Part shown: piece by piece, positions 1 through 64,000 of the stretch
Numbering within the stretch: the stretch's first letter is position 1
Layout of the letters: every line of letters begins with the position of its first letter
NCBI GenBank assembly: GCA_037043015.1
Contig: CM073330.1
Location: 4,365,263 to 4,429,262, forward strand
Reading direction: 5' to 3'
DNA length: 64,000 nucleotides
DNA from: Bryum argenteum
Lineage: Eukaryota > Streptophyta > Bryopsida > Bryales > Bryaceae
Program-made: the position numbers and the translations under genes
The notes under the pieces: model-generated
The model's input: only the letters and a program-made list of their open reading frames with translations
Database searches by the model: none
Told to the model about the DNA's origin: nothing

Positions 1-2670
1 AAATCCAAACATTCCCTCACTATATCCGGGATACTCCAAATCCCGGCTTTAATGAGGGAATGTTTGGATTTGTTTATCCCATTAATGATGCTTGTTTGCA
101 AAACACAAGATTGGTGAGAGAGAAGGCAAATATTTTTTCAAAAACTACGTGGGGTGGGTGAGAGAGGAGGGGCGGGTTACGGGGGGAGGGGCGGATTACG
201 GGGGAGGTGCGGGTACCATGGGGGTAGGGCGGGTACCAAGGGGGGGTAGGGCGGGTACCAAGGGGGTAGGGCGGAGATGGTAAGGGGGAATGAGGGGAGT
301 GAGTGTGAGGGGGTGAGGATGAGGGGGGGGGGTGGGGTGAGGGGGTGGGGTGGGGTGAGGGGGGGGGGGGGTGAGGGGGGGGGGTGAGGGGGGGTGGTGA
401 GGGGGGGGTGTGTGGGGGGTGTGGGGGGGTGAGGATGAGGGGGCGGGTGACGATGAGGGGGGCGGGTGAGGGGAGGAGAAAAGAAGAAAGGGAGGAGTGG
501 GGAGGGAAGAGGAGAGAAGGGGAGGAAGTGGAAGAGGAGTGGAATGATGGTCAATCCAATCATTGGAAATCCAAACATTCCCTCACTATATCCGGGATAC
601 TCCAAATCCCGCTTTAATGAGGGAATGTTTGGATTTGTTTATCCCATTAATGATGCTTGTTTGCAAAACACAAGATTGGTGAGAGAGAAGGCAAATTTTT
701 TTCAAAAACTACGTGGGGTGGGTGAGAGAGGAGGGGCGGGTTACGGGGGAGGGGCGGATTACGGGGGAGGTGCGGGTACCATGGGGGTAGGACGGGTACC
801 ATGGGGGTAGGGCGGATACCGAGGGGGGTAGGGCGGAGATGGGAAGGGAGAATGAGGGGAGTGAGTGTGAGGGGGTGAGGATGAGGGGAGGGTGGGGTGG
901 GGTGAGGGGGGGGGTGAGGATGAGGGGGCGGGTGAGGGGGGAGGAGAAAAGAAGAAAGGGAGGAGTGGGGAGGGAAGAGGAGAGAAGGGGAGGAAGTGGA
1001 AGAGGAGTGGAATGATGGTCAATCCAATCATTGGAAATCCAAACATTCCCTCACTATATCCGGGATACTCCAAATCCCGGCTTTAATGAGGGAATGTTTG
1101 GATTTGTTTATCCCATTAATAATGCTTGTTTGCAAAACACAAGATTGGTGAGAGAGAAGGCAAATATTTTTTCAAAAAACTACGTGGGGTGGGTGAGAGA
1201 GGAGGGGCGGGTTACGGGGGGGAGGTGCGGGTACCATGGGGGTAGGGCGGGTACCAAGGGGGGGTAGGGCGGGTACATAGGGGGTGGTAGGGCGGAGATG
1301 GTAAGGGGGAATGAGGGGAGTGAGTGTGAGGGGGTGAGGATGAGGGGGGGGTGGGGTGGGGTGAGGGGGGGGTGGGGTGAGGGGGGGGGGGTGTGAGGGG
1401 GGGGGTGAGGATGAGGGGGCGGGTGAGGATGAGGGGGCGGGTGAGGGGGGAGGAGAAAAGAAGAAAGGGAGGAGTGGGGAGGGAAGAGGAGAGAAGGGGA
1501 GGAAGTGGAAGAGGAGTGGAATGATGGTCAATCCAATCATTGGAAATCCAAACATTCCCTCACTATATCCGGGATACTCCAAATCCCGGCTTTAATGAGG
1601 GAATGTTTGGATTTGTTTATCCCATTAATGATGCTTGTTTGCAAAACACAAGATTGGTGAGAGAGAAGGCAAATTTTTTTCAAAAAACTACGTGGGGTGG
1701 GTGAGAGAGGAGGGGCGGGTTACGGGGGAGGGGCGGATTACGGGGAGGTGCGGGGGTACATGGGGGTAGGGCGGGTACCATGGGGGTAGGGCGGGTACCA
1801 AGGGGGGGGGTAGGGCGGGTACCAAGGGGGTAGGGGGAGATGGTAAGGGGAATGAGGGAGTGAGTGTGAGGGGATGAGGATGAGGGGGGGGGGTGGGGTG
1901 AGGGGGTGGGGTGAGGGGGGGGGGGTGAGGGTGTGGTGGTGTGGGGGGGTGAGGATGAGGGGGGGGTGAGGATGAGGGGGGGTGAGGGGGAGGAGAAAAG
2001 AAGAAAGGGAGGAGTGGGGAGGGAAGAGGAGAGAAGGGGAGGAAGTGGAAGAGGAGTGGAATGATGGTCAATCCAATCATTGAAATCCAAACATTCCTCA
2101 CTATATCCGGGATACTCCAAATCCCGGCTTTAATGAGGGAATGTTTGGATTTGTTTATCCCATTAATGATGCTTGTTTGCAAAACACAAGATTGGTGAGA
2201 GAGAAGGCAAATTTTTTTCAAAACTACGTGGGGTGGGTGAGAGAGGAGGGGCGGGTTACGGGGAGGGGCGGATTACGGGGAGGTGCGGGTACCATGGGGG
2301 TAGGGCGGGTACCATGGGGGTAGGGGCGGATACCGAGGGGGTAGGGCGGAGATGGGAAGGGGAATGAGGGGAGTGAGTGTGAGGGGGTGAGGATGAGGGG
2401 GTGGAGTGAGGGGGTGGGGTGAGGGGGTGGGGTGAGGGGGTGGGGTAGGGTGAGGGGGGTGGGGTGGGGTGAGGGGGTGGGGGTGGGGTGGTGTGAGGGG
2501 GTGAGGATGCGGGGGGTGAGGATGCGGGGGGGGGGGGTGAGGATGAGGGGGGTGAGGGGAAAGACGAGGAGGGAAGGGAAGGCAGACTCAATACAATCGT
2601 AGAAAAGTCAAACATTCCCCCCACTATATCCGGGAAAGTCCAAATCCGGGCTTTAGTGAGGAATGTTTGG
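1..2670. repeat. Tandem array of 470-565 bp hairpin plus G-rich units
   Basis: Units begin with AAATCCAAAC at 1, 567, 1035, 1544 and 2083; a diverged copy starts near 2603. Each opens with an inverted repeat of about 70 bp: an outer 19-bp arm ending in CATTCCCTCA, a partly matching middle, an inner CCGGGAT/ATCCCGG pair and a short loop. A conserved A/T-rich stretch of about 110 bp follows, containing TTGCAAAACACAAG and CTACGTGGGGTGGG. Then come 250-350 bp of G-rich and purine-rich sequence of variable length. Open frames across the array (for example 177-605 minus) are Pro/Ser or Gly/Arg low-complexity readings and are not genes. Unit length differences lie mostly in the G-rich part. Confidence 0.9.
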
Positions 2671-2881
2671 ACTTCATTACTTTAAAAATACCCGGTAGGT
2701 GGAAGAAGGAGCAAAGGGGGGATCCAAGGAAAGAGAGAAATGAAGTTTCCGTATTTCCTCTCTTATTCAAGATTGCCCCACTACAAACCAATTCCCCCCT
2801 CTATTTCAAAGTCGAGCTACCACGTCCCAAAAAAAATGATATTCTTAAAATGTGTGCTATTTTTCTCCAATCCCACCTTCT
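2671..2881. other. Spacer between two tandem arrays
   Basis: About 210 bp without repeat structure. A short open frame (2667-2948 plus) runs across it but has no recognisable domain and enters the 129-bp satellite, so I do not call it a gene. Confidence 0.5.
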
Positions 2882-3937
2882 ATTATGTTTAATTCATTCT
2901 TCTTCCCAATGCTATATTACAAATAAATTTATCATCCTAATGGTTTAATCATATATTTGATTTTACGATCACAATTTATATTAGGACTAAAGAATGTACT
3001 GGTGGGTGATATTATGTTTAATTCATTCTTCTTCCCAATGCTATATTACAAATAAATTTATCATCCTAATGGTTTAATCATATATTTGATTTTACGTTCA
3101 CAATTTATATTAGGACTAAAGAATGTACTGGTGGGTGGTATTATGTTTATTTCATTCTTCTTCCTAATACTATATTACAAATAAATTTATCATCCTAATG
3201 GTTTAATCATATATTTGATTTTACGATCACAATTTATATTAAGACTAAAGAATGTACTGGTGGGTGGTATTATGTTTATTTCATTCTTCTTCCCAAGGCT
3301 ATATTACAAATAAATTTATCATCCTAATGGTTTAATCATATATTTGATTTTACGTTCACAATTTATATTAAGACTAAAGAATGTACTGGTGGGTGGTATT
3401 ATGTTTATTTCATTCTTCTTCCCAATACTATATTACAAATAAATTTATCATCCTAATGGTTTAATCATATATTTGATTTTACGATCACAATTTATATTAG
3501 GACTAAAGAATGTACTGGTGGGTGGTATTATGTTTATTTCATTCTTCTTCCTAATACTATATTACAAATAAATTTATCATCCTAATGGTTTAATCATATA
3601 TTTGATTTTACGATCACAATTTATATTAGGACTAAAGAATGTACTAGTGCGTGGTATTATGTTTATTTCATTCTTCTTCCCAATACTATATTACAAATAA
3701 ATTTATCATCCTAATGGTTTAATCATATATTTGATTTTACGATCACAATTTATATTAGGACTAAAGAATGTACTAGTGGGTGGTATTATGTTTATTTCAT
3801 TCTTCTTCTCAATACTATATTACAAATAAATTTATCATCCTAATGGTTTAATCATATATTTGATTTTACGATCACAATTTATATTAGGACTAAAGAATGT
3901 ACTGGTGGGTGGTATTATGTTTAATTCATTCTTCTTC
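2882..3937. repeat. 129-bp satellite, eight units plus a partial ninth
   Basis: ATTATGTTTA(A/T)TTCATTC recurs at 2882, 3011, 3140, 3269, 3398, 3527, 3656, 3785 and 3914, always exactly 129 bp apart. Units differ by only a few substitutions and show no length change. The first, second and last copies carry TTTAATTC where the internal ones carry TTTATTTC. The ninth copy stops after about 24 bp, at 3937. Confidence 0.95.
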
Positions 3938-3989
3938 AAATAACATTTTATTTAAAAAATTTAAAAATTTTAAACAACATTTAAAAACG

Positions 3990-4500
3990 CAAAGACGTGT
4001 CCTTACTCCCTCTCCTATCCCACCTCCCACCTCCCACCCCCTTTCCTCCTCCCCTGCCCCCCCTCCCCCTACCCCCCCCATTTTCCCTCCCTCTACCCCC
4101 CTTATCCCTCCCTCTACCCCCCTATCCCTCCCTCTACCCCCCTATCCCTCCCCTCTACCCCCCTATCCCTCCCTCTACCCCCCTCTATCCCTCCCCTACC
4201 CCCCTATAACCTATCCATCCCCCTACCCCCCTTTCCCCTACCCCCTACCCCCTTATCCCTCCCTCTACCCCCTCTCCCCCACCCACCCGCCCCCTCCCCG
4301 CCCCTCCCTCCCCGCCCCTACCCCTCCCCCCCCCCCCCCCCCCCGCCCCTACCCCCTCCCCCTACCCCCTCCCCCCACCTACCCCCCCCCCCCCCCCCGC
4401 CTTACCCCCCCCCCCCCCCTACCCCGCCCCTACCCCCTCCCCGCCCCCCCCCCCCCCCGCCCCCCCCCCCCCGCCTCCCTCCCCCCCCCACCAATGTAAC
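3990..4500. repeat. Cytosine-rich low-complexity block
   Basis: The plus strand is almost purely C and T with short A insertions, built from CTACCCCC and TATCCCTCC motifs that degrade into long C runs. The proline-rich frame 3897-4499 (plus) is a by-product of composition. Its strand bias is opposite to that of the G-rich array at 1-2570. Confidence 0.9.
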
Positions 4501-4575
4501 CCGCCCCCTCAAAAGTTCACCCGCCCTCTCAAAAGTTCACTCGCCCTAACAAAAGTTCACTCGCCATGGCACGAT
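4501..4575. repeat. Short tandem repeat of an AAAAGTTCAC motif
   Basis: AAAAGTTCAC followed by CGCC recurs three times between about 4510 and 4565 with a period near 21-22 bp; a diverged fourth copy (GATTTCACCCGCC) follows. It links the C-rich block to the 3' end of the methyltransferase-like gene. Confidence 0.7.
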
Positions 4576-4671
4576 TTCACCCGCCCCGACGCCACGATGG
4601 ACTTACACGTCACATCCTACGTGGCTTTTTACTGCAAAGTTTCTTACCCATGAAAAAATTACACGCCCCCT

Positions 4672-5025
4672 TCAAACAAGGTGGGCGGGCACGCCCGTCC
4701 GTCCGGGACAACTCGTACGTCCGTTTTGTCCGCCCGATTGCCTCAACACGCCCGATATGACAACCTTGCTTGATTGTGACTGGCGAACGTAATCGTCCCG
4801 GTCCTCAGGGTAAAACGCTCCCGGCCTCAGACCTGCTATGACCTCGTAATTCACAAGCGGGTAGATCCTATCATCATACGAGTCAACCAGATCGCCGATC
4901 ATTAGATCCTTGTTCGGAAGAAAATATATCGGCCACATGGAAGGCCCCTCCGACACCGCCTTGAAGAACAAGGCTACATTCTTCTGCCAGTAAGTTTCAA
5001 TGCAGATTGTGTTCCTCTCCATCAT
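4672..5025 (-). CDS. Last exon of methyltransferase-like gene
   Basis: Terminal exon of the minus-strand split gene, 117 codons plus stop. It begins after a TGTATCAG acceptor (intron ends at 5026) and reads in phase 0 from the upstream exon that ends at 5168. Its first residues, MERNTICIETYWQKNV, match the Arg-Asn/Ile-x-Ile-Glu strand that follows motif I in C-terminally located SAM-binding sites of DNA methyltransferases; there the acidic residue contacts the cofactor. The rest (FFKAVSEG, then LMIGDLVDSYDDRIYPLV) is unfamiliar. The tail after about residue 90 is rich in Ser, Gly and Arg and runs into GC-rich DNA, so the true stop could lie elsewhere. Function is inferred from the combined exon pattern. 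Confidence 0.55.
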   Translation of the reverse strand: MMERNTICIETYWQKNVALFFKAVSEGPSMWPIYFLPNKDLMIGDLVDSYDDRIYPLVNYEVIAGLRPGAFYPEDRDDYVRQSQSSKVVISGVLRQSGGQNGRTSCPGRTGVPAHLV

Positions 5026-5167
5026 CTGATACACAACAATGCCACAACTAATTAGTAAGGTCGGAATACTTACGAACGCCCGTTCGTTAAATGCACTGAA
5101 CTATGATGTTTACGAACTGCCGTTCGTAAACAAGCACAAACAAAACCAGAATTAATCAGAAACTTAC
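5026..5167 (-). other. Intron of 142 bp carrying two palindromes
   Basis: On the minus strand the donor is CCGG/GTAAGT (first intron base 5167) and the acceptor is TGTATCAG (last intron base 5026). Both flanking exons are in phase 0. Copies of the 20-bp palindrome lie at 5070-5089 (TTACGAACGCCCGTTCGTTA) and 5110-5129 (TTACGAACTGCCGTTCGTAA). Together they fill more than a quarter of the intron. Confidence 0.75.
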
Positions 5168-5911
5168 CCGGCAAGCGCGCAGGGCTTTACTGCCGGCAAA
5201 TGCCAGAATGATGTTGTCATTCTTCTCCGTGTGGCGGGAAAGGAACCGCAAATAGGTCTCCATTCGCAATTCGTCACTGTAGACGAAGTCCTTGTGCTCG
5301 GCCCGATAGAAATCTTGCTTGTCGAACTGCTTCCCGATCAACGTCTCTTCAGCGATGTCATCGGAGAAGTAGCGCTCGTGGCCGTCGGGAAATGTGAACT
5401 TCTTCTCTTGGTACGTGATCGAATCGACCAGCGCTTTCTTTGCCTTCGCCATAGGCTCCCCCGGCATGTACCTGTACTGGACATGCTTACAACGGAACTC
5501 CGTGAAGAAGTTTGCATGAAGCATGTCCACGTAGCCCTGGCGGTCCACGGGGGCAATGATCATCCACACCTTGACGTTGGCGCAACCAATTTTCTCCGTT
5601 CTCTTCTTGATGTTGTCGATCATCATCTGCCAGCTGGTTGTAATCTCGGCAGCTGTCGACACCGGAGGGAAATGGCGGAGATCAAGAATGCCGGCGGTAA
5701 GTTTCTTCGTCCTGAATGGCCTGGTTACATTCTTGTCCAACAGACCAGCTGGGCCAAACTCTGCAGTCCCGTTCGACAGCCTGTTCTCCGTGGGCTTCCA
5801 CGCAATAAATACAGACCAGTTGCCCGAGCGGACAGCATCTGTTCGTAACTCGTTCACCAAGGCTTGGTCGATTCTCTTCCGGCATTGCTTGGGAGGAAAC
5901 TCTGGGGTCTT
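5168..5911 (-). CDS. Internal exon, DNA methyltransferase-like core
   Basis: Minus-strand exon of about 240 codons; the frame is open up to a TGA near 5942-5944 and the exact 5' splice position is unresolved (AG candidates near 5908-5912). The 3' donor at 5167/5168 is a clear GTAAGT. Visible landmarks are GILDLRHFPPVS (possible place of a D/N-P-P-Y motif IV, but not canonical), VKVWMIIAPVDRQGYVDM, and near the end a stretch leading into NIILAFAGSKALRACR. The last resembles motif I (FxGSG) of beta-type, motif-IV-before-motif-I N4/N6 methyltransferases, and it continues across the intron with ERNTICIE. The second glycine of the classic FxGxG is replaced (FAGSK). I infer a DNA methyltransferase fold; activity is uncertain. 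Confidence 0.55.
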
Positions 5912-5944
5912 CTTGTTGACCGCAATGGTATTATGAGCAATTCA

Positions 5945-7246
5945 ACCCGTAGGAAGAAAAGCCCTAGAGTTGGGCCGGTTGAGAGTGGAGACACCTACCT
6001 AGCCCTTCCAAGCAATGGACTCTAAATCCTAACAAGCATTCACAAACACCATGCATCCACCATCACACGATCATCAAGACACGAGATGCAATAAACATCA
6101 CAAGAAAACCAATGGGGGAAGAAGAAGTACAATTGGGGTCCAACCTCAGCTGGACCCTTGGCCACTAAAATGGCCGTATCTCCCTCGTCCTTGCTCTTCT
6201 TGAGGCAAGCTAGGAGTCTACAGAGAGCTAGCTTGATGATGTACTTGAATCCGGAAGCACGTCTCGTGGTTCTTCCTAAAACTTGAGTTATGCGGCCTCA
6301 AAGTCAGGCCTTCAATTTGCCCTCCACAGTAGACATGCTTTCACTTAATCGATCACCATTCCTCCGTCCATGATCCAAAAAGAGGAAGCCTAGGCTCTTT
6401 GGAAAGCTGGCTTCAAGGCGCTCCTCTCCTCCAAAGGGCTTGCTCAGATTTGTCTCCTACCGATAGAAATCGTTCTTCAAGTCAGCGCCGCCTCTTCTCG
6501 CCGTCCGCCGCAAGCCGGTGAAGTCCTCTTGGGAGATCCGCCATAGCTCCCCGTCGCTGCTCCTATGACCGCGCGCTTGGGCTCGTTGGAAAGCTGGCTT
6601 CAAGACGCTCCTTTCCTCCAAAGGGCTTGCTCAAACTCGTCTCCAGCCAAACGCTACACCTTCCCAAAGTTGGCAGATCCAGATCTTGGTCGGGAAATCC
6701 ACTCTCCTATCTTCTACCCTAACCTACCCACACTCACACCCACATCCAACAACTCCACACATTCTACTTGTGTGTTTTCTCCATCTTAGATCACTAACTC
6801 CATTCTCCATAGCCACAACCTAGAAGCATCTCAAAACCACACACATACACCAAAAAACAAGAGAGACAAAACTAGCAAACCCTAGCAAAAAGAGAGAGAC
6901 AAGTAAAAGAAATGAGAAAGAAAGAAAAGATAAAGGGGAGAGGGGAAGCATGAGGGAGAAATCCTACTCCCTCACCTTCCTTCTTACCTTTCTACTTTCT
7001 AAATTGCCTATCTACCTCTAACTCTAATACTACCTCACATCAAATATTCTTCAATTCTAACAATTTAGTTATCCTCCCTAACATAAAATCATGTAATTGT
7101 CACTAAATTGCCATACTCAATGCTTTTCTTAATTATTCTAATAACTTCCGAGCCTATTTCTATAAATTCAAATTTAATGCATTTAGCCTATAGGAACCAC
7201 ACAAACTACTATAATCAAATGTATTTTGTATCTAGATATTCAATAA
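5945..7246. other. 1.3-kb non-coding segment splitting the gene
   Basis: No coding potential and no palindromes. It contains a diverged internal direct duplication: GGAAAGCTGGCTTCAAG followed by the 15-mer TCCAAAGGGCTTGCT occurs near 6399 and 6584, about 185 bp apart. A purine-rich stretch lies at 6862-6960. The composition (CCCTAG, CACAAACACC, GAGAGAGAC) is unlike the adjoining introns. It may be a long intron or an insertion of an unidentified element; I found no terminal repeats or target duplication. Confidence 0.5.
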
Positions 7247-7876
7247 CTAATACGTGAGCCATTTGTATGGCTCACAGGTATCCTTGATGAAGCTATCCAT
7301 CCCCTCACTGAAGTAGATTGCTTGCATGATGCAAGAAGAAAACATAGTCTTCTTCTTCCATTCCTTCCAAGCTCCGGAATTCACCTGCTGGTTGTCGTCG
7401 AAGAAGGGATTACGATCCTTCTCCACGTACGCAATTCGATCCCCAATGGCCTTGAGGATGACGTCCTTCCACTTCCTCCGCTCGCAGTGCTTGTCCAATG
7501 AAAGAGCCCGAGTCCAAGTCCGGGGGGCCTTTCCAAGATAAATACGCGGGGGGTTCGCGAGGATGTAGTCCGCAGCTTCCTCAACTTGAGCCGTCGTTAA
7601 GCTCGCGAGTCCACAGAGGGATGTTCCGGAGATGAGACTCAGGTTCGTCAGCTCCTTAAAGTTCGCTGAATGCTTCATCTCTTTCCCAGTATCGAGGTCG
7701 ATCAAATGACCAGACTCGAAGTTCTTGAGGACTTTCTCCCATTTCTCCCACACGTCATCGGGTGCCATAATTATCTGGCGTTCACCTCTCTTCTCCCACT
7801 CGACAGTAATCGGTCGATTGGGATTCTCCTGTTTGATGGTGTGGCTCAAGGATTGGATTGCTCTCTCGCGGAAAGC
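7247..7876 (-). CDS. Exon 2 of the ParB-like gene, unknown domain
   Basis: It follows the 431-bp intron in phase 0: acceptor TTTTTTGTGTGTAG, first exon base 7876, coding AFRERAIQSL onward. It is open for 209 codons to a TAG at 7247. The protein is hydrophilic and mostly helical in appearance, with VWEKWEKVLKNFESG, a small Ser/Leu/Thr-rich segment and DRNPFFDDNQQVNSG near the end; I recognise no domain. The reading may end here or splice onward to the methyltransferase-like exon through a GT inside the last codons; no candidate donor and acceptor pair gave a clean phase match. It could therefore be the 3' end of a ParB-only gene. Confidence 0.55.
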   Translation of the reverse strand, partial: AFRERAIQSLSHTIKQENPNRPITVEWEKRGERQIIMAPDDVWEKWEKVLKNFESGHLIDLDTGKEMKHSANFKELTNLSLISGTSLCGLASLTTAQVEEAADYILANPPRIYLGKAPRTWTRALSLDKHCERRKWKDVILKAIGDRIAYVEKDRNPFFDDNQQVNSGAWKEWKKKTMFSSCIMQAIYFSEGMDSFIKDTCEPYKWLTY

Positions 7877-8307
7877 CTACACACAAAAAAGTACAGCAGT
7901 TAGAAATTATACGCACGGCCGTTCGTAAACTACAGCTCTGCGTGCTGTAATGTGAAAGTCTCTTGACTTTGCTACTCTAATATGAAGCTGTCCTAAGTTT
8001 ACGAACTGCAGTTCGTAAACTGCATGATATTTGATCTTGTTTGATTTTACGAACTGCAGTTCGTAAAACCACTAGTATTCTATCCTGCTTATTTGAAGTG
8101 ATGAATGCTTCACTAAAGACGTTCAGCGGTTAGATGTTCGGATACAACTGTTCGATAACTTCTTGCTGTGCATTTTTAAATCTCATATGCATCCCTATAG
8201 TTGTTCTACAAGACTATCAAGAAAAAGACCAAAGTTTACGAACTGCAGTTCGTAAATTATCTCTTACATGCAATCCGGCTTGTACTGAAAAATATGGTTG
8301 TACTTAC
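7877..8307 (-). other. Intron of 431 bp carrying four palindromes
   Basis: On the minus strand the donor GAG/GTAAGT starts at 8307 and the acceptor GTGTGTAG ends at 7877; both sides are phase 0. Palindrome copies lie at 7909-7928 (degenerate), 7999-8018, 8047-8066 and 8236-8255. The last three are perfect 20-mers, TTACGAACTGCAGTTCGTAA. Short open frames in this interval are not supported as genes. Confidence 0.85.
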
Positions 8308-10152
8308 CTCGTATTTCTGTTTTAGGACCGGATCCACCTTGTCATCCTCCACGGCCTCTTTCTTCTTTCGGGTCACGGCATTCTTCCTCACAAGTGGGGG
8401 TTTCCCCTCTTGCTCATACAGCACGCGACAGTGCAGAATAGCCCGGAGAAGTGACGTCAGGTGCCTCGCCTCGTTCTGGCCCTCGTTGCACTTGAAAGAT
8501 AGGGCGTGCAAGTGGTGCACCTTGTCCGTCCAGACGACCTGCACGTCCCAAACCTTCAGCTCTTCCACTCGGTGGCAGCTTCTACGCATGGTCTCGTCTC
8601 CGAGGATGGACTTCGCGGCATGCCAAGTGTGTTGCCCGTTGATGATCTTGAAAGTTCCGGCTTTGACACATTCCATCCAGTCCGTTGGCCTCGTCGAAAG
8701 ATTCGGCATCACCGTCAGAATTGGCTTCGTGTAGTTGTGCACGAGCAGGCTGCGCTTGATCTCCTCAGCGCCAGAGGCTTCGTAGTCGCGATAAATCTTC
8801 CCAGATCGGTGATCACTGGGCTCCATGTGTCCGATGGCGAGCTCGAACAGCTGGTCGCGACCAAATATATACATGTAATCCGAGTCTTTGATGAATTTCT
8901 CATTGAGCTCGGCCTTCCTGCGTAGCAGGACATCCTTGTCTTCATTCTTCGGATGTCCCGTCGTGGATACTTGGGTCTCCAGGTGATACGGGATCTCCAA
9001 GGTTGCATCAAATGGTCTTGCCGCCGGATAGGAAGACCAAGTGTCCACAGTAAGCAACGTGACCTTCGCTGGCTTCGCCTGCGGAAGGTTGATGATGTTG
9101 CGGATGTCGTCTACGCGTCCGGATGGTGCAGCGCCCTGGATGGGGCTAAGCCCGGTCTCTGTCGGCGCAGCGGCAAGGATTGCGCCAGTGATGCTTCGAA
9201 CCGGAGAACTCAGTCCGGAACTGCGGGTGCTTCGCGTCGATTGTATTCTCTCCGTTTGGACTGCAGCCTCCGAATCTGGAGAAATTCCGCCATGCACAGA
9301 TGCGGATGCACCTGCTTCTTCGCGACCAACTTGTTCTCCTCTGCTGCTTTGAGCTCCGGTGCTCTCCGCGACATGGGTTACTTGCCGAGGTCTCTCCGCT
9401 TGACTACCACGTGCAGATTCGGCTGTACTTTGACGAACCCCTGTTGTTGGTGCAGGAACGTCGCTTTGGGTCGCCACTGCTGACCTTGGTGCCCTTCGTG
9501 CTCGTTCTGCATCCGGCTTCTTTGTCTGCTTCGGGGGTTTCGCCTCTGTCTTCGCTTTCGGTCTGCCCATGGTGATCGGCTCTGACTCGCTCCTGGGTTT
9601 AGCTGCAGATGCAGACTTCTTCAGTCGACATGCAACAAGGCCTTCTATTTGCTTCATCAAGCGGGTCCAAACATTTGCTACATCGTACGATCCATGTTGA
9701 TACGAAAGCCAAGGTCCTAGGTTGTTGAATATAAGCATCTTCCATGGTTCCTCTAGTCTAGCTGTTTCGTTCAAGCAGTATTGAATATCGAACGGATGGT
9801 TGTCATCTAGACGTATAATAAGTTTACCAATCATTGTATTTGACACCAATGTAAGTATCATTACGCCCGGGGAACTATTTAAACCATGTACTGAAATACC
9901 ACGGAACGCCTTCCAGCGGTACTGGTTATTGGCCATGGGTTTTCCCACAGCCAGTTTGAAAATCACATTGTGATCCATGGTTGTTGCCTCCGGGGCTATG
10001 GACCACGCAGAATTGCTAACCCCGTTAAGGGTTACTGCAGTCTCCGAGTCCAGTACTTCACTTCTTTCCCATTCAGTAAGATCTGGCGATTGTACTTCTG
10101 TGATGTAGGGTGACAAATTCGACGTCTGCGACATGAACCTATTATCGTCCAT
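8308..10152 (-). CDS. First exon: ParB-like domain protein
   Basis: A 615-codon open exon with ATG at 10152 and a strong donor at 8307. Residues 1 to about 170 form a globular part of unknown type. Residues about 170 to 330 are a basic, Ser/Ala/Arg-rich, probably disordered linker with a PKAKTEAKPPKQTKKP stretch that could be a nuclear localisation signal. Residues about 340 to 590 contain YMYIFGRDQLFELAIGHM, then FKIINGQHTWHAAKSI near residue 502. This resembles the nucleotide-binding turn of ParB/sulfiredoxin-fold proteins (usually G-x-H-R or G-E-R-R), but the expected arginine is Thr here. A following ALSFKCNEGQNEARHLTSLL resembles the conserved ParB Asn/Arg helix. In phages and plasmids such domains are often joined to DNA methyltransferases, as may be the case here. 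Palindromes precede the start codon by 75 to 1112 bp. Confidence 0.65.
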
Positions 10153-10227
10153 CCCTGAGATTTCAGACAGGTAGGAATTGTAAGCGGTCCGATATCACCA
10201 CAAGGTATGTCACTTGCATATCATGGT

Positions 10228-10951
10228 TCACGGGCGCCCGTTCGTAGTTTCCTACATTGACTCACTGATGTACTGCTATCAGTCTAAGAGGTGTGATGAG
10301 ATTAATATTTATCCCATCAAACAGGGATCAATTTTACGAACTGCCGTTCGTAAGATTACGATCTCGAGACGTGGCTGACTCGACCTTTCACCATACGAAC
10401 GGCCGTTCGTAAGTGCCTAGTACTGCGAACTAAGTGGCGTCGTTTGACGAACGCCATTTCAAGTACGCTGATTTGTAAGTTACTGAGGTTACTTCTCAGC
10501 TTACGAACGGCCGTTCGTAAGATACAGATGACTAACAGCTATGACTAAGAGTTGACCTAAATCCCAAAGTAGCACGCGACCGAATTTTACGAACGGCCGT
10601 TCGAAAGTATTTTAGGTTACCATCTCGAATTTTACGAACGGCCGTTCGTAACTTTCTGACTACCTAACTACCTGAAACAACTTATACGTTAGGTTGCCTA
10701 ATCTCTATCATGTTTACAACTTGAAAGTGTTCAGCAGAAATGAAAAAAAATTCATGTACATATTTAGATTAGATTTATTTTTAGCTACCAAAAGTATTTT
10801 TGTTTTCCATGACTATTGTATTAAGGACCTCCACTATTTTTCGTTTTAGCTTATTCATCATATTGGGCAATTTTAACGACTCTGGGGTTCGAACTGTTGA
10901 CCTATCTCCCAACCTACCTAGCGACCTCATTTTACGAACGGCCGTTCGTAA
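10228..10951. promoter_or_regulatory. Palindrome cluster upstream of the ParB-like gene
   Basis: Seven copies of the 20-bp palindrome within 725 bp of the start codon's upstream side, plus partial sites near 10444 and 10981: 10228-10247 (degenerate), 10334-10353, 10393-10412, 10501-10520, 10587-10606, 10632-10651 and 10932-10951. Those at 10501, 10632 and 10932 are perfect TTACGAACGGCCGTTCGTAA. Spacing is irregular. The position suggests binding sites for a dimeric DNA-binding protein acting on this promoter; that role is inference. Confidence 0.7.
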
Positions 10952-11055
10952 ATTTCTGAGGTATCAGACAAGCACATTCTGAACGTTCGTTCGTTTTCAA
11001 GTTAGAATTCAGAATTTCATTCCCAGGAATTGGCCCAATTGTTTTTTTGTACTGT

Positions 11056-11264
11056 CCCCTTAAGAACTTACGAACGGCCGTTCGTTTTTTTTTTACAGTC
11101 CCCTTAAGAACTTACGAACGGCCGTTCGTTTTTTTTATTACATTCCCCTTGAGAACTTACGAACGGCCGTTCGTTTTTTTTAAAGTCCCCTTAAGAACTT
11201 ACGAACGGCCGTTCGTTTATTTAATGTAAACTCTGATTCAGAACTTACGAACGGCCGTTCGTAA
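11056..11264. repeat. Tandem 42-46 bp repeat, each with one palindrome
   Basis: Four tandem copies of a unit reading CCCCTTAAGAAC (CCCCTTGAGAAC in the third), the palindrome TTACGAACGGCCGTTCGT and a T-run, with palindromes at 11068, 11112, 11157 and 11199. A fifth perfect site at 11245-11264 lacks the CCCCTTAAG leader. The short frame 11047-11229 is a repeat by-product. Confidence 0.9.
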
Positions 11265-12599
11265 ACTCTGAAACACGTGCTAACGTGTCAACAGTTCCAA
11301 AGGCCTTTTGCAACTATTCTAACATGTCTGAAAAAAACTGTGAACAAAAAACAATGCTATTCAAATCAAAACACACATTGACAATCAAAACACACATTCT
11401 CAAAGACAATGATTCCTTTTTGTACCTTAGGTGATATGTGATCCGCTTCCAAAAACAGTTAACGATCACCTGCAAAACACGCACACAAGTTCATCAGATT
11501 CATCTCCAAACATAAGCATACTTCAATGTTCTTCTACAAACGTGCAATGTAAAACCTCAAATGCAATGCAAACTAAAACTTGCTGGATTCTACAAAACTA
11601 AATAACATCACAAAATAAACTGCAATACACAAAACTGTGCAATTGTGCAGTACACAAAACTATGCAATTGTGCAGTACACAAAACTGTGCACATAATTAT
11701 ACAGAATTAGACACTAGCAATCCAAGTATTGAGGAATTCTACAGAAATAGGAAAAGCAGGGGACAGAGCTCTTCACCTCGAAATTTTTTCGAGGCAGCGA
11801 TGACCTTGCTGCAGCGTCAACCACAGAGCTCTAAAAAGTGTAAAAACATCGACCTCCTTGGCGATGACCTCCTCGTCGAGGACCTCCTCGCAAATGACCT
11901 CCTCGTCGAGGACCTCCTCGATGCAGCGTCAACGGCAGGGGTCCGGAAAACAGAAAAGCAGGACAAATGTGACGGCTATGGCGCGCAAACTTCTCAGGAA
12001 ATGCAGTTCTGCAGATGGAGCGTAGAGCGACACACACAGAAATGCGAGAATCAGACACAGAAATGCGAGAATCAGACACAGACACACAGAGCGACACACA
12101 CAGAAATGCGCGAATCACAGAAACAAACCACGCAAACAAACGGCGTGAATCAGACAGAAATGGCGAGAATCTCACAGAAAAGGCCGTGCGAGCTGCGGTG
12201 CCAGCGAAGGCGCGAGCTGCAATGCGAGCGCAGTCGCGACCTGGTGTGCGAGTGAACGCGCGAGCTGCGGCGCCAAAGAAATCGACAACAAATGTGCGAA
12301 AAACAGAAAAAACAAAAGAGCGAAGACAGCGCGCGAATCGAGGCGAAAAAATGAGAATGAGCAGAGGCGAGGAGGGTGGCGCAGGGAGGAGGACGGGCAG
12401 CCGCCAAAACGCGGCATTGATGTCGAGTCATCATGTCATATCCGTGCGGGCCCATCATCACTTTTCATCATTGCACGGTGATAGGCCCTGAAGCGCTCGG
12501 TCATGGGGCCTCGACCAATTTCATTATAAATTTTAAAAGAACAATTCGCGGTCATAGACTCATAGGCCCTGCGCAATGGTTTTTTTTTTTAAATTAAAA
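11265..12599. other. Non-coding spacer with several short repeats
   Basis: From 11265 to 11620 the sequence is A/C-rich with CAAAACACACATT repeated. At about 11628-11695 a 25-bp unit (TACACAAAACTGTGCAATTGTGCAG) occurs about three times. At 11850-11925 GACCTCCTCGTCGAGG repeats. At 12025-12120 ACACAGAAATGCGAGAATCAG repeats, and 12180-12300 has GCGCGAGCTGC repeats. Open frames 11662-12255 and 12015-12491 follow these repeats and are not convincing proteins. 12300-12470 is GC-richer and 12540-12599 returns to A/T runs. Confidence 0.6.
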
Positions 12600-13850
12600 A
12601 TTCAATTGCTTTTTGGGCAATTTAAGTATACTATATAATAAAAAAAATTTAAAAAATATTCAAAGTTTAGAACTAGCATATTGAAATATAGTATTTAAGA
12701 AGTGAAATTAGAATTCACAAAAATTTATTCGCAATTTTTTTATCTATAACATATTTAAAAAAAACGAAAAGTTTAAAACTAGCATATTATAATTTAATAT
12801 TCAAGAAGTGAAATTAGAATTCAAAAAAAAAAAAATTGCAATTTTTTTATTTATAACATATTTAAAAAAAACTAAAAGTTTAGAACTAGCATATTTTAAT
12901 TTAGTATTCAAGAAGTGAACTTAGAAATCACAAAAATTTGTTCGCAATTACTTTATTTTTATAACATATTTAAAAAGAACTAAAAGTTTAGAACTAGCAT
13001 ATGTTAATTTCGTATTGAAGAAGTGAAATTATAATTCAAAAATATATTTTTGCATTTTTTTAATTTATAACATATTTTTAAAAAATTCAAAGTTTAGAAC
13101 TACCATATTTTAATTTAGTATTCAAGAAGTCAAATTAGAATTCACAATAATTTATTCGCAATTTTTTTATTTATAACATATTTCAAAAAAACTAAAAGTC
13201 TAGAACTAGCATAATTTAACTTGGTATTGAAGAAGTAAAATTAGAATTCACAAATATTTATTGGGAAGTTTTTTATTTATAACATATTTAAAATAAACTA
13301 AAAGCTTAGAGCTAGCATATTTTAGTTTAGTATTAAACAAGTCAAATTAGATTTCACCAAAAAAACTTTCGCAATTTTATTATTTATAACATATTTTTAA
13401 AAAACTAAAAGTTTAGAACTAGGATATTTTAATTTAGTATTCAAGAAGTGAACTTAGAATTCACGAAATAAAATTTTCAATTTTTTTATGTATAACATAT
13501 TTTTTAAAAACTAAAAGTTTAGAACTAGGATATTTTAATTTAGTATTCAAGAAGTGAACTTAGAATTCACGAAATAAAATTTTCAATTTTTTTATGTATA
13601 GCATATTTTTTAAAAACTAAAAGTTTAGAACTAGCATATTTTAATTTAGTATTCAAGAAGTGAAATTAGAATTCACAAATATTTATTCGCAATTCTTTTA
13701 TTTATAACAGTTTTAAAAAAAACTAAAAGTTTAGAACTAGCATATTTTAATTTAGTTTTCAAGAAGTGAAATTAGAATTCGCAATTTTTATATTTATAAC
13801 TTATTTTAAAAAAACTACAAGTTTAGAACTAGCATATTCATTCTTCTGTT
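12600..13850. repeat. AT-rich satellite, about twelve 106-107 bp units
   Basis: The motif GTTTAGAACTAGCATAT and close variants recurs at about 12665, 12771, 12878, 12986, 13092, 13198, 13304, 13411, 13517, 13623, 13729 and 13821. Each unit also contains GAAGTGAAATTAGAATTCAC and TTTATAACATATTT. Copies are clearly diverged, except that the two neighbours around 13411-13620 are almost identical. Confidence 0.9.
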
Positions 13851-16560
13851 ATTTAGAACAAATTAGAGACGAAATTAGATTATTCGCTAATAATATGTTA
13901 AGGACATGGAATGAAAGGAGAATAAGAACTCAAACTTAAATAAACTAGGATTAACAAAAGAAGGGAACACAAACAACGCGAACAAAGAAGACTCAGTTAG
14001 AATATCAAGATATGAGTTAAGACTCTTATATATACCACCAGATACGAAGCTACTACCGAGACTTCTTAAGCGACTTCTGAGACTTGTTCAGAGACTTTCG
14101 AGCCTTTTTTAGCGTCTTCCAAGGTAGGAATTACGGTTTAAGGTTTTGTTTTTAGTCGTTTAGGGGTTTGGTTCTACGGTATGTGGTAAAATATCCTAAA
14201 ATATCTCAATATTGCAACCTTCGTGAAGATATTTTTGGTTTCAAGCCCAGAACAAACAACTATTATTAGTTCTTAAATGAAACTACAAACAAGAAGTTGA
14301 ATTTAAAGATTGCGTTACAAAAGGAGATGCAATGAACTTAAAGATTTGCTAATAATTTGTGAACTTACATTTTGAAATCATAATTCACATAAACTTATTT
14401 CAACTTTGTTCTTTTGAACGTAGACTGAACCAAATTTGAGTTCACGGAAAAAAAAAAATTCTTAGTTACCTTAAATGTGGGTTTGGGTAGGAATTAGGGT
14501 TTAAGATTTTTGTGTTTGTTGTTTAGGGTTGAGTATTTACGGGTTTGGCTCTAGGGTATGTGGTAAAATATCCTAAGCCATATCTCAATAATGCAACATT
14601 AATGAAGGTATTTTTGGTTTGAAGTCCTAATTAAGCAACTATTATTAGACGCCATGAATTGGCCAATCCTTATGATTTTGGCAGCTTGAAATAATGTATA
14701 TAGCACAACTGAAAACAATGCCATGTAGATAATTGCATTGAAATCAACATGCCTTGAGTGGACGAAAATAAAGTATTAATATATTTTCCCATCTTAAAAC
14801 TTTTTTGTATTTTTTCACTCTACTTATTTCAATACTGTGCGGCCAAATATAAAAGGGATGGGGCCAACTTAACGAATATGGCGTATAACTTCTTAAATGA
14901 AACTAGAATAAATAGTTGAATTTAAAGATGGCCATACAATCAGAGGTTGATTTTACTTCAAAAGTCGCTAATATTATGTACAGGTACATTTTTAAATCAT
15001 ATTTCACATAATCTTATTCCCAATTCTATTAGTGATAACATATACAAAACCAAATTAGAAAAAATTTGCAATACATGGTAAATTACATTTCGTAAATGTT
15101 TTCTCCACGCTGTACACTCAAAATCACTTCATAACACATGATTCAAATGATTCTGAAGGTATTAAATGATGTTCATGTAAAAGTATGTCAAAATTTGAGT
15201 TCATGATAATATTTCTTTTATATTTACCTTACATGTGGTTTACGGTAGGGATTAGGACTTAGGGTTTTCGTTTGAGTCGTTTAGGGTTTAGGGTTTACGG
15301 GTTTCGCTCTATGCTATGTATTAAAATGCCCTAAGCAATATATCAATTATGCAACACTTGTACCGATATATTGGGTTTCAAGCCCTAAACAAGCAACTAT
15401 TATTCGTTCTTAAATTAAAGGACGAAAAACAAGTTGGACTTAAAGACTGCGATACAAACCGAGGTAGTTTTTAACTAGAGAATTTGTTAGTTATATGTGA
15501 AGAAACGCATCAAAATTATAATTCACATGAATTCTTTCTCACTTTTGTTATTTTAAACATATACACAACCAAATATGTAAAAGTATATTAAAAATTGACT
15601 TCACGATACAATATCTTTTACATTTAATATTAATGTGGTCTAGAGTAGAGATTCGGGTGTAAGGGTTTGGTTCTAGTCGTGTAGGGTTTAGGATTTACGG
15701 GCTTCGCTCTTGGGTATTTGGTAAAATATCCTAAGCAGAATCTCAATAATGCAACTTCAGTGAAGATATGATTGGTTTGGAGCCCAATACAATCAACTAT
15801 TATCCGTTCTTAAATAAAACTTGAAAAAAAAGTTGAATATAAAGATTGTCATACAAAACAAGGTAGATTTTAATCTAAATTTCCTAATTATAAATTAAGG
15901 TACGTTTTGAAATCCTAATTCACATAAATTTATTCCTAATTCTATTCTTTAGAACAGATACACAACCAAATAAGAACAAATTTGCAACACATGCTAAATT
16001 ACATATCGTAAATGTTATCTCGAGGCCATCCACTCAAAATGACTATTTTGCACAAGATTCACATGTTTGTGAAGGTATGTCAAAATTAAAGTTCAGGATA
16101 CAATTTGTTTTAGATCGATCATAAATGAGGATTAGGGGAGAGACTAGTAAGGGTTTACGGTTTTGGCCCTCGTTGTTTAGGGATTAGGGTGTACGGGTTT
16201 GGCTCTAGGATATGTGGTAAAATGTCCTAAGCAATATCTCAATCATGCATCTGTCGTAAAGATATGGTAGGGTTGAAGCCCAAAAACAAGCAAGTATTAT
16301 ATGTTCTTAAATTAAACTAGGAAAAAAGTTGAATTTAAGATTGCCATACAAACCGAGGTAGAAATAACTTTTAAATTTCCTAATTATATGTGAAGGTAGG
16401 TTTTAAAATTACAATTGACATAAATATATTCCCAATATTGTTATTTAGGAAAATCATATACAATACCAAATTTCAACAAATTTGCAACACATGCTAAAAT
16501 AAGAATTTTTTTTAGATATTGTACTTCAATGTTCAATAACAATTGAATAAATCAAGTAAC
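13851..16560. repeat. Long-period diverged tandem repeat, 380-530 bp
   Basis: GTATGTGGTAAAATATCC-like sequence recurs near 14179, 14556, 15316, 15715 and 16210, and TTCTTAAATGAAACTA-like sequence near 14267, 14890, 15411, 15807 and 16302. Each unit also has GTTTAGGGTTTA(GGG)TTTACGGG, a partly telomere-like motif. One interval is longer because a 230-bp mobile element sits at 14651-14883. No coding frame is present. Confidence 0.75.
14651..14883. mobile_element. MITE copy B, interrupting the long-period repeat
   Basis: It ends with CCAACTTAACGAATATGGCG on the right and begins with CGCCATGAATTGGCCAATCC on the left. Its interior (GTATATAGCACAACTGAAAA, ATGCCATGTAGATAATT, GTGCGGCCAAATATAAA) matches the better-preserved copy at 33214-33456. 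The left inverted repeat has lost about 8 bp. Neighbouring repeat units without the insertion read ACTATTATTAGTTCTTAAAT, which gives an empty-site comparison. Confidence 0.75.
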
Positions 16561-17190
16561 ACTTAACGAGCTTAATAAATATACCACAACAAATATTCTA
16601 TTTCGGTGTATTTCCAAATATGTGGATCTTCGCCATACCAAAATCTAGTTTTTTGCACACATTTCTGGTAGATGTACCTAAAACCAGTAGCACCGCCACT
16701 ATCAACACGTAGGTCCCCCAAGAACCGCACCTAGCCTAAACTAGAATTGTTAGAACACTCAATTTAAATTGACCTATCAAAATAGTAAAGAAGCTATTGA
16801 TTTTGGGTCGAATCATGAATGAAAATTTATAACAGCTAAGGTGGTGTTTGCGTAATTACCACAGAGGTTGATTACGGGTCCTCCACTACTTTAGTGTTTG
16901 AAGATTTGTAATAATTCGTGTGTTTCACAAAAAAATATGAAAAAGTTGTAAACCTTCTTAAAAAGTATCTTGATACCCAAAAAATAATACCCATTATAAA
17001 TAGACCAGCTATAAATGGGCGAATTTCCTTATGTTGGTGGTTATGAGTACAAATACCATATTTAACCCGTTGTATGTGGGGGCCGAACAATAATTTATGG
17101 CCGGATTGAATGCCGCGCGCGGCTCATCATTGCGGGCAGGTCAATGAAAGTTTATATTCGGGTAGGGCAGCCTCCTCCAAAATTCGGGGG
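16561..17190. other. AT-rich spacer upstream of a TATA-like promoter
   Basis: No convincing coding frame. From 17085 the sequence becomes GC-richer (GCCGCGCGCGGC at about 17111 is a 12-bp palindrome) and leads into the TATA-like motif at 17192. Confidence 0.5.
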
Positions 17191-17191
17191 G

Positions 17192-17199
17192 TATATAAA
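17192..17199 (+). promoter_or_regulatory. TATA-box-like motif
   Basis: TATATAAA sits in GGGGGTATATAAAGGCCCGCCCC. GC-rich flanks around an isolated TATA motif fit a core promoter firing to the right, towards the palindrome array and the DUF7869-like gene. No transcript evidence is available. Confidence 0.45.
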
Positions 17200-17289
17200 G
17201 GCCCGCCCCTCACAATGAGCTCCCATTTCATGAGTTTTTTTCCGCTCACTTCGTCGTTCTCTCTTGGAGGGTTGAGGTTAGCATTTTCG

Positions 17290-17387
17290 TGACGTCATCA
17301 CTTTAATGACGTCATTATGATTAGCTGTCAGTGTCAGGTTACTTTGCTGACGTGTCAGTGTCAGACTGTCGTCAGCAGCTGACGTCA
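17290..17387. promoter_or_regulatory. Cluster of TGACGTCA (bZIP/CRE-type) sites
   Basis: Three exact TGACGTCA octamers at 17290-17297, 17307-17314 and 17380-17387, plus TGACGTGTCA near 17347. TGACGTCA is the classic palindromic target of plant TGA/bZIP factors. The cluster lies between the TATA motif and the 22-bp palindrome array, which suggests regulatory DNA. Confidence 0.5.
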
Positions 17388-17394
17388 TCTCGAC

Positions 17395-17613
17395 TTACGA
17401 ACTGCCGTTCGTAAGTTGACGAACTGCAGTTCGTAAACTTACGAACTGCAGTTCGTATAACTTACGAACTGCAGTTCGCTAACTTTCGATCTGCAGTTCG
17501 TTAACTTACGAGTTACAGATGGTTAACTTACGAACTGTAGTTCGTAAACTTACAAACTGCAGTTCGTATACTTACGAACTGTAGTTTGTTAAATTAAGAT
17601 CTGGAGTTCGTCT
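17395..17613. repeat. 22-bp-period array of about ten palindromes
   Basis: Sites start at 17395, 17417, 17439, 17462, 17484, 17505, 17528, 17550, 17572 and 17594. Most read TTACGAACTGCAGTTCGTAA or a close variant; those at 17505 and 17594 are strongly degraded. The period is 22 bp, about two helical turns, so all centres face the same side of the DNA. Further single sites follow at 17700-17719 and 17973-17992. Confidence 0.9.
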
Positions 17614-18364
17614 TTTTTATATGAAGGGGTCCGCAAATACTGTGTCACGTCACACTGTAACAGCACACTTACATTTCAATGTAACCGACAGTTCACTATA
17701 TACGAACTACCGTTCGTAAAGTATAGCACGCTTGAAATGCAACATTAGTTTTCACTTCTCTGTTAAGTGTTGAAGTGCTTTTGCTCCGAATTTCAAATCC
17801 TTGCGGAGTAGCAGTTGCCGCGTGTAGCAGTAGTAAAAGTTTTACGACCTCTCCTTTGTAATCACAATTTGAATGTTGTCACGCATCTTTCTGATACTAG
17901 AGGGAGCTTCGCTGTGTTGATGGCCGGTATAAATTTTACCTCAATCATTGTGGAGGCCAAATCAATTTGGATTTACGAACTGTAGTTCGCTAATTGCAGC
18001 TTTGAGGTTGAGGCGATCAATATGAAATTATGGGTATAGGTCAAGTTGGTGGATGATCGATGGAGTTTTTCTTTCGCGATGCACTGGACGCAATGCATTG
18101 ATTGTGAATGCATGTCCGCTTCCTATGATAACGAACTTCTGATCTGTGCTTCGTACCGCCTGCATCAATTTTTGTGTCGTCCGAGCACCTTCAATATTTG
18201 CATCCTTAGCGGTCCGCACATGCAGTAGTGTTGAATTTAGATTGAGTAGGAGAGCGTTGGTCTGGATGCGATTACGTGCAGGATAGCGTGGGTGATTTAT
18301 ATCACGAATAACTAATGGAAGCAGAGGCATTGTTGTGTGTTGTGTAGGTCCTGGTGTTCAAGTT
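17614..18364. other. 5' region of the DUF7869-like gene with two palindromes
   Basis: It holds palindrome sites at 17700-17719 (ATACGAACTACCGTTCGTAA) and 17973-17992 (TTACGAACTGTAGTTCGCTA). A 100-codon minus-strand frame (18028-18330) and a 60-codon plus-strand frame (18046-18228) overlap. The minus one has a fairly protein-like composition (ARTTQKLMQAVRSTDQKFVI) but no recognisable domain, so I leave it uncalled. Confidence 0.45.
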
Positions 18365-21300
18365 ATGGAATCTGCTTCAGTATGGGAGGATGAGGAGTTG
18401 AACGGGTCTGGCCCTTGCATCGCAGATGATGTGAGCGAATGGGTACGCTCTTAATATCTTCAATTCCTTTCTCCTTATAGTATATACTACTCATCGGATT
18501 CAACTAAGTAGGAACTGATTTGGTAGGAATAAGAAAGCTTTATCAACTAGCATGTATAAATGATTGAACTTAATAACAAGATTGGGTGAACCGAAAGTTT
18601 TCCCGTTTCAAAGGTTTTATAATGTTAGTACATGGTGTGTGTTAGCCGCAATGATCTATACGTTGATCAGAATGGTGCGATATACTGAGACAGTCACGTA
18701 AATTGTCGTGTATAGGGTACTGCATCAACCGCAGATGTGGGACAAGATGATCTCAATGTGGAGGATGTTATTGATAATTCTCCCATCCCTGATTGTGATG
18801 GTATTAGTAGGGATGAGTGGAAGGGTCTAATGGTAGAGGTCAGACAAAGAACGGGCGAAAATTTGCCGATGTCCTTGTTTCTGCTACAAATCCCATCTTG
18901 TCTGTGGATGGTGAGAATGAACTAGGTAACATGAACTTTGGCGTTGTGGTGTGTGCAATATTTGATGGGGACTCGGCACTCCGCAACATGTGTATCTGTT
19001 GGCCCATTCGGTCTCTATTTCTAAAGAGTGTGAGTGTTTACGACCATCTTAGAAAGCACGCTTATATCGTCTGCGAGGATGAGATGAGAAAGTTCGACCG
19101 TAAAGGAAAGCGCCGCTATGACACCACTAATAGGGCGTACAAAACTAAGAAAACACAAGATTGGAGGATATCTGAAGACGAGATCGCTAAGGTGTACATG
19201 GGAGAATGTTGCGACCGTCATTGCATTAGAATGTTCCCTCCGAGTATAATCCGAGTGGCACGTCAAGAAATGTTCTTAAGGGATACTGAAGAGAGACGTT
19301 CGAAGAACCTCGACATTCATCGTCAAAGTTTCGTTCGATTGATGGTAATGAGGATCTTGTGATGTTTCAATTCAAAGAAGTGTGTGAAAGGTTGGAAGCT
19401 CATCCATGGAGTATCGAATAGGACATTCGGTATGAGAAACAGGCTAAAGAGGGGGCGAGCACGTCTGCATGGCAATATGGGGAAATCTAAACCGAGGGCA
19501 TCTACGGCACATGCGGCTTTTGTTTTGGAGAGTATGATCATGAACCTTGCTGACCAAATGCCTTATCCATGTACATTACCATCCGGTCAACGTGTTGCGC
19601 AAAAGATTCTTCCAACTGGAATACGATGGAATCAATTTCTTCCCCGAGTGAATGAGGTTTGCATTACTTGCATGTTTCAAATGAGTACATTAGTCAAATA
19701 CTTTGCAAATCAACCCTCGATTTTTTATTGACTCTATAAGTGCAAAATTGTTTGTAGGTGAATACGGAATTCGGACTCAAACCTATCTCAGCAACTCTTC
19801 TAAGTCGAATACGCGTATCAAGATTTGCTGAGTATCGGATCAAGCGAAGGGGAGACTCATTCTCAAGATGTTCCAAGTGCGATACATATAACACGTTGAA
19901 ACAATCAGCAGTACCCGGATCGGAAGAACACAAAGAGTATGCGTTGAAGTACACCAAACATACAAATGCTCAAACGGCGGCCCGTGTTGCATATTGGTCG
20001 GATCGAACACATTCAAGAAAAAAAACATTGGAATTTGTGAGCATTTTGCACGATAAGATGGACCACTCCAAAACTGCACTTCCATGTCTTCGATCTCGGA
20101 CAAAAGATTTGGATGCCCTGATGAAGCTACCCATTTCAGTGATGGGCATGTATGCTCATGGACATGGGGATTCAAGGTATGCTCACTATACAGTGGATAT
20201 GTTTCCTAATGATAGTAACTTCACAATTGGGTATGTTGCCAAATTGTTGCGTGATATAAAAACACGCCAACACATCGTCGAGCATTATTTCCACAAAGTG
20301 AAAGCACCGCATTGTATAGAGCCATTCTGCAGGGAAAGAAATGTGTTTAGCATCTCTCAAGGAACCAAATCGAGAGTTCCAGAGTAGCACGACCGCTTGC
20401 ACCGGTATTGCATATCCAATTGGATAATTGTTGGAGGAGAACAAAAATAGATACTCTTTTTGTTTTTGGTCGTTGATAGTGGCGAAGAGGATTGTGAGAG
20501 AAGTGGTAGTATCATTCATGATGGTGGGACATACGCATGAAGACATCGATGCTTCATTTGGGAGGTGGAGTGCGGTTTTGAAAGAGAAGAATCATCCAAC
20601 ACTTCCCATGCTAATGAAATCTTACATGGATCTAGACAAGGATGGCCCCATGATTCCACACCTTATTGAGGAAGTTCCAGTTTTTCAAGTTCATTGCTCC
20701 ATACATGGCAAAGGCTCGAAAGGACGAGGCTAAAAGGCCATAGCAAGGAAGTCAATTCGATTCTTTATCCATGAGGACGGATGGCCTTTGATGCAATACA
20801 AATTAGCATGTACGGAAGAAAAATGGAAACCAACACATTCAGCTGGGATCAAATTGTGGAAGGCTGACGAAAGAGGTAGGCCTATATTACCTCCTGAGGA
20901 TGCTCAGCCGTTTGCTGTGAAATCAAAAGGATTGAAGCATGAAGATGAGATACTGAAGGGTATTGATGGATTCATTGCACATTACAATATGCTGCTGAAT
21001 GCGAACGTGACGCCCGCTTTCAGAGGAGAGCATTCTCATTACGTGGAGTACTGGACAGGGGTACGAGATGCAATTAGGTCAATGACAAGTGTTGCAGGAA
21101 TCGAAGGTGATGTGCCGTTGAAATGTGGATTTTGGCCGACAAGCCGACTTTGCATAGACGATGTACAATCAGTAAATCGAATAGCAGAAGGACACGAAGC
21201 GGAGGTGGTCTTTGGAGAGGACGACGTGGAGGAAGAAGAAGACCATTATATTGGAACAATAGATGACAGACCACCGCCGTCTTTCACTACAGGACGAGAC

Positions 21301-21666
21301 ATTTTGAAGGGATTCTTGGTTTTTGTAATACCAGCAGAAGGTTGCGAGGAACTAATATGGCTAGGGAAGGTTATGAACCAACCACAAATGGACCCAACGC
21401 AACCAAATTTCAAGACATTCAAAGTGCGTTGGTGGGTGCCAGACAACAATGACAACCCTATTGCGGAGTTGTACCGAGGATGGGATACAGTTCACGAATT
21501 TCCATACAAGTTAGATATTTCAACAAAAACGGAAGATACGATATCTACAGATAGCGTTGTTGCTTCTTGGAGGCCTCTGAAAGGCAGGATACAATTTGCC
21601 CCGGCATCGCAAATCCAATTTGCTCTTGACAATCTACGTCGCATCATAGAGTTTGAAGAATCCTAG
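18365..21666 (+). pseudogene. Decayed DUF7869-like (transposase-like) gene
   Basis: Probable first exon 18365-18442 (26 codons), intron 18443-18715, then coding sequence whose frame changes near 18817-18925, 19340-19384 and 20430, so it is a relic. A clean 101-bp intron lies at 19657-19757 (GAG/GTTTGC to TTTGTAG). Landmarks in order: cysteine-containing GECCDRHCIRMFPPSIIR near 19202; GWKLIHGVSNRTFGMRNRLK near 19390; KMDHSKTALPCL near 20060; SVMGMYAHGHGDSRYAHY near 20140; LHIQLDNC at about 20408, split by a frameshift from ENKNRYSFCFWSL; and VGHTHEDIDASFGRWS near 20524. The last three fit the family I know as DUF7869, where spaced acidic residues may form a nuclease-like site (inference). An in-frame TAA at 20731 separates it from 20788-21666 (292 codons), which has an acidic patch (GEDDVEEEEDHY) and an ordered C-terminal domain. 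Confidence 0.6.
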
Positions 21667-22119
21667 TGAGTATGAGATATACTTCAAGCAACAAGTGCGC
21701 TTGAGCTCTCTTTAATGCTCGATTGTTGCAAGTAGGATATGTATTTGAATATGTTCACTTTAACGTACCAATTTTAAATATCTCTATGCCTTAGAGTTCT
21801 CATTCCATTTCTTTTTCATTTTATGTGCTTCTTTTTCTATACTATTTTTCTTTATCTTTACTAGTTTTCTTTATCTTTATCTTTCGGTTTCTTTATCTTT
21901 TACTTCCGCTTCTTTTCTTTCCAATATGTTTCTTTTACAAATACAGACATATCTTTTGCCTATACCGTATTTCTTTACCTCTTTTCTTTACTGAAAAAAT
22001 CTTTATCTTCTCTATATTTTATCGCGCATTGTATTTGCATTTGCAACATATTATCGCCACGTCACACAACCATCACATTTAGCAATTAATAATATTACTA
22101 TTTTCCATACCCATAGTAT
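21667..22119. other. AT-rich 3' flank with TTCTTTATC-type repeats
   Basis: After the stop at 21664-21666 the sequence is non-coding. From 21790 to 22020 the plus strand is pyrimidine-rich, with many TTTCTTTATCTTT copies. The frame 21825-22082 is a by-product of this composition. Confidence 0.6.
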
Positions 22120-22215
22120 TTGAGACCCCCTCTATGTTACACTTTACTCTATTTATTTGAATAGTGTGCGGCCAAATATAACGGGGATTGGGCCAATTTA
22201 ACGAATATGGTGTTA
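22120..22215. mobile_element. Partial MITE copy C (right end only)
   Basis: GTGTGCGGCCAAATATAACG followed by GGGATTGGGCCAATTTAACG and AATATGG matches the right ends of the copies at 14651-14883 and 33214-33456. The left part is missing. Confidence 0.6.
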
Positions 22216-22234
22216 ATAGTTAAATAGAGGAAAT

Positions 22235-22370
22235 AAAAGCCCTTATAACGGCCTACCCGGGTAATGACCGGGTAGGGTTAGCTTAACTAGGTAATGACCG
22301 GGTAGGGTTAGCTTAAGGATACTCCCGGTTAACGGCCTACCCGGGAGTATCCTTAAGCTTAGTGGGCAGG
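22235..22370. repeat. Direct repeat followed by a 19-bp-arm hairpin
   Basis: GTAATGACCGGGTAGGGTTA plus GCTTAA occurs at 22261-22286 and again at 22291-22316 (period 30). Immediately after, AGCTTAAGGATACTCCCGG (22310-22328) pairs with CCGGGAGTATCCTTAAGCT (22341-22359) across a 12-bp loop. It marks the left border of the GC-richer segment. Confidence 0.85.
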
Positions 22371-22553
22371 GTAGGGTAGCGAAACTTTTTAGTTTTTTTG
22401 GTTTTCCATTTCAAGCCAGGATCCGACCTCTCCGTGCCCAATCCGGTCGCTGCAGACCCGGATAGGGCTTAGCTGACCCTTCGCGGGTCGGCCTCAACCC
22501 GGGAAGGGGCTGTCCCGACCGGGTATGTTTCGGTTGGGTATCGATGGCCGGGG

Positions 22554-23396
22554 ATGCCTGCCGGGTCGGAGAGGATGGAAGGAGCTCTCCAGGAGATGAG
22601 AACCCTCATCGGGGAGATGTCCAGGGCTTTCCCCAGGGAGGCACCTCCACTTGAGGCAGTGAAGGATACCCCTACCCGGGCCAACCCCGATGCAACCGAA
22701 GCTGTCATGGTAGGGGAGGAGGAGTCTGCCGACCCTGTAGCAATGGAGGAGCCAGTTCCTCCAACCATCTGCAGCCCGGAGAAGGCCCTGACCGGGACGG
22801 ACATCCTGACACCTCTCTACGAGGAAGACCAGGGAAGGACGGAGACGGCCAAGGGAGGAATATCCCCTGCGGAGAAGCCTTCCCGGATACAGGAGGTAGG
22901 CAGTGGGTTGTTGGCTTCCTCACCAGTCCCACCGGACCGGATTGTGGATCCCATGGACGAGAGCCTTGCTCCCGCCTCGGAGGCCACGATCCAACCAAGG
23001 GAAGAAGGGAGGACCGACATCCGCCCACCCGGACAGGGATTGGAGGTACTCCAGCCACTCCTAGGACCGGAGGTAATTCCCCTGTCCGGATCCCCTGATC
23101 CCGAGGCTTCCCCCGGGTTAACCCACACCTCGGAGACCACCCTCCTCGTCCCCGAGGAGCTGGTGGAGGTCCCGGAGACTGGAGAGGTATTTCCGGATAC
23201 CTCAGCCCCCGCCCCTTCAGGAGATACGGAGATCGTGGATGGTGGGATATCCTTCCCGACACTTGGCGAGGAGGGAGAGAAAGAGATCACCTCCCAACCC
23301 GAGCCAAAGGCGCGGGTAGACAACACCTCCGCGACTACCGAGGCCCTGCAATCGCCAAAACGGAGGAGGGACGACCAAGGCCGAGGTAGTTGCTAG
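22554..23396 (+). CDS. Uncharacterised acidic, Pro-rich ORF of 280 aa
   Basis: ATG at 22554, with another at 22575; stop TAG at 23394. The frame is GC-rich and uninterrupted in a region where chance ORFs are short. The product is rich in Glu, Pro, Ser and Thr, has no hydrophobic core pattern, starts with a short helical stretch (MEGALQEMRTLIGEMSRAF) and ends in a basic SPKRRRDDQGRG tail. It may be the remaining N-terminal (gag-like or unknown) part of a retroelement whose other genes are gone; I recognise no domain. CCGGGT motifs are frequent in and around it. Confidence 0.4.
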   Translation: MPAGSERMEGALQEMRTLIGEMSRAFPREAPPLEAVKDTPTRANPDATEAVMVGEEESADPVAMEEPVPPTICSPEKALTGTDILTPLYEEDQGRTETAKGGISPAEKPSRIQEVGSGLLASSPVPPDRIVDPMDESLAPASEATIQPREEGRTDIRPPGQGLEVLQPLLGPEVIPLSGSPDPEASPGLTHTSETTLLVPEELVEVPETGEVFPDTSAPAPSGDTEIVDGGISFPTLGEEGEKEITSQPEPKARVDNTSATTEALQSPKRRRDDQGRGSC

Positions 23397-23655
23397 CGGA
23401 TACCTCTGACCGAGGTTAGGTTAGACTTAGTGATTTTAATGCAGATGGGAGAATAGCGGCGCACTACTGACAGGGTTGAATTTAGAAAGATTCTCTAGTG
23501 CGGGACTTTGTCCTCTTCTGGGGACTTTGTCCTTCCCTTGGCTAAATAGCAGGTCCTCCCTGGGCATCCCTTAGACAGAGCCCTCATTCAGGGTCTTTTT
23601 GTGCCTTTCACAATACCCTAATTCAGTTGCAAGTACGCCCCTTTCTTCCATTCTC

Positions 23656-23689
<34 letters not shown>

Positions 23690-24327
23690 CCTCCCTGTTT
23701 CCCGTTTTGCGGAGTCCAGAGGGCCCTTGCTGTCCGGACAAGAGAAAGCGGTTCTGTCCCTGAACGGAGAGTAGTAAGGAAGGTAGAGAAGCTGACAGGG
23801 GAGGAGTGCGGCTAGCGAACGGCACCTCCCACTTAGGGCACAGTCCGGTCTGTCCTTGCAGCGTCCGGGATTACAGCGGCAAGGAAGGGATTCCTGTCGC
23901 TTAACCGACTCCCGAGAACACCATCGGTTGAATTCCCCTGGATTGCTGAAGTCCGGGTAGGCAGGTTTGTCCGTAGGTGATAGCGGTGAACTCCAGGTCA
24001 GTCGCACCACCCCCAGTTCGGTAACCCGGGATCTACTAACCCAGGTAGTGAGTTGTGATAACCGGACCATAGGAGAACCGGATACCAATCTTCGTGACAT
24101 GCGTGCGGGTCTAGAGCCGTGCGTAGAGAGCGGTATAAGGGAAGTTCCTAGTAGGGTAAGGAGAGGAATGACTCAGTGACCTTTCCGGTCACGTTAATCA
24201 ACGGAAGGAGTGGTCTAATCCCCCCACTTAACTAAATCCGGGAAAACCCCTCTGAGGAGAATACAGAGGCTAAATCAAACCATACAATCCTGAATTCCCC
24301 TCCCCTCTCCTGTCCGGGTAGTCGTTC
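23397..24327. other. Non-coding GC-richer segment with a GT microsatellite
   Basis: It contains GGGACTTTGTCC twice (around 23502 and 23520) and a (GT)14 microsatellite at 23659-23686. Several 60-150 codon frames on both strands lack domains. It continues the base composition of the 280-aa ORF and is probably part of the same element. Confidence 0.5.
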
Positions 24328-24331
24328 TAGG

Positions 24332-24482
24332 AACACGTAATTCGTTATAATGGTATTATGCAGTGATTTTGAGAAATGTGGGTTTAGGTGGAGTCGAGCT
24401 AAATGTACCCACATAGTACATTTGGCTCAACTCAAGCTCAATTTGATAATCTGAATATTCCCATTATAATGAATTACGTGTT
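24332..24482. mobile_element. 151-bp fold-back MITE with TAGG target duplication
   Basis: Ends are AACACGTAATTCGTTATAAT and its near-perfect inverse ATTATAATGAATTACGTGTT (22-bp arms, one mismatch). Inside, GAGTCGAGCTAAATGTA pairs with TACATTTGGCTCAACTC, so nearly the whole element can fold. TAGG flanks it at 24328-24331 and 24483-24486. Confidence 0.85.
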
Positions 24483-24486
24483 TAGG

Positions 24487-25542
24487 ATAGGATACAGGGT
24501 ACACGGGCGATCAGAAAATACCCGGATAGTGCAAATCCGGGTTGGCTAACAGGTGGGATTTGTTGTTCTTGCACTTCACAGGATCTCCGTGGACGAATAC
24601 TCGGGTTCTTTTTTGGGAAACCTCTTTTACCACGAAAAAGGGTTATCCGGGCACGAACCAGGAAAGCACGTTACGACAAGCCGACACCATCCTCCAGACC
24701 ATGCTCCAAATTGGGTTGGACATGCGGCAGGAACAAAAATTCCAGTTTTTGGGCCCAATCTCATGGGTTAGAGACTTTAGAATCCAATACTCTTTTTTAT
24801 TCACCTTAAACACGCAATTAAGCAATTATGCACTTTGCCAAGTGCACTCAATGGCATGTCAAAACAACAACATTTTCCTCCAAAATGAAAAAAAACAAGA
24901 AAAATTCCACACAAAAAAAAATTTTAAATGTGGAGGCACTAAAGTTAAACTAATGAGAAATAGTATTTTTTTAATAACAAATTTGTTGCTAAATCATGTT
25001 TTATTGCTTTGTAAATACTACCAAATTATTATATTCAAATATTGCCAACATCTATTTTATTATTTTGCGACCATTTAAATTTTTGGAATACAAATCCCAA
25101 TGGATCAATATGAAGGACAACGTCACGTCTTGGAGTGCAAAAATTGAAATTTAAAGAATTTCAAAGATTCAATTTTGTCCTTGAACTTCCCATAGTGTTT
25201 GTTTTTAGATTCAATGCAATTTTGATTATGAACTTCTACGTTGTTCATTGCTATATGACATTTATATACTATTTTTGGCATTTATACAATGAACATACTT
25301 TATAGGAGATAAAAGGCCAACATGTGCTATTCAACGAGAAAATATAGCGCATCTCGCTCTATATTATATGAAAATCCATACATAAAATTCATAAACGTAC
25401 TTTAGAAACTGATAGTAAATACTATAATATAACATGCATAATACTATAACCAAACATCTCATACTTTACTCAAACATATAAATCAAACCTAACATGCCAC
25501 CTAAACATCATATTGACTTGCTACTTATAAATCTGTGATGCT
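24487..25542. other. AT-rich intergenic DNA with one dispersed repeat
   Basis: At about 24690-24780 lies CCATGCTCCAAATTGGGTTG through CAGTTTTTGGGCCCAATCTC, also present at 33137-33210. The remainder has no repeat or coding signal. Confidence 0.5.
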
Positions 25543-26045
25543 CTAATCATCCTCCTCCATTGTCCTACCGGTACTGCCTTCATAGGCCTCAGGTACCATA
25601 CGATCCACTGCCGCCAGCGACACTGGGGGATCAATAGAATCTTGAAGACTGATGGACGCAGACTCCTCGTACGTGTAACTGCCCGGCTCACCGTGGCGAG
25701 TGTACCTTATGCCATCGGTGTTATAGTAGAAGCCGTCTCTAAATGTCATCATTGGTGCGAAGGCCTCGTTGAAAGCTATGGTGTCCGCTGATTCCGTAGA
25801 TTGTGGAATGGATGGCACCATTGGTCTCGTTTGAATTGGAGTATCTAGAACCACCTTCGGTATCTCTGATCCTTCCTCAAAGCCATTAGGTTCCACAGAC
25901 GAATGAAGTCCGTCGTCACATGAGTTATGATCAGGCGAGGGTACATTTGTGTCATACTCACGCGGCTGTCGTACATTTGCCAATGTGTATGGTGCTGGAA
26001 TAGAAGTATCCGCTTCATCTCCAAGCTCGTCCTTCAGATTTGTCA
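25543..26045 (-). CDS. Possible 3'-terminal exon, unknown protein
   Basis: Open minus-strand frame of about 167 codons ending at a stop at 25543, preceded by an acceptor-like CTTTTTGACAG (exon would start at 26045). The product is acidic, with many Asp, Glu, Ser and Pro, and contains FAPMMTFRDGFYYNTDGIRY and GEPGSYTYEESASISLQDS. No family is recognised and no upstream exon was found in the AT-rich 2 kb beyond, so this may be a fragment. Confidence 0.35.
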
Positions 26046-26910
26046 CTGTCAAAAAGTGGCTTCAAAATCTAGTTTTAGAGTGAAATTTAAGACTTCTAAT
26101 CCTAGAATCTTAAAATAAACATTGATATAAAGCCACCAAATTTTTTAGGCTACTATGCATCGGAAGGATTAAAATATTATAGCATTTGAAATCATAAGAA
26201 TAATTCATTTGCTTAATTGTATTGAGTGGTCTAGCACACATTAATTTCACTTGGCTTAAAAAAAATTCACTATACAAGGTCTAACTTCTTTAAAATCATG
26301 ATTGGCATGATCATGTTGGTTACCTTAAAACCAATTTCTAGACATGGAAAAGGTGTGTAGCATATTGAAAACAAATATGCAAAGGATCGAGATTGAAATT
26401 ATTTGACAAACTTTTATGCCACATTTTATTCTTTTGTGAACTCAACATGCTTTAGAATGAAAATCCAAAATGATTGATAAGAATTTATTTATCACATAAA
26501 TTTTTCGCTAGAAAAAAAAATTTAAAAAAATGAAGATTCTATAGGTTTTATGTAGAAAATAGTGGTTTTTTTCTCTCCCTTGACCAAAATGTGCGAACAT
26601 GTTTGACTGGGGTTAAATGCTCTTTTTACAGTGAAGACAATTTTAGAAATTTGGAATCGTAAAAGAAGGTAATATTCTTTAGTCTCAAACGACTCTATAT
26701 AAAAGATGTTAGTTCTACAATATCTACATTAATATTTTTACTATCATGTGTTGTTAAATGTTTTCATTTTTCTTGTTCTTAAGCAAGTAACTATAATGTA
26801 TGACGGGTATCAATATGGGCGGGTATCCCTCATGGGCGGGTATCAGACGTTTGAAATGGCTTTAATATAGTAAATGGGATGTTTATCGGAGTTCACTTGG
26901 TTGATTGTTT
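26046..26910. other. AT-rich intergenic stretch
   Basis: No coding frame or long repeat seen. GGCGGGTATC occurs twice near 26818 and 26835. Confidence 0.5.
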
Positions 26911-26938
26911 CAAGGGGTGTGCGCGCGCACACCCCTTG
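26911..26938. repeat. Perfect 28-bp palindrome
   Basis: The left half CAAGGGGTGTGCGC is followed directly by its exact reverse complement. It has a GC-rich core with an alternating GCGCGCGC centre in AT-rich surroundings. Confidence 0.9.
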
Positions 26939-27394
26939 CAATCTCTGATAATTTTTTTATTATTTCTATTTTTTAAAGATTCTTAAATTTTTTTAGGGTT
27001 TAAGGTTTTAAGATTGGGATTTTGGTGGCTTTGGTGGCGGATGCATAACTGCAACAAAGACCACAAAGAGGATGAAGGGAGGAAGATGAAGATTTTAACA
27101 TATCGAGTACAAAGTGGACAGCTTGAATAGTAGCGTACCTGTACAAGAGCGAACAAGAACCCAAAATGCAAGCCGCAACAGTAGCAACAACACTAATGAT
27201 AGCAATGAGGAATAGCAACAAGATCAGCAAGTAGCAAGCATCGATTCGGTAGCAACAGGAGACGGCGATCTGGTACAACAGCAGGAGCGATTTGGTACAG
27301 CAGCAAGCGGCAAGGAGAATCGGCAAAAAGATTTTTGGTTGCAACAAGTCACGAAACTCTCCTAGTGCTCTACAGATCGTCCTAGCAGCGTCCT

Positions 27395-27540
27395 TCAGAA
27401 ACACAAGCAAGAGCGGAGGAGGAAGAAAAGGCAATAGCAACCTGCAGAAACATGAGCAAGAGCGGAGGAGGAAGAAATGGCAACAACGACCTTCAAAAAC
27501 ACGAGCAAGAGCGGAGGAGGAAAAAAAGGCAAGTGTGCCA
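27395..27540. repeat. Three tandem copies of a 50-bp unit
   Basis: GCAAGAGCGGAGGAGGAA recurs near 27408, 27458 and 27507, separated by AGGCAA(T/C)AGCAACCT-like sequence. Frames through it (27000-27440 and 27395-27760, minus) are repetitive and unconvincing. Confidence 0.7.
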
Positions 27541-27574
27541 GAAGATTAGAAGCAGGGAGGTCAGATGAAAAACA

Positions 27575-27868
27575 AAAGAGGAGGTGGTAGAGGTGTTCGC
27601 CCGGACACACCCTGGCCCCTGCCTTGCTGGCGGACTGACCTGCGCGCCTCGGCGACAAGCGCCGCGCTAAGGCTGGGCCGTGTCTGCACAGACTCGGTGT
27701 TTGCACAGACGCGGTGTCTGCGTCGGACGCGGCATCGGCACAAACACCGTGTCTGTGCAAACACGGCCCAGCCTTAGCGCGGCGCTTGTCGCCGAGGCGT
27801 GCAGGTCAGTCCGCCAGCAAGGCAGGGGCCAGGGGTGTCCGGGCGAACACCTCTACCACCTCCTCTTT
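27575..27868. mobile_element. 294-bp GC-rich giant hairpin
   Basis: The left arm 27575-27703 and right arm 27741-27868 are about 128 bp each and differ at only a few positions; the loop is 37 bp. Outer ends are AAAGAGGAGGTGGTAGAGGT and its inverse. The element is much more GC-rich than its flanks and is followed by a T-run at about 27870-27892. It could be a fold-back MITE or a hairpin-RNA locus. Confidence 0.85.
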
Positions 27869-27892
27869 AGTTTTTTTTTTTTTTTTTTTTTT

Positions 27893-28499
27893 TTAAAAAT
27901 TATGTCATTTTTTAGTTGATGGATGTCTAATCAAAGGTATTTTTATTGCTGTATTATAGCAATTTTGTTGTATGATAGTCATTGTTAATCACCTGTGTAC
28001 ACATGGTGTTTCTAAGTGTATATACGTACTAGATAGTACAAGATCGCAAGGATTATTTTCAGACGTGTTGTTGCGATGGACATATGGGTTGAATTTAGTT
28101 GTATTATCAGTTATATACACAACTTGGTATACATTTAGAATCTGTGTATTTAGATACTTTTCTACCACATATATACAAAGTACAATATGGAGTATATTTT
28201 TATTAAATGTCCATTGGAACAATTTGGTGCCTACTTTTATTAACAGTTTGGTGCTCGCGTCATTTTGCTCACCAAAAATATATTAACTATAATCTACACA
28301 ATTTGTAGCATATACTAAGCATTTCAAATATCCCTGGACAAAAATATTTGTATTATTCACATGGATTTATACCAAAAATATGTTCACAATGCCATTAGAA
28401 GTCTTTTTATATTACCACTTCTGACAATACGCAACATTCTTTGCAAAACACCTTTTTTTCCAGAAAAAATCAAGTTTAAAAATAAAAAATTCCATTTTT
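27893..28499. other. AT-rich intergenic DNA
   Basis: No supported gene. Small frames at 27972-28286 and 27989-28222 overlap on opposite strands and lack domains. Confidence 0.5.
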
Positions 28500-31400
28500 G
28501 CAAGAACTGGCCATCGTAGTACCCAAGTGCACTTTTAAATAGCCGGGTGCATAATTGCTTAATTGCGCATTCTTACAATTCAACCAAAAGAATTCCATCT
28601 GAGGGTGACGATATACGTTACGTGTTAGTAAGTGGTAAAAATTTGAGATTTTTTGGAGCACTTCTAAGCAATCAGATTTGAACATAAGTACAAAGTAGCC
28701 CCTGCTTGAACAATTTCCATCAATCTCCTCAACGGTGGGGATTCCATCGATAGTTTTTCCAAATGAATGATATGTAAGACTTCTTTGTTATCAGTTGTGC
28801 GGATCGTCAAAATTCACTTGCAACAATGAAAAATTGAGCTTGTTATAAGAGCTAGTCAAGAAAACAAGAGCAAAGCTCTAAACCCCCCGATCCTTCAGAG
28901 GTTATTTAAATAATTACTTTGTTGTTCAAAATGCCAAAATAAGGCTCATGATCAGGATTCTGAAAATAATTAGTAACTTCAGTAATAAGGCTCCCTGTAA
29001 ATCTTATTAGCAAGTTGATACTGTAATGGCCGGTGATAAAGTGATAGAATTTGGCTTCTTAACCAAAAGGTGGAGTATTCCTATTGACTCCAAGTTTTCC
29101 TTGCTTAGCCGTGGCATGAACCAAGTTACAGCTTATAACCTTCATAAAGTCATTATTTAATTTTAGGATAAGGTTCTTTGGAGGTGGAATCTTTTATTCA
29201 AAGATTTGAGGTTTGGCAAGAAACTCCACCTTCAAGAAGTATTCTTGCATATATTTATCTGGTTATGTCATTATTTAATTATGAGCAAAGTTCCCCTTTA
29301 GAGTAAGCTTCAAATGTCTTAGTCAATGTAGATTCAAAAAAATCAGAATGGTTTTTGAATTTAAGAGTAGGAAAGTATTTGGTCAACTTTGACCATTATA
29401 ATTTCACAGTGAAGAAGAATTAGTGGTTAAATTTAAAACCTAAGTAAAAAGTCAATAAATTTTGACTAAACAGCCTTGATATGGGACCCAATCCAAGTGA
29501 TTCTTCCATAATACGTTTTGGATGAAGAAGTTATCATGGCTCTTTTGCCTGTCATCCACTTTATTGTTTTCAACATGCGGAATGTTTAGGGATTAAAAAA
29601 GATCTTATGGATAGAACTTCTAATAATGCTAAGGAATTTGTTTACCTTTCAACTTTATAATCTCCTTGAACCAAAAAAAAAATAAATGGTGAATAATCTC
29701 CTAGATAATGACACCAACATATAATAGACTTGCAATGGTGTGAAGAATTTGAAATCATGCCAAGCTTCTTATACTCACTGATACCTCCTCTTGGATCTTA
29801 CTATTCAAAACTTTGAGATCATTACCTAAATATATAGTCCTCTAATTGGGAGGCATATTTTAGACAACCATACAAGCTAGTTTCAAGCTAACTATCCCTT
29901 GGACCATGTAATAAGTTATGATCTCATGTAATAAACGGAAATTTTTGAACATTCTCATTTGTGAAAGCCTTTAGAAGATGATTGAGTTCAAAGTATGGAT
30001 ATTTTTAGAAGAGGAACGAGATTATAAGATAGAGATAAGGACAATGTCATTGCGCATAAGGAAAGCTTGCCATGCCCCACCAAAGAAATCTATAAAGTTG
30101 GGTATTGATGTTGTAAATTGTTTCCAAGTCCTCAAAACAAAAGAAATTATTACCTCACTACCTTACATTCAGACTCAAGAATTAATTTTCACTTGAATTT
30201 GATTAAAAGAGCCAGTTTGCACTTAAACATGATCAGAATGATGGAACTTCTCCTGCCAAACATGTCCCTCCAACTTTGCTGACTCTCTTAAAGTGTACCA
30301 ATTCTCCAATTGAATTGGACCAGGAGTGGGGAGCCCACGTCCATGTGATCGAATGGTAAGTCTCACCTGCAGCTCCATCACAGATCTGGCAGATCTGCTA
30401 GCAGGGAAGGAAGGAAGACGTGCTCGGCGAAAAATCTAGGCATTCAGAAAAGCGATGTTGCAACTGAAGGTATGTATAAAGATGCACCATTTACCACTCC
30501 TCTATCCATTCTTCACATCTCTCGTTTCCAGATTTTTAGCTTTCTGTCGATTGCCCTCGATTTCCTGTCGAGCTTTAGCTCCATCTCTGCGTGCCTCAAG
30601 TGCAGTCTGGTACAGGCAGAGCTAGTGCTTGACAGGAAAAGCACGCCATCAGTTCTGCTAGAAAGGGTGCCTGGCTTACATGCTTACACTATGTGGTGTT
30701 TGTAGAATCCATTCAAAGGCGATGCAGTGAAGCTTAAGCACGGATCAATTACTCGTCGAAAAGTTCAACATTCGCAATGTAGAGCAGCTTGGCAGGAGGT
30801 ACGTTGGTTGTTAGGAATCTTAAGGTTACTCTGCTGAGGGTTTCGTATACACATACCTTTTGCTGTATTATTCTTACTCATCATTTTAGCACTATTTGAA
30901 CTAAAAGCAAGATAACAGATTCAGTAGAGACGTACCATTTTCCGCCTCTCTCAGTAGTAGCTGTGTGGGTGATGTGGTTAGCTCGCAGGAGTGGTGGTGT
31001 TCTCAGCGCTCCTCTTTACGATTGTTTGAGGGCATTTCCAATAGCTCTATCTGTGAGCAAAGGCTGCCTGTCAAGCAGCTGCAGCCGACGCTCGTGAAGC
31101 TCAAAGCAATGTAAGAAATGCCAGGTATCTCCTCTGCCCTATCGAACTACATCTTTCCATTCAGCTATCAGAAAATCTACAGTCATCATGTCGAGCATCA
31201 CCTTCTGGGGCTGTCATACTGATCAAGGCGTGACAATGAATTGAGCTCTACGATTTTGTGCTTTTTGGCATGTGAAGCTGACCCCGAGGATGATTACTTG
31301 TGATTCAAGTTGATCGATGGTTTCCCAACCTCACCGGCTTGAATCGAGTTGCAACTTTCACATTCTTTGACTTTCCCCGTGATTCGTTCTACAATGAGTC

Positions 31401-32200
31401 TCTCGATGGATGCTTCGTTTCTGAAGGACTTCACTGTAGAGCTATACACTGTGGAAAGTTCAAGAATGTTATTCGACCACAGTCACACCAGAGCGAAAAT
31501 GGTTCAAAGTTTAAGCACACGGATCCCCTGGTGGTTTTTTCTAATGTTATCCCTGACGGAACTATGCTATGTCAGTGCAATTTCTACTGTAAATAACCTT
31601 CATTCACACTAACTGTATCGGTCTCCTGCAGCCTACATATATAGATTGTAGTGACAGACAAGGAGCTTGTATGTGATTACTGCACATGAGTTGTTTATTT
31701 GTGCGTTGTTTTCGAATGAGTGTTCCATACTATTACTGGTTTTGAGAAGCTTGATTTTGTCCATCTTGTTCCTGAATTTTGCTCCATAGAAGCAGATCCA
31801 TACAGTGTGCATGCGTAATTGAAATAAAGCTCGTTGTGTAACCAATATGTCGAATCTCACTGGTTCAATCTCTCAAAGCGTTGCAAATTTTCAGTTGTGC
31901 ATGTGAGAACATTTTGTTGTGACAGTGAATGTAACTTGGATAATATTGTAGTTGAGTGCAAGTGAGTGCAAGTGCTTAGAAGTTGGTGATAGATCGAGGT
32001 ATCAATCATGCACCGGAGAACTCTTACCGTGTCAAGATTCTTGACTCTAGATATACTCTATCAACTACTTAACATCTGTATCCCCGGAGCATGCAATGAC
32101 AAGATTAGTCTTAGTTAGTAAGGATCAACGGTAAAGTTAAAGTGGATATGTTCTAATTAAGCTCACGTCGTAAAGTGTTTGTTCGGTTGGATTCTGAGGT
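28500..32200 (+). repeat. Dispersed repeat family, copy 1
   Basis: Shared blocks with copy 2 in the same order: 28570-29330 resembles 33500-34270; 29960-30130 resembles 36970-37130; 30540-30670 resembles 37730-37850; 31280-31450 resembles 38040-38210; and the end near 32130-32190 (AAAGTGTTTGTTCGGTT) resembles 38830-38880. The best conserved part carries GATCGATGG through CCCAACCTCACCGGCT, then TTGACTTTCCCC and GTGATTCGTTCT. No intact coding frame; it may be a degraded non-autonomous retroelement. Confidence 0.65.
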
Positions 32201-32244
32201 TGGTTGCTTTCTATATTAAGCTCACAAATATCTTGTATACGATT

Positions 32245-32328
32245 TAACTCCTTCTAGAATAAGCTCAATAGTAAAGCCTTTGGAGGTTACTATTGGAGGT
32301 TACTATTGAGCTTATCCTAGAAGGGGTT
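32245..32328. repeat. 84-bp hairpin with 29-bp arms
   Basis: The arm 32245-32273, with core TAAGCTCAATAGTAA, pairs with 32300-32328, with core TTACTATTGAGCTTA; there are about three mismatches and a 26-bp spacer. The spacer and right arm contain GGAGGTTACTATT twice in tandem (32283 and 32296). Confidence 0.8.
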
Positions 32329-33213
32329 ACTAAAATGTGAAAGCCTCAAGCAAAGTTTTTTCAAATTGTATATTGGAAAATCCAGATGTAGGATCTTGTT
32401 TATTTTTATCAAATTAGTCTACCCACCATATATTTAATAAAAGACCTACTAATGTCTCAACTAATGATTTTCAAATGAGTGTTAGCTACTTAGTTTGCAA
32501 GAGTGGAGAAGGCCTCCAAACAGTCAAAAAGCTTTGCCCAAGACATAGTTATTTGAGGTAGAAAATGATAAGATATAAAAAATTTATGAACATTTTCTTA
32601 AGAAATCTTGACCAACTATAGTCTAACTACATAGAGAATTGTATTGCAAAACTAGCTAGTCTTGGGAGAACCTTAAGTGGCCTTTGTGCGTTGTTTAAAA
32701 ATCATTGAAAATAGAACTAGAATGGAACAAGTTCACTATGAAAGGACAAACGAGAAAAATTCTTATGATGTATCATTATTCATTAATACCTAAAAGACGG
32801 CAAGGCCTCCAAGGGGCTTCAGAATGTAGAAAAGTGCAAATTAGGTGAGATTTGTCCAAAGAAGCAAAATTTGCGAGATGATCCATTGGTTTCTTTCGAT
32901 CTTAAATGATGAAGAATTGGATATTTGGTAGATTGTTTGAGTCGGGGAGAGCTTTGAGTTGCTTCAACAGTTTGGCAAGGCAGCGTTGTGAGCACAACCG
33001 TGCAGTTCAAAGAGAACCGTTGAGGTGTGTGAGGAGAAGAGCCTAAATGATTGGCAAACAAGCCAGGGGCCCTCAATTTTTGAGGTGGGGCAACTGCCTT
33101 TAGAGGAGCATTGTCAATGCGTCATGAGCCAGCACCATGCTCCAGACCATGCTCCAAACTGGGTTGGACATGGGGCAGTAACAATTATTCCAGTTTTTGG
33201 GCCCAATCTCATG
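32329..33213. other. Intergenic DNA with diverged repeat remnants
   Basis: 32350-32430 resembles 40670-40740 (AAATCC(A)G...TAGGATC(T/A)TGTTTAT). 33137-33210 is a second copy of the repeat at 24690-24780. No supported gene; the frame 32819-33076 (minus) has no recognised domain. Confidence 0.45.
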
Positions 33214-33456
33214 AACGCCATATTCGTTAAATTGGTCAATCCCTATTATTTTGGCCGCTTGAAATAGTGTATATAGCACAAATGAAAACAATGCCATGTA
33301 GATAATTACATTAAAATCAACATGCATTGAGAGGACTAAAATAAATTATTAATATATTTTCCCATCTTAAGACTTTTTTGTTTCACTTTACTCAATTTTT
33401 TGAATAGTGTGCGGCTAAATATAAAGGGGATTGGGCCAATTTAACAAATATGGGGT
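33214..33456. mobile_element. MITE copy A with TCATG target duplication
   Basis: Left end AACGCCATATTCGTTAAATT, right end AATTTAACAAATATGGGGTT (inverted repeats with few mismatches). TCATG flanks both sides (33209-33213 and 33457-33461). The unrelated copy of the host sequence at 24763-24785 reads CCAATCTCATGGGTTAGAGA without an insertion, which confirms the borders. Confidence 0.85.
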
Positions 33457-33479
33457 TCATGGCTTGGAGACATTAATTA

Positions 33480-36400
33480 GAGTCCCATCTCTTCTTTTCT
33501 ACACCGACAATTCAACAAAAATTTCCACATGAGGGTGATGATGTGCTATACCTGTCGTAAAAATATGAGGTTTTTTCGAGCACTTCAAAGCAGTTCGATT
33601 TCAACATAAGTACAAAGCAACCCCTGCTTGAACAATTTCCATCAATCTTCTCATCGGTGGCATTCTCTTGAAAATTGGGCGATTTCAATGCTCGTTTTTT
33701 GAAACAAAAGATATGTTAGTCTTTTTTCTTTCAGCGGTGCCGATCGACAGACGTGACCCACACCAATGAGAAATTGAGCTTGTCATAAGAGCTAGTCAAA
33801 AAAACAAGAGCGAAGCTCGAAACCCCCCGTCCTTTAGGAGTTAAATAATTAATTTGTCGTTAAAAATACCTAAGTAAGGCTCATGATCATGATTTTGAAA
33901 ACTAGTAACTACAGTAACAAGTCTCATTGTTAATTTTAATAACAAGTTGATACTGTAATGGCTGTTGACAAAGTGACATAATTTGGCTTCTTAACCAAAA
34001 GGTGGAGTAGTCCTATTGACTCCAAATTTTCCTTGCTTAGCGGTGGCATGAACCAAGTTAAAGTTTATATCCTTTCATAAAATCCATATTTAGTTTTAAG
34101 ATGAGGTTCTTTGGAGGTGGAATTTTTTAATCAAAGATTTGAGGTTGATCAAGAAACTCCACCTTCAAGAAGTGTTTTTGCTTATATTGATCATGCTATC
34201 TTATCATCCCGGGCAAAGTTTTCCATTAGTGTAAGCTTCAAATCTCTTAGTCTTAGTCTCTGTAGATTCAAAAATCTCAAACTTTCTAAATGATGGTTTT
34301 ATAATTGAAATTCGACTTTGTTAATTATACCACATACACCTTGCAGTATAGGGAGCACCCAATACATCCCTTGAGAAAAAATGATACTTTTAACCACATC
34401 AAATGGGCTTCCCAACATCCCAAAAACCCATTTGGTTTTTAAGAATTTTTGAAGGTTAAGGTTTTTACCACAAAAACTAGATTTATATTGGAATCTAATC
34501 CAACAAGCTTGGGTAAAATTCAATGATGGTTTAAGGACATCTAGATGCTTGAAAATAATTAATTTCTTCTCTTTTTTCATTGTAGAAACATCATTGCAAG
34601 TCCAATACCAGATGTGTTTAGATAGAAAGTATTCCAACTACAAATTTTTTGGATTTCATGATAATCCAAAAAAATAATGAAATTTGATTCCACATAATTG
34701 ACTTGCAATGGTACAACATGCCTAATGTCAGAAAACCAAAACTAAAGCTACTTTCACTAAAATGCATGCCATTAATTTACACTATCTTGTATGGGTCTCC
34801 AATTTTTACCACCTAAATTAGACTTGATTTGAGACCCAACCCAAGTGATTGTGTCCGAAATAGAATTTCGTTGAAGAAGGTATGGCTTTACAAACAAAAA
34901 AAATATTCATCCAAAATACCGTTTTCCAACACTCCGGAGCACTTTGGGGTTCATGAAAAGCTCGTTGGGGGTAGATTAGAGCAATCCTGTTTGCAGATCT
35001 TCCAATCAACTGATGTACTTTCTTGTATTTTTATGAGATGTTGATTTTCTTACAAGAATATACTAAGACGAAAGAGCAATGAAGTGACAAAAGGGAACTA
35101 CACTAAATAGGTAGATTAGTGTTAAATACACTATCTGGTATAAACATGTTATAAATTTTTAGTGTTAAACAATATTTTTACCCGCTACACTAGCTAAGAT
35201 GGTGATTCTTACATAGTATTAGAATAAATACTCTTTGTAATTGTTTTTTTTTTTGCCTATACCTGAAAGTTATAAAAACCTGAAACTAATCTACCTATTT
35301 AGAGTAGTCCATGCATGATTCCTGTTGGTAAACGTTACCTTGAGCAGAGGCTGGATACAAAATAAAGCTGCTTGGAAATGGTTGAAGCTGCTAAGTCACG
35401 AATGTTATCTTTGATGATACATAAGCTCCACTTCCTTAGTTTGCAATGAAAAAAAAACTCCCACTATTTCTGTTCAAGAATCAGAACTCTCTAGAAATTG
35501 CAAAAATTAAATAATCAAATAAAAATAAATAAAATAAAATGTAGACTGTAGTATTTAACTTCAACAAGTCTGCAACGAAAAATAGACTGCAGTAACTAAA
35601 AACTATTTTGAAGAATGGACTGCAGTATTTAACTAAAAATGAACTTAGTTTCGTACAAGTCAGGGTAGATGAAATATCCAAATCTCAATCATATAATCTT
35701 GTTAGAGAATCTTAACCCTTAAACGTCAGACCCAGCCCGAGGGGTTGGGTTTTTTTTTGAGAGAATCTTGCTCATAACTTACACTCCATTATACCAAATG
35801 GAATTTTTAGAATTCCGAACTGAGCACCTTAAAGAGATCTATACTTTCTTAGAATAGAGCTCAAGCAAATTATGAATAGAATAATGCTAAAATTGGATTT
35901 TAAAAGAGATTTTGGGTGTGGTATCAGGAAAGCATATGACGTTTAAGGGTTAAACAAATTTGAAGTCACCAAGCCTCATAGATAGTTTGCAAGATGATTA
36001 TATATTGGTACCTTAATAAGGTTATAAAAATCCATTCGTTTCAATTTGGAGTTGAAATCCCCTTAAAACTATAACCTATTCCAATTTTCCATCCAAGAAA
36101 CCTCTATCTAGAAAATTGTTGAATCGTATTTCCACGAACACCTCCGTGCAAAAAACAATCATTTAAAAAAATCCAACTCAAATATGAGAATTGTGCCATT
36201 AAAATTTTACAAAGGAGATTATATCTATAACTAAATTGCTTGCAGTGAATGCTTGTTCTCAAAACATCTTGGATTAAATTAAGGTAAAAATCACAAAAAC
36301 TAAAGTTGAATTGGAATTCAACTGAAAATAATCTTTAAATGTGATGTTTGCTGGATGAATGAGATACAACTCAAGGATGAAGTTCTTTTTTCAACAAGAT

Positions 36401-39400
36401 ACATCAATCAAAACCTAATACCACAAAATTTATTCCAAAAAAAATCTTTCAACTAGATAGTTGTTGGCCTTCATTGAAAAAATAACACTAGTGTAGAAGT
36501 TATTGACGAAAAATAAATTTTGATTTTAAAAACAAGCTTGGAACACTCAAATATGTTCCATGTTGTGGAGAGTTGAAACTCGCACAAAGAGAACACCATG
36601 AATCTACAGCATCTTAGGTTGGAATAAGTTAGAGCTTTATCATCAACTCATTAAGGATATACTTCATCTCGGAGCACAACAAATTTTGTAAAAAAAAAAA
36701 CATTGAATAAAGAAATATCACTCTTCATCATTTTGGATTATCATCAAAACAAATAAATATGACAACTTGTCTTACAATTCAAAATTTAGAGAATCTGGGT
36801 ATCGTTAACTTAAATACCTCATAAAATTTCCACTGTCTTGCATATTTAGGAAAAAACACAAGCTTCATATCGACTTAAGTTTGACCTTTTGGGGTTCAAT
36901 GACCATAACAAGTTATCAATGGCCTCATGTAATGAATCTAAAATACTCAAATTCCTATTTGTAAACACCTGTTGGAGGATGAGTTTAAAACAATATTGAA
37001 TGTTCTTGAGAGAAGCAAGAATTCAAGATTAAAATAAAGACATCATGGCAAGTGCTTGCCATTGCCTATCAAGGAAATCTAATATGAAGTTGGATATTGA
37101 TGTTGTGAATTGATTCTAAGTAGTCTTTGAACGAAAGCAAAGATTTATTGCAATTGTTTAAACTGAAAGTAGAGAACCTAATTTGCACTGGATTAAACTT
37201 GTCGAGACTTGTTGCAAACTGAACTTACTAAGTATCTAATAGGCTCTTCAATCAAACTTAACATTTACCTGTGCTGGCTCTCAAGAAGTCAGAGAATCCA
37301 GAACTCTGCATGTGCAGGGACTGCTTGCATTGTACATACATTTCAGGAAAGGAACTTTAGTTACACTGTTTGATTGATGGCAACCTTGGGAGCACAGATT
37401 CACGTGCTTGATGCGAGCTCCCGCAACAGTCCGTGAAGACAGGTATTATCAAATCATGTACCTTCTGCTGGCACAGAAGAAGACGACCGTCCATAATGCA
37501 TGTTCCATCAACGCTGAACTCTGAACGGCTGCTACAGCCTTTGATCGTATGCTCATGTATTAAAAGAGGTAACCTTGAACTCTTTCCTCATCTCACTCAT
37601 TCCTTGCTCTCTTGTGACCCCAGTGAGAGGCCTCACCTATCTATCCCTCGATCCTTTGCTTTCTGGAGTGCCCAGACTGGTATTATTCTGCATTTGCTAA
37701 ATTGCAATGCGTGTTGTCCGAGAGAAGGAAACGTCCACTCCTTTGTCTGTCGAGCGTTAGCTCCATCTCTGCGTGCCTCAGGTGCACTCTAGGAGAGACG
37801 GAGACGGAGCTAGTGTTTGGCAGGAAATGCACGCCATCAGTTCTGCTAGTCGATTGTCTTTTGAAAATAGGAGGTGAAGATCGACGTGATCAACTGGACA
37901 CAGCACAACGTTTAGTTTGGCGTGCTGCGTTCGGTTCATCGTGTCGAGCATCATCTTCTAGGACTCATAGTGTTCAAGGCGTGACAATGCATAGAACATC
38001 ACATTTTTGTCATGTGAACCCGAACCCAAAAATTTAAGCAGGATGGTTACTTGTGGTTCTAGTCGATCGATGGATTCCCAACCTCACCGGCTGATTCTAG
38101 TTGATGAAGCGATAAAATTTCATCTTTCACATTCCTTGACTTTCCCCAGTGATTCGTTCTCCAATGACACTCTCTCAATGAATGTTTCCGAATTGAGAGA
38201 CACTGTAGAGCGAGGACACTGGAAAGTTCACGACTGTAATGCAACAACAGTCACTCACACCAGAGTAAAACATAGTTCGAGCACGCGGTCCACAGGTGGT
38301 TTTGCCTGATGTCATACCTTGACGAAACTTTGAAATGTCATTGCATCTTCTACTGGGAATAGCCTTCACAGTAACTTCATCCTTCTCCAGCCCACTAAGC
38401 TTGTGATGACTGCATAATTACTGCATAATCATGTGTTGTTTGTTTGTGTGAAGACAATGTTCCTTACTGTTCCTTACTGTTTCTGAGTCTGAGAGGCTCT
38501 GTTATGTTCATCCTGTGCTTGTATTTGGCTCCATTGAAGCAGATCCGAAAAGTGTGCATGCTCGTTCTGTTGCCGGTACCAGTACAACTATATAATGTCT
38601 CCAAGACTTGCAAACTATCATTTGTGCACGTGAGAACATTCTGCTGCGACTGTAAATGGAAGTTGGATAATATTGTAGTTGAGTGCACATGCTTTGGAAA
38701 TGGCGATGGGTTCAGATATAAATGATGCAGTGAAGAACTGTTACTGTGTCTAAACGCCTTCATGGTTAGTGATTACAAGATTAGTCTTACTTAGTTAGTT
38801 CTTTAATAAGGATTAATGGTAAAGTCGAAGTGGATATTTTGTAATCAAGCTAAGGTTGAAAAGTGTTTGTTTGGTTCTATCACAAGAGGGTGATGGTCTG
38901 GTTGGGGTACCCAAAAAGGTTGTCCCATGAACAATTGCACTCTATGCTGGTGTGACAAACATATCCATTTTTAAACTGTAATACAATAAGACTTCATTAG
39001 ATGTGGTTTTAGTTGTCTATACTTATAATGTATCAAGAAAAAAAATTAAAAATTAAAAAAAATATTTTGAAGTAATTTTATTTGATTTTTTAGTTGAAAA
39101 AGTAAGTCATGTCCCAATAACCTAAAATCCATAGAATCAAGCAAATGGAATATCAACCATTTTTATTTTAGTATGATTTTTGAATATGACCTACATCTTC
39201 TTGTATAGAATACAAAATAATTTAATTAATAATAAAAAAATTAATTCATTGTGCACTATAATGCCTGCAAATCCCCAAATTCAACACTTTTTCCCTCATC
39301 TATGAATGGATCCAAAAAAAATTAAAAATCTAAAAGAAAATCTATAGGCATATATACTTTGATTTCAGTGAGGTGCATGATATTTTATTTTCTATTTTAG

Positions 39401-39900
39401 GGTCTTTTTACTTGATTAAAATGACTAAATTAGACAAACTTTGGAGGCTTTCAATAAAAATAACCTAATTAGTGTGTCCAAAAAGTGATACCCCAAGCTT
39501 ACCATTGCCCAAGATTAGTTGTTTGCTAACAGTAAGATCGAAAATATCTTATCTACAATATAAAGACCCATAGAGACTATCAATCCAGGGATGAAAATTT
39601 AAGGAGAAGTATAATAAAATTTTGTTATTCATTGTAAAGTGAAAGTGTTACAAACAGATCTGTTATAACCAAGAAAATACCAGATAGAAAGATGTTCACC
39701 TTCATTGTTGATGCAAAAAAATCAAAAAATCAAAAATTAAAATTCACCAAGACATAGATTGAAGTTGATCCGCATCATCTATAATAATTCTTAATATACC
39801 TAGGATCATCAAAAATGCATGTCATATATGTCTTCAAGCATCTTGGTTAAATAAAAAGTTTCTACCACAAAAACTAGTAAGAGTTGAATCGGAATAAACA
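33480..39900 (+). repeat. Dispersed repeat family, copy 2 (most complete)
   Basis: 33500-34290 matches copy 1. 36790-38870 matches the reverse complement of 60230-62380, and 39540-39900 matches the reverse complement of 59600-60090. It contains a TTAA-flanked insertion at 35712-35953. Frames at 37433-38309 give related but broken peptides in copies 2 and 3 (EDRRDQLDTAQ; AFGSSCRAS), showing a shared, formerly or pseudo-coding segment of unknown nature. No reverse transcriptase or transposase motif was seen. Confidence 0.65.
35712..35953. mobile_element. piggyBac-like non-autonomous element (TTAA ends)
   Basis: TTAACCCTTAAACGTCA at 35712-35728 is matched exactly by its inverse TGACGTTTAAGGGTTAA at 35937-35953. 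TTAA target duplication with terminal repeats starting CCC is the hallmark of piggyBac elements. There is no coding capacity in about 234 bp. Confidence 0.75.
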
Positions 39901-42900
39901 ACTTCAAAATATAAGGATGAATGAAGGACATATGCCACATTTAACTGAATCTCGACTCATTCACGAATAATGGACTGGAGAAAATTTCGGAAATTACAAT
40001 TTTGTGGAACGATGATCACACCAATTGAAAATTTGCATCGATCGGGGGATGTGAGTATCATTATATTCTCCAAAGATCCCCCGAGTTACATGCATTTTTG
40101 TGTTCACACTGTATCTTACTCACATGAGTATGGGGGATCCCCGTTGCCATCCAAGTGCGCCATCCAAGTGCACATTTTCATTGCATGCTAGGGTCTCCAA
40201 TCGTGCAGAAATGTCACTCAAACATTCTAATTTGGGTAAATATCTCATTGTCCATATGAATGGGTGAGCATGGACCTTTGGGCTTGTCCACGTGATAGAA
40301 ATCGGCTTGAGTTGGACTTGCTACTTGCCGTTGCATGATTTGTGAAACCCGTCGAAGTGAGGAGGGGAGAAGGCTTGGTATCGTCATGTGGATATCAAAG
40401 CAATATCTAAAGCAAAATCCAATGTTAAAAAGTTATTCCATGTCACTGTTGCCACTTCCCATACTTCCTCTCATGTAGCAACCACTTGCTCAAGACTCAC
40501 TGCCATTGCTCTTGTGTGGATTTGACCTCATATGGGCTGATGTGGATTGCTCAACGCAAGTTTCAATATGGTATAGTTGTACATAGTGAAGTTCACGCGG
40601 ACAAGAAAAGCCTCAAAGTGATTTCGTGGCGACCATATATGAAATTCTTGAACACGAATTTTTAAACTCAATGTTGGGAAATCCAACCGTAGGATCATGT
40701 TTATGATTCTCTAACCTGTTTAACCTATGATCCATTTCAATCAAATTTCTCAGTACAAATTTTCACAAATATTGAGTCAAAGTTTCATTTTTTGTAAAAC
40801 AATATTAATATATCTTTCTTAAGTAAATGGTCACGATTCAGGCTTCACTCTCCTTTACAAGTTAACGGTGTAAGTGATTTATGTGCATTGGCAAAGCAAG
40901 TAGCTAGAAGATTGAACACACTCAAATAAACATTTTGAGACTCCTTCATATTTTGTTATGAATTTGTGGGTTAGACTTGGAGGTGTTTCTAAAATAAACT
41001 TGTCTACAATGTTCACTTGAATATATTGAGAAGTTATTATGACCTCTTGCAAAGTTCATTTTAGTGGATCATTTTTGGTATATAGCCAAATTTTCCTCTG
41101 CACATGATGTAGTACGTTCAATAATGGTAGAAATTTTAATTTGGGGATAATGGATAAATTCAGTTGTGTAAGAAATGAGTGTGCATGTGCAACATAATTA
41201 GAAGATTGGACCAATTGAAATCATTAATTTTTCTACTTTGGTCAACTTAAATGAAGCTTAGGGTCAAGTTTTTGTATTTTACACTGCAATTTGTCTTTGA
41301 TGTGGTAATACATGATAGTATGTGGTAGAATATACACTATAAATATTTAATCTTTACCAAAAAAAAAAAAAAAAAAAAAAAACTCATATTCAACATTTTG
41401 AATTTTAAACTTTGTTTTATTCATAATTTGTCAAAAGTGGAGATTTTAAATTCTTTAAGAACATTACACCTCAAAGTCAAAGACTTATAATAGAGGTATC
41501 CACTCACCATTCACCTTTTTTGTGAATTAAATATGCTTGATGTGATGCATGTATACCAAATCGTCGTTCTTATACCTTCTTCTATAAAATAAATCGCATG
41601 AAGGTTAGTCAAGCCAAATAATTTTTGAAGTTTTTTGCATGGGCATACGACGCATACACAACGTAGTAATGTCCATCTTGAAAAAAGATGAGCAAAGTGT
41701 TTGGGGTTAACAATCATGAAGTTCCCCTCTGCACATAGTACCTTAGATCTCTAAGGCCATTGTTGTATGATCATGGAAAGACAAGAATGTTATATGGTCT
41801 ATTCTAAGTGCCACTTTTCCAAACAAATTCTAAATCATCAAAGTCTACCGTGACGAGTCTTTTAGAATTGTCGTCTTGGATCATTGTAGCCCATTGACAC
41901 AAAACATTTGGCCCACAGTGGTTGAATTTCACATGAATTTGGTCACGATTTGCGGATTTCTATTGTAGTTTAATGTGCCAATTCACACAATAGTGCCATT
42001 CTAACCAAATAGATATTGTACAAAAGTGTTCCTTACTAGTATGAGAAATTCCCCAAATTCTATGTAATAAATATAATTTCTTGTTGCCGTTATGTATTTC
42101 AACCTCTGAAACTCCAAGTAAGTTGAATTGCCTTTTTGTTGTATCAAACAACTTAGTTGAAGGGGTTAAAATCAACATTTTTGCCTAAGATTTTATTGAG
42201 TGTTTCGTATACTACAAAGTTGATTTGGAATATTCTACAAAGTCAAATTTTGATTTTTGAATTCTTCATAATCAGTGTAACATTTTGACATTGTGGTCTT
42301 TTGACATATAGATATTAAACTGTGTAAGTAAGTAACTGAAATGATAGGGTTTAGGATAAGAGTAAAGGTTTAGGGTGGCTACACATGTAGCCACTAAAAC
42401 TTATAACCCTCAAATTGACAAATAGTGTTAAAAAGGTAGTAAAGTTAAGCACACTATTTATCAACTCTCACTAAACACACTATTTAGTGTACAGCTTTGT
42501 GCCACGTACTACGACTTACATTTCTTGAAATATGCATCGGATGGATTGTTGACATGATTTCCAAACATTTGATTTGCTTTCTCATTTTTTTATCACATAT
42601 TGATTTTGTTTGCAAGAACACCCTAGAATGAAAGAGCATACTTAGAAGTGAAAGAAGAGAGCTAGACTACGCATGCTTGCCATTAATAGTGTTTCCTCTA
42701 ACACACAAGCTGGGTACAAAAATAGTTGCACTTTTAAGTTTTTTTGTTCAACTTCAACCTTTCTTGAAATTGCACCTCAAAAAGAGTGAAAGTACTTGCA
42801 TTGCTATTTATCAATGTAAGAATATCTTATCAAAATCACATTGATAATAAAGCCCCTCAAACCTTAATATAACTCATTCTACTTACATCAACCACCCATA

Positions 42901-43379
42901 CGTAAATCTGCAACCTATATTTGTAAACTGTGAGGGGGCTCTGCAGTATAAGCCTATCAAAACTGGATAATTTTTACCAAAGTTGTGTAAGAACCTGCAC
43001 AACAGCCTGCTGACTACGAAGAACGAAATGAACGGATATCTACAAAAACACCTGAATTTTATTCTGACTTGATTTGAGGCGAAAATTCACCTGCTCCAAT
43101 TTCGTAGTAATGGATGGTCACTTTAATTTCTTTCTTTTTCGATAAAATATCACAGGCTCTACACCCCTGCACATGTACACCCAAATGTCAGAGCAAACCC
43201 AAATGTCTATGATTGTCTTTGCTAAACAATGTGCACAACAATGAAACCAATCTCTGCACATGCAATTTGAGAATGTACACATCAATGACTATAAACACTG
43301 TCTACGTCCAGTGTCAATATACAAAAAGCAGCTGAGTTGAAGAAATTCCTTGGAAGAAAGTAGTAGTGTAATGGACTAG
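39901..43379. other. AT-rich intergenic DNA, no supported gene
   Basis: It has an A-run at 41358-41382. CCATCCAAGTGC repeats at about 40146 and 40159. Scattered frames of 60-73 codons lack domains. Confidence 0.5.
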
Positions 43380-43439
43380 AATAGATAGCTGAAAGCTTTA
43401 CCTTGAGGGCAAGAATTGGATTGCAAGTCCGAGTCCGTA

Positions 43440-45167
43440 TCACTTCTTTGGATGATTCCGCTGCTCTGCATCCAATGTGTTACTGGATGCACTGCTGATC
43501 GTAGTATCCTCTTGATCGGGCATGCTCTGGGACATGAACAATTGCAAAAGAGCTGATTCGTTGGAAGTCCAAGGCGATAACCCGAAAGTGTGTTCTCCTG
43601 CGATGTTTGGAGCGTCAAACTGCCGCATGTGACTTGGGGATCTGCTCTCCACCATGCTGGGGACGGAAAGAGTAATTTCCTCAGTCTCTGGCTCAGTCTC
43701 TAGCTCATTGGCTAACTCATTCGACTGATCATTCAGTTGCTCATTCGATCGCTCATTCGATTGCTCGTTCGCTGGCTCGTCCGGTGGTTCATTCGCTGGC
43801 TCATTCGCTAACTCATTCGCGTGCCCATTTGCTTGCTCAATCGCTGGCTCCATCGCTTGCTCAATCGCTAGCCACATCTCTAGCTCAATCGCTGGCTCCA
43901 TCGCTGGCCCAAACATACTCTGTATTGCAAATAACAAGAACATCGTAAGCATAAGATACACAAAGAAGTCAGCACTTTCGGGGTTAGCTGAATCTAGCTT
44001 GCTACTTGAAGGCCTCTTTTTGGGTGGCACCTGGTTCTAGCCAGAAATCAGGTTCTATTCCAAATGCTTTTGGGTCGTATAGCCGACAAAATTTATTTCC
44101 TTGAGGTTGAAATTTTGGATTATCGGTCTCGACTTCTCCACAAAACAAAGAAATCAATGCTTAGATCAGGGTTGTGTGCACTTTACCGTAGGCAATATCG
44201 CTGGGTCAGCCCACTGATCCCAATGCGCTTGGGTATCGTCCGGTGGTGTCACCTGCATACAACGATTCGACAAGTGAGAATTTTAGCAAGAATGAAGGAA
44301 GAGGATTCTATGCATTACTACAGTAACAGCCTTCAATTTTCAAGTTCAACGCACAATTGACCAAACAGCCACAGCATCTAGTCACTTTAACTGCCGTGAA
44401 GGCCATCGGCAAAGAAGGAAATGACCGAGTAAACTTGTTGGAAAATTAACTTTCTTAGCAGATGACAACATCACTTTCTGGCAATCGTAGACTTCAGGTA
44501 ATTGGAGGCACAAAAGGGATGTTTACAAGAGAATCAGCTACAATCACTGGACAGGTTAGTTCACATGATACGATACAAGATCTAAGAGATCGGTAGTCAC
44601 CACACATACTAAAAGCTTCTGGATATGGCAGATGAGAAACCTGAACACTTCAAAATGAACTACTCCTGAACAACTCTGAACTGCCCTTGAAAGATTTTCC
44701 AGAGTATGGCCATTGTCAATGCGTCAAAATTCATGTTAAATGTAAGTTACTCAACAGTGGAATGTTTGATCTATCTCAGAGTAAAGAAAATTGAAACTTA
44801 CAGGTTGGATGCTCGCGTTCCTGGCTGCTCGCTTGCGATCACAAACTTCTTTAACAATGCAGTACCACTCCTCATTATAAGCAGTAGGCAGTATCAAAGA
44901 TTTTCTCTCTCTCTTACTCAGTAGCAAGTGATGACCACCAATTGTGAGATTACAATGGGTTTCAATGCGTTTGTAAACCTTCACAAGGGTATCCCATCTG
45001 TTTCGACATGCACGAGCTGATCGAGCAGGTCGTCGGGAATCTGCCACTGCAATTCTTTCCGAAACTGCCGCAGCAATTGTATTCCACATACCGTCCTCAT
45101 CGTAGCGACTTTTCTCTTCTGCGAGAATCTTAGTCTCGCCACGGCTCCACTTTATTTCTCTCGGCAT
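43440..45167 (-). CDS. Trihelix (GT/SANT-like) DNA-binding protein gene
   Basis: Proposed exons on the minus strand: 45167-44802 (122 codons, donor CCT/GTAAGT), 44252-44187 (22 codons, acceptor TTGTATGCAG, donor ACG/GTAAAG) and 44030-43440 (196 codons with stop, acceptor TAGAACCAG); all junctions are phase 0. Exon 1 is a trihelix domain: IKWSRGETKILAEEKSRYDE, a central MWNTIAAAVSERI helix and ARACRNRWDTLVKVYKRIET, the typical third helix with conserved Trp residues; it ends in a basic stretch (CDRKRAARN). Exon 2 encodes PPDDTQAHWDQWADPA. Exon 3 has a Lys/Arg patch (PPKKRPSSSK), a repetitive N-E/A-N-E segment and an acidic Ser-rich end. A hydrophobic stretch (YLMLTMFLLFAIQ) just before a TTGCAATACAG acceptor may really be a further small intron. 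Probably a nuclear transcription factor. Confidence 0.65.
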
Positions 45168-46022
45168 CTTTTCTGCACCTCTACACTTGCACCAGCTCGC
45201 TCAGGCTGCTGCTTCTATCAGTAGAAAGCCTAATGCTCAGATTCCTTTCAGCTCGACTATGGCGACTACTGTAGACAACGACAAGTGCAAGGATCGACTG
45301 GAAATCTAGTGGACGATTCAAGGAATTTCTTACTAGGTAGTACAACTTCACCAGGGTGCAGCACGATCGTTTCTCGAGTAAGGAACGGCGAAGGGAAGAT
45401 CGAGCAAGAAATGGATGCCTCCGTCTCTCATTCTGCTCAAAAAGTGGCGGGAGTGATAACTCTGAGCAGGACTATCAACAGAGCTGCTTACGACATTACT
45501 AACAAAGACACGAGAATCAACGAATTTGCAGAGCAATAAAAGCTCCAAAGCTCCATCGCCATGTCCAAGACAGTCATCGGAATCGGAAATAATCGGAATC
45601 GGGAATAATCGGAATCATAACGAAACCAGAATGCAAAGAGGAGCCCAGGTATGAGTGGGCAGCTCCCCATTGGTTGAGGGAAGGGTGGTCATGGGCGCCC
45701 GTAAAGTGCTACCGGCGTTTCTCGGAACATCAGCCAATGGGATTTTTCCTTCAGAATCCTTAGAGTCTTCCATTTGGACCCTCGACGACCGTTTTTGACA
45801 TTTTTGAACTTGAAATGGGGCATGCAGCTCCAAATTACTCTAGGAGCCTACTCCTTGGCATTTTAAGCCTATACATCAAAAATTTAGTGGGCTCTTTACC
45901 ACTCCCCTCCCCTCCCTTGCCCCGAGAAACGCTCGTAGCACTGATTTACAATGATCGGGCGGTCATGCCCCACATAACCACAACCTTCCTTGTGATTAGG
46001 ACTGACAAGTCCTCCATCATCG
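45168..46022. other. 5' flank of the trihelix gene
   Basis: It carries AATCGGAAT(C/A) repeats near 45577-45615 and no clear TATA motif. A plus-strand frame at 45285-45539 lacks a recognisable domain. The copia insertion begins about 860 bp upstream of the trihelix start codon. Confidence 0.45.
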
Positions 46023-46027
46023 ATCTT

Positions 46028-46284
46028 TGTTGTGAGCAAGAGATTGACAAAAAAGAAGTGAGGAGAGGCTAGCTCTCGTGTAACTTTATATAAAAGGTAG
46101 AACTAAAGTTTAACTTGGGTTTTACCCATGATTTGCCCATGCATCCTTCTATTGTAACTCCTTGTTAAAGGATGGGGTTGATCTCATGCACCAACTCATA
46201 GTTAGTGGTTGGTGCTAATTACATGCATTAACTAACTAATAGTATAGTAACTTACAGTAGGAGTAGAACATTCTATTTACAACA
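46028..46284 (-). repeat. 3' LTR of the copia element
   Basis: 257 bp; on the plus strand it starts TGTTGTGAGCAAGAG and ends CTATTTACAACA, giving the canonical TG...CA. It contains TTTATATAAA near 46085, a likely TATA or poly(A) region. Confidence 0.95.
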
Positions 46285-46425
46285 CTCCTCCTCGAATACT
46301 GAAGTTAACTATACTAGTGTTTGTGTCTATATACTCCTCCTCAAACACTAGATACCTCGTTAAAAACTACCTTTTAGTAAAAACCTATTTCATAGGAAAA
46401 ACTCAAAATGTAGAAAAGGGTGTAT

Positions 46426-46611
46426 CTAGCTCAACTCATGTAGGAGCCGCATTCCAGCGACTTGTACAAGTAGACGATGAGTGTGGGCTGGAAGGGCCTT
46501 CGTAAGAAGATCAGCAATATTGTGAGTGGATTCGATCTTCTGCACTTGGATTTGTCCACTCATCACCAAATCATGAGTGTAGCTAAAGATCTGCGGATCA
46601 ATGTGCTTCAC
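46426..46611 (-). pseudogene. C-terminal end of copia RNase H
   Basis: It reads KHIDPQIFSYTHDLVMSGQI and then NIADLLTKALP, the typical end of copia RNase H. It is displaced by one frame from the main RT frame, which stops at 46608, so a single-base loss disconnects it. Confidence 0.85.
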
Positions 46612-47954
46612 ATGATCGCTCTTGATAATTCAGCACCGACTTGTGCTACACAAGCTGCACTATCCTCATATAGAATAGTTGGGCTGATAGGAGTCTTCAG
46701 GCCCGAGTTGGTGATCAACAATCTGTGGAGATTGCAAAGCCAGACAGCTTCTCGTGTTGCTTCATGAAAAGCAATCAGCTCGGAGTGGTTGGTGGAGGTT
46801 GCTGTCACCGTTTGTTTCACACTTTTCCAAGAGATAGGAGCGTTACTATATAGAAAAATATAGCTAGTTTGGGACTTGCCTGTTGTAACATTAGACTTGT
46901 AACCAGCATCTGCGTAGCCAATGATGTCTGATGATTCACTCTTGGTATAGTGAAGTCCCAAGTCTTCACTGCCACGCAAATATGTGAAGATATGCTTGAC
47001 AGCGAGCCAATGCTTGATAGAGGGATTTTGACTATGCCTTGCCAATACACTCACAGTGAAAGAGATGTCAGGTCTTGTAAAGGTTGCTAGATACAATAGG
47101 GCGCCGATAGCTGAAAGATAGTGTGTCCTATCTGTGAACTCCTCTTCCTTGTCTTGGCATGGATGATAGGGATCATCCTTGGTGTTACTCATGCCAATCA
47201 TCAAAGCTGACAAAGGGCTGGCGTTGTCTATGTTGAATCTCTTCAACATCTTCTGAATATAACTCGTTTGATGGAGAAAGATACTGCCATCATGAAAATG
47301 GACAATCTGCAAGCCAAGGCAATAGGAGGTTTTCCCTAACAACTTCATTTCGAAGCGGAATGTTAGTAGACTTACAACTTTCTTGCATGCTGTTGGGGTA
47401 CTCACTAAGTTTATGTCATCAACATAAATGGCAAGTATGGCAAAGTCAGATGACTCTCTAAGGATGAAGACACAAGGCAAACTATGGTCAGGCTGGAATT
47501 TATGTTGTATCAAGAAAAAATGTAGATGAGAGTACCACATTCGACCAGCTTGCTTCAAGCCATACAAGGCACGTTGAAGTCTGAGACCGGAGTAGGACTT
47601 AGATGTGTGAGTCGGGATAGATTGAGAGAGAAAATAAGAAGGTGGCTTGATATAAAGCTCGGTGTCTAAAGGACCATATAGGTAGGCTGTTACTACATGT
47701 AGTAGTTGGGTTTCCAAAGTGTATTGGACAGCCATTCCTAACAGATATCGAAATGTAGAAGAATCCATGACAGGAGAGTAAGTAGATGTGTAATCGATAC
47801 CTGGGCGTTGAGCAAAATCTTGGGCTACTAATCGGACTTTGTAGCGGAGAATTTGCCCTTGAGCATTTCTTTTCTTTGTGAAAATCAATTTGTGGCCAAC
47901 TGGCTTGGTGTCGAAGTTGGTCACAAGCGGTCCAAAGACCTGATGTTTTCGCAA
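46608..47954 (-). CDS. Copia reverse transcriptase and RNase H
   Basis: A 448-codon uninterrupted frame. Reverse transcriptase motifs: YKVRLVAQDFAQRPGIDY, RALYGLKQAGRMWY and the catalytic YVDD (IYVDDINLVS). RNase H part: ALLYLATFTRPDISF, then the site around SWKSVKQTVTATSTNHSE and ILYEDSAACV. It ends prematurely just before the RNase H tail (46426-46611). The true upstream part of the polyprotein lies in other frames, so this frame alone could not give a normal polyprotein. Confidence 0.95.
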   Translation of the reverse strand: MRKHQVFGPLVTNFDTKPVGHKLIFTKKRNAQGQILRYKVRLVAQDFAQRPGIDYTSTYSPVMDSSTFRYLLGMAVQYTLETQLLHVVTAYLYGPLDTELYIKPPSYFLSQSIPTHTSKSYSGLRLQRALYGLKQAGRMWYSHLHFFLIQHKFQPDHSLPCVFILRESSDFAILAIYVDDINLVSTPTACKKVVSLLTFRFEMKLLGKTSYCLGLQIVHFHDGSIFLHQTSYIQKMLKRFNIDNASPLSALMIGMSNTKDDPYHPCQDKEEEFTDRTHYLSAIGALLYLATFTRPDISFTVSVLARHSQNPSIKHWLAVKHIFTYLRGSEDLGLHYTKSESSDIIGYADAGYKSNVTTGKSQTSYIFLYSNAPISWKSVKQTVTATSTNHSELIAFHEATREAVWLCNLHRLLITNSGLKTPISPTILYEDSAACVAQVGAELSRAIM

Positions 47955-48073
47955 AGAAGCATACTCATGCTGAAGAGCTTCAAGCCAGCGGAGTGAGTCA
48001 GGTCTGGCCTTTGCTTCTTCTAATGTAAGGGGGTCAGTAGCTTCTTCTAAGCTAGATACAAAAGAACAAGAAA

Positions 48074-49361
48074 TTAGGGGAGCCCCTGACTTGTCAACCT
48101 AGGTTTCTTGGCTTTGGGCAGTAAAGACTGAGCAGTATCTTGGTTAGGTAAGAGTTTGATGGAAGACAGACCAGTGCCTGGAAGAGGGTTTCGAGTGATT
48201 CGAGAAGAATCATTGAAACCATCTAGAAGCTTTTCAGCTAAGGCTTGGAGATTTAGTAGTTTCCTAACTTCTGAGTTTGTGAGGTTAGTAATAGGATCTG
48301 GATTCATTGTGAAGGTTTGAGGAGCAGCGAAAACAAGGGGTTGAGAAGAACCCGGAGAGATAAGAGAAGGGAAGACTTTTTCTTCAAATTGACAATTTTG
48401 GAACCGAGCCTTATGTAGGTAGCCTGTCTGAGGCGACACATAACAGATTATACTTGGAGAGTCAAATCCTATATAGATGCCGTCTTGGCGATGGAACCCT
48501 ATAGTCTTACGTTGAGGCTCTGGAACAGGGACCCAAACACGACATCCGAAGACTCTAAAGTGGGCAACGCTAGGAGGTTGACCAGTTAAACTCTCAAGGG
48601 GAGAATCTTAAAGAAGTAGGGTAGGTCTATACCTAAGCAAGGTAGTTGCATACAATACAGCATGTGACCAAAATGATGAACGAAGATGAGCATGGATCAA
48701 AAGAGGCCGGCTTATGAATTAGATTTTCTTTATAAAAGCCAGCCCATTTTGAGACTGCTCATATGAGACATTGTAAGTTAGAGGAATCCCAGTGGCTTTA
48801 CAGTAATCTTCAAAAACATGGGACTTAAATTCTTGTGCATTATCCATGCGCAAGAATTTTACTAGATACTCTGGGAAATGGATTTTGAACCTTATCAAGG
48901 ATGCTAGGATCTTAGAAAAGACAATGTTTTGGATGCTTAGTAAAGAGACTTCAAAATGGACCCCAACAGCATCAACAAGAACGAGGAGGTACCAGAAAGG
49001 TCCGGATGGAGGATTGATGGGGCCACAGACGTCCCCTTGAAGTCTATGAAGTGGTGGAGGGAGCTCCTGCGGAAGTTTCCACTCCGAGGGCTTAAGGATA
49101 AGCTTGAGCACACGCCCCGCATACTCCAAGCTTGTGGGCATCACTTAGACAGACTTCATGACCCGTTAAAACAGGTATCATCCGTCTAAGCATGGTCACT
49201 CCTGGGTGGCCCATCCTCGAGTGCCAAAGTTCAACCTTGTCAAGTATGGCAACTGAGTATGTTGAATGGTCGTGTTGAACAGTACTGAGACAAGAGATCG
49301 GAATCTCATAGAGGTCGTGAGCTCCGCAGTGTGCAATAGCTAGGCACTTGTCTCCTTGCAT
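48074..49361 (-). pseudogene. Copia integrase region, fragmented
   Basis: 49092-49361 has the pre-integrase zinc motif (LWHSRMGHPG ... CGAC). 48719-49144 has the integrase core: GDVCGPINPPSGPFWYLLVL with the first Asp and FLRMDNAQEF with the second. The segment where the catalytic Glu is expected reads QNGLAFIKKI and then stops, so the third acidic residue is missing from the frame. 48440-48720 continues in a shifted frame (FGCRVWVPVPEP) and 48074-48439 is the linker before reverse transcriptase (ARFQNCQFEEKVFPSL). Confidence 0.85.
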
Positions 49362-49623
49362 CAGGTTTAGAATCGCCTCACCGTTCCTGATCGCAGTCAG
49401 GACGTGAATTCCATGTGCCCGGAGGTTGCGAAAGCTGATCAGACTTCAGTGTGCCTCCTGGGCGAACATGGCATTGGAGCAGATGAGGGTGGCGCCTCCG
49501 GAGAGCTTCACTCTTGCCCGGCCCTCACAGAAGATCATCCTCCGTTTTCCGGCGACTGTGCTGAGCTCACAAGTGTGCCATGCTTCGGAATCATGTCTCG
49601 AAGCGGTGGGCTCAATCATGCCT

Positions 49624-50802
49624 TCACGTCTCGGAATCATGTCTCAAGAAATCAAAGTAGTGTGCACTACTTAAGATTGTATGCGTGGATCCACTATCCA
49701 GCAAAGCCATGTCTCCATCGGACGTCTCCGAGTGGATGTAAGTGCTCAAAGACTGAACTATGGCGGTGTAATTCTCAGGGTCAGTACCATCAAGAGATGG
49801 AGCATCTAGAGAGTGTGAATCACTCTGACCCTTCCGGAGCTCTTGGAGTTCTTTGTACAACTTCTCCGTGTATGTTCCGGCCCGGCAGTCAGAAGTCTCA
49901 TGTCCTATTCGGCCACATCTTTGACACATATTGGATTTACAATCCCGAGTTAGATGTCCCGGGCCACCACATTATTTACACTTGCCCGTTCGGCAATCTT
50001 TTTGTAAGTGACTGTCTCTACCACACTTGAAACATTTGCGGGAAACGGACTTACTAGAAGAGCGAGAGTCTGAGTTAGAGGACTTATTTTGAGGCCTGGT
50101 GTGCGGAGTTTGTTTCTGCTTCTGTTGATTGGACTTCCCACCTCCTTTGGCCTTCCGTGTTGGTAGCTCCACTGCGTTGGTCTCACGTGGCGGTTTGGCT
50201 TCGTTGTTCTTCAGCAGCAACTGTTGTTGTTGTTCGGAGAGAAGCAGGAATTGGGTGAGCTCGCTGTAAGTCTTGAACTTCATAGTCCGGTACATCTAGG
50301 CCAGCAATGCAGATGCAGTTGGGAAGGTTGACAAAGTCTTGTCAATCATCTCCTCATCGCTCTTGGGTTCTCCGCACATATGTAGTTGAGATATAATTGT
50401 GAAGAGTTGAGTGTTGTATGATGAGAAGTCTGCAAAATTATACACCCTTAGATTTGCTCAATCACTACGGGCCTTGGGTAAAAAGATGGTCTTCTCATGT
50501 CGAAACCTCGCCTCCGATTGCCTCCAAAGATCTGCTTGGTCATCAACTAGTAAGTATTGCTGTTGAAGAGAATCGTCAATATGCTTTCGCATAAAAACGA
50601 TTGTCCGGCTCCTCTGTGCAGCCGTAAAATTTGCGGGTACTAGGTAATTTAGAATATTTTTCAACTCGTTAGATACAAAGTATCCTTTGAAATCAACGTA
50701 CCATCGCAAATAATTTCTACCATCAGCTTCTAACTCAGGAAATATAAGGGGCTGGATACTCTTAGCTATTTAATTTTCTACTATAGGCCTAGAAGTAGCC
50801 AT
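49624..50802 (-). pseudogene. Copia gag-protease region with four in-frame stops
   Basis: A single frame from ATG at 50802 to 49624, interrupted at 50772 (TAA), 50460 (TGA), 50298 (TAG) and 49974 (TAA). Gag: ELEADGRNYLRWYVDFKGY near the start and DEEMIDKTLSTFPTA later. Zinc knuckles: CFKCGRDSHLQKDC, a second one containing the last stop (CGGPGHLTRDC), and CQRCGRIGHETSDC. The protease active site is ALLDSGSTHTIL near 49690. Positive-strand frames across here are shadows. Confidence 0.9.
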
Positions 50803-51181
50803 GCTAGCAAAACTTAAAGGACAAGATAATATCTTATCAAGTAACTAAGAGTAAATGAAAGTAAAAAATGAAAAACAAAAAGATGAGGAAATGAAAATGC
50901 AAGCAGAGTTCATAGAGAGTTGGCCACAGAGAGTCGGCTTCGAGCTGCAACAGTTGGCTGGGATGTTAGCATGCACGAGCATGCAGTAGCAACGATTGGT
51001 AACTGGGCTGGTAACGGAGGCCTCAGGGCAGCAGGTGCTGGCAGGCTAGAGCAATGGGGGGTTTCTTGTCTCTGTATGAAACACAGATCAGATGTACGCA
51101 CTATAGAACAGATCATGTTCAAGTATAGTCGTATACGCACTATAGAATAGATCCTGTTTAAGTATAGTCGTGCTGATAACG

Positions 51182-51438
51182 TGTTGTAAGCAAGAGATTG
51201 ACAAGAAAGAAGTGAGGAGAGGCTAGCTCTCCCGTAACTTTATATAGAAGGTAGAACTAAAGTTTAACTTGGGTTTTACCCATGATTTGCCTATGCATCC
51301 TTCTATTGTAACTCCTTGTTAAAACATGGGGCTGATTTCATGCATCAACTCACAGTTAGTGGTTGGTGCTAATTACATGCACTAACTAACTAATGGTATA
51401 GTAACTTACAGTAGAAGTAGAACATTTTATTTACAACA
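51182..51438 (-). repeat. 5' LTR of the copia element
   Basis: 257 bp, same length as the other LTR; on the plus strand it starts TGTTGTAAGCAAGAG and ends TTATTTACAACA. It is followed on the plus strand by the target duplication ATCTT. Confidence 0.95.
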
Positions 51439-51443
51439 ATCTT

Positions 51444-52453
51444 AATGATTAACTATGCAAATGTTTTGATTAAAGGGAGGAGGGAGGAGGGGGTTTTCAT
51501 AACATGTTTTCTTTCCACCGCCATCTAGTGTGGGATGATTGATTTTTTGGTTTTTTGATAAATTATTTTGGGAAAGACAATTGAATTCTTTCCAAGTATT
51601 TATAAAAAATTTGGATGTTTTTTTTTGGAGGATGTATGAATTACTCTTGAATTTTTAATTTTTTTCTTTTTCTTTTCCACTGAGAGGGATAAATGGCTGT
51701 TTTTTCAAAAAATAGAACTACAACAAGGCTCCGTTAGGAAACTCAGATGGAGTCTCTAGTTGTGGAGTTTAACCGACAGGGCACCAATGGATCAGTACTT
51801 ATGGAACAAAGGGAGTACTATGCCAAGTCCTTACAGTGGCGACAAGAAACTACATAGAGTAACATCTAAAGTCCACCGAAGCCTGCTTTGGATTGATTTG
51901 ACTTAAATCATCCTTTAATTTTGAGTATTCAGCTTGCATAAAGTTCAAAGCTTTTGCAAGTTGTAGAGTTTTTTTATGCCTTTCTGAAAAAACCATTCAA
52001 GTTTCAAAATTCCTTCTACTTTAGGGAATACACATGGTTGAAGTTTGAAGACACTATTAGGGTCAACCTTTGAAAACACAATCTTGGGCATGTTGAACTT
52101 TGCCTAAAACTGTGGTATATGCTCAGTAATTTTCAAAATCTGCCCAAAATTCAATAAAATTGTAGGAACTTAAAAAAGTCACCAAAAATTGTGATTTTAC
52201 TCTTATTCAAATTTTGTTGTTATTATATGAAAGCATGATCTCGCCGTTGAGATCCTCAATGAGATTATTTTTCAAGAATGAAGTCATAGCTAAGTGGGGT
52301 TCCCATCACCCGGTTTGGCAGCTTCATAGTGTTACCTTATTTACTACGTAAATTTTTATTTTAGCTCATTCTTTTTTACTTTCCTCTTTTCTCTTCCTCT
52401 CTCTTGGCCCGGACTTGTCCTGCTTCGCCAGAAATGACGGAGCCATGGCCTTG
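51444..52453. other. AT-rich intergenic DNA
   Basis: No gene supported. 52080-52250 is distantly similar in layout to 57690-57840 (CTCA...TTTTCAAAATCTGCC and TTTTACCAGAAATTG-like stretches). Confidence 0.4.
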
Positions 52454-52456
52454 TAA

Positions 52457-52976
52457 GAGCATCCTCAATGGACACTGAATAAGCTCCCTCTAAACCAAAT
52501 TCTATCTTTTGACTGATTTAAAATTAGAAATTAAAATTATTATCATTAGAAGCGCATGTAAATAAACGTGAGATATTTCTCAAGAATTCTTTTTTGTGAA
52601 ATTGGGACATAGGTTAAATCCCTCATTAAAAATACCACATTTTCAAAATTTAGAGAGAGTGCACCAAATCTTGCTTAAAAAGTAGGTGACCCCCCCTTAT
52701 TCCCTCTATATTTCTAAAATTTCTAAGAGGGAGCGTGTGAGGATCTTCTCATTTTTGAGCAAGATTTGGTGCACTCCCTCTAAATTTTGAAAATGTGATG
52801 TTTTCAATGAGGGATTTCACCTACGTCCCAATTTCACAATTTTTTTTTCTTGAGAAATATCTCACGTTAATTTACATGCGCTTTTAACGATGGTAATTTT
52901 AATTTCTAATTTTTAATCAGTCAAAAGATAGAATTTGGTTAATAGGGAGTGTATCCCGTGTCCATTGAGGATGCCC
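52457..52976. mobile_element. Harbinger/Tourist-like fold-back element, 520 bp
   Basis: Terminal GAGCATCCTCAATGGACAC is matched by inverse GTGTCCATTGAGGATGCCC, and the arms continue inward for about 225 bp with moderate divergence (AAATTCTATCTTTTGACTG; GCGCATGTAAAT). TAA flanks it on both sides (52454-52456 and 52977-52979), as expected for PIF/Harbinger. No coding capacity. Confidence 0.8.
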
Positions 52977-52979
52977 TAA

Positions 52980-54938
52980 CTCCTTCTTTTCAAACAGTAA
53001 ACGTTACCCTTTATTTTTGTCGGAATTTTAAAAAACTAAAAAAAAATTTAAAAAAATAAAATAAAGTTAAAATAATAAAAAAATAAAAAAATAAATTAAT
53101 TGCCGATGGCGGTGTCCAAGCCCAAGAAGATGGGGATAAATTCCAGAAGCACGAGTGTAGCGGAGAATGAGCAGACGATGTCGGTCGAGTAAACAAAAGA
53201 CCGGGTCACTGTACTCTAGAGAAAGGAAAAGGTGCGATGCAAGATACCACTCCGACTGCCAAAAAATTTGACACCACGTACGCAAAAAGTGTTGCTCTCG
53301 TGCATGAATGGTGCTTTTTGACAATCCACTTTCTTTTATATTTTTATGATTGCAACATCTACATGTCAATAGTGACTAGTACTTCCCCGCAGCGTTGCTA
53401 TGCTCATACAAATGAAATTTAGTATTTTCGAGATCATAAATACTTTGATATTCAAAATCCAGGGAATCAGAAGTCCGATGCACAATCCGAGTGTTGCCCA
53501 CACCTCTACAAAAAAATTAGCTTCTAAGGACACCTCATGCGCCCCGATTCGGCCGACGGTGCCTTAGATCATAATGTCGCCTGCAAAACAAAACAAAACA
53601 AAACAAAACAAACTACTTGCCTTCAATTATAGTATGCCTTCAGGGTATTGCCATGCCCACTTAAATAGTTTGACCATGCTCCTCTTCTTTTTCTGCTATA
53701 TCTATAACTAGGTCATTTTTGTAATTTTGGTGATTTTGGGGCCATACATACTTTTAGATTCAATATCTGGGGATTTGTATACATGTCTCGCAATCTGATC
53801 ATTTCCAAAAAAAAAAAAAAAAAAAAAAAAAACATTCAACAACACCTCATGCTTGCCAAATCCGATCGGTTGTCCGTAGATCATAATGCCACAAAACAAA
53901 CAAACTACCTAAGTGCCCAGAGTGTCATTTTTCGACATTCTGGATGTGAGGCTCCGTCTTTGGTGCACAACCCCGCTTTCATCCCATCAAATTTTCATCC
54001 ACCGTTTTTTTTGCCCAACTCCTTGGCGGGTTTACTCTACTCCCTCCTTGGGTAAATAGTAAAAACCTTGATCCTCAATTTGTGAGAGTGGGCGAAAGAG
54101 ATTTTGCATGAAAGTTTTGGTGGTGTGAGGCAAAAATTTTGATGCGAAAGAAGTAGGCAAGGTAGAGAGCTTGCAAAAATATGGGATGAAGAATTTTATT
54201 GCTGGAGTTGCTGCAAGGTGGATTGTTGCTATTTGATTTATTTTTTTACATTCCGTTTTCAGATTCTTCTTCTGAGCTTCCTTATCTTTCTTTATTTAAA
54301 AAGAATCATTTCTATTCAAGGCTCTCAAAAAAAGTATTACACCCCTAATGTGGGGTGATGCTTGTTGCCCCTCCTTTTTTGGGGGCGTTTTTCACCTCTT
54401 TTTTGCATGGATCTTGAAATCCATAGCTCCAAATGCCATGCAACTTGGCGGTCATACTATTTGCCATGCTCCAAAGAAGATTCTACGGTTGGATTTTCCA
54501 TTTTCATCTTTTATTTGTCTTTACGCGGTTTTGAAAAAATCAGCGTTATTACCAACTTTTTGGAGCTTTACCCCGCTTGGGCATTTAGGGGTTAATTATT
54601 ACCTTAATTATACCAAATTGCTTTGTGCCAAGATGAAACACCCCATTTTCATTTTAGAACTCAAAATAACATGATTCTCATATGTTCAAATTTTAAAGAA
54701 CCTACTTATGCCTAAAATTATACATGTTTCCTTTTTTTACTTACACATACGTATTATCAAAATTTACTAAAGACATAAGAATACTTGTTTAAAATTTTGT
54801 TTGGAATTATATGTCGGAATTGGCAATAAATATTTAGGTTTGAAATGACGTAAACTTGTGTCATTAAAGACAAAATAATGTCAATTTGGACTTGTTAGTC
54901 CAAGCAAATTTTTTAACAGAATTTATACTATACAAAAA
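52980..54938. other. Intergenic DNA with simple repeats
   Basis: It has A/T runs at 53028-53100, (CAAAA)n at 53586-53611 and an A-run at about 53807-53831. A diverged direct duplication: ACACCTCATGC ... TTAGATCATAATG(T)C at 53528-53583 and again at 53844-53888. No supported gene; ORFs at 54348-54674 lack domains. Confidence 0.5.
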
Positions 54939-54948
54939 TTGTTGGTTA

Positions 54949-55521
54949 CCCTAGACGGCTACATGATGCACAAGTTCTTTGGTCGACTTTGCACTGCTCA
55001 GTAATTTGGATCATCTGGTTGGACAGCTGCGCACGAATATTCTCAGACGCTCCGTGGTCTCCTCATCAACGTGAACTGAGGATATGGGAATCTCTGGTGG
55101 AAGCACTGAATACCGCGTGGTTTCAGACAACACAACTCATCCGGAAATACCCGCAACACTCCTCCATTTTCCTCGATCGATTTGACAATAATTGGTTACC
55201 CGCTTCGCATTTTGTCGACAATAATTGGTTACCTGCTTCGCATTTTGTCGAGCGTGACGGAAGAAGACTAAAATGGAAGGTGGGGCAAGTTCCGATGGGC
55301 ACACTACGTGATTGAATACCTCGGCTTGCAGGAGGGGAAGTAAGGATGTGTAGACACCGTAGTGTGAGAAGAAGGAACTCTTAGGCCTGGGAGCCAGGTA
55401 GGGTAACTCCTAGACAATACTTAGATAGTAGAAAATACAAAAATTTGACTCTCCGGATACTCAATATCCTGGTACATGTATGTATTGATTTCGCGATTAA
55501 TTGATACATTAATTCATTGAT

Positions 55522-55558
<37 letters not shown>

Positions 55559-55571
55559 AATTAAAAAAAAT
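54949..55571 (+). mobile_element. 5'-truncated LINE with poly-AAAT tail
   Basis: It is flanked by the target duplication TTGTTGGTTA (54939-54948 and 55572-55581). A 108-codon frame (54989-55315) begins HCSVIWIIWLDSCARIFSDA, like the C-terminal end of plant LINE ORF2 (usually WIIWLERNxRIF). About 200 bp of 3' UTR follow, then (AAAT)n at 55526-55560. The frame contains an in-frame 33-bp tandem duplication (55184-55216 and 55217-55249) giving DNNWLPASHFV twice. Confidence 0.75.
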
Positions 55572-55581
55572 TTGTTGGTTA

Positions 55582-56214
55582 GTGTTACATGCACTAATTC
55601 ACATAAATAAATTATATAATTTTTTACTGTTGATCAATATTTTACCCTCTATATCGGTCAAGATGGGACTTTTAATAGTGTAAGAATATTTATGTCAAGG
55701 ATAAAGACTTATAACTATTCCGAATCTTTGAAAAACATAATAGTAACTAACAACTCTTGTGTTTGGAGGGATGGAAACAACACATGTATGTGGTGCAAGA
55801 ATATTTTTGGACATATTTTGAATTATCTTTATATATGATCTATTACCTTACTTATACACGTGCATGTACACCGAACTCCTTAGTTCCAGATAGGTACTCA
55901 TCATACTCAAAATCAGAACGTTCTAGAGTTAAAAATAAGGTTTAATTCAGTTGTTGTAGAATGGAAAAATAGACTTTTGGAGAACCAACCATTTTTAGAA
56001 GTAGATATGACTTCCAGCTCTTCAAAATTTATTTCTAGTGGAGTTTGAGATTTATATAATATTTCAACCTCACAGGACCTATAATACGCCTACAAAAATT
56101 TGACTTCTTATATCAACAGTGAATAATGAAATATAAATACAAAGCTAGCTTATAACAATTGAAAAGTCAGTGAAAAGAAAGCGGTATTGAAAATCTAAGT
56201 GATGTTAAGATGCC
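55582..56214. other. AT-rich intergenic DNA
   Basis: No gene or clear repeat. Confidence 0.4.
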
Positions 56215-56588
56215 TTAACCCTTAAAGGTCCTTCCACTCCTCAATGGGCAGCCCAAAATTGGATCTCAGCATCTTTTGGACTTGGGCAACATGAATAGTG
56301 CACTTTTTGAACTTGGGCAGCATGAATGAACCAATCAATGATGAGTTTGCAACCTCCTACAAGGTTTTGTGCAATTCAAACCTACCGCTACCACAATCCT
56401 TTCAAAGCACAAATCACTCATACAAATTGCGATTTGAATTGTAGGATTTCACTTCGTAGATGCATCACAAGAAGGTGACCAGAATGATATAAAAAAAAAT
56501 AAGTGAAAATTTGAGAATCAAAAGAGCTACATGCAAGATTCTTGTTGGAAAACAACCCGAGGGGCTAACAGGTGCCTTCAAGGGTTAA
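56215..56588. mobile_element. piggyBac-like TTAA element, 374 bp
   Basis: The left end TTAACCCTTAAAGG is matched by the inverse right end CCTTCAAGGGTTAA (one mismatch). TTAA is at both tips. Confidence 0.6.
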
Positions 56589-56790
56589 GTACAGGAAAAT
56601 AGGAAAATCAAACTTGAAAAAAAAGGTAAAATCTCAATTGTTGATAAAGTCTTGATAATTTTAGAAAACTTCTAAGAATATATGCAAATATAACATAGTG
56701 CTTAATTGAGGTGAAAAAGTCCATCTTCATAAATTATAGTGAATTTTTAGATAGGATTATTCTGAAAGAGCAACTCTTGTCTAATGTATA

Positions 56791-57341
56791 TTAACCCCTA
56801 AGATCCCAATCAACCATTTTATGGTCGATCCCAAATTTTGAGGAGCTGTACTTGGATAAAAAAAAGATTTTTTTGAGGATTTTTTTCAACATTCCAGAAG
56901 TTTGGTAAGTTGGGAACGGCATAAGTTTGTACGGAACCCTGTTTGGATTCATAAAATAATCAGAATAAGCCTTCAAACACAAACGAGACAAAGTTTTCTT
57001 AGTGTAAGAAAACTTACTATTTTGGGAGACTAATAAGGATCTTCATAGGTTACTTGTGGCCTCTCTCCAATTTATCATATAATTTGTGATTTTAGCCAAT
57101 CATAGCAATTTCCAATTACTAATAATTGAAATTACATTTTATATTGATTTTCAAAGATTTATTCTCTTTAATTAATTATGATACAAATCTTACTTATTTT
57201 AGAAAAGTTAACCGTATAGATCTAATTTAGGGTTTAAGGTCTTTATACTATCTTTAGAGCGCTACATCATAAGGGTTACCGAATCCATATTTTATAACAC
57301 ATCTAAGTTTTCTTCAAACCCCTTGGGCCTTTAGGGGTTAA
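56791..57341. mobile_element. piggyBac-like TTAA element, 551 bp
   Basis: The left end TTAACCCCTAAGATCCC and right end GGGCCTTTAGGGGTTAA are inverted with few mismatches; TTAA is at both tips. Unpaired ends of the same type occur at 58329 (TTAACCCCTAACC) and 54585 (TTTAGGGGTTAA). Confidence 0.6.
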
Positions 57342-59599
57342 GATGATGAAAAACACACCAATTGTGAACTTTGCTTTTGAATGATAAAATGACATGATAA
57401 TTTAAGCAATGACACTTTTTGGAGGTAGAGTATGTTACTCAACCTCAAACCTCCAAATAAGAAACTCTACATTTGGAGATCCTCTATATTATTAGAATCA
57501 AATATGGGTTTTGTGACGAGGTCTAGATTGTACTAGCTTGGTTCAACCACATCTTATAGAGGAGAATCAAATCTAATTTCTAAAGTCAAAAAAGCCCTAA
57601 TAGGGTTGTTGGTTAGTATCTTAAATTCTTCATACTTTAGGACTTCAAATATCAACATGCCCTAAATTTTTAGCACGTTGAAAATTACCCAAGATTGTAG
57701 TCTATGTTCATCTATTCTCAAAATCTACCACAATCAATTAGATAGCAATAAGTTTATAATTTTACCAGAAATTGAGATTTAATTTTCAATTTTTAATTTT
57801 TTTATAACATGTAAATAAGGTTCTAGGGCATGATGCCTCAGTTACTTTAAAGTTTCAATCCTAATATTCTTCAAAAGCATTTTTTATTGTGAAAGAGCAA
57901 CCTTCATGCGAAAGATCAAGCATTTTCTATAGGTTTTAAAGTTCCTACAAGGGTGAAAATTATATAAATATATTTCAACTCACCTCAAAGAGCCTTTGTC
58001 CAAGTAAATCTAAAGAGCCTTTGTCCAACTTTACTCTTAAAATTGGTTATCTTGGCGCACGAATCACTTCAAACGCATTATGTAATAAGGAATTTCTAAA
58101 TCTCTTTTTCCAAATTTGAACATTATGATCTCACAAACAATAAAAGATTTGAAACTAAAATATGGAATACACGTACATGTACAAGTAAGGTAATAGCTCC
58201 TTCAATTATTTCCCCAAAATACCTCAAAATTTGTTAAACTACACTAGATGGCAATTTTGAGGTCTTTTGGTAGTACAAGCTAATTCTCTTAATTGTTTTT
58301 TGCCATTTATAGCAACAAAATTGATCATTTAACCCCTAACCATCCTTTTGGACCAAAATGGTCTTCTGCCAATTTGATCAGCCTAGGTTTTTGAGTTAAA
58401 ATATAAACTCTTTGACTAAGATTCTTATTGCGTGTTCTCTATACTACTAGGTGGGTTGCCAAAAATTGCAAAGTCAAATTCCACTTTTAGAGTTTTTTGA
58501 CTCATATTTTAGTTTTCTCACCCAATGTGGGCTGTAGAAAACTCCTTTGAAATTTTTATGAGTAAATATTTGATTAAAAATATGACAAGCTTAAAAGTTT
58601 ACTTTTGTTTCAAAGTGCTCCAAGTCAAAAAAGTTCACTAATTTTACAAGGGTAGCCTTCATAGTTTGTAGAAACTTCAATAAAGTTTTGCAAAAACATT
58701 GGATGTTATAATATTGCAGATGGTAAATATCCAACAATCAATTTTTGGATGAGTGACTAAAAATAGGCATAATCATGAGATCTTATGGTAAAAAGTCTAA
58801 AAAATGTAACAAATTTTGGTTTACACTCCCAGGAGTACATAGAGGTAGAAAATTGGAGTTCTGAGGTTTCAAACTCAAAACACACACAAGGAGATTCAAG
58901 TATTAATGAAACATTCCAACTTACTTATAATACTGAATGTATCCTCTTCTATATTTCTTTTCAATAATTTCTCACGCAAAGTGCCTCCCCCTTGCAACTG
59001 TTGCAAGCCTACTCCCCCGCTCACTTGGACGGGTTTCACAAAATCACGAAGTCGCATTCTTCAAAAACATCTCACCTCAAGTGAGCGAGCACTATGAATT
59101 CATACAATGTTAACAACAAATTGACCTTCCTTGAATTTAAGGGTTTATGATTTAGATAATATATAAAAACTCAATCCTACTTCCCTCTTGATCCTTGACT
59201 CTTGAGTGCTGACAATGAAAATTAATCTTATTCATTATTTAGGACAACCCAAAATTTTGAAAAGTCGTATCTCCTTCCTTGATGTTTATATTTAACGAAG
59301 AAAATTGCACTGGTTAGTGAATGATGTCCCTTTCTTGTGACAAACACTTATCTCAATCTAAGATGTTATGAATTTATGACGTTCATTCTTGTGCAAGTTT
59401 TGAGGGTTTTAGTTTTCTAGTAATGATGGGACATTTTTCATTATTTCAAACCTACTCTCTGAATCAAAATATGTTGTTCTTGAATTAATCTTACGTTGAT
59501 ATTCTCTTAAAGTGAAATTCTGCAACTATCTTGTTGACAGATCTTTTATTGGAAATCGATCAATTGGTGGTAGATATATCTTTATCAGAAAATTTGGAA
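57342..59599. other. AT-rich intergenic DNA with weak repeat similarity
   Basis: CAAGTCAAAAAAGTTCACTA ... ACAAGGGTAGCCTTCA near 58619 resembles 63538-63580 in direct orientation. No supported gene. Confidence 0.45.
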
Positions 59600-62500
59600 T
59601 AACAAATACGCATCATCCTGAAGTTGTGTCTCCTTCATTCACCTTTATACTTTAACTTTGTTCCAATTCAACTCTAGTTTTTGTGGTAGAAACTAGAAAC
59701 CTTGATTTGACCCAGATGTTTGAAGACATGCATGATATGCGTTTTTGATGATTTCATAAGACTTATTGTAGATAATGCGGATCAACCCCAATGTCTTGGT
59801 GAACTACTTTTTTTTTTTTTTTTTTGTTTTTATTATTTTTCAACATTTTTTTGGATCAAAGGATAAAGGTTAACCTCTTTCTAATTGGTATTTCCGTACT
59901 TGTAATTCAAAAAATTGTAATATCATCACTTTACAATGAATAATAAAATTTTATAACACTTCAATCTCCTTATATTTCCGTTCGTGTGTTGATAGTCACT
60001 CTAAGCACATGCCACTGACCACATGCATAATCAATCTATGCACTTCATTGAATGGGTATTTATATTGTATACGGGATATTTTTGTTTTCAGTGTTGGCAA
60101 ACAACTAACCTCATGATCGAACTGAACAAACATATAGATAGAAACTCCGGTCCTTTTCTAAAGGGCCGGCGTGAATGAAGTGTCCGTTCGTGATGCTAAT
60201 ATCCGGATGGCCACCGGACAAGGGGAAATTAGGACTGAACAAACACTTATCAACCTTACTTAGCTTAATTACAACATATCCAATTCGCCTTTACCATTAC
60301 TCCTAACGAAAACTAATCTTGTAAGCCCATGCTCCATGCTCCGGATATGTTGAGTACTTGACAGCGTGAAGTAACAGATCTTTCACTGCACGAGTAATAT
60401 TCATATCCATCTTCAATCGAAGCACATGCACTCCACTACGATAGTATACGAATTACATTCACGGTCACAGCAAAATATTCTCACAGCCACAAATGATAGT
60501 TTGCAAGGCTTGGAGAGATTGAACAGATTCGACATATATATAGTTACTGGGTACCGGAAACAGAACGAGCATGCACACTTTTCGGATCTACTTCAATGGA
60601 GCCAAATACAAGTACAAGATGGACATAGCAAAGCCTTTAAGACTCAGAGACAGTGTCTTCCCACAAACAAACAACACATGATCGTGCAGTAATCACATAA
60701 TGTAAGCTCTTTATCTGTCAACACAAGCTATGCAGGCTGGAGAAGGATGAAGTTGGTGTGAAGGTTATCCCCAGTAGAAGTTGCATTGACATTTCAAAGT
60801 CTCCTCATGGTATAACATCAGCCAAAACCGCCAGGGGGGTACCCGACTGCTCGAACCATGTTTTTACTCTCGTGTGAGTGACTGTTGTTGCACAACATTC
60901 CTGAACTTTCCACACTGTCCTCGCTTTTCAGTGAAGTCCCTCAATTCGGAAACATTCATTGAGAGAGTGTCATTGAAGAACGAATCACTGGGGAAAGTCA
61001 AGAAATGTGAAAGATGAAACTCGATCGCCTCATCGAGTAGAATCAAGCTTGGTGAGGTTCGGAAACCATCGATCGACTTGAATCACAAGTAACCATCCTG
61101 CTAAATTTTTGGGTTCATGTTCACATGACAAAATTGTGACGTTCTATGCATTGTCACGCCTTGAACACTATCACAGTCCTAGAAGGTGATGCTCGACACG
61201 ATGAACCAAATGCAGCATGCCAAACTAAATGTTGTGCTGTGTCCAGTTGATCACGTCGATCTTCATCTCCTTGCATTTCCTGCCAAACACTAGCTCCGTC
61301 TCCGTCTCTTCCAGACTGCACTTGAGGCATGCAGAGTTGGAGGTAACGCTCGACATAAAAAGGAGTCTGTGCACATTTCCCTTCTCTCGGACACACCCAT
61401 TGCAAATGCGGAATAATACCAGTCTGGGCAGTCCAGTAATCAATCGATTGAGCAATAGATAGGTGAAGGCTCTCACAAGAGAGCAAGGATTGAGTGAGAT
61501 GAGGAAAGAGTTCAAGGCGACGTCTTTATCTACATGAGCATAAGATCAAAGCTGTAGCCACGTTTCAGAGTTCAGCGCTGCGCAGATTGATCATGCATCA
61601 TGGACGTCTTCTTCCGTGCCAGCAGATCTTACAAGATTTGATGATACCTGTCGGAACTGTTGGTGGTGGGAGCTCGCATCAAGCACGTGAATCTGGGCGT
61701 TGGTGGGAGCTCGCATCAAGCACGTGAATCTGGGCGTTGGTGGGAGCTTGCATCAAGCACGTGAATCTGGGCGTTGGTGGGAGCTCGCATCAAGCACGTG
61801 AATCTGCGCTCCCCACGTTGCCATCAATCAATCACTGCTAGTTTGGTGATTTGTATGTACAACGCAAGCAGAGCTCCTACACATGCAGAGTGTTGGATTC
61901 TCTTCTTGAGAGGACTAGCAATGCTAAATGGTACGATTGATTAAGTTTAGTTTGCCACGAGTCTGGACAGTCAAGTTCAATCAAGACTTAGTGCAAATTA
62001 AGTTCTTGAGTCTGAGTTTAAAGTATTGAGGTATAATTTAGTTTTCCTTCAAAGATTATTTGATAACAATTCACACCATCAATATCCAACTTCATATTGA
62101 ATTTTCTTGATGGGCAATGACAAGCATTTGCCATGATGTCTTTATCTTAATCTTGATGAATGCTCTCTCTTAATTTTTTAAACTCATTCTCTAACGGGCG
62201 TTTTACAAATACAACTTCGAGTATTTTCGATTCATTACATGAGGCCATTGATAACTTGTTATGGTCACTCAACCCCCAAAGGTCAAACTTAAGTGGGTAA
62301 GAAGGTTGTGTTTTTCCCTAAATATGCAAGACAGTGGAAATTTTATGACAGAGGTATTTAAGTTAACGATTCTCGGATTCTCTAAATATTGAATTGTAGG
62401 ACACGTCATATTTTTTTGTTTTGATGATATTCCAAAATGATGTAGAGTAATATTTCCTTTATTCAGTGTTTTTGTTTTAAATTTGTTGTGTTGGATACCA

Positions 62501-64000
62501 AATGATGTATATCTTTAATGAGTTAATGATAAAGCTCTTATTCCAACCTTGGATGCAGCTGATTCATGGCATTCTTTTCGTGCAATTTTCAACTTTTCAC
62601 AACATGGAATATGTTTCAATATCCCAAGCATAGTTTCAAAATCAAGATTTATTTTTCATCAATATCTTCTACACTAGTGTTTCTTTTTGACTGTGGAATC
62701 TTTTTTTGGAATCCATTTTGTGGTACTAGGTATTTATTGATGTATCTGTGTTGAAAAAAAAAAATGTCATCCTTGAGTTGTATCTATTTCATCCAGCAAA
62801 CATCACATTTTAATATTATTTGTCAACTGAATTCCAATTCAACTTTAGTTTTTGTGAGTGGAACCTTAGTCTAGTCCAAGATGTTTTGAGGGCATGACAT
62901 GCATTTAGTTCAAGAAATTTAGTTATATATATAATCTCCTTTGTAAGATTTTAAGGGCCAAATTTTAACATTGTGAGGCTCTTATTTGAGATAGCAATTT
63001 TTTTATATGATTATCTTTTGCACAAGGATGTTCTTGGAAATGAGGTTCAACTATTTTCTGGATGAAGGTTTCTTAGTTGAAAAATAGGAACAAGTTACAA
63101 TTTCAAGGGCTAATCAACTCCAAAGTGAAAAAAATAGAATTTTGTAACCTTATTAGGGTACCAATACATGATGATCCTGCAAACTATGAGGCCTCATGAC
63201 TTCAAATAATTTTAAGAATATCTTACAAGATTATGCAATTGAGATATTTCACATGCCCAAACCTGTACTACTGTTTTGTGTTTTTTGTTTTTTTTCAAGA
63301 GAATTTTTATTCTTAAACAGAAATAGTGCCTCACTGGGAATTTTTTTACATTATAAATTAAGGAAGTCGAGCTTATGTATCATCAAAAGTAATATTCGTG
63401 ACTTTGGCAGCATCAACCATTTCCAAGCAGCTTTATTTTGTATCCAGTTTCAAACGGACAACTCAAATTTTTACTCTTTTTGAAACTTTATTTTGGAAAC
63501 ATGTTCATAACCAAACCATTACTCAAGTTCCAAAGTGGCTCAAGTCAAAAAGTTTATCAATGTTACAAGGGCAGCATTCAAAATTTTCAAAAACAATCCA
63601 AACAATTTCTGGTAATTTCACAATTTTTCTTTCAAAATTTGCCAAAATCTGATTAATAGGAATTTCTCCATTTTTTTAATTTTTTAATTTGTCAGTCCCT
63701 CAAAACTGACAAAGTCATAGAGGCACCTACTCACCACTTAACATTTCCAAAAAAAAATTAAAAAACTAACGTCGTGCATGTTTTTCCATATCATTGTTTT
63801 TAGACCTTTTCCTAGGAATCATTTTGCATGAGGGTAAAAAAAGCCACATATTGTTTGAGATTTAGCATGTGTGTACCCAAATTGATTACCTACATGGAAA
63901 AAAATATGACGAAGTTGATTGGTAGGAGAATAGTCAAAGTTGATTGAATTGTTTCTTTAAAGAACCATTTTGACTTTTTTGAATCTACAGAGACTAAGAC
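59600..64000 (-). repeat. Dispersed repeat family, copy 3 (inverted, runs off the window)
   Basis: The reverse complement matches copy 2: 59600-60090 to 39540-39900, 60230-61640 to 37440-38880, and 62100-62400 to 36790-37080. The end of the window (TTGAATCTACAGAGACTAAG) is the inverse of 34247-34270. The expansion at 61665-61805 is specific to this copy. The boundary with copy 2 numbering is missing about 500 bp (39000-39500). Confidence 0.65.
61665..61805. repeat. Four tandem 37-bp units containing CACGTG
   Basis: GGTGGGAGCTCGCATCAAGC then ACGTGAATCTGGGCGTT repeats at 61665, 61702, 61739 and 61776 with period 37 and almost no change. Each unit has a CACGTG (G-box). Copy 2 has a single related stretch near 37390-37420, inverted. 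Confidence 0.95.

Follow-up and report, generated by a model that had tools for sequence, protein, structure and literature searches.

Palindrome arrays in a Bryum argenteum transposon as putative binding sites of its own ParB-like accessory protein

The crowding of 20-bp palindromes around a ParB-like gene in Bryum argenteum raises the question of what these sites are for, and which protein, if any, recognizes them. The window analyzed here is the whole 64,000-nt stretch of DNA that contains this locus; its features are collected in Table 1. We consider it fairly probable that the palindromes act in cis as sites to which a ParB-like accessory protein, encoded by the element itself, binds, within a DNA transposon bounded by terminal inverted repeats (TIRs).

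Palindromic sites in the window and across the genome

The original prediction had placed about thirty palindromes between 5070 and 17992, and most of the sites that it listed are recovered. With a free centre and at most three arm mismatches, the arms TTACGAAC....GTTCGTAA occur at 28 sites in the window, all within 5070-17992, against none in the reversed window and 0-1 in ten Markov shuffles; the full TTACGAACGGCCGTTCGTAA, at up to three mismatches, gives 22 matches in the whole window that span 5070-17719, and none of 100 dinucleotide shuffles gave any match. At up to four arm mismatches there are 33 sites, one of them (26738) beyond 5000-18000; the reversed window yields 7, and each shuffle 1-5. 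Given these control counts, two weak listed sites, 10228 and 17594, are not distinguishable from chance when taken singly. At up to five arm mismatches, the level at which alone the listed site 17506 is detected, the window holds 52 sites, against 40 when it is reversed and 11-25 when it is shuffled. The count of seven perfect palindromes was correct (7999, 8047, 8236, 10501, 10632, 10932, and 11245), as was that of ten sites in the array said to start at 17395, which TRF recovers as ten 22-bp units at 17393-17611. The central letters of the perfect sites are themselves a dyad (GGCC, TGCA). Inferred introns 1 and 2 together account for six of the palindromes in the window.

The sites had also been described as confined to this locus. 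This is true inside the window, at up to three arm mismatches, but not of the genome: exact TTACGAACKGCMGTTCGTAA occurs at 301 sites (reversed control 0) and the free-centre pattern at 400 (control 1), which rules out both a locus-restricted motif and a mere tandem repeat. An association with ParB-like genes, proposed as a check, was found when the check was run: among the 50 free-centre matches listed of the 400, all on C1-C4, 47 are no more than 15 kb away from a copy of the ParB-like gene. Loci drawn from C1-C11 also contain palindromes, and the intron-1 region harbors three to eight sites in 19 of 20 other main-family loci (L017-L036; looser threshold), with one site in the remaining locus, L030. 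Across the genome, the palindromes mark where a single large transposon has left its copies. In relatives that share about 30-46% identity across the ParB region, the corresponding positions hold other motifs, namely TGGGCGGCCGYTCAGA (87 sites; control 0) and ATTTAGCTCGASTCGAGCTAAAT (1741 sites; control 0); protein lineage and motif change jointly.

Table 1. Features of the locus, in window coordinates
Feature	Position	Strand	Remarks
Unrelated inserted repeat, end portion	4499..4768		98-100% identical elsewhere
Exon 3 start, ParB-like gene	4769..5025	-	Truncated by another inserted repeat
Inferred intron 2, ParB-like gene	5026-5167	-	GT..AG on the minus strand
Palindromes 5070, 5110	5070..5129		In inferred intron 2
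Exon 2, second part	5168..5931	-	Beta-class DNA methyltransferase-like region
Foreign 1345-bp insertion	5932..7276		Breaks exon 2; GGTAT flanks at 5927-5931 and 7277-7281
Exon 2, first part	7277..7876	-	
Inferred intron 1, ParB-like gene	7877-8307		GTAAGT...TGTAG
Palindromes 7909, 7999, 8047, 8236	7909..8255		In inferred intron 1
Exon 1, ParB-like gene	8308..10152	-	615 aa
ParB/Srx-fold part of exon 1	about 8470-8853	-	Structure model
13-palindrome array	10228..11264		Upstream of ParB-like gene; up to four arm mismatches
44-bp tandem repeat	11042-11262		Within the 13-palindrome array
Ten 22-bp palindrome units	17393..17613		TRF; DUF7869-gene side; weakest 17506, 17594
Palindrome ATACGAACTACCGTTCGTAA	17700..17719		Mismatch searches
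Degenerate palindrome, last of the locus	17973..17992		Arm-pattern search
DUF7869 gene, candidate transposase	18817..21666	+	Disrupted reading frame here
Right TIR AACACCATATTCGTTAAATTGG	22193..22214	-	Element end at 22214

The transposon and its two divergent genes

The element is multicopy, has terminal inverted repeats, and carries two divergent genes, the ParB-like gene and a DUF7869 gene. Its paired ends are spaced 25.5-28 kb apart in three copies and 31-40 kb in four others. A DUF7869 gene lies within 45 kb of 38 of the 66 ParB-like places and is divergent in all 38, a count that used the first 55 DUF7869 matches (54 at at least 72% and one partial match at 92%). The DUF7869 product is likely the transposase; no mention of DUF7869 was found among the open-access papers searched. 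The 1345-bp insertion in exon 2 is missing from the other copies whose loci span the place. A further left part of the copy in the window matches C10:4359393-4361933, beyond the window. A 244-bp derivative at 33214-33457 has CATG on either flank; for Sola2, extracts of PMC3627910 give a 4-bp target site duplication.

Structure modeling assigns a ParB/Srx fold to exon 1 residues 434-561, and the best Foldseek match of the ParB-like part is the plasmid repressor KorB. The structure model, together with the clustering of the listed sites around the gene family and with diverged members that have motifs of their own in corresponding positions, upholds and strengthens the link to a ParB-like gene that had been proposed. 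Sequence-only searches in Pfam, NCBIfam, and PDB profiles yielded no significant name for this gene, and for two families PHROGs gave weak ParB-like matches, with E 0.013 and E 0.027. Among the PDB profiles, a cytochrome chain, 9l08, reached E 6e-5, with no stretch that passes alone over 28 profile positions. The CTP-binding motif of ParB is GERRxRA; its place here reads II[ND]GQH...AA, and the arginines are absent in nine of nine aligned rows.

Beta-class N6-adenine DNA methyltransferases are weak fold matches of exon 2; against MboIIA and CcrM, the matches, by fold only, reach E 0.011-0.015 and probability 0.95-0.98, with none at 0.001. The canonical methyltransferase motif IV is DPPY. Exon 2 has D-L-R-H-F-P at this position, and also FAGSKALRACR; all 10 aligned rows that cover the position (11 rows in total) read D-[LF]-R. 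Because of this reading, and because a motif I glycine is replaced by K in two families, methyltransferase catalysis is doubtful.

Possible roles of the palindromes

It had been suggested that the locus recalls bacterial ParB with its parS partition sites. Bacterial ParB-parS, Noc, and KorB do share with this system the ParB/Srx fold, as modeled here, and palindromic sites near their own gene; in bacteria, ParB reads parS through a helix-turn-helix. However, the partition reading fails: here the gene is carried as an accessory by a TIR transposon, in which its partner is DUF7869, the CTP-motif arginines are absent, and Pfam identified no ParA in the 10 window ORFs scanned. Operator, transposase, and methylation sites had been named as equal options, and among these an operator-type use of the palindromes fits best.

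If the palindromes are sites for the element's own protein, the ParB-like protein would bind the dyad, probably as a dimer over two 8-bp half sites. Less certainly, arrays occupied by the protein, at the two promoters and within introns, may hold the genes of the element open to transcription or under regulation, the methyltransferase-like domain might mark or read DNA locally, and switching of the protein-site pair could limit each lineage's action to its own copies. By analogy with VANC in VANDAL transposons, the predicted binding probably serves self-regulation or anti-silencing.

It is possible, though we think it unlikely, that the ParB-like protein instead uses the palindromes as autorepression operators, in a KorB-like control of copy number and not in anti-silencing. 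Both genes have upstream sites, and KorB is the top structural match, but several sites are intronic, away from the promoters, and the tandem expansion of the arrays exceeds what simple operators need. Autorepression and anti-silencing are not separable here.

Self-marking by 6mA or 4mC, with the palindromes as modification targets of the methyltransferase-like domain, is improbable: the weak match of exon 2 to N6-adenine enzymes is set against D-[LF]-R in place of DPPY and K in place of the motif I glycine in two families, and 20 bp is a long target for a DNA methyltransferase of this type. It is consistent with such marking that an Ectocarpus transposon encodes a ParB and methyltransferase protein that is proposed to modify its own sequence (extracts of PMC12477816).

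Slightly less probable again is that the palindromes are recognition sites of a DUF7869 transposase, at which a transposition complex would assemble. Subterminal repeats assemble such complexes in En/Spm and Ac. DUF7869 shares the element with the palindromes and diverges too, arrays are found upstream of its gene, and the left part of a copy on C4 (L070) has two degenerate sites, near 500 and 1466. However, the concentration of sites within introns and in the upstream regions of the two genes, and the distance of 4.2 kb between the last right-side palindrome and the right terminus at 22214, make transposase sites less likely; further, lineages that are 72-78% identical in an 83-aa DUF7869 segment already differ in motif. 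A role in RNA, with intron hairpins feeding small-RNA or splicing control, is very improbable, since many sites are found upstream of the two genes, beyond the inferred transcripts, and the perfect sites have a further dyad at their centre, even though each site could form an 8-bp stem in transcripts and six in the window are intronic.

Relation to published transposon systems

VANC has a Mutator-type partner, and DNA methylation is lost when VANC is present; among the window ORFs and joined exons that were scanned, Pfam gave no match to a Mutator transposase or to DUF1985/DUF287. VANC/VANDAL of Arabidopsis is an anti-silencing system, and it resembles the present element in that its motifs occupy accessory-gene introns as well as the region upstream of the transposase gene, expand in tandem, and differ between related elements (extracts of PMC5735166 and PMC10398659). 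Unlike the protein described here, VANC has no ParB fold; it has DUF1985/DUF287, and its motif, YAGTATTAC, is short and non-palindromic (extracts of PMC5735166 and PMC10398659).

Sola1-1 of Ectocarpus is a transposon with a ParB-like and DNA methyltransferase accessory protein, and a published proposal is that such proteins bind, and modify, the element that carries them (extracts of PMC12477816, which cites Iyer 2011 and Petroll 2025). Both systems are large DNA transposons that combine a ParB-like domain with a methyltransferase-like region, and in both the accessory gene lies on the strand opposite the transposase. Here, however, the host belongs to the streptophytes, DUF7869 takes the place of the partner, motif IV of the methyltransferase-like region departs from the canonical form, and there are lineage-specific palindrome arrays, which extracts of PMC12477816 do not mention for Sola1-1. 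In keeping with a streptophyte, a search for the LEAFY SAM domain gave five matches (best E 1.1e-28).

Algal ParB-methyltransferase transposon proteins are already published; among the matches listed from the open-access literature, we recognized no treatment of ParB-type transposon proteins with palindrome arrays. A single genome now supplies candidate cognate sites for three lineages or more, and with them the bind-and-modify proposal becomes testable. A more tentative suggestion, which we hold as plausible rather than probable, is that these elements represent a second, independently evolved form of sequence-specific self-recognition among plant-type transposons, in which a protein with a ParB fold and a methyltransferase-derived region would bind lineage-specific palindrome arrays within its own introns and at its promoters, would counter silencing by the host, and would split its specificities as the elements diversify. 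If true, this would be a convergent counterpart of VANC, and the lineages would provide a naturally diverged series of protein-site pairs whose targets are long, distinct, and symmetric or nearly so.

Palindromes in the window and across the genome

The palindromes are real, not a product of chance. A search of the window for the full 20-mer with up to three mismatches recovered 22 matches, spanning 5070-17719, and 100 shuffles gave none; with only the arms scored and the centre free, 28 sites at up to three arm mismatches were recovered, from 5070 (first) to 17973 (last), against none in the reversed window and 0-1 in each of ten Markov shuffles. The commonest centres among the 28 are GGCC (11) and TGCA (8), and the arm scan agrees with the original prediction in counting seven perfect palindromes. 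Of the roughly thirty sites predicted, the weakest are individually not above chance: a four-mismatch scan gave 1-5 sites in shuffles and seven in the reversed window. At up to four arm mismatches, sites lie upstream of the ParB-like gene (13), on the DUF7869 side (12), in introns 1 (4) and 2 (2), mid-element (1), and outside the element (1, at 26738), while exons 1 and 2 of the window copy hold none at this threshold.

The palindrome had been described as confined to this locus. This is true within the window, where sites at up to three arm mismatches occur only at 5070-17992, but not of the 258.8 Mb assembly (25 contigs, with the window at C10:4365263-4429262), where TTACGAACKGCMGTTCGTAA occurs exactly at 301 sites (reversed control 0) and, with a free centre, at 400 (reversed control 1). 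The suggested association with ParB-like genes was upheld, a ParB-like match lying within 15 kb of 47 of the 50 sites listed from those 400. One of the remaining three is 15.1 kb from such a match, and the other two, at C2:22.06 Mb, sit in another element copy, identified through DNA matches and terminal repeats. Further, intron-1 palindromes recur in the main family of element copies, with 3-8 in 19 of 20 other loci and one in L030. In three comparisons of the main copy with 58-73% relatives, the intron palindromes align and the remaining intron hardly does.

Copies, ends and gene pair of the element

With scoring limited to 150 of 591 candidates, a 133-aa ParB-region query gave at least 144 matches at an E cut-off of 1e-5; among those scored, identity is 95-100% in a top group of 21 full-length matches, of which three contain an internal stop, and lower groups fall at about 54-82%, 40-46% and 25-38%. 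Most of the 25-31% relatives listed are on C1, the largest contig (44 Mb), an excess that may be real or may be an effect of scoring 150 of the 591. A DUF7869 match lies within 45 kb of 38 of the 66 ParB-like places whose identity is at least 38% (19/24, 8/14 and 11/28 per identity group), and is divergent in all 38; this count used 55 DUF7869 matches (72% or more), and random placing in 500 runs gave 1.4 on average and never more than 7. With hand-picked extra DUF7869 rows, 41 of 45 are divergent.

Homology between copies extends through the DUF7869 gene and, in 33 of 42 other matches, stops at query 2018-2048 (window 22207-22237, mostly 22214), beyond which the flanks of six copies, compared by eye, are unrelated. 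The end sequence, AACACCATATTCGTTAAATTGG, recurs inverted at the element's opposite side. Paired ends around ParB-like copies are spaced 25,523 bp (C2), 26,351 bp (C9) and 27,977 bp (C5) apart, four further pairs are 31-40 kb apart, and short derivatives account for at least 11 pairs of about 240-245 bp among those listed.

The window copy is damaged, as seen in an inserted repeat that ends at 4768, a part of the left side lying at C10:4359393-4361933, an insertion in exon 2, and a broken DUF7869 frame, open for 101 aa where copies of 96% identity or higher reach as much as 638 aa. The exon-2 insertion, missing from the other copies compared, is a nested and younger mobile element. For the window copy, the left terminal repeat was not located.

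LEAFY is taxonomically restricted, and a SAM-domain match indicates a streptophyte host; five genome matches exceed the cut-off (best E 1.1e-28, four much weaker), more copies than mosses or liverworts are known to have.

Features of the window and of related places in the genome
Feature	Position	Remarks
129-bp tandem repeat	2881-3937	left of element; 8 copies, 97% matches
1345-bp insertion in exon 2 of ParB-like gene	5932-7276	GGTAT 5-bp target duplication on both sides
106-bp tandem repeat	12647-13784	mid-element; about 11 copies; partly common to other copies
Short derivative, probably an older, diverged copy	14640-14887	mid-element; right end 14864-14885; left end by eye
244-bp short derivative	33214-33457	element's terminal repeats, CATG on both flanks
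Copia-type retrotransposon polyprotein fragments	46608-49144 (-)	ORFs, by eye
Left part of C4 element copy	L070:1-3063	unit of about 1 kb, twice, one degenerate palindrome in each
Member of high-copy relative (loci L077 with L074)	C6:18150500-18154200	long ATTTAGCTCGASTCGAGCTAAAT array
LEAFY SAM matches	C5, C9, C10, C3	

Motifs of different lineages

The 58-68% relatives carry the motif TTACGAACTYRAGTTCGTAA, and the 73% relatives have the centres GGGC and GGCC. The 42-46% group has its own motif, TGGGCGGCCGYTCAGA, which is only partially symmetrical, also has the central GGCC, and gave 87 genome matches, all listed (45 on the forward and 42 on the reverse strand; none in the reversed control). 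Thirteen of the 87 follow the ParB domain at 65-209 bp, 25 are upstream of that domain, 15 are 2.7-3.7 kb upstream of a DUF7869 match, seven are 3' within 6.5 kb and 19 are elsewhere within 40 kb; no typed gene comes closer than 40 kb to the other eight. The 30% family has ATTTAGCTCGASTCGAGCTAAAT, with 1741 genome sites (control 0): one in the equivalent intron of both members read, 4-5 at 1.3-2.3 kb upstream in all three members listed from the first 2.65 Mb of C1, and, in the C6 copy, a long array on the upstream side of the gene. Some listed clusters on C1 form pairs with a spacing of 6-9 kb, suggestive of two divergent promoters.

Across the 17 loci tested, the lineage motifs labelled M1 and M4 occur in no other family, and M2 and M3, which are related, overlap solely with each other. 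Judged from these sequences, with one or two loci from each of C21, C10, C1 and C6 representing the distant families, motif and protein lineage change together.

Possible roles of the sites

Ectocarpus Sola1-1 encodes, on the strand opposite to its transposase, a 1104-aa ParB-like and methyltransferase protein, and its authors propose, citing green and red algae work, that proteins of this kind may attach to the element encoding them and alter it epigenetically (PMC12477816). On that account, the protein class is already known. The open-access literature searched yielded no account of arrays of cognate sites, nor of any co-divergence of such arrays.

The strongest reading is that the ParB-fold protein of each lineage would recognise its own dyad, and the dyads would be placed to act on both genes and the introns. 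In earlier work, VANC21 motifs are described upstream of VANA21 and within introns of both VANC21 and VANB21 (PMC5735166), with tandem expansion and subfamily-specific differences (PMC5735166, PMC10398659); the element's sites are likewise in introns and upstream of both genes, and likewise lineage-specific. Autorepression by the ParB-like protein, which we consider less likely than anti-silencing, would also be compatible with this anatomy. By analogy, we favour anti-silencing as the role of the predicted ParB-like protein and site pairs, because VANC removes silencing marks.
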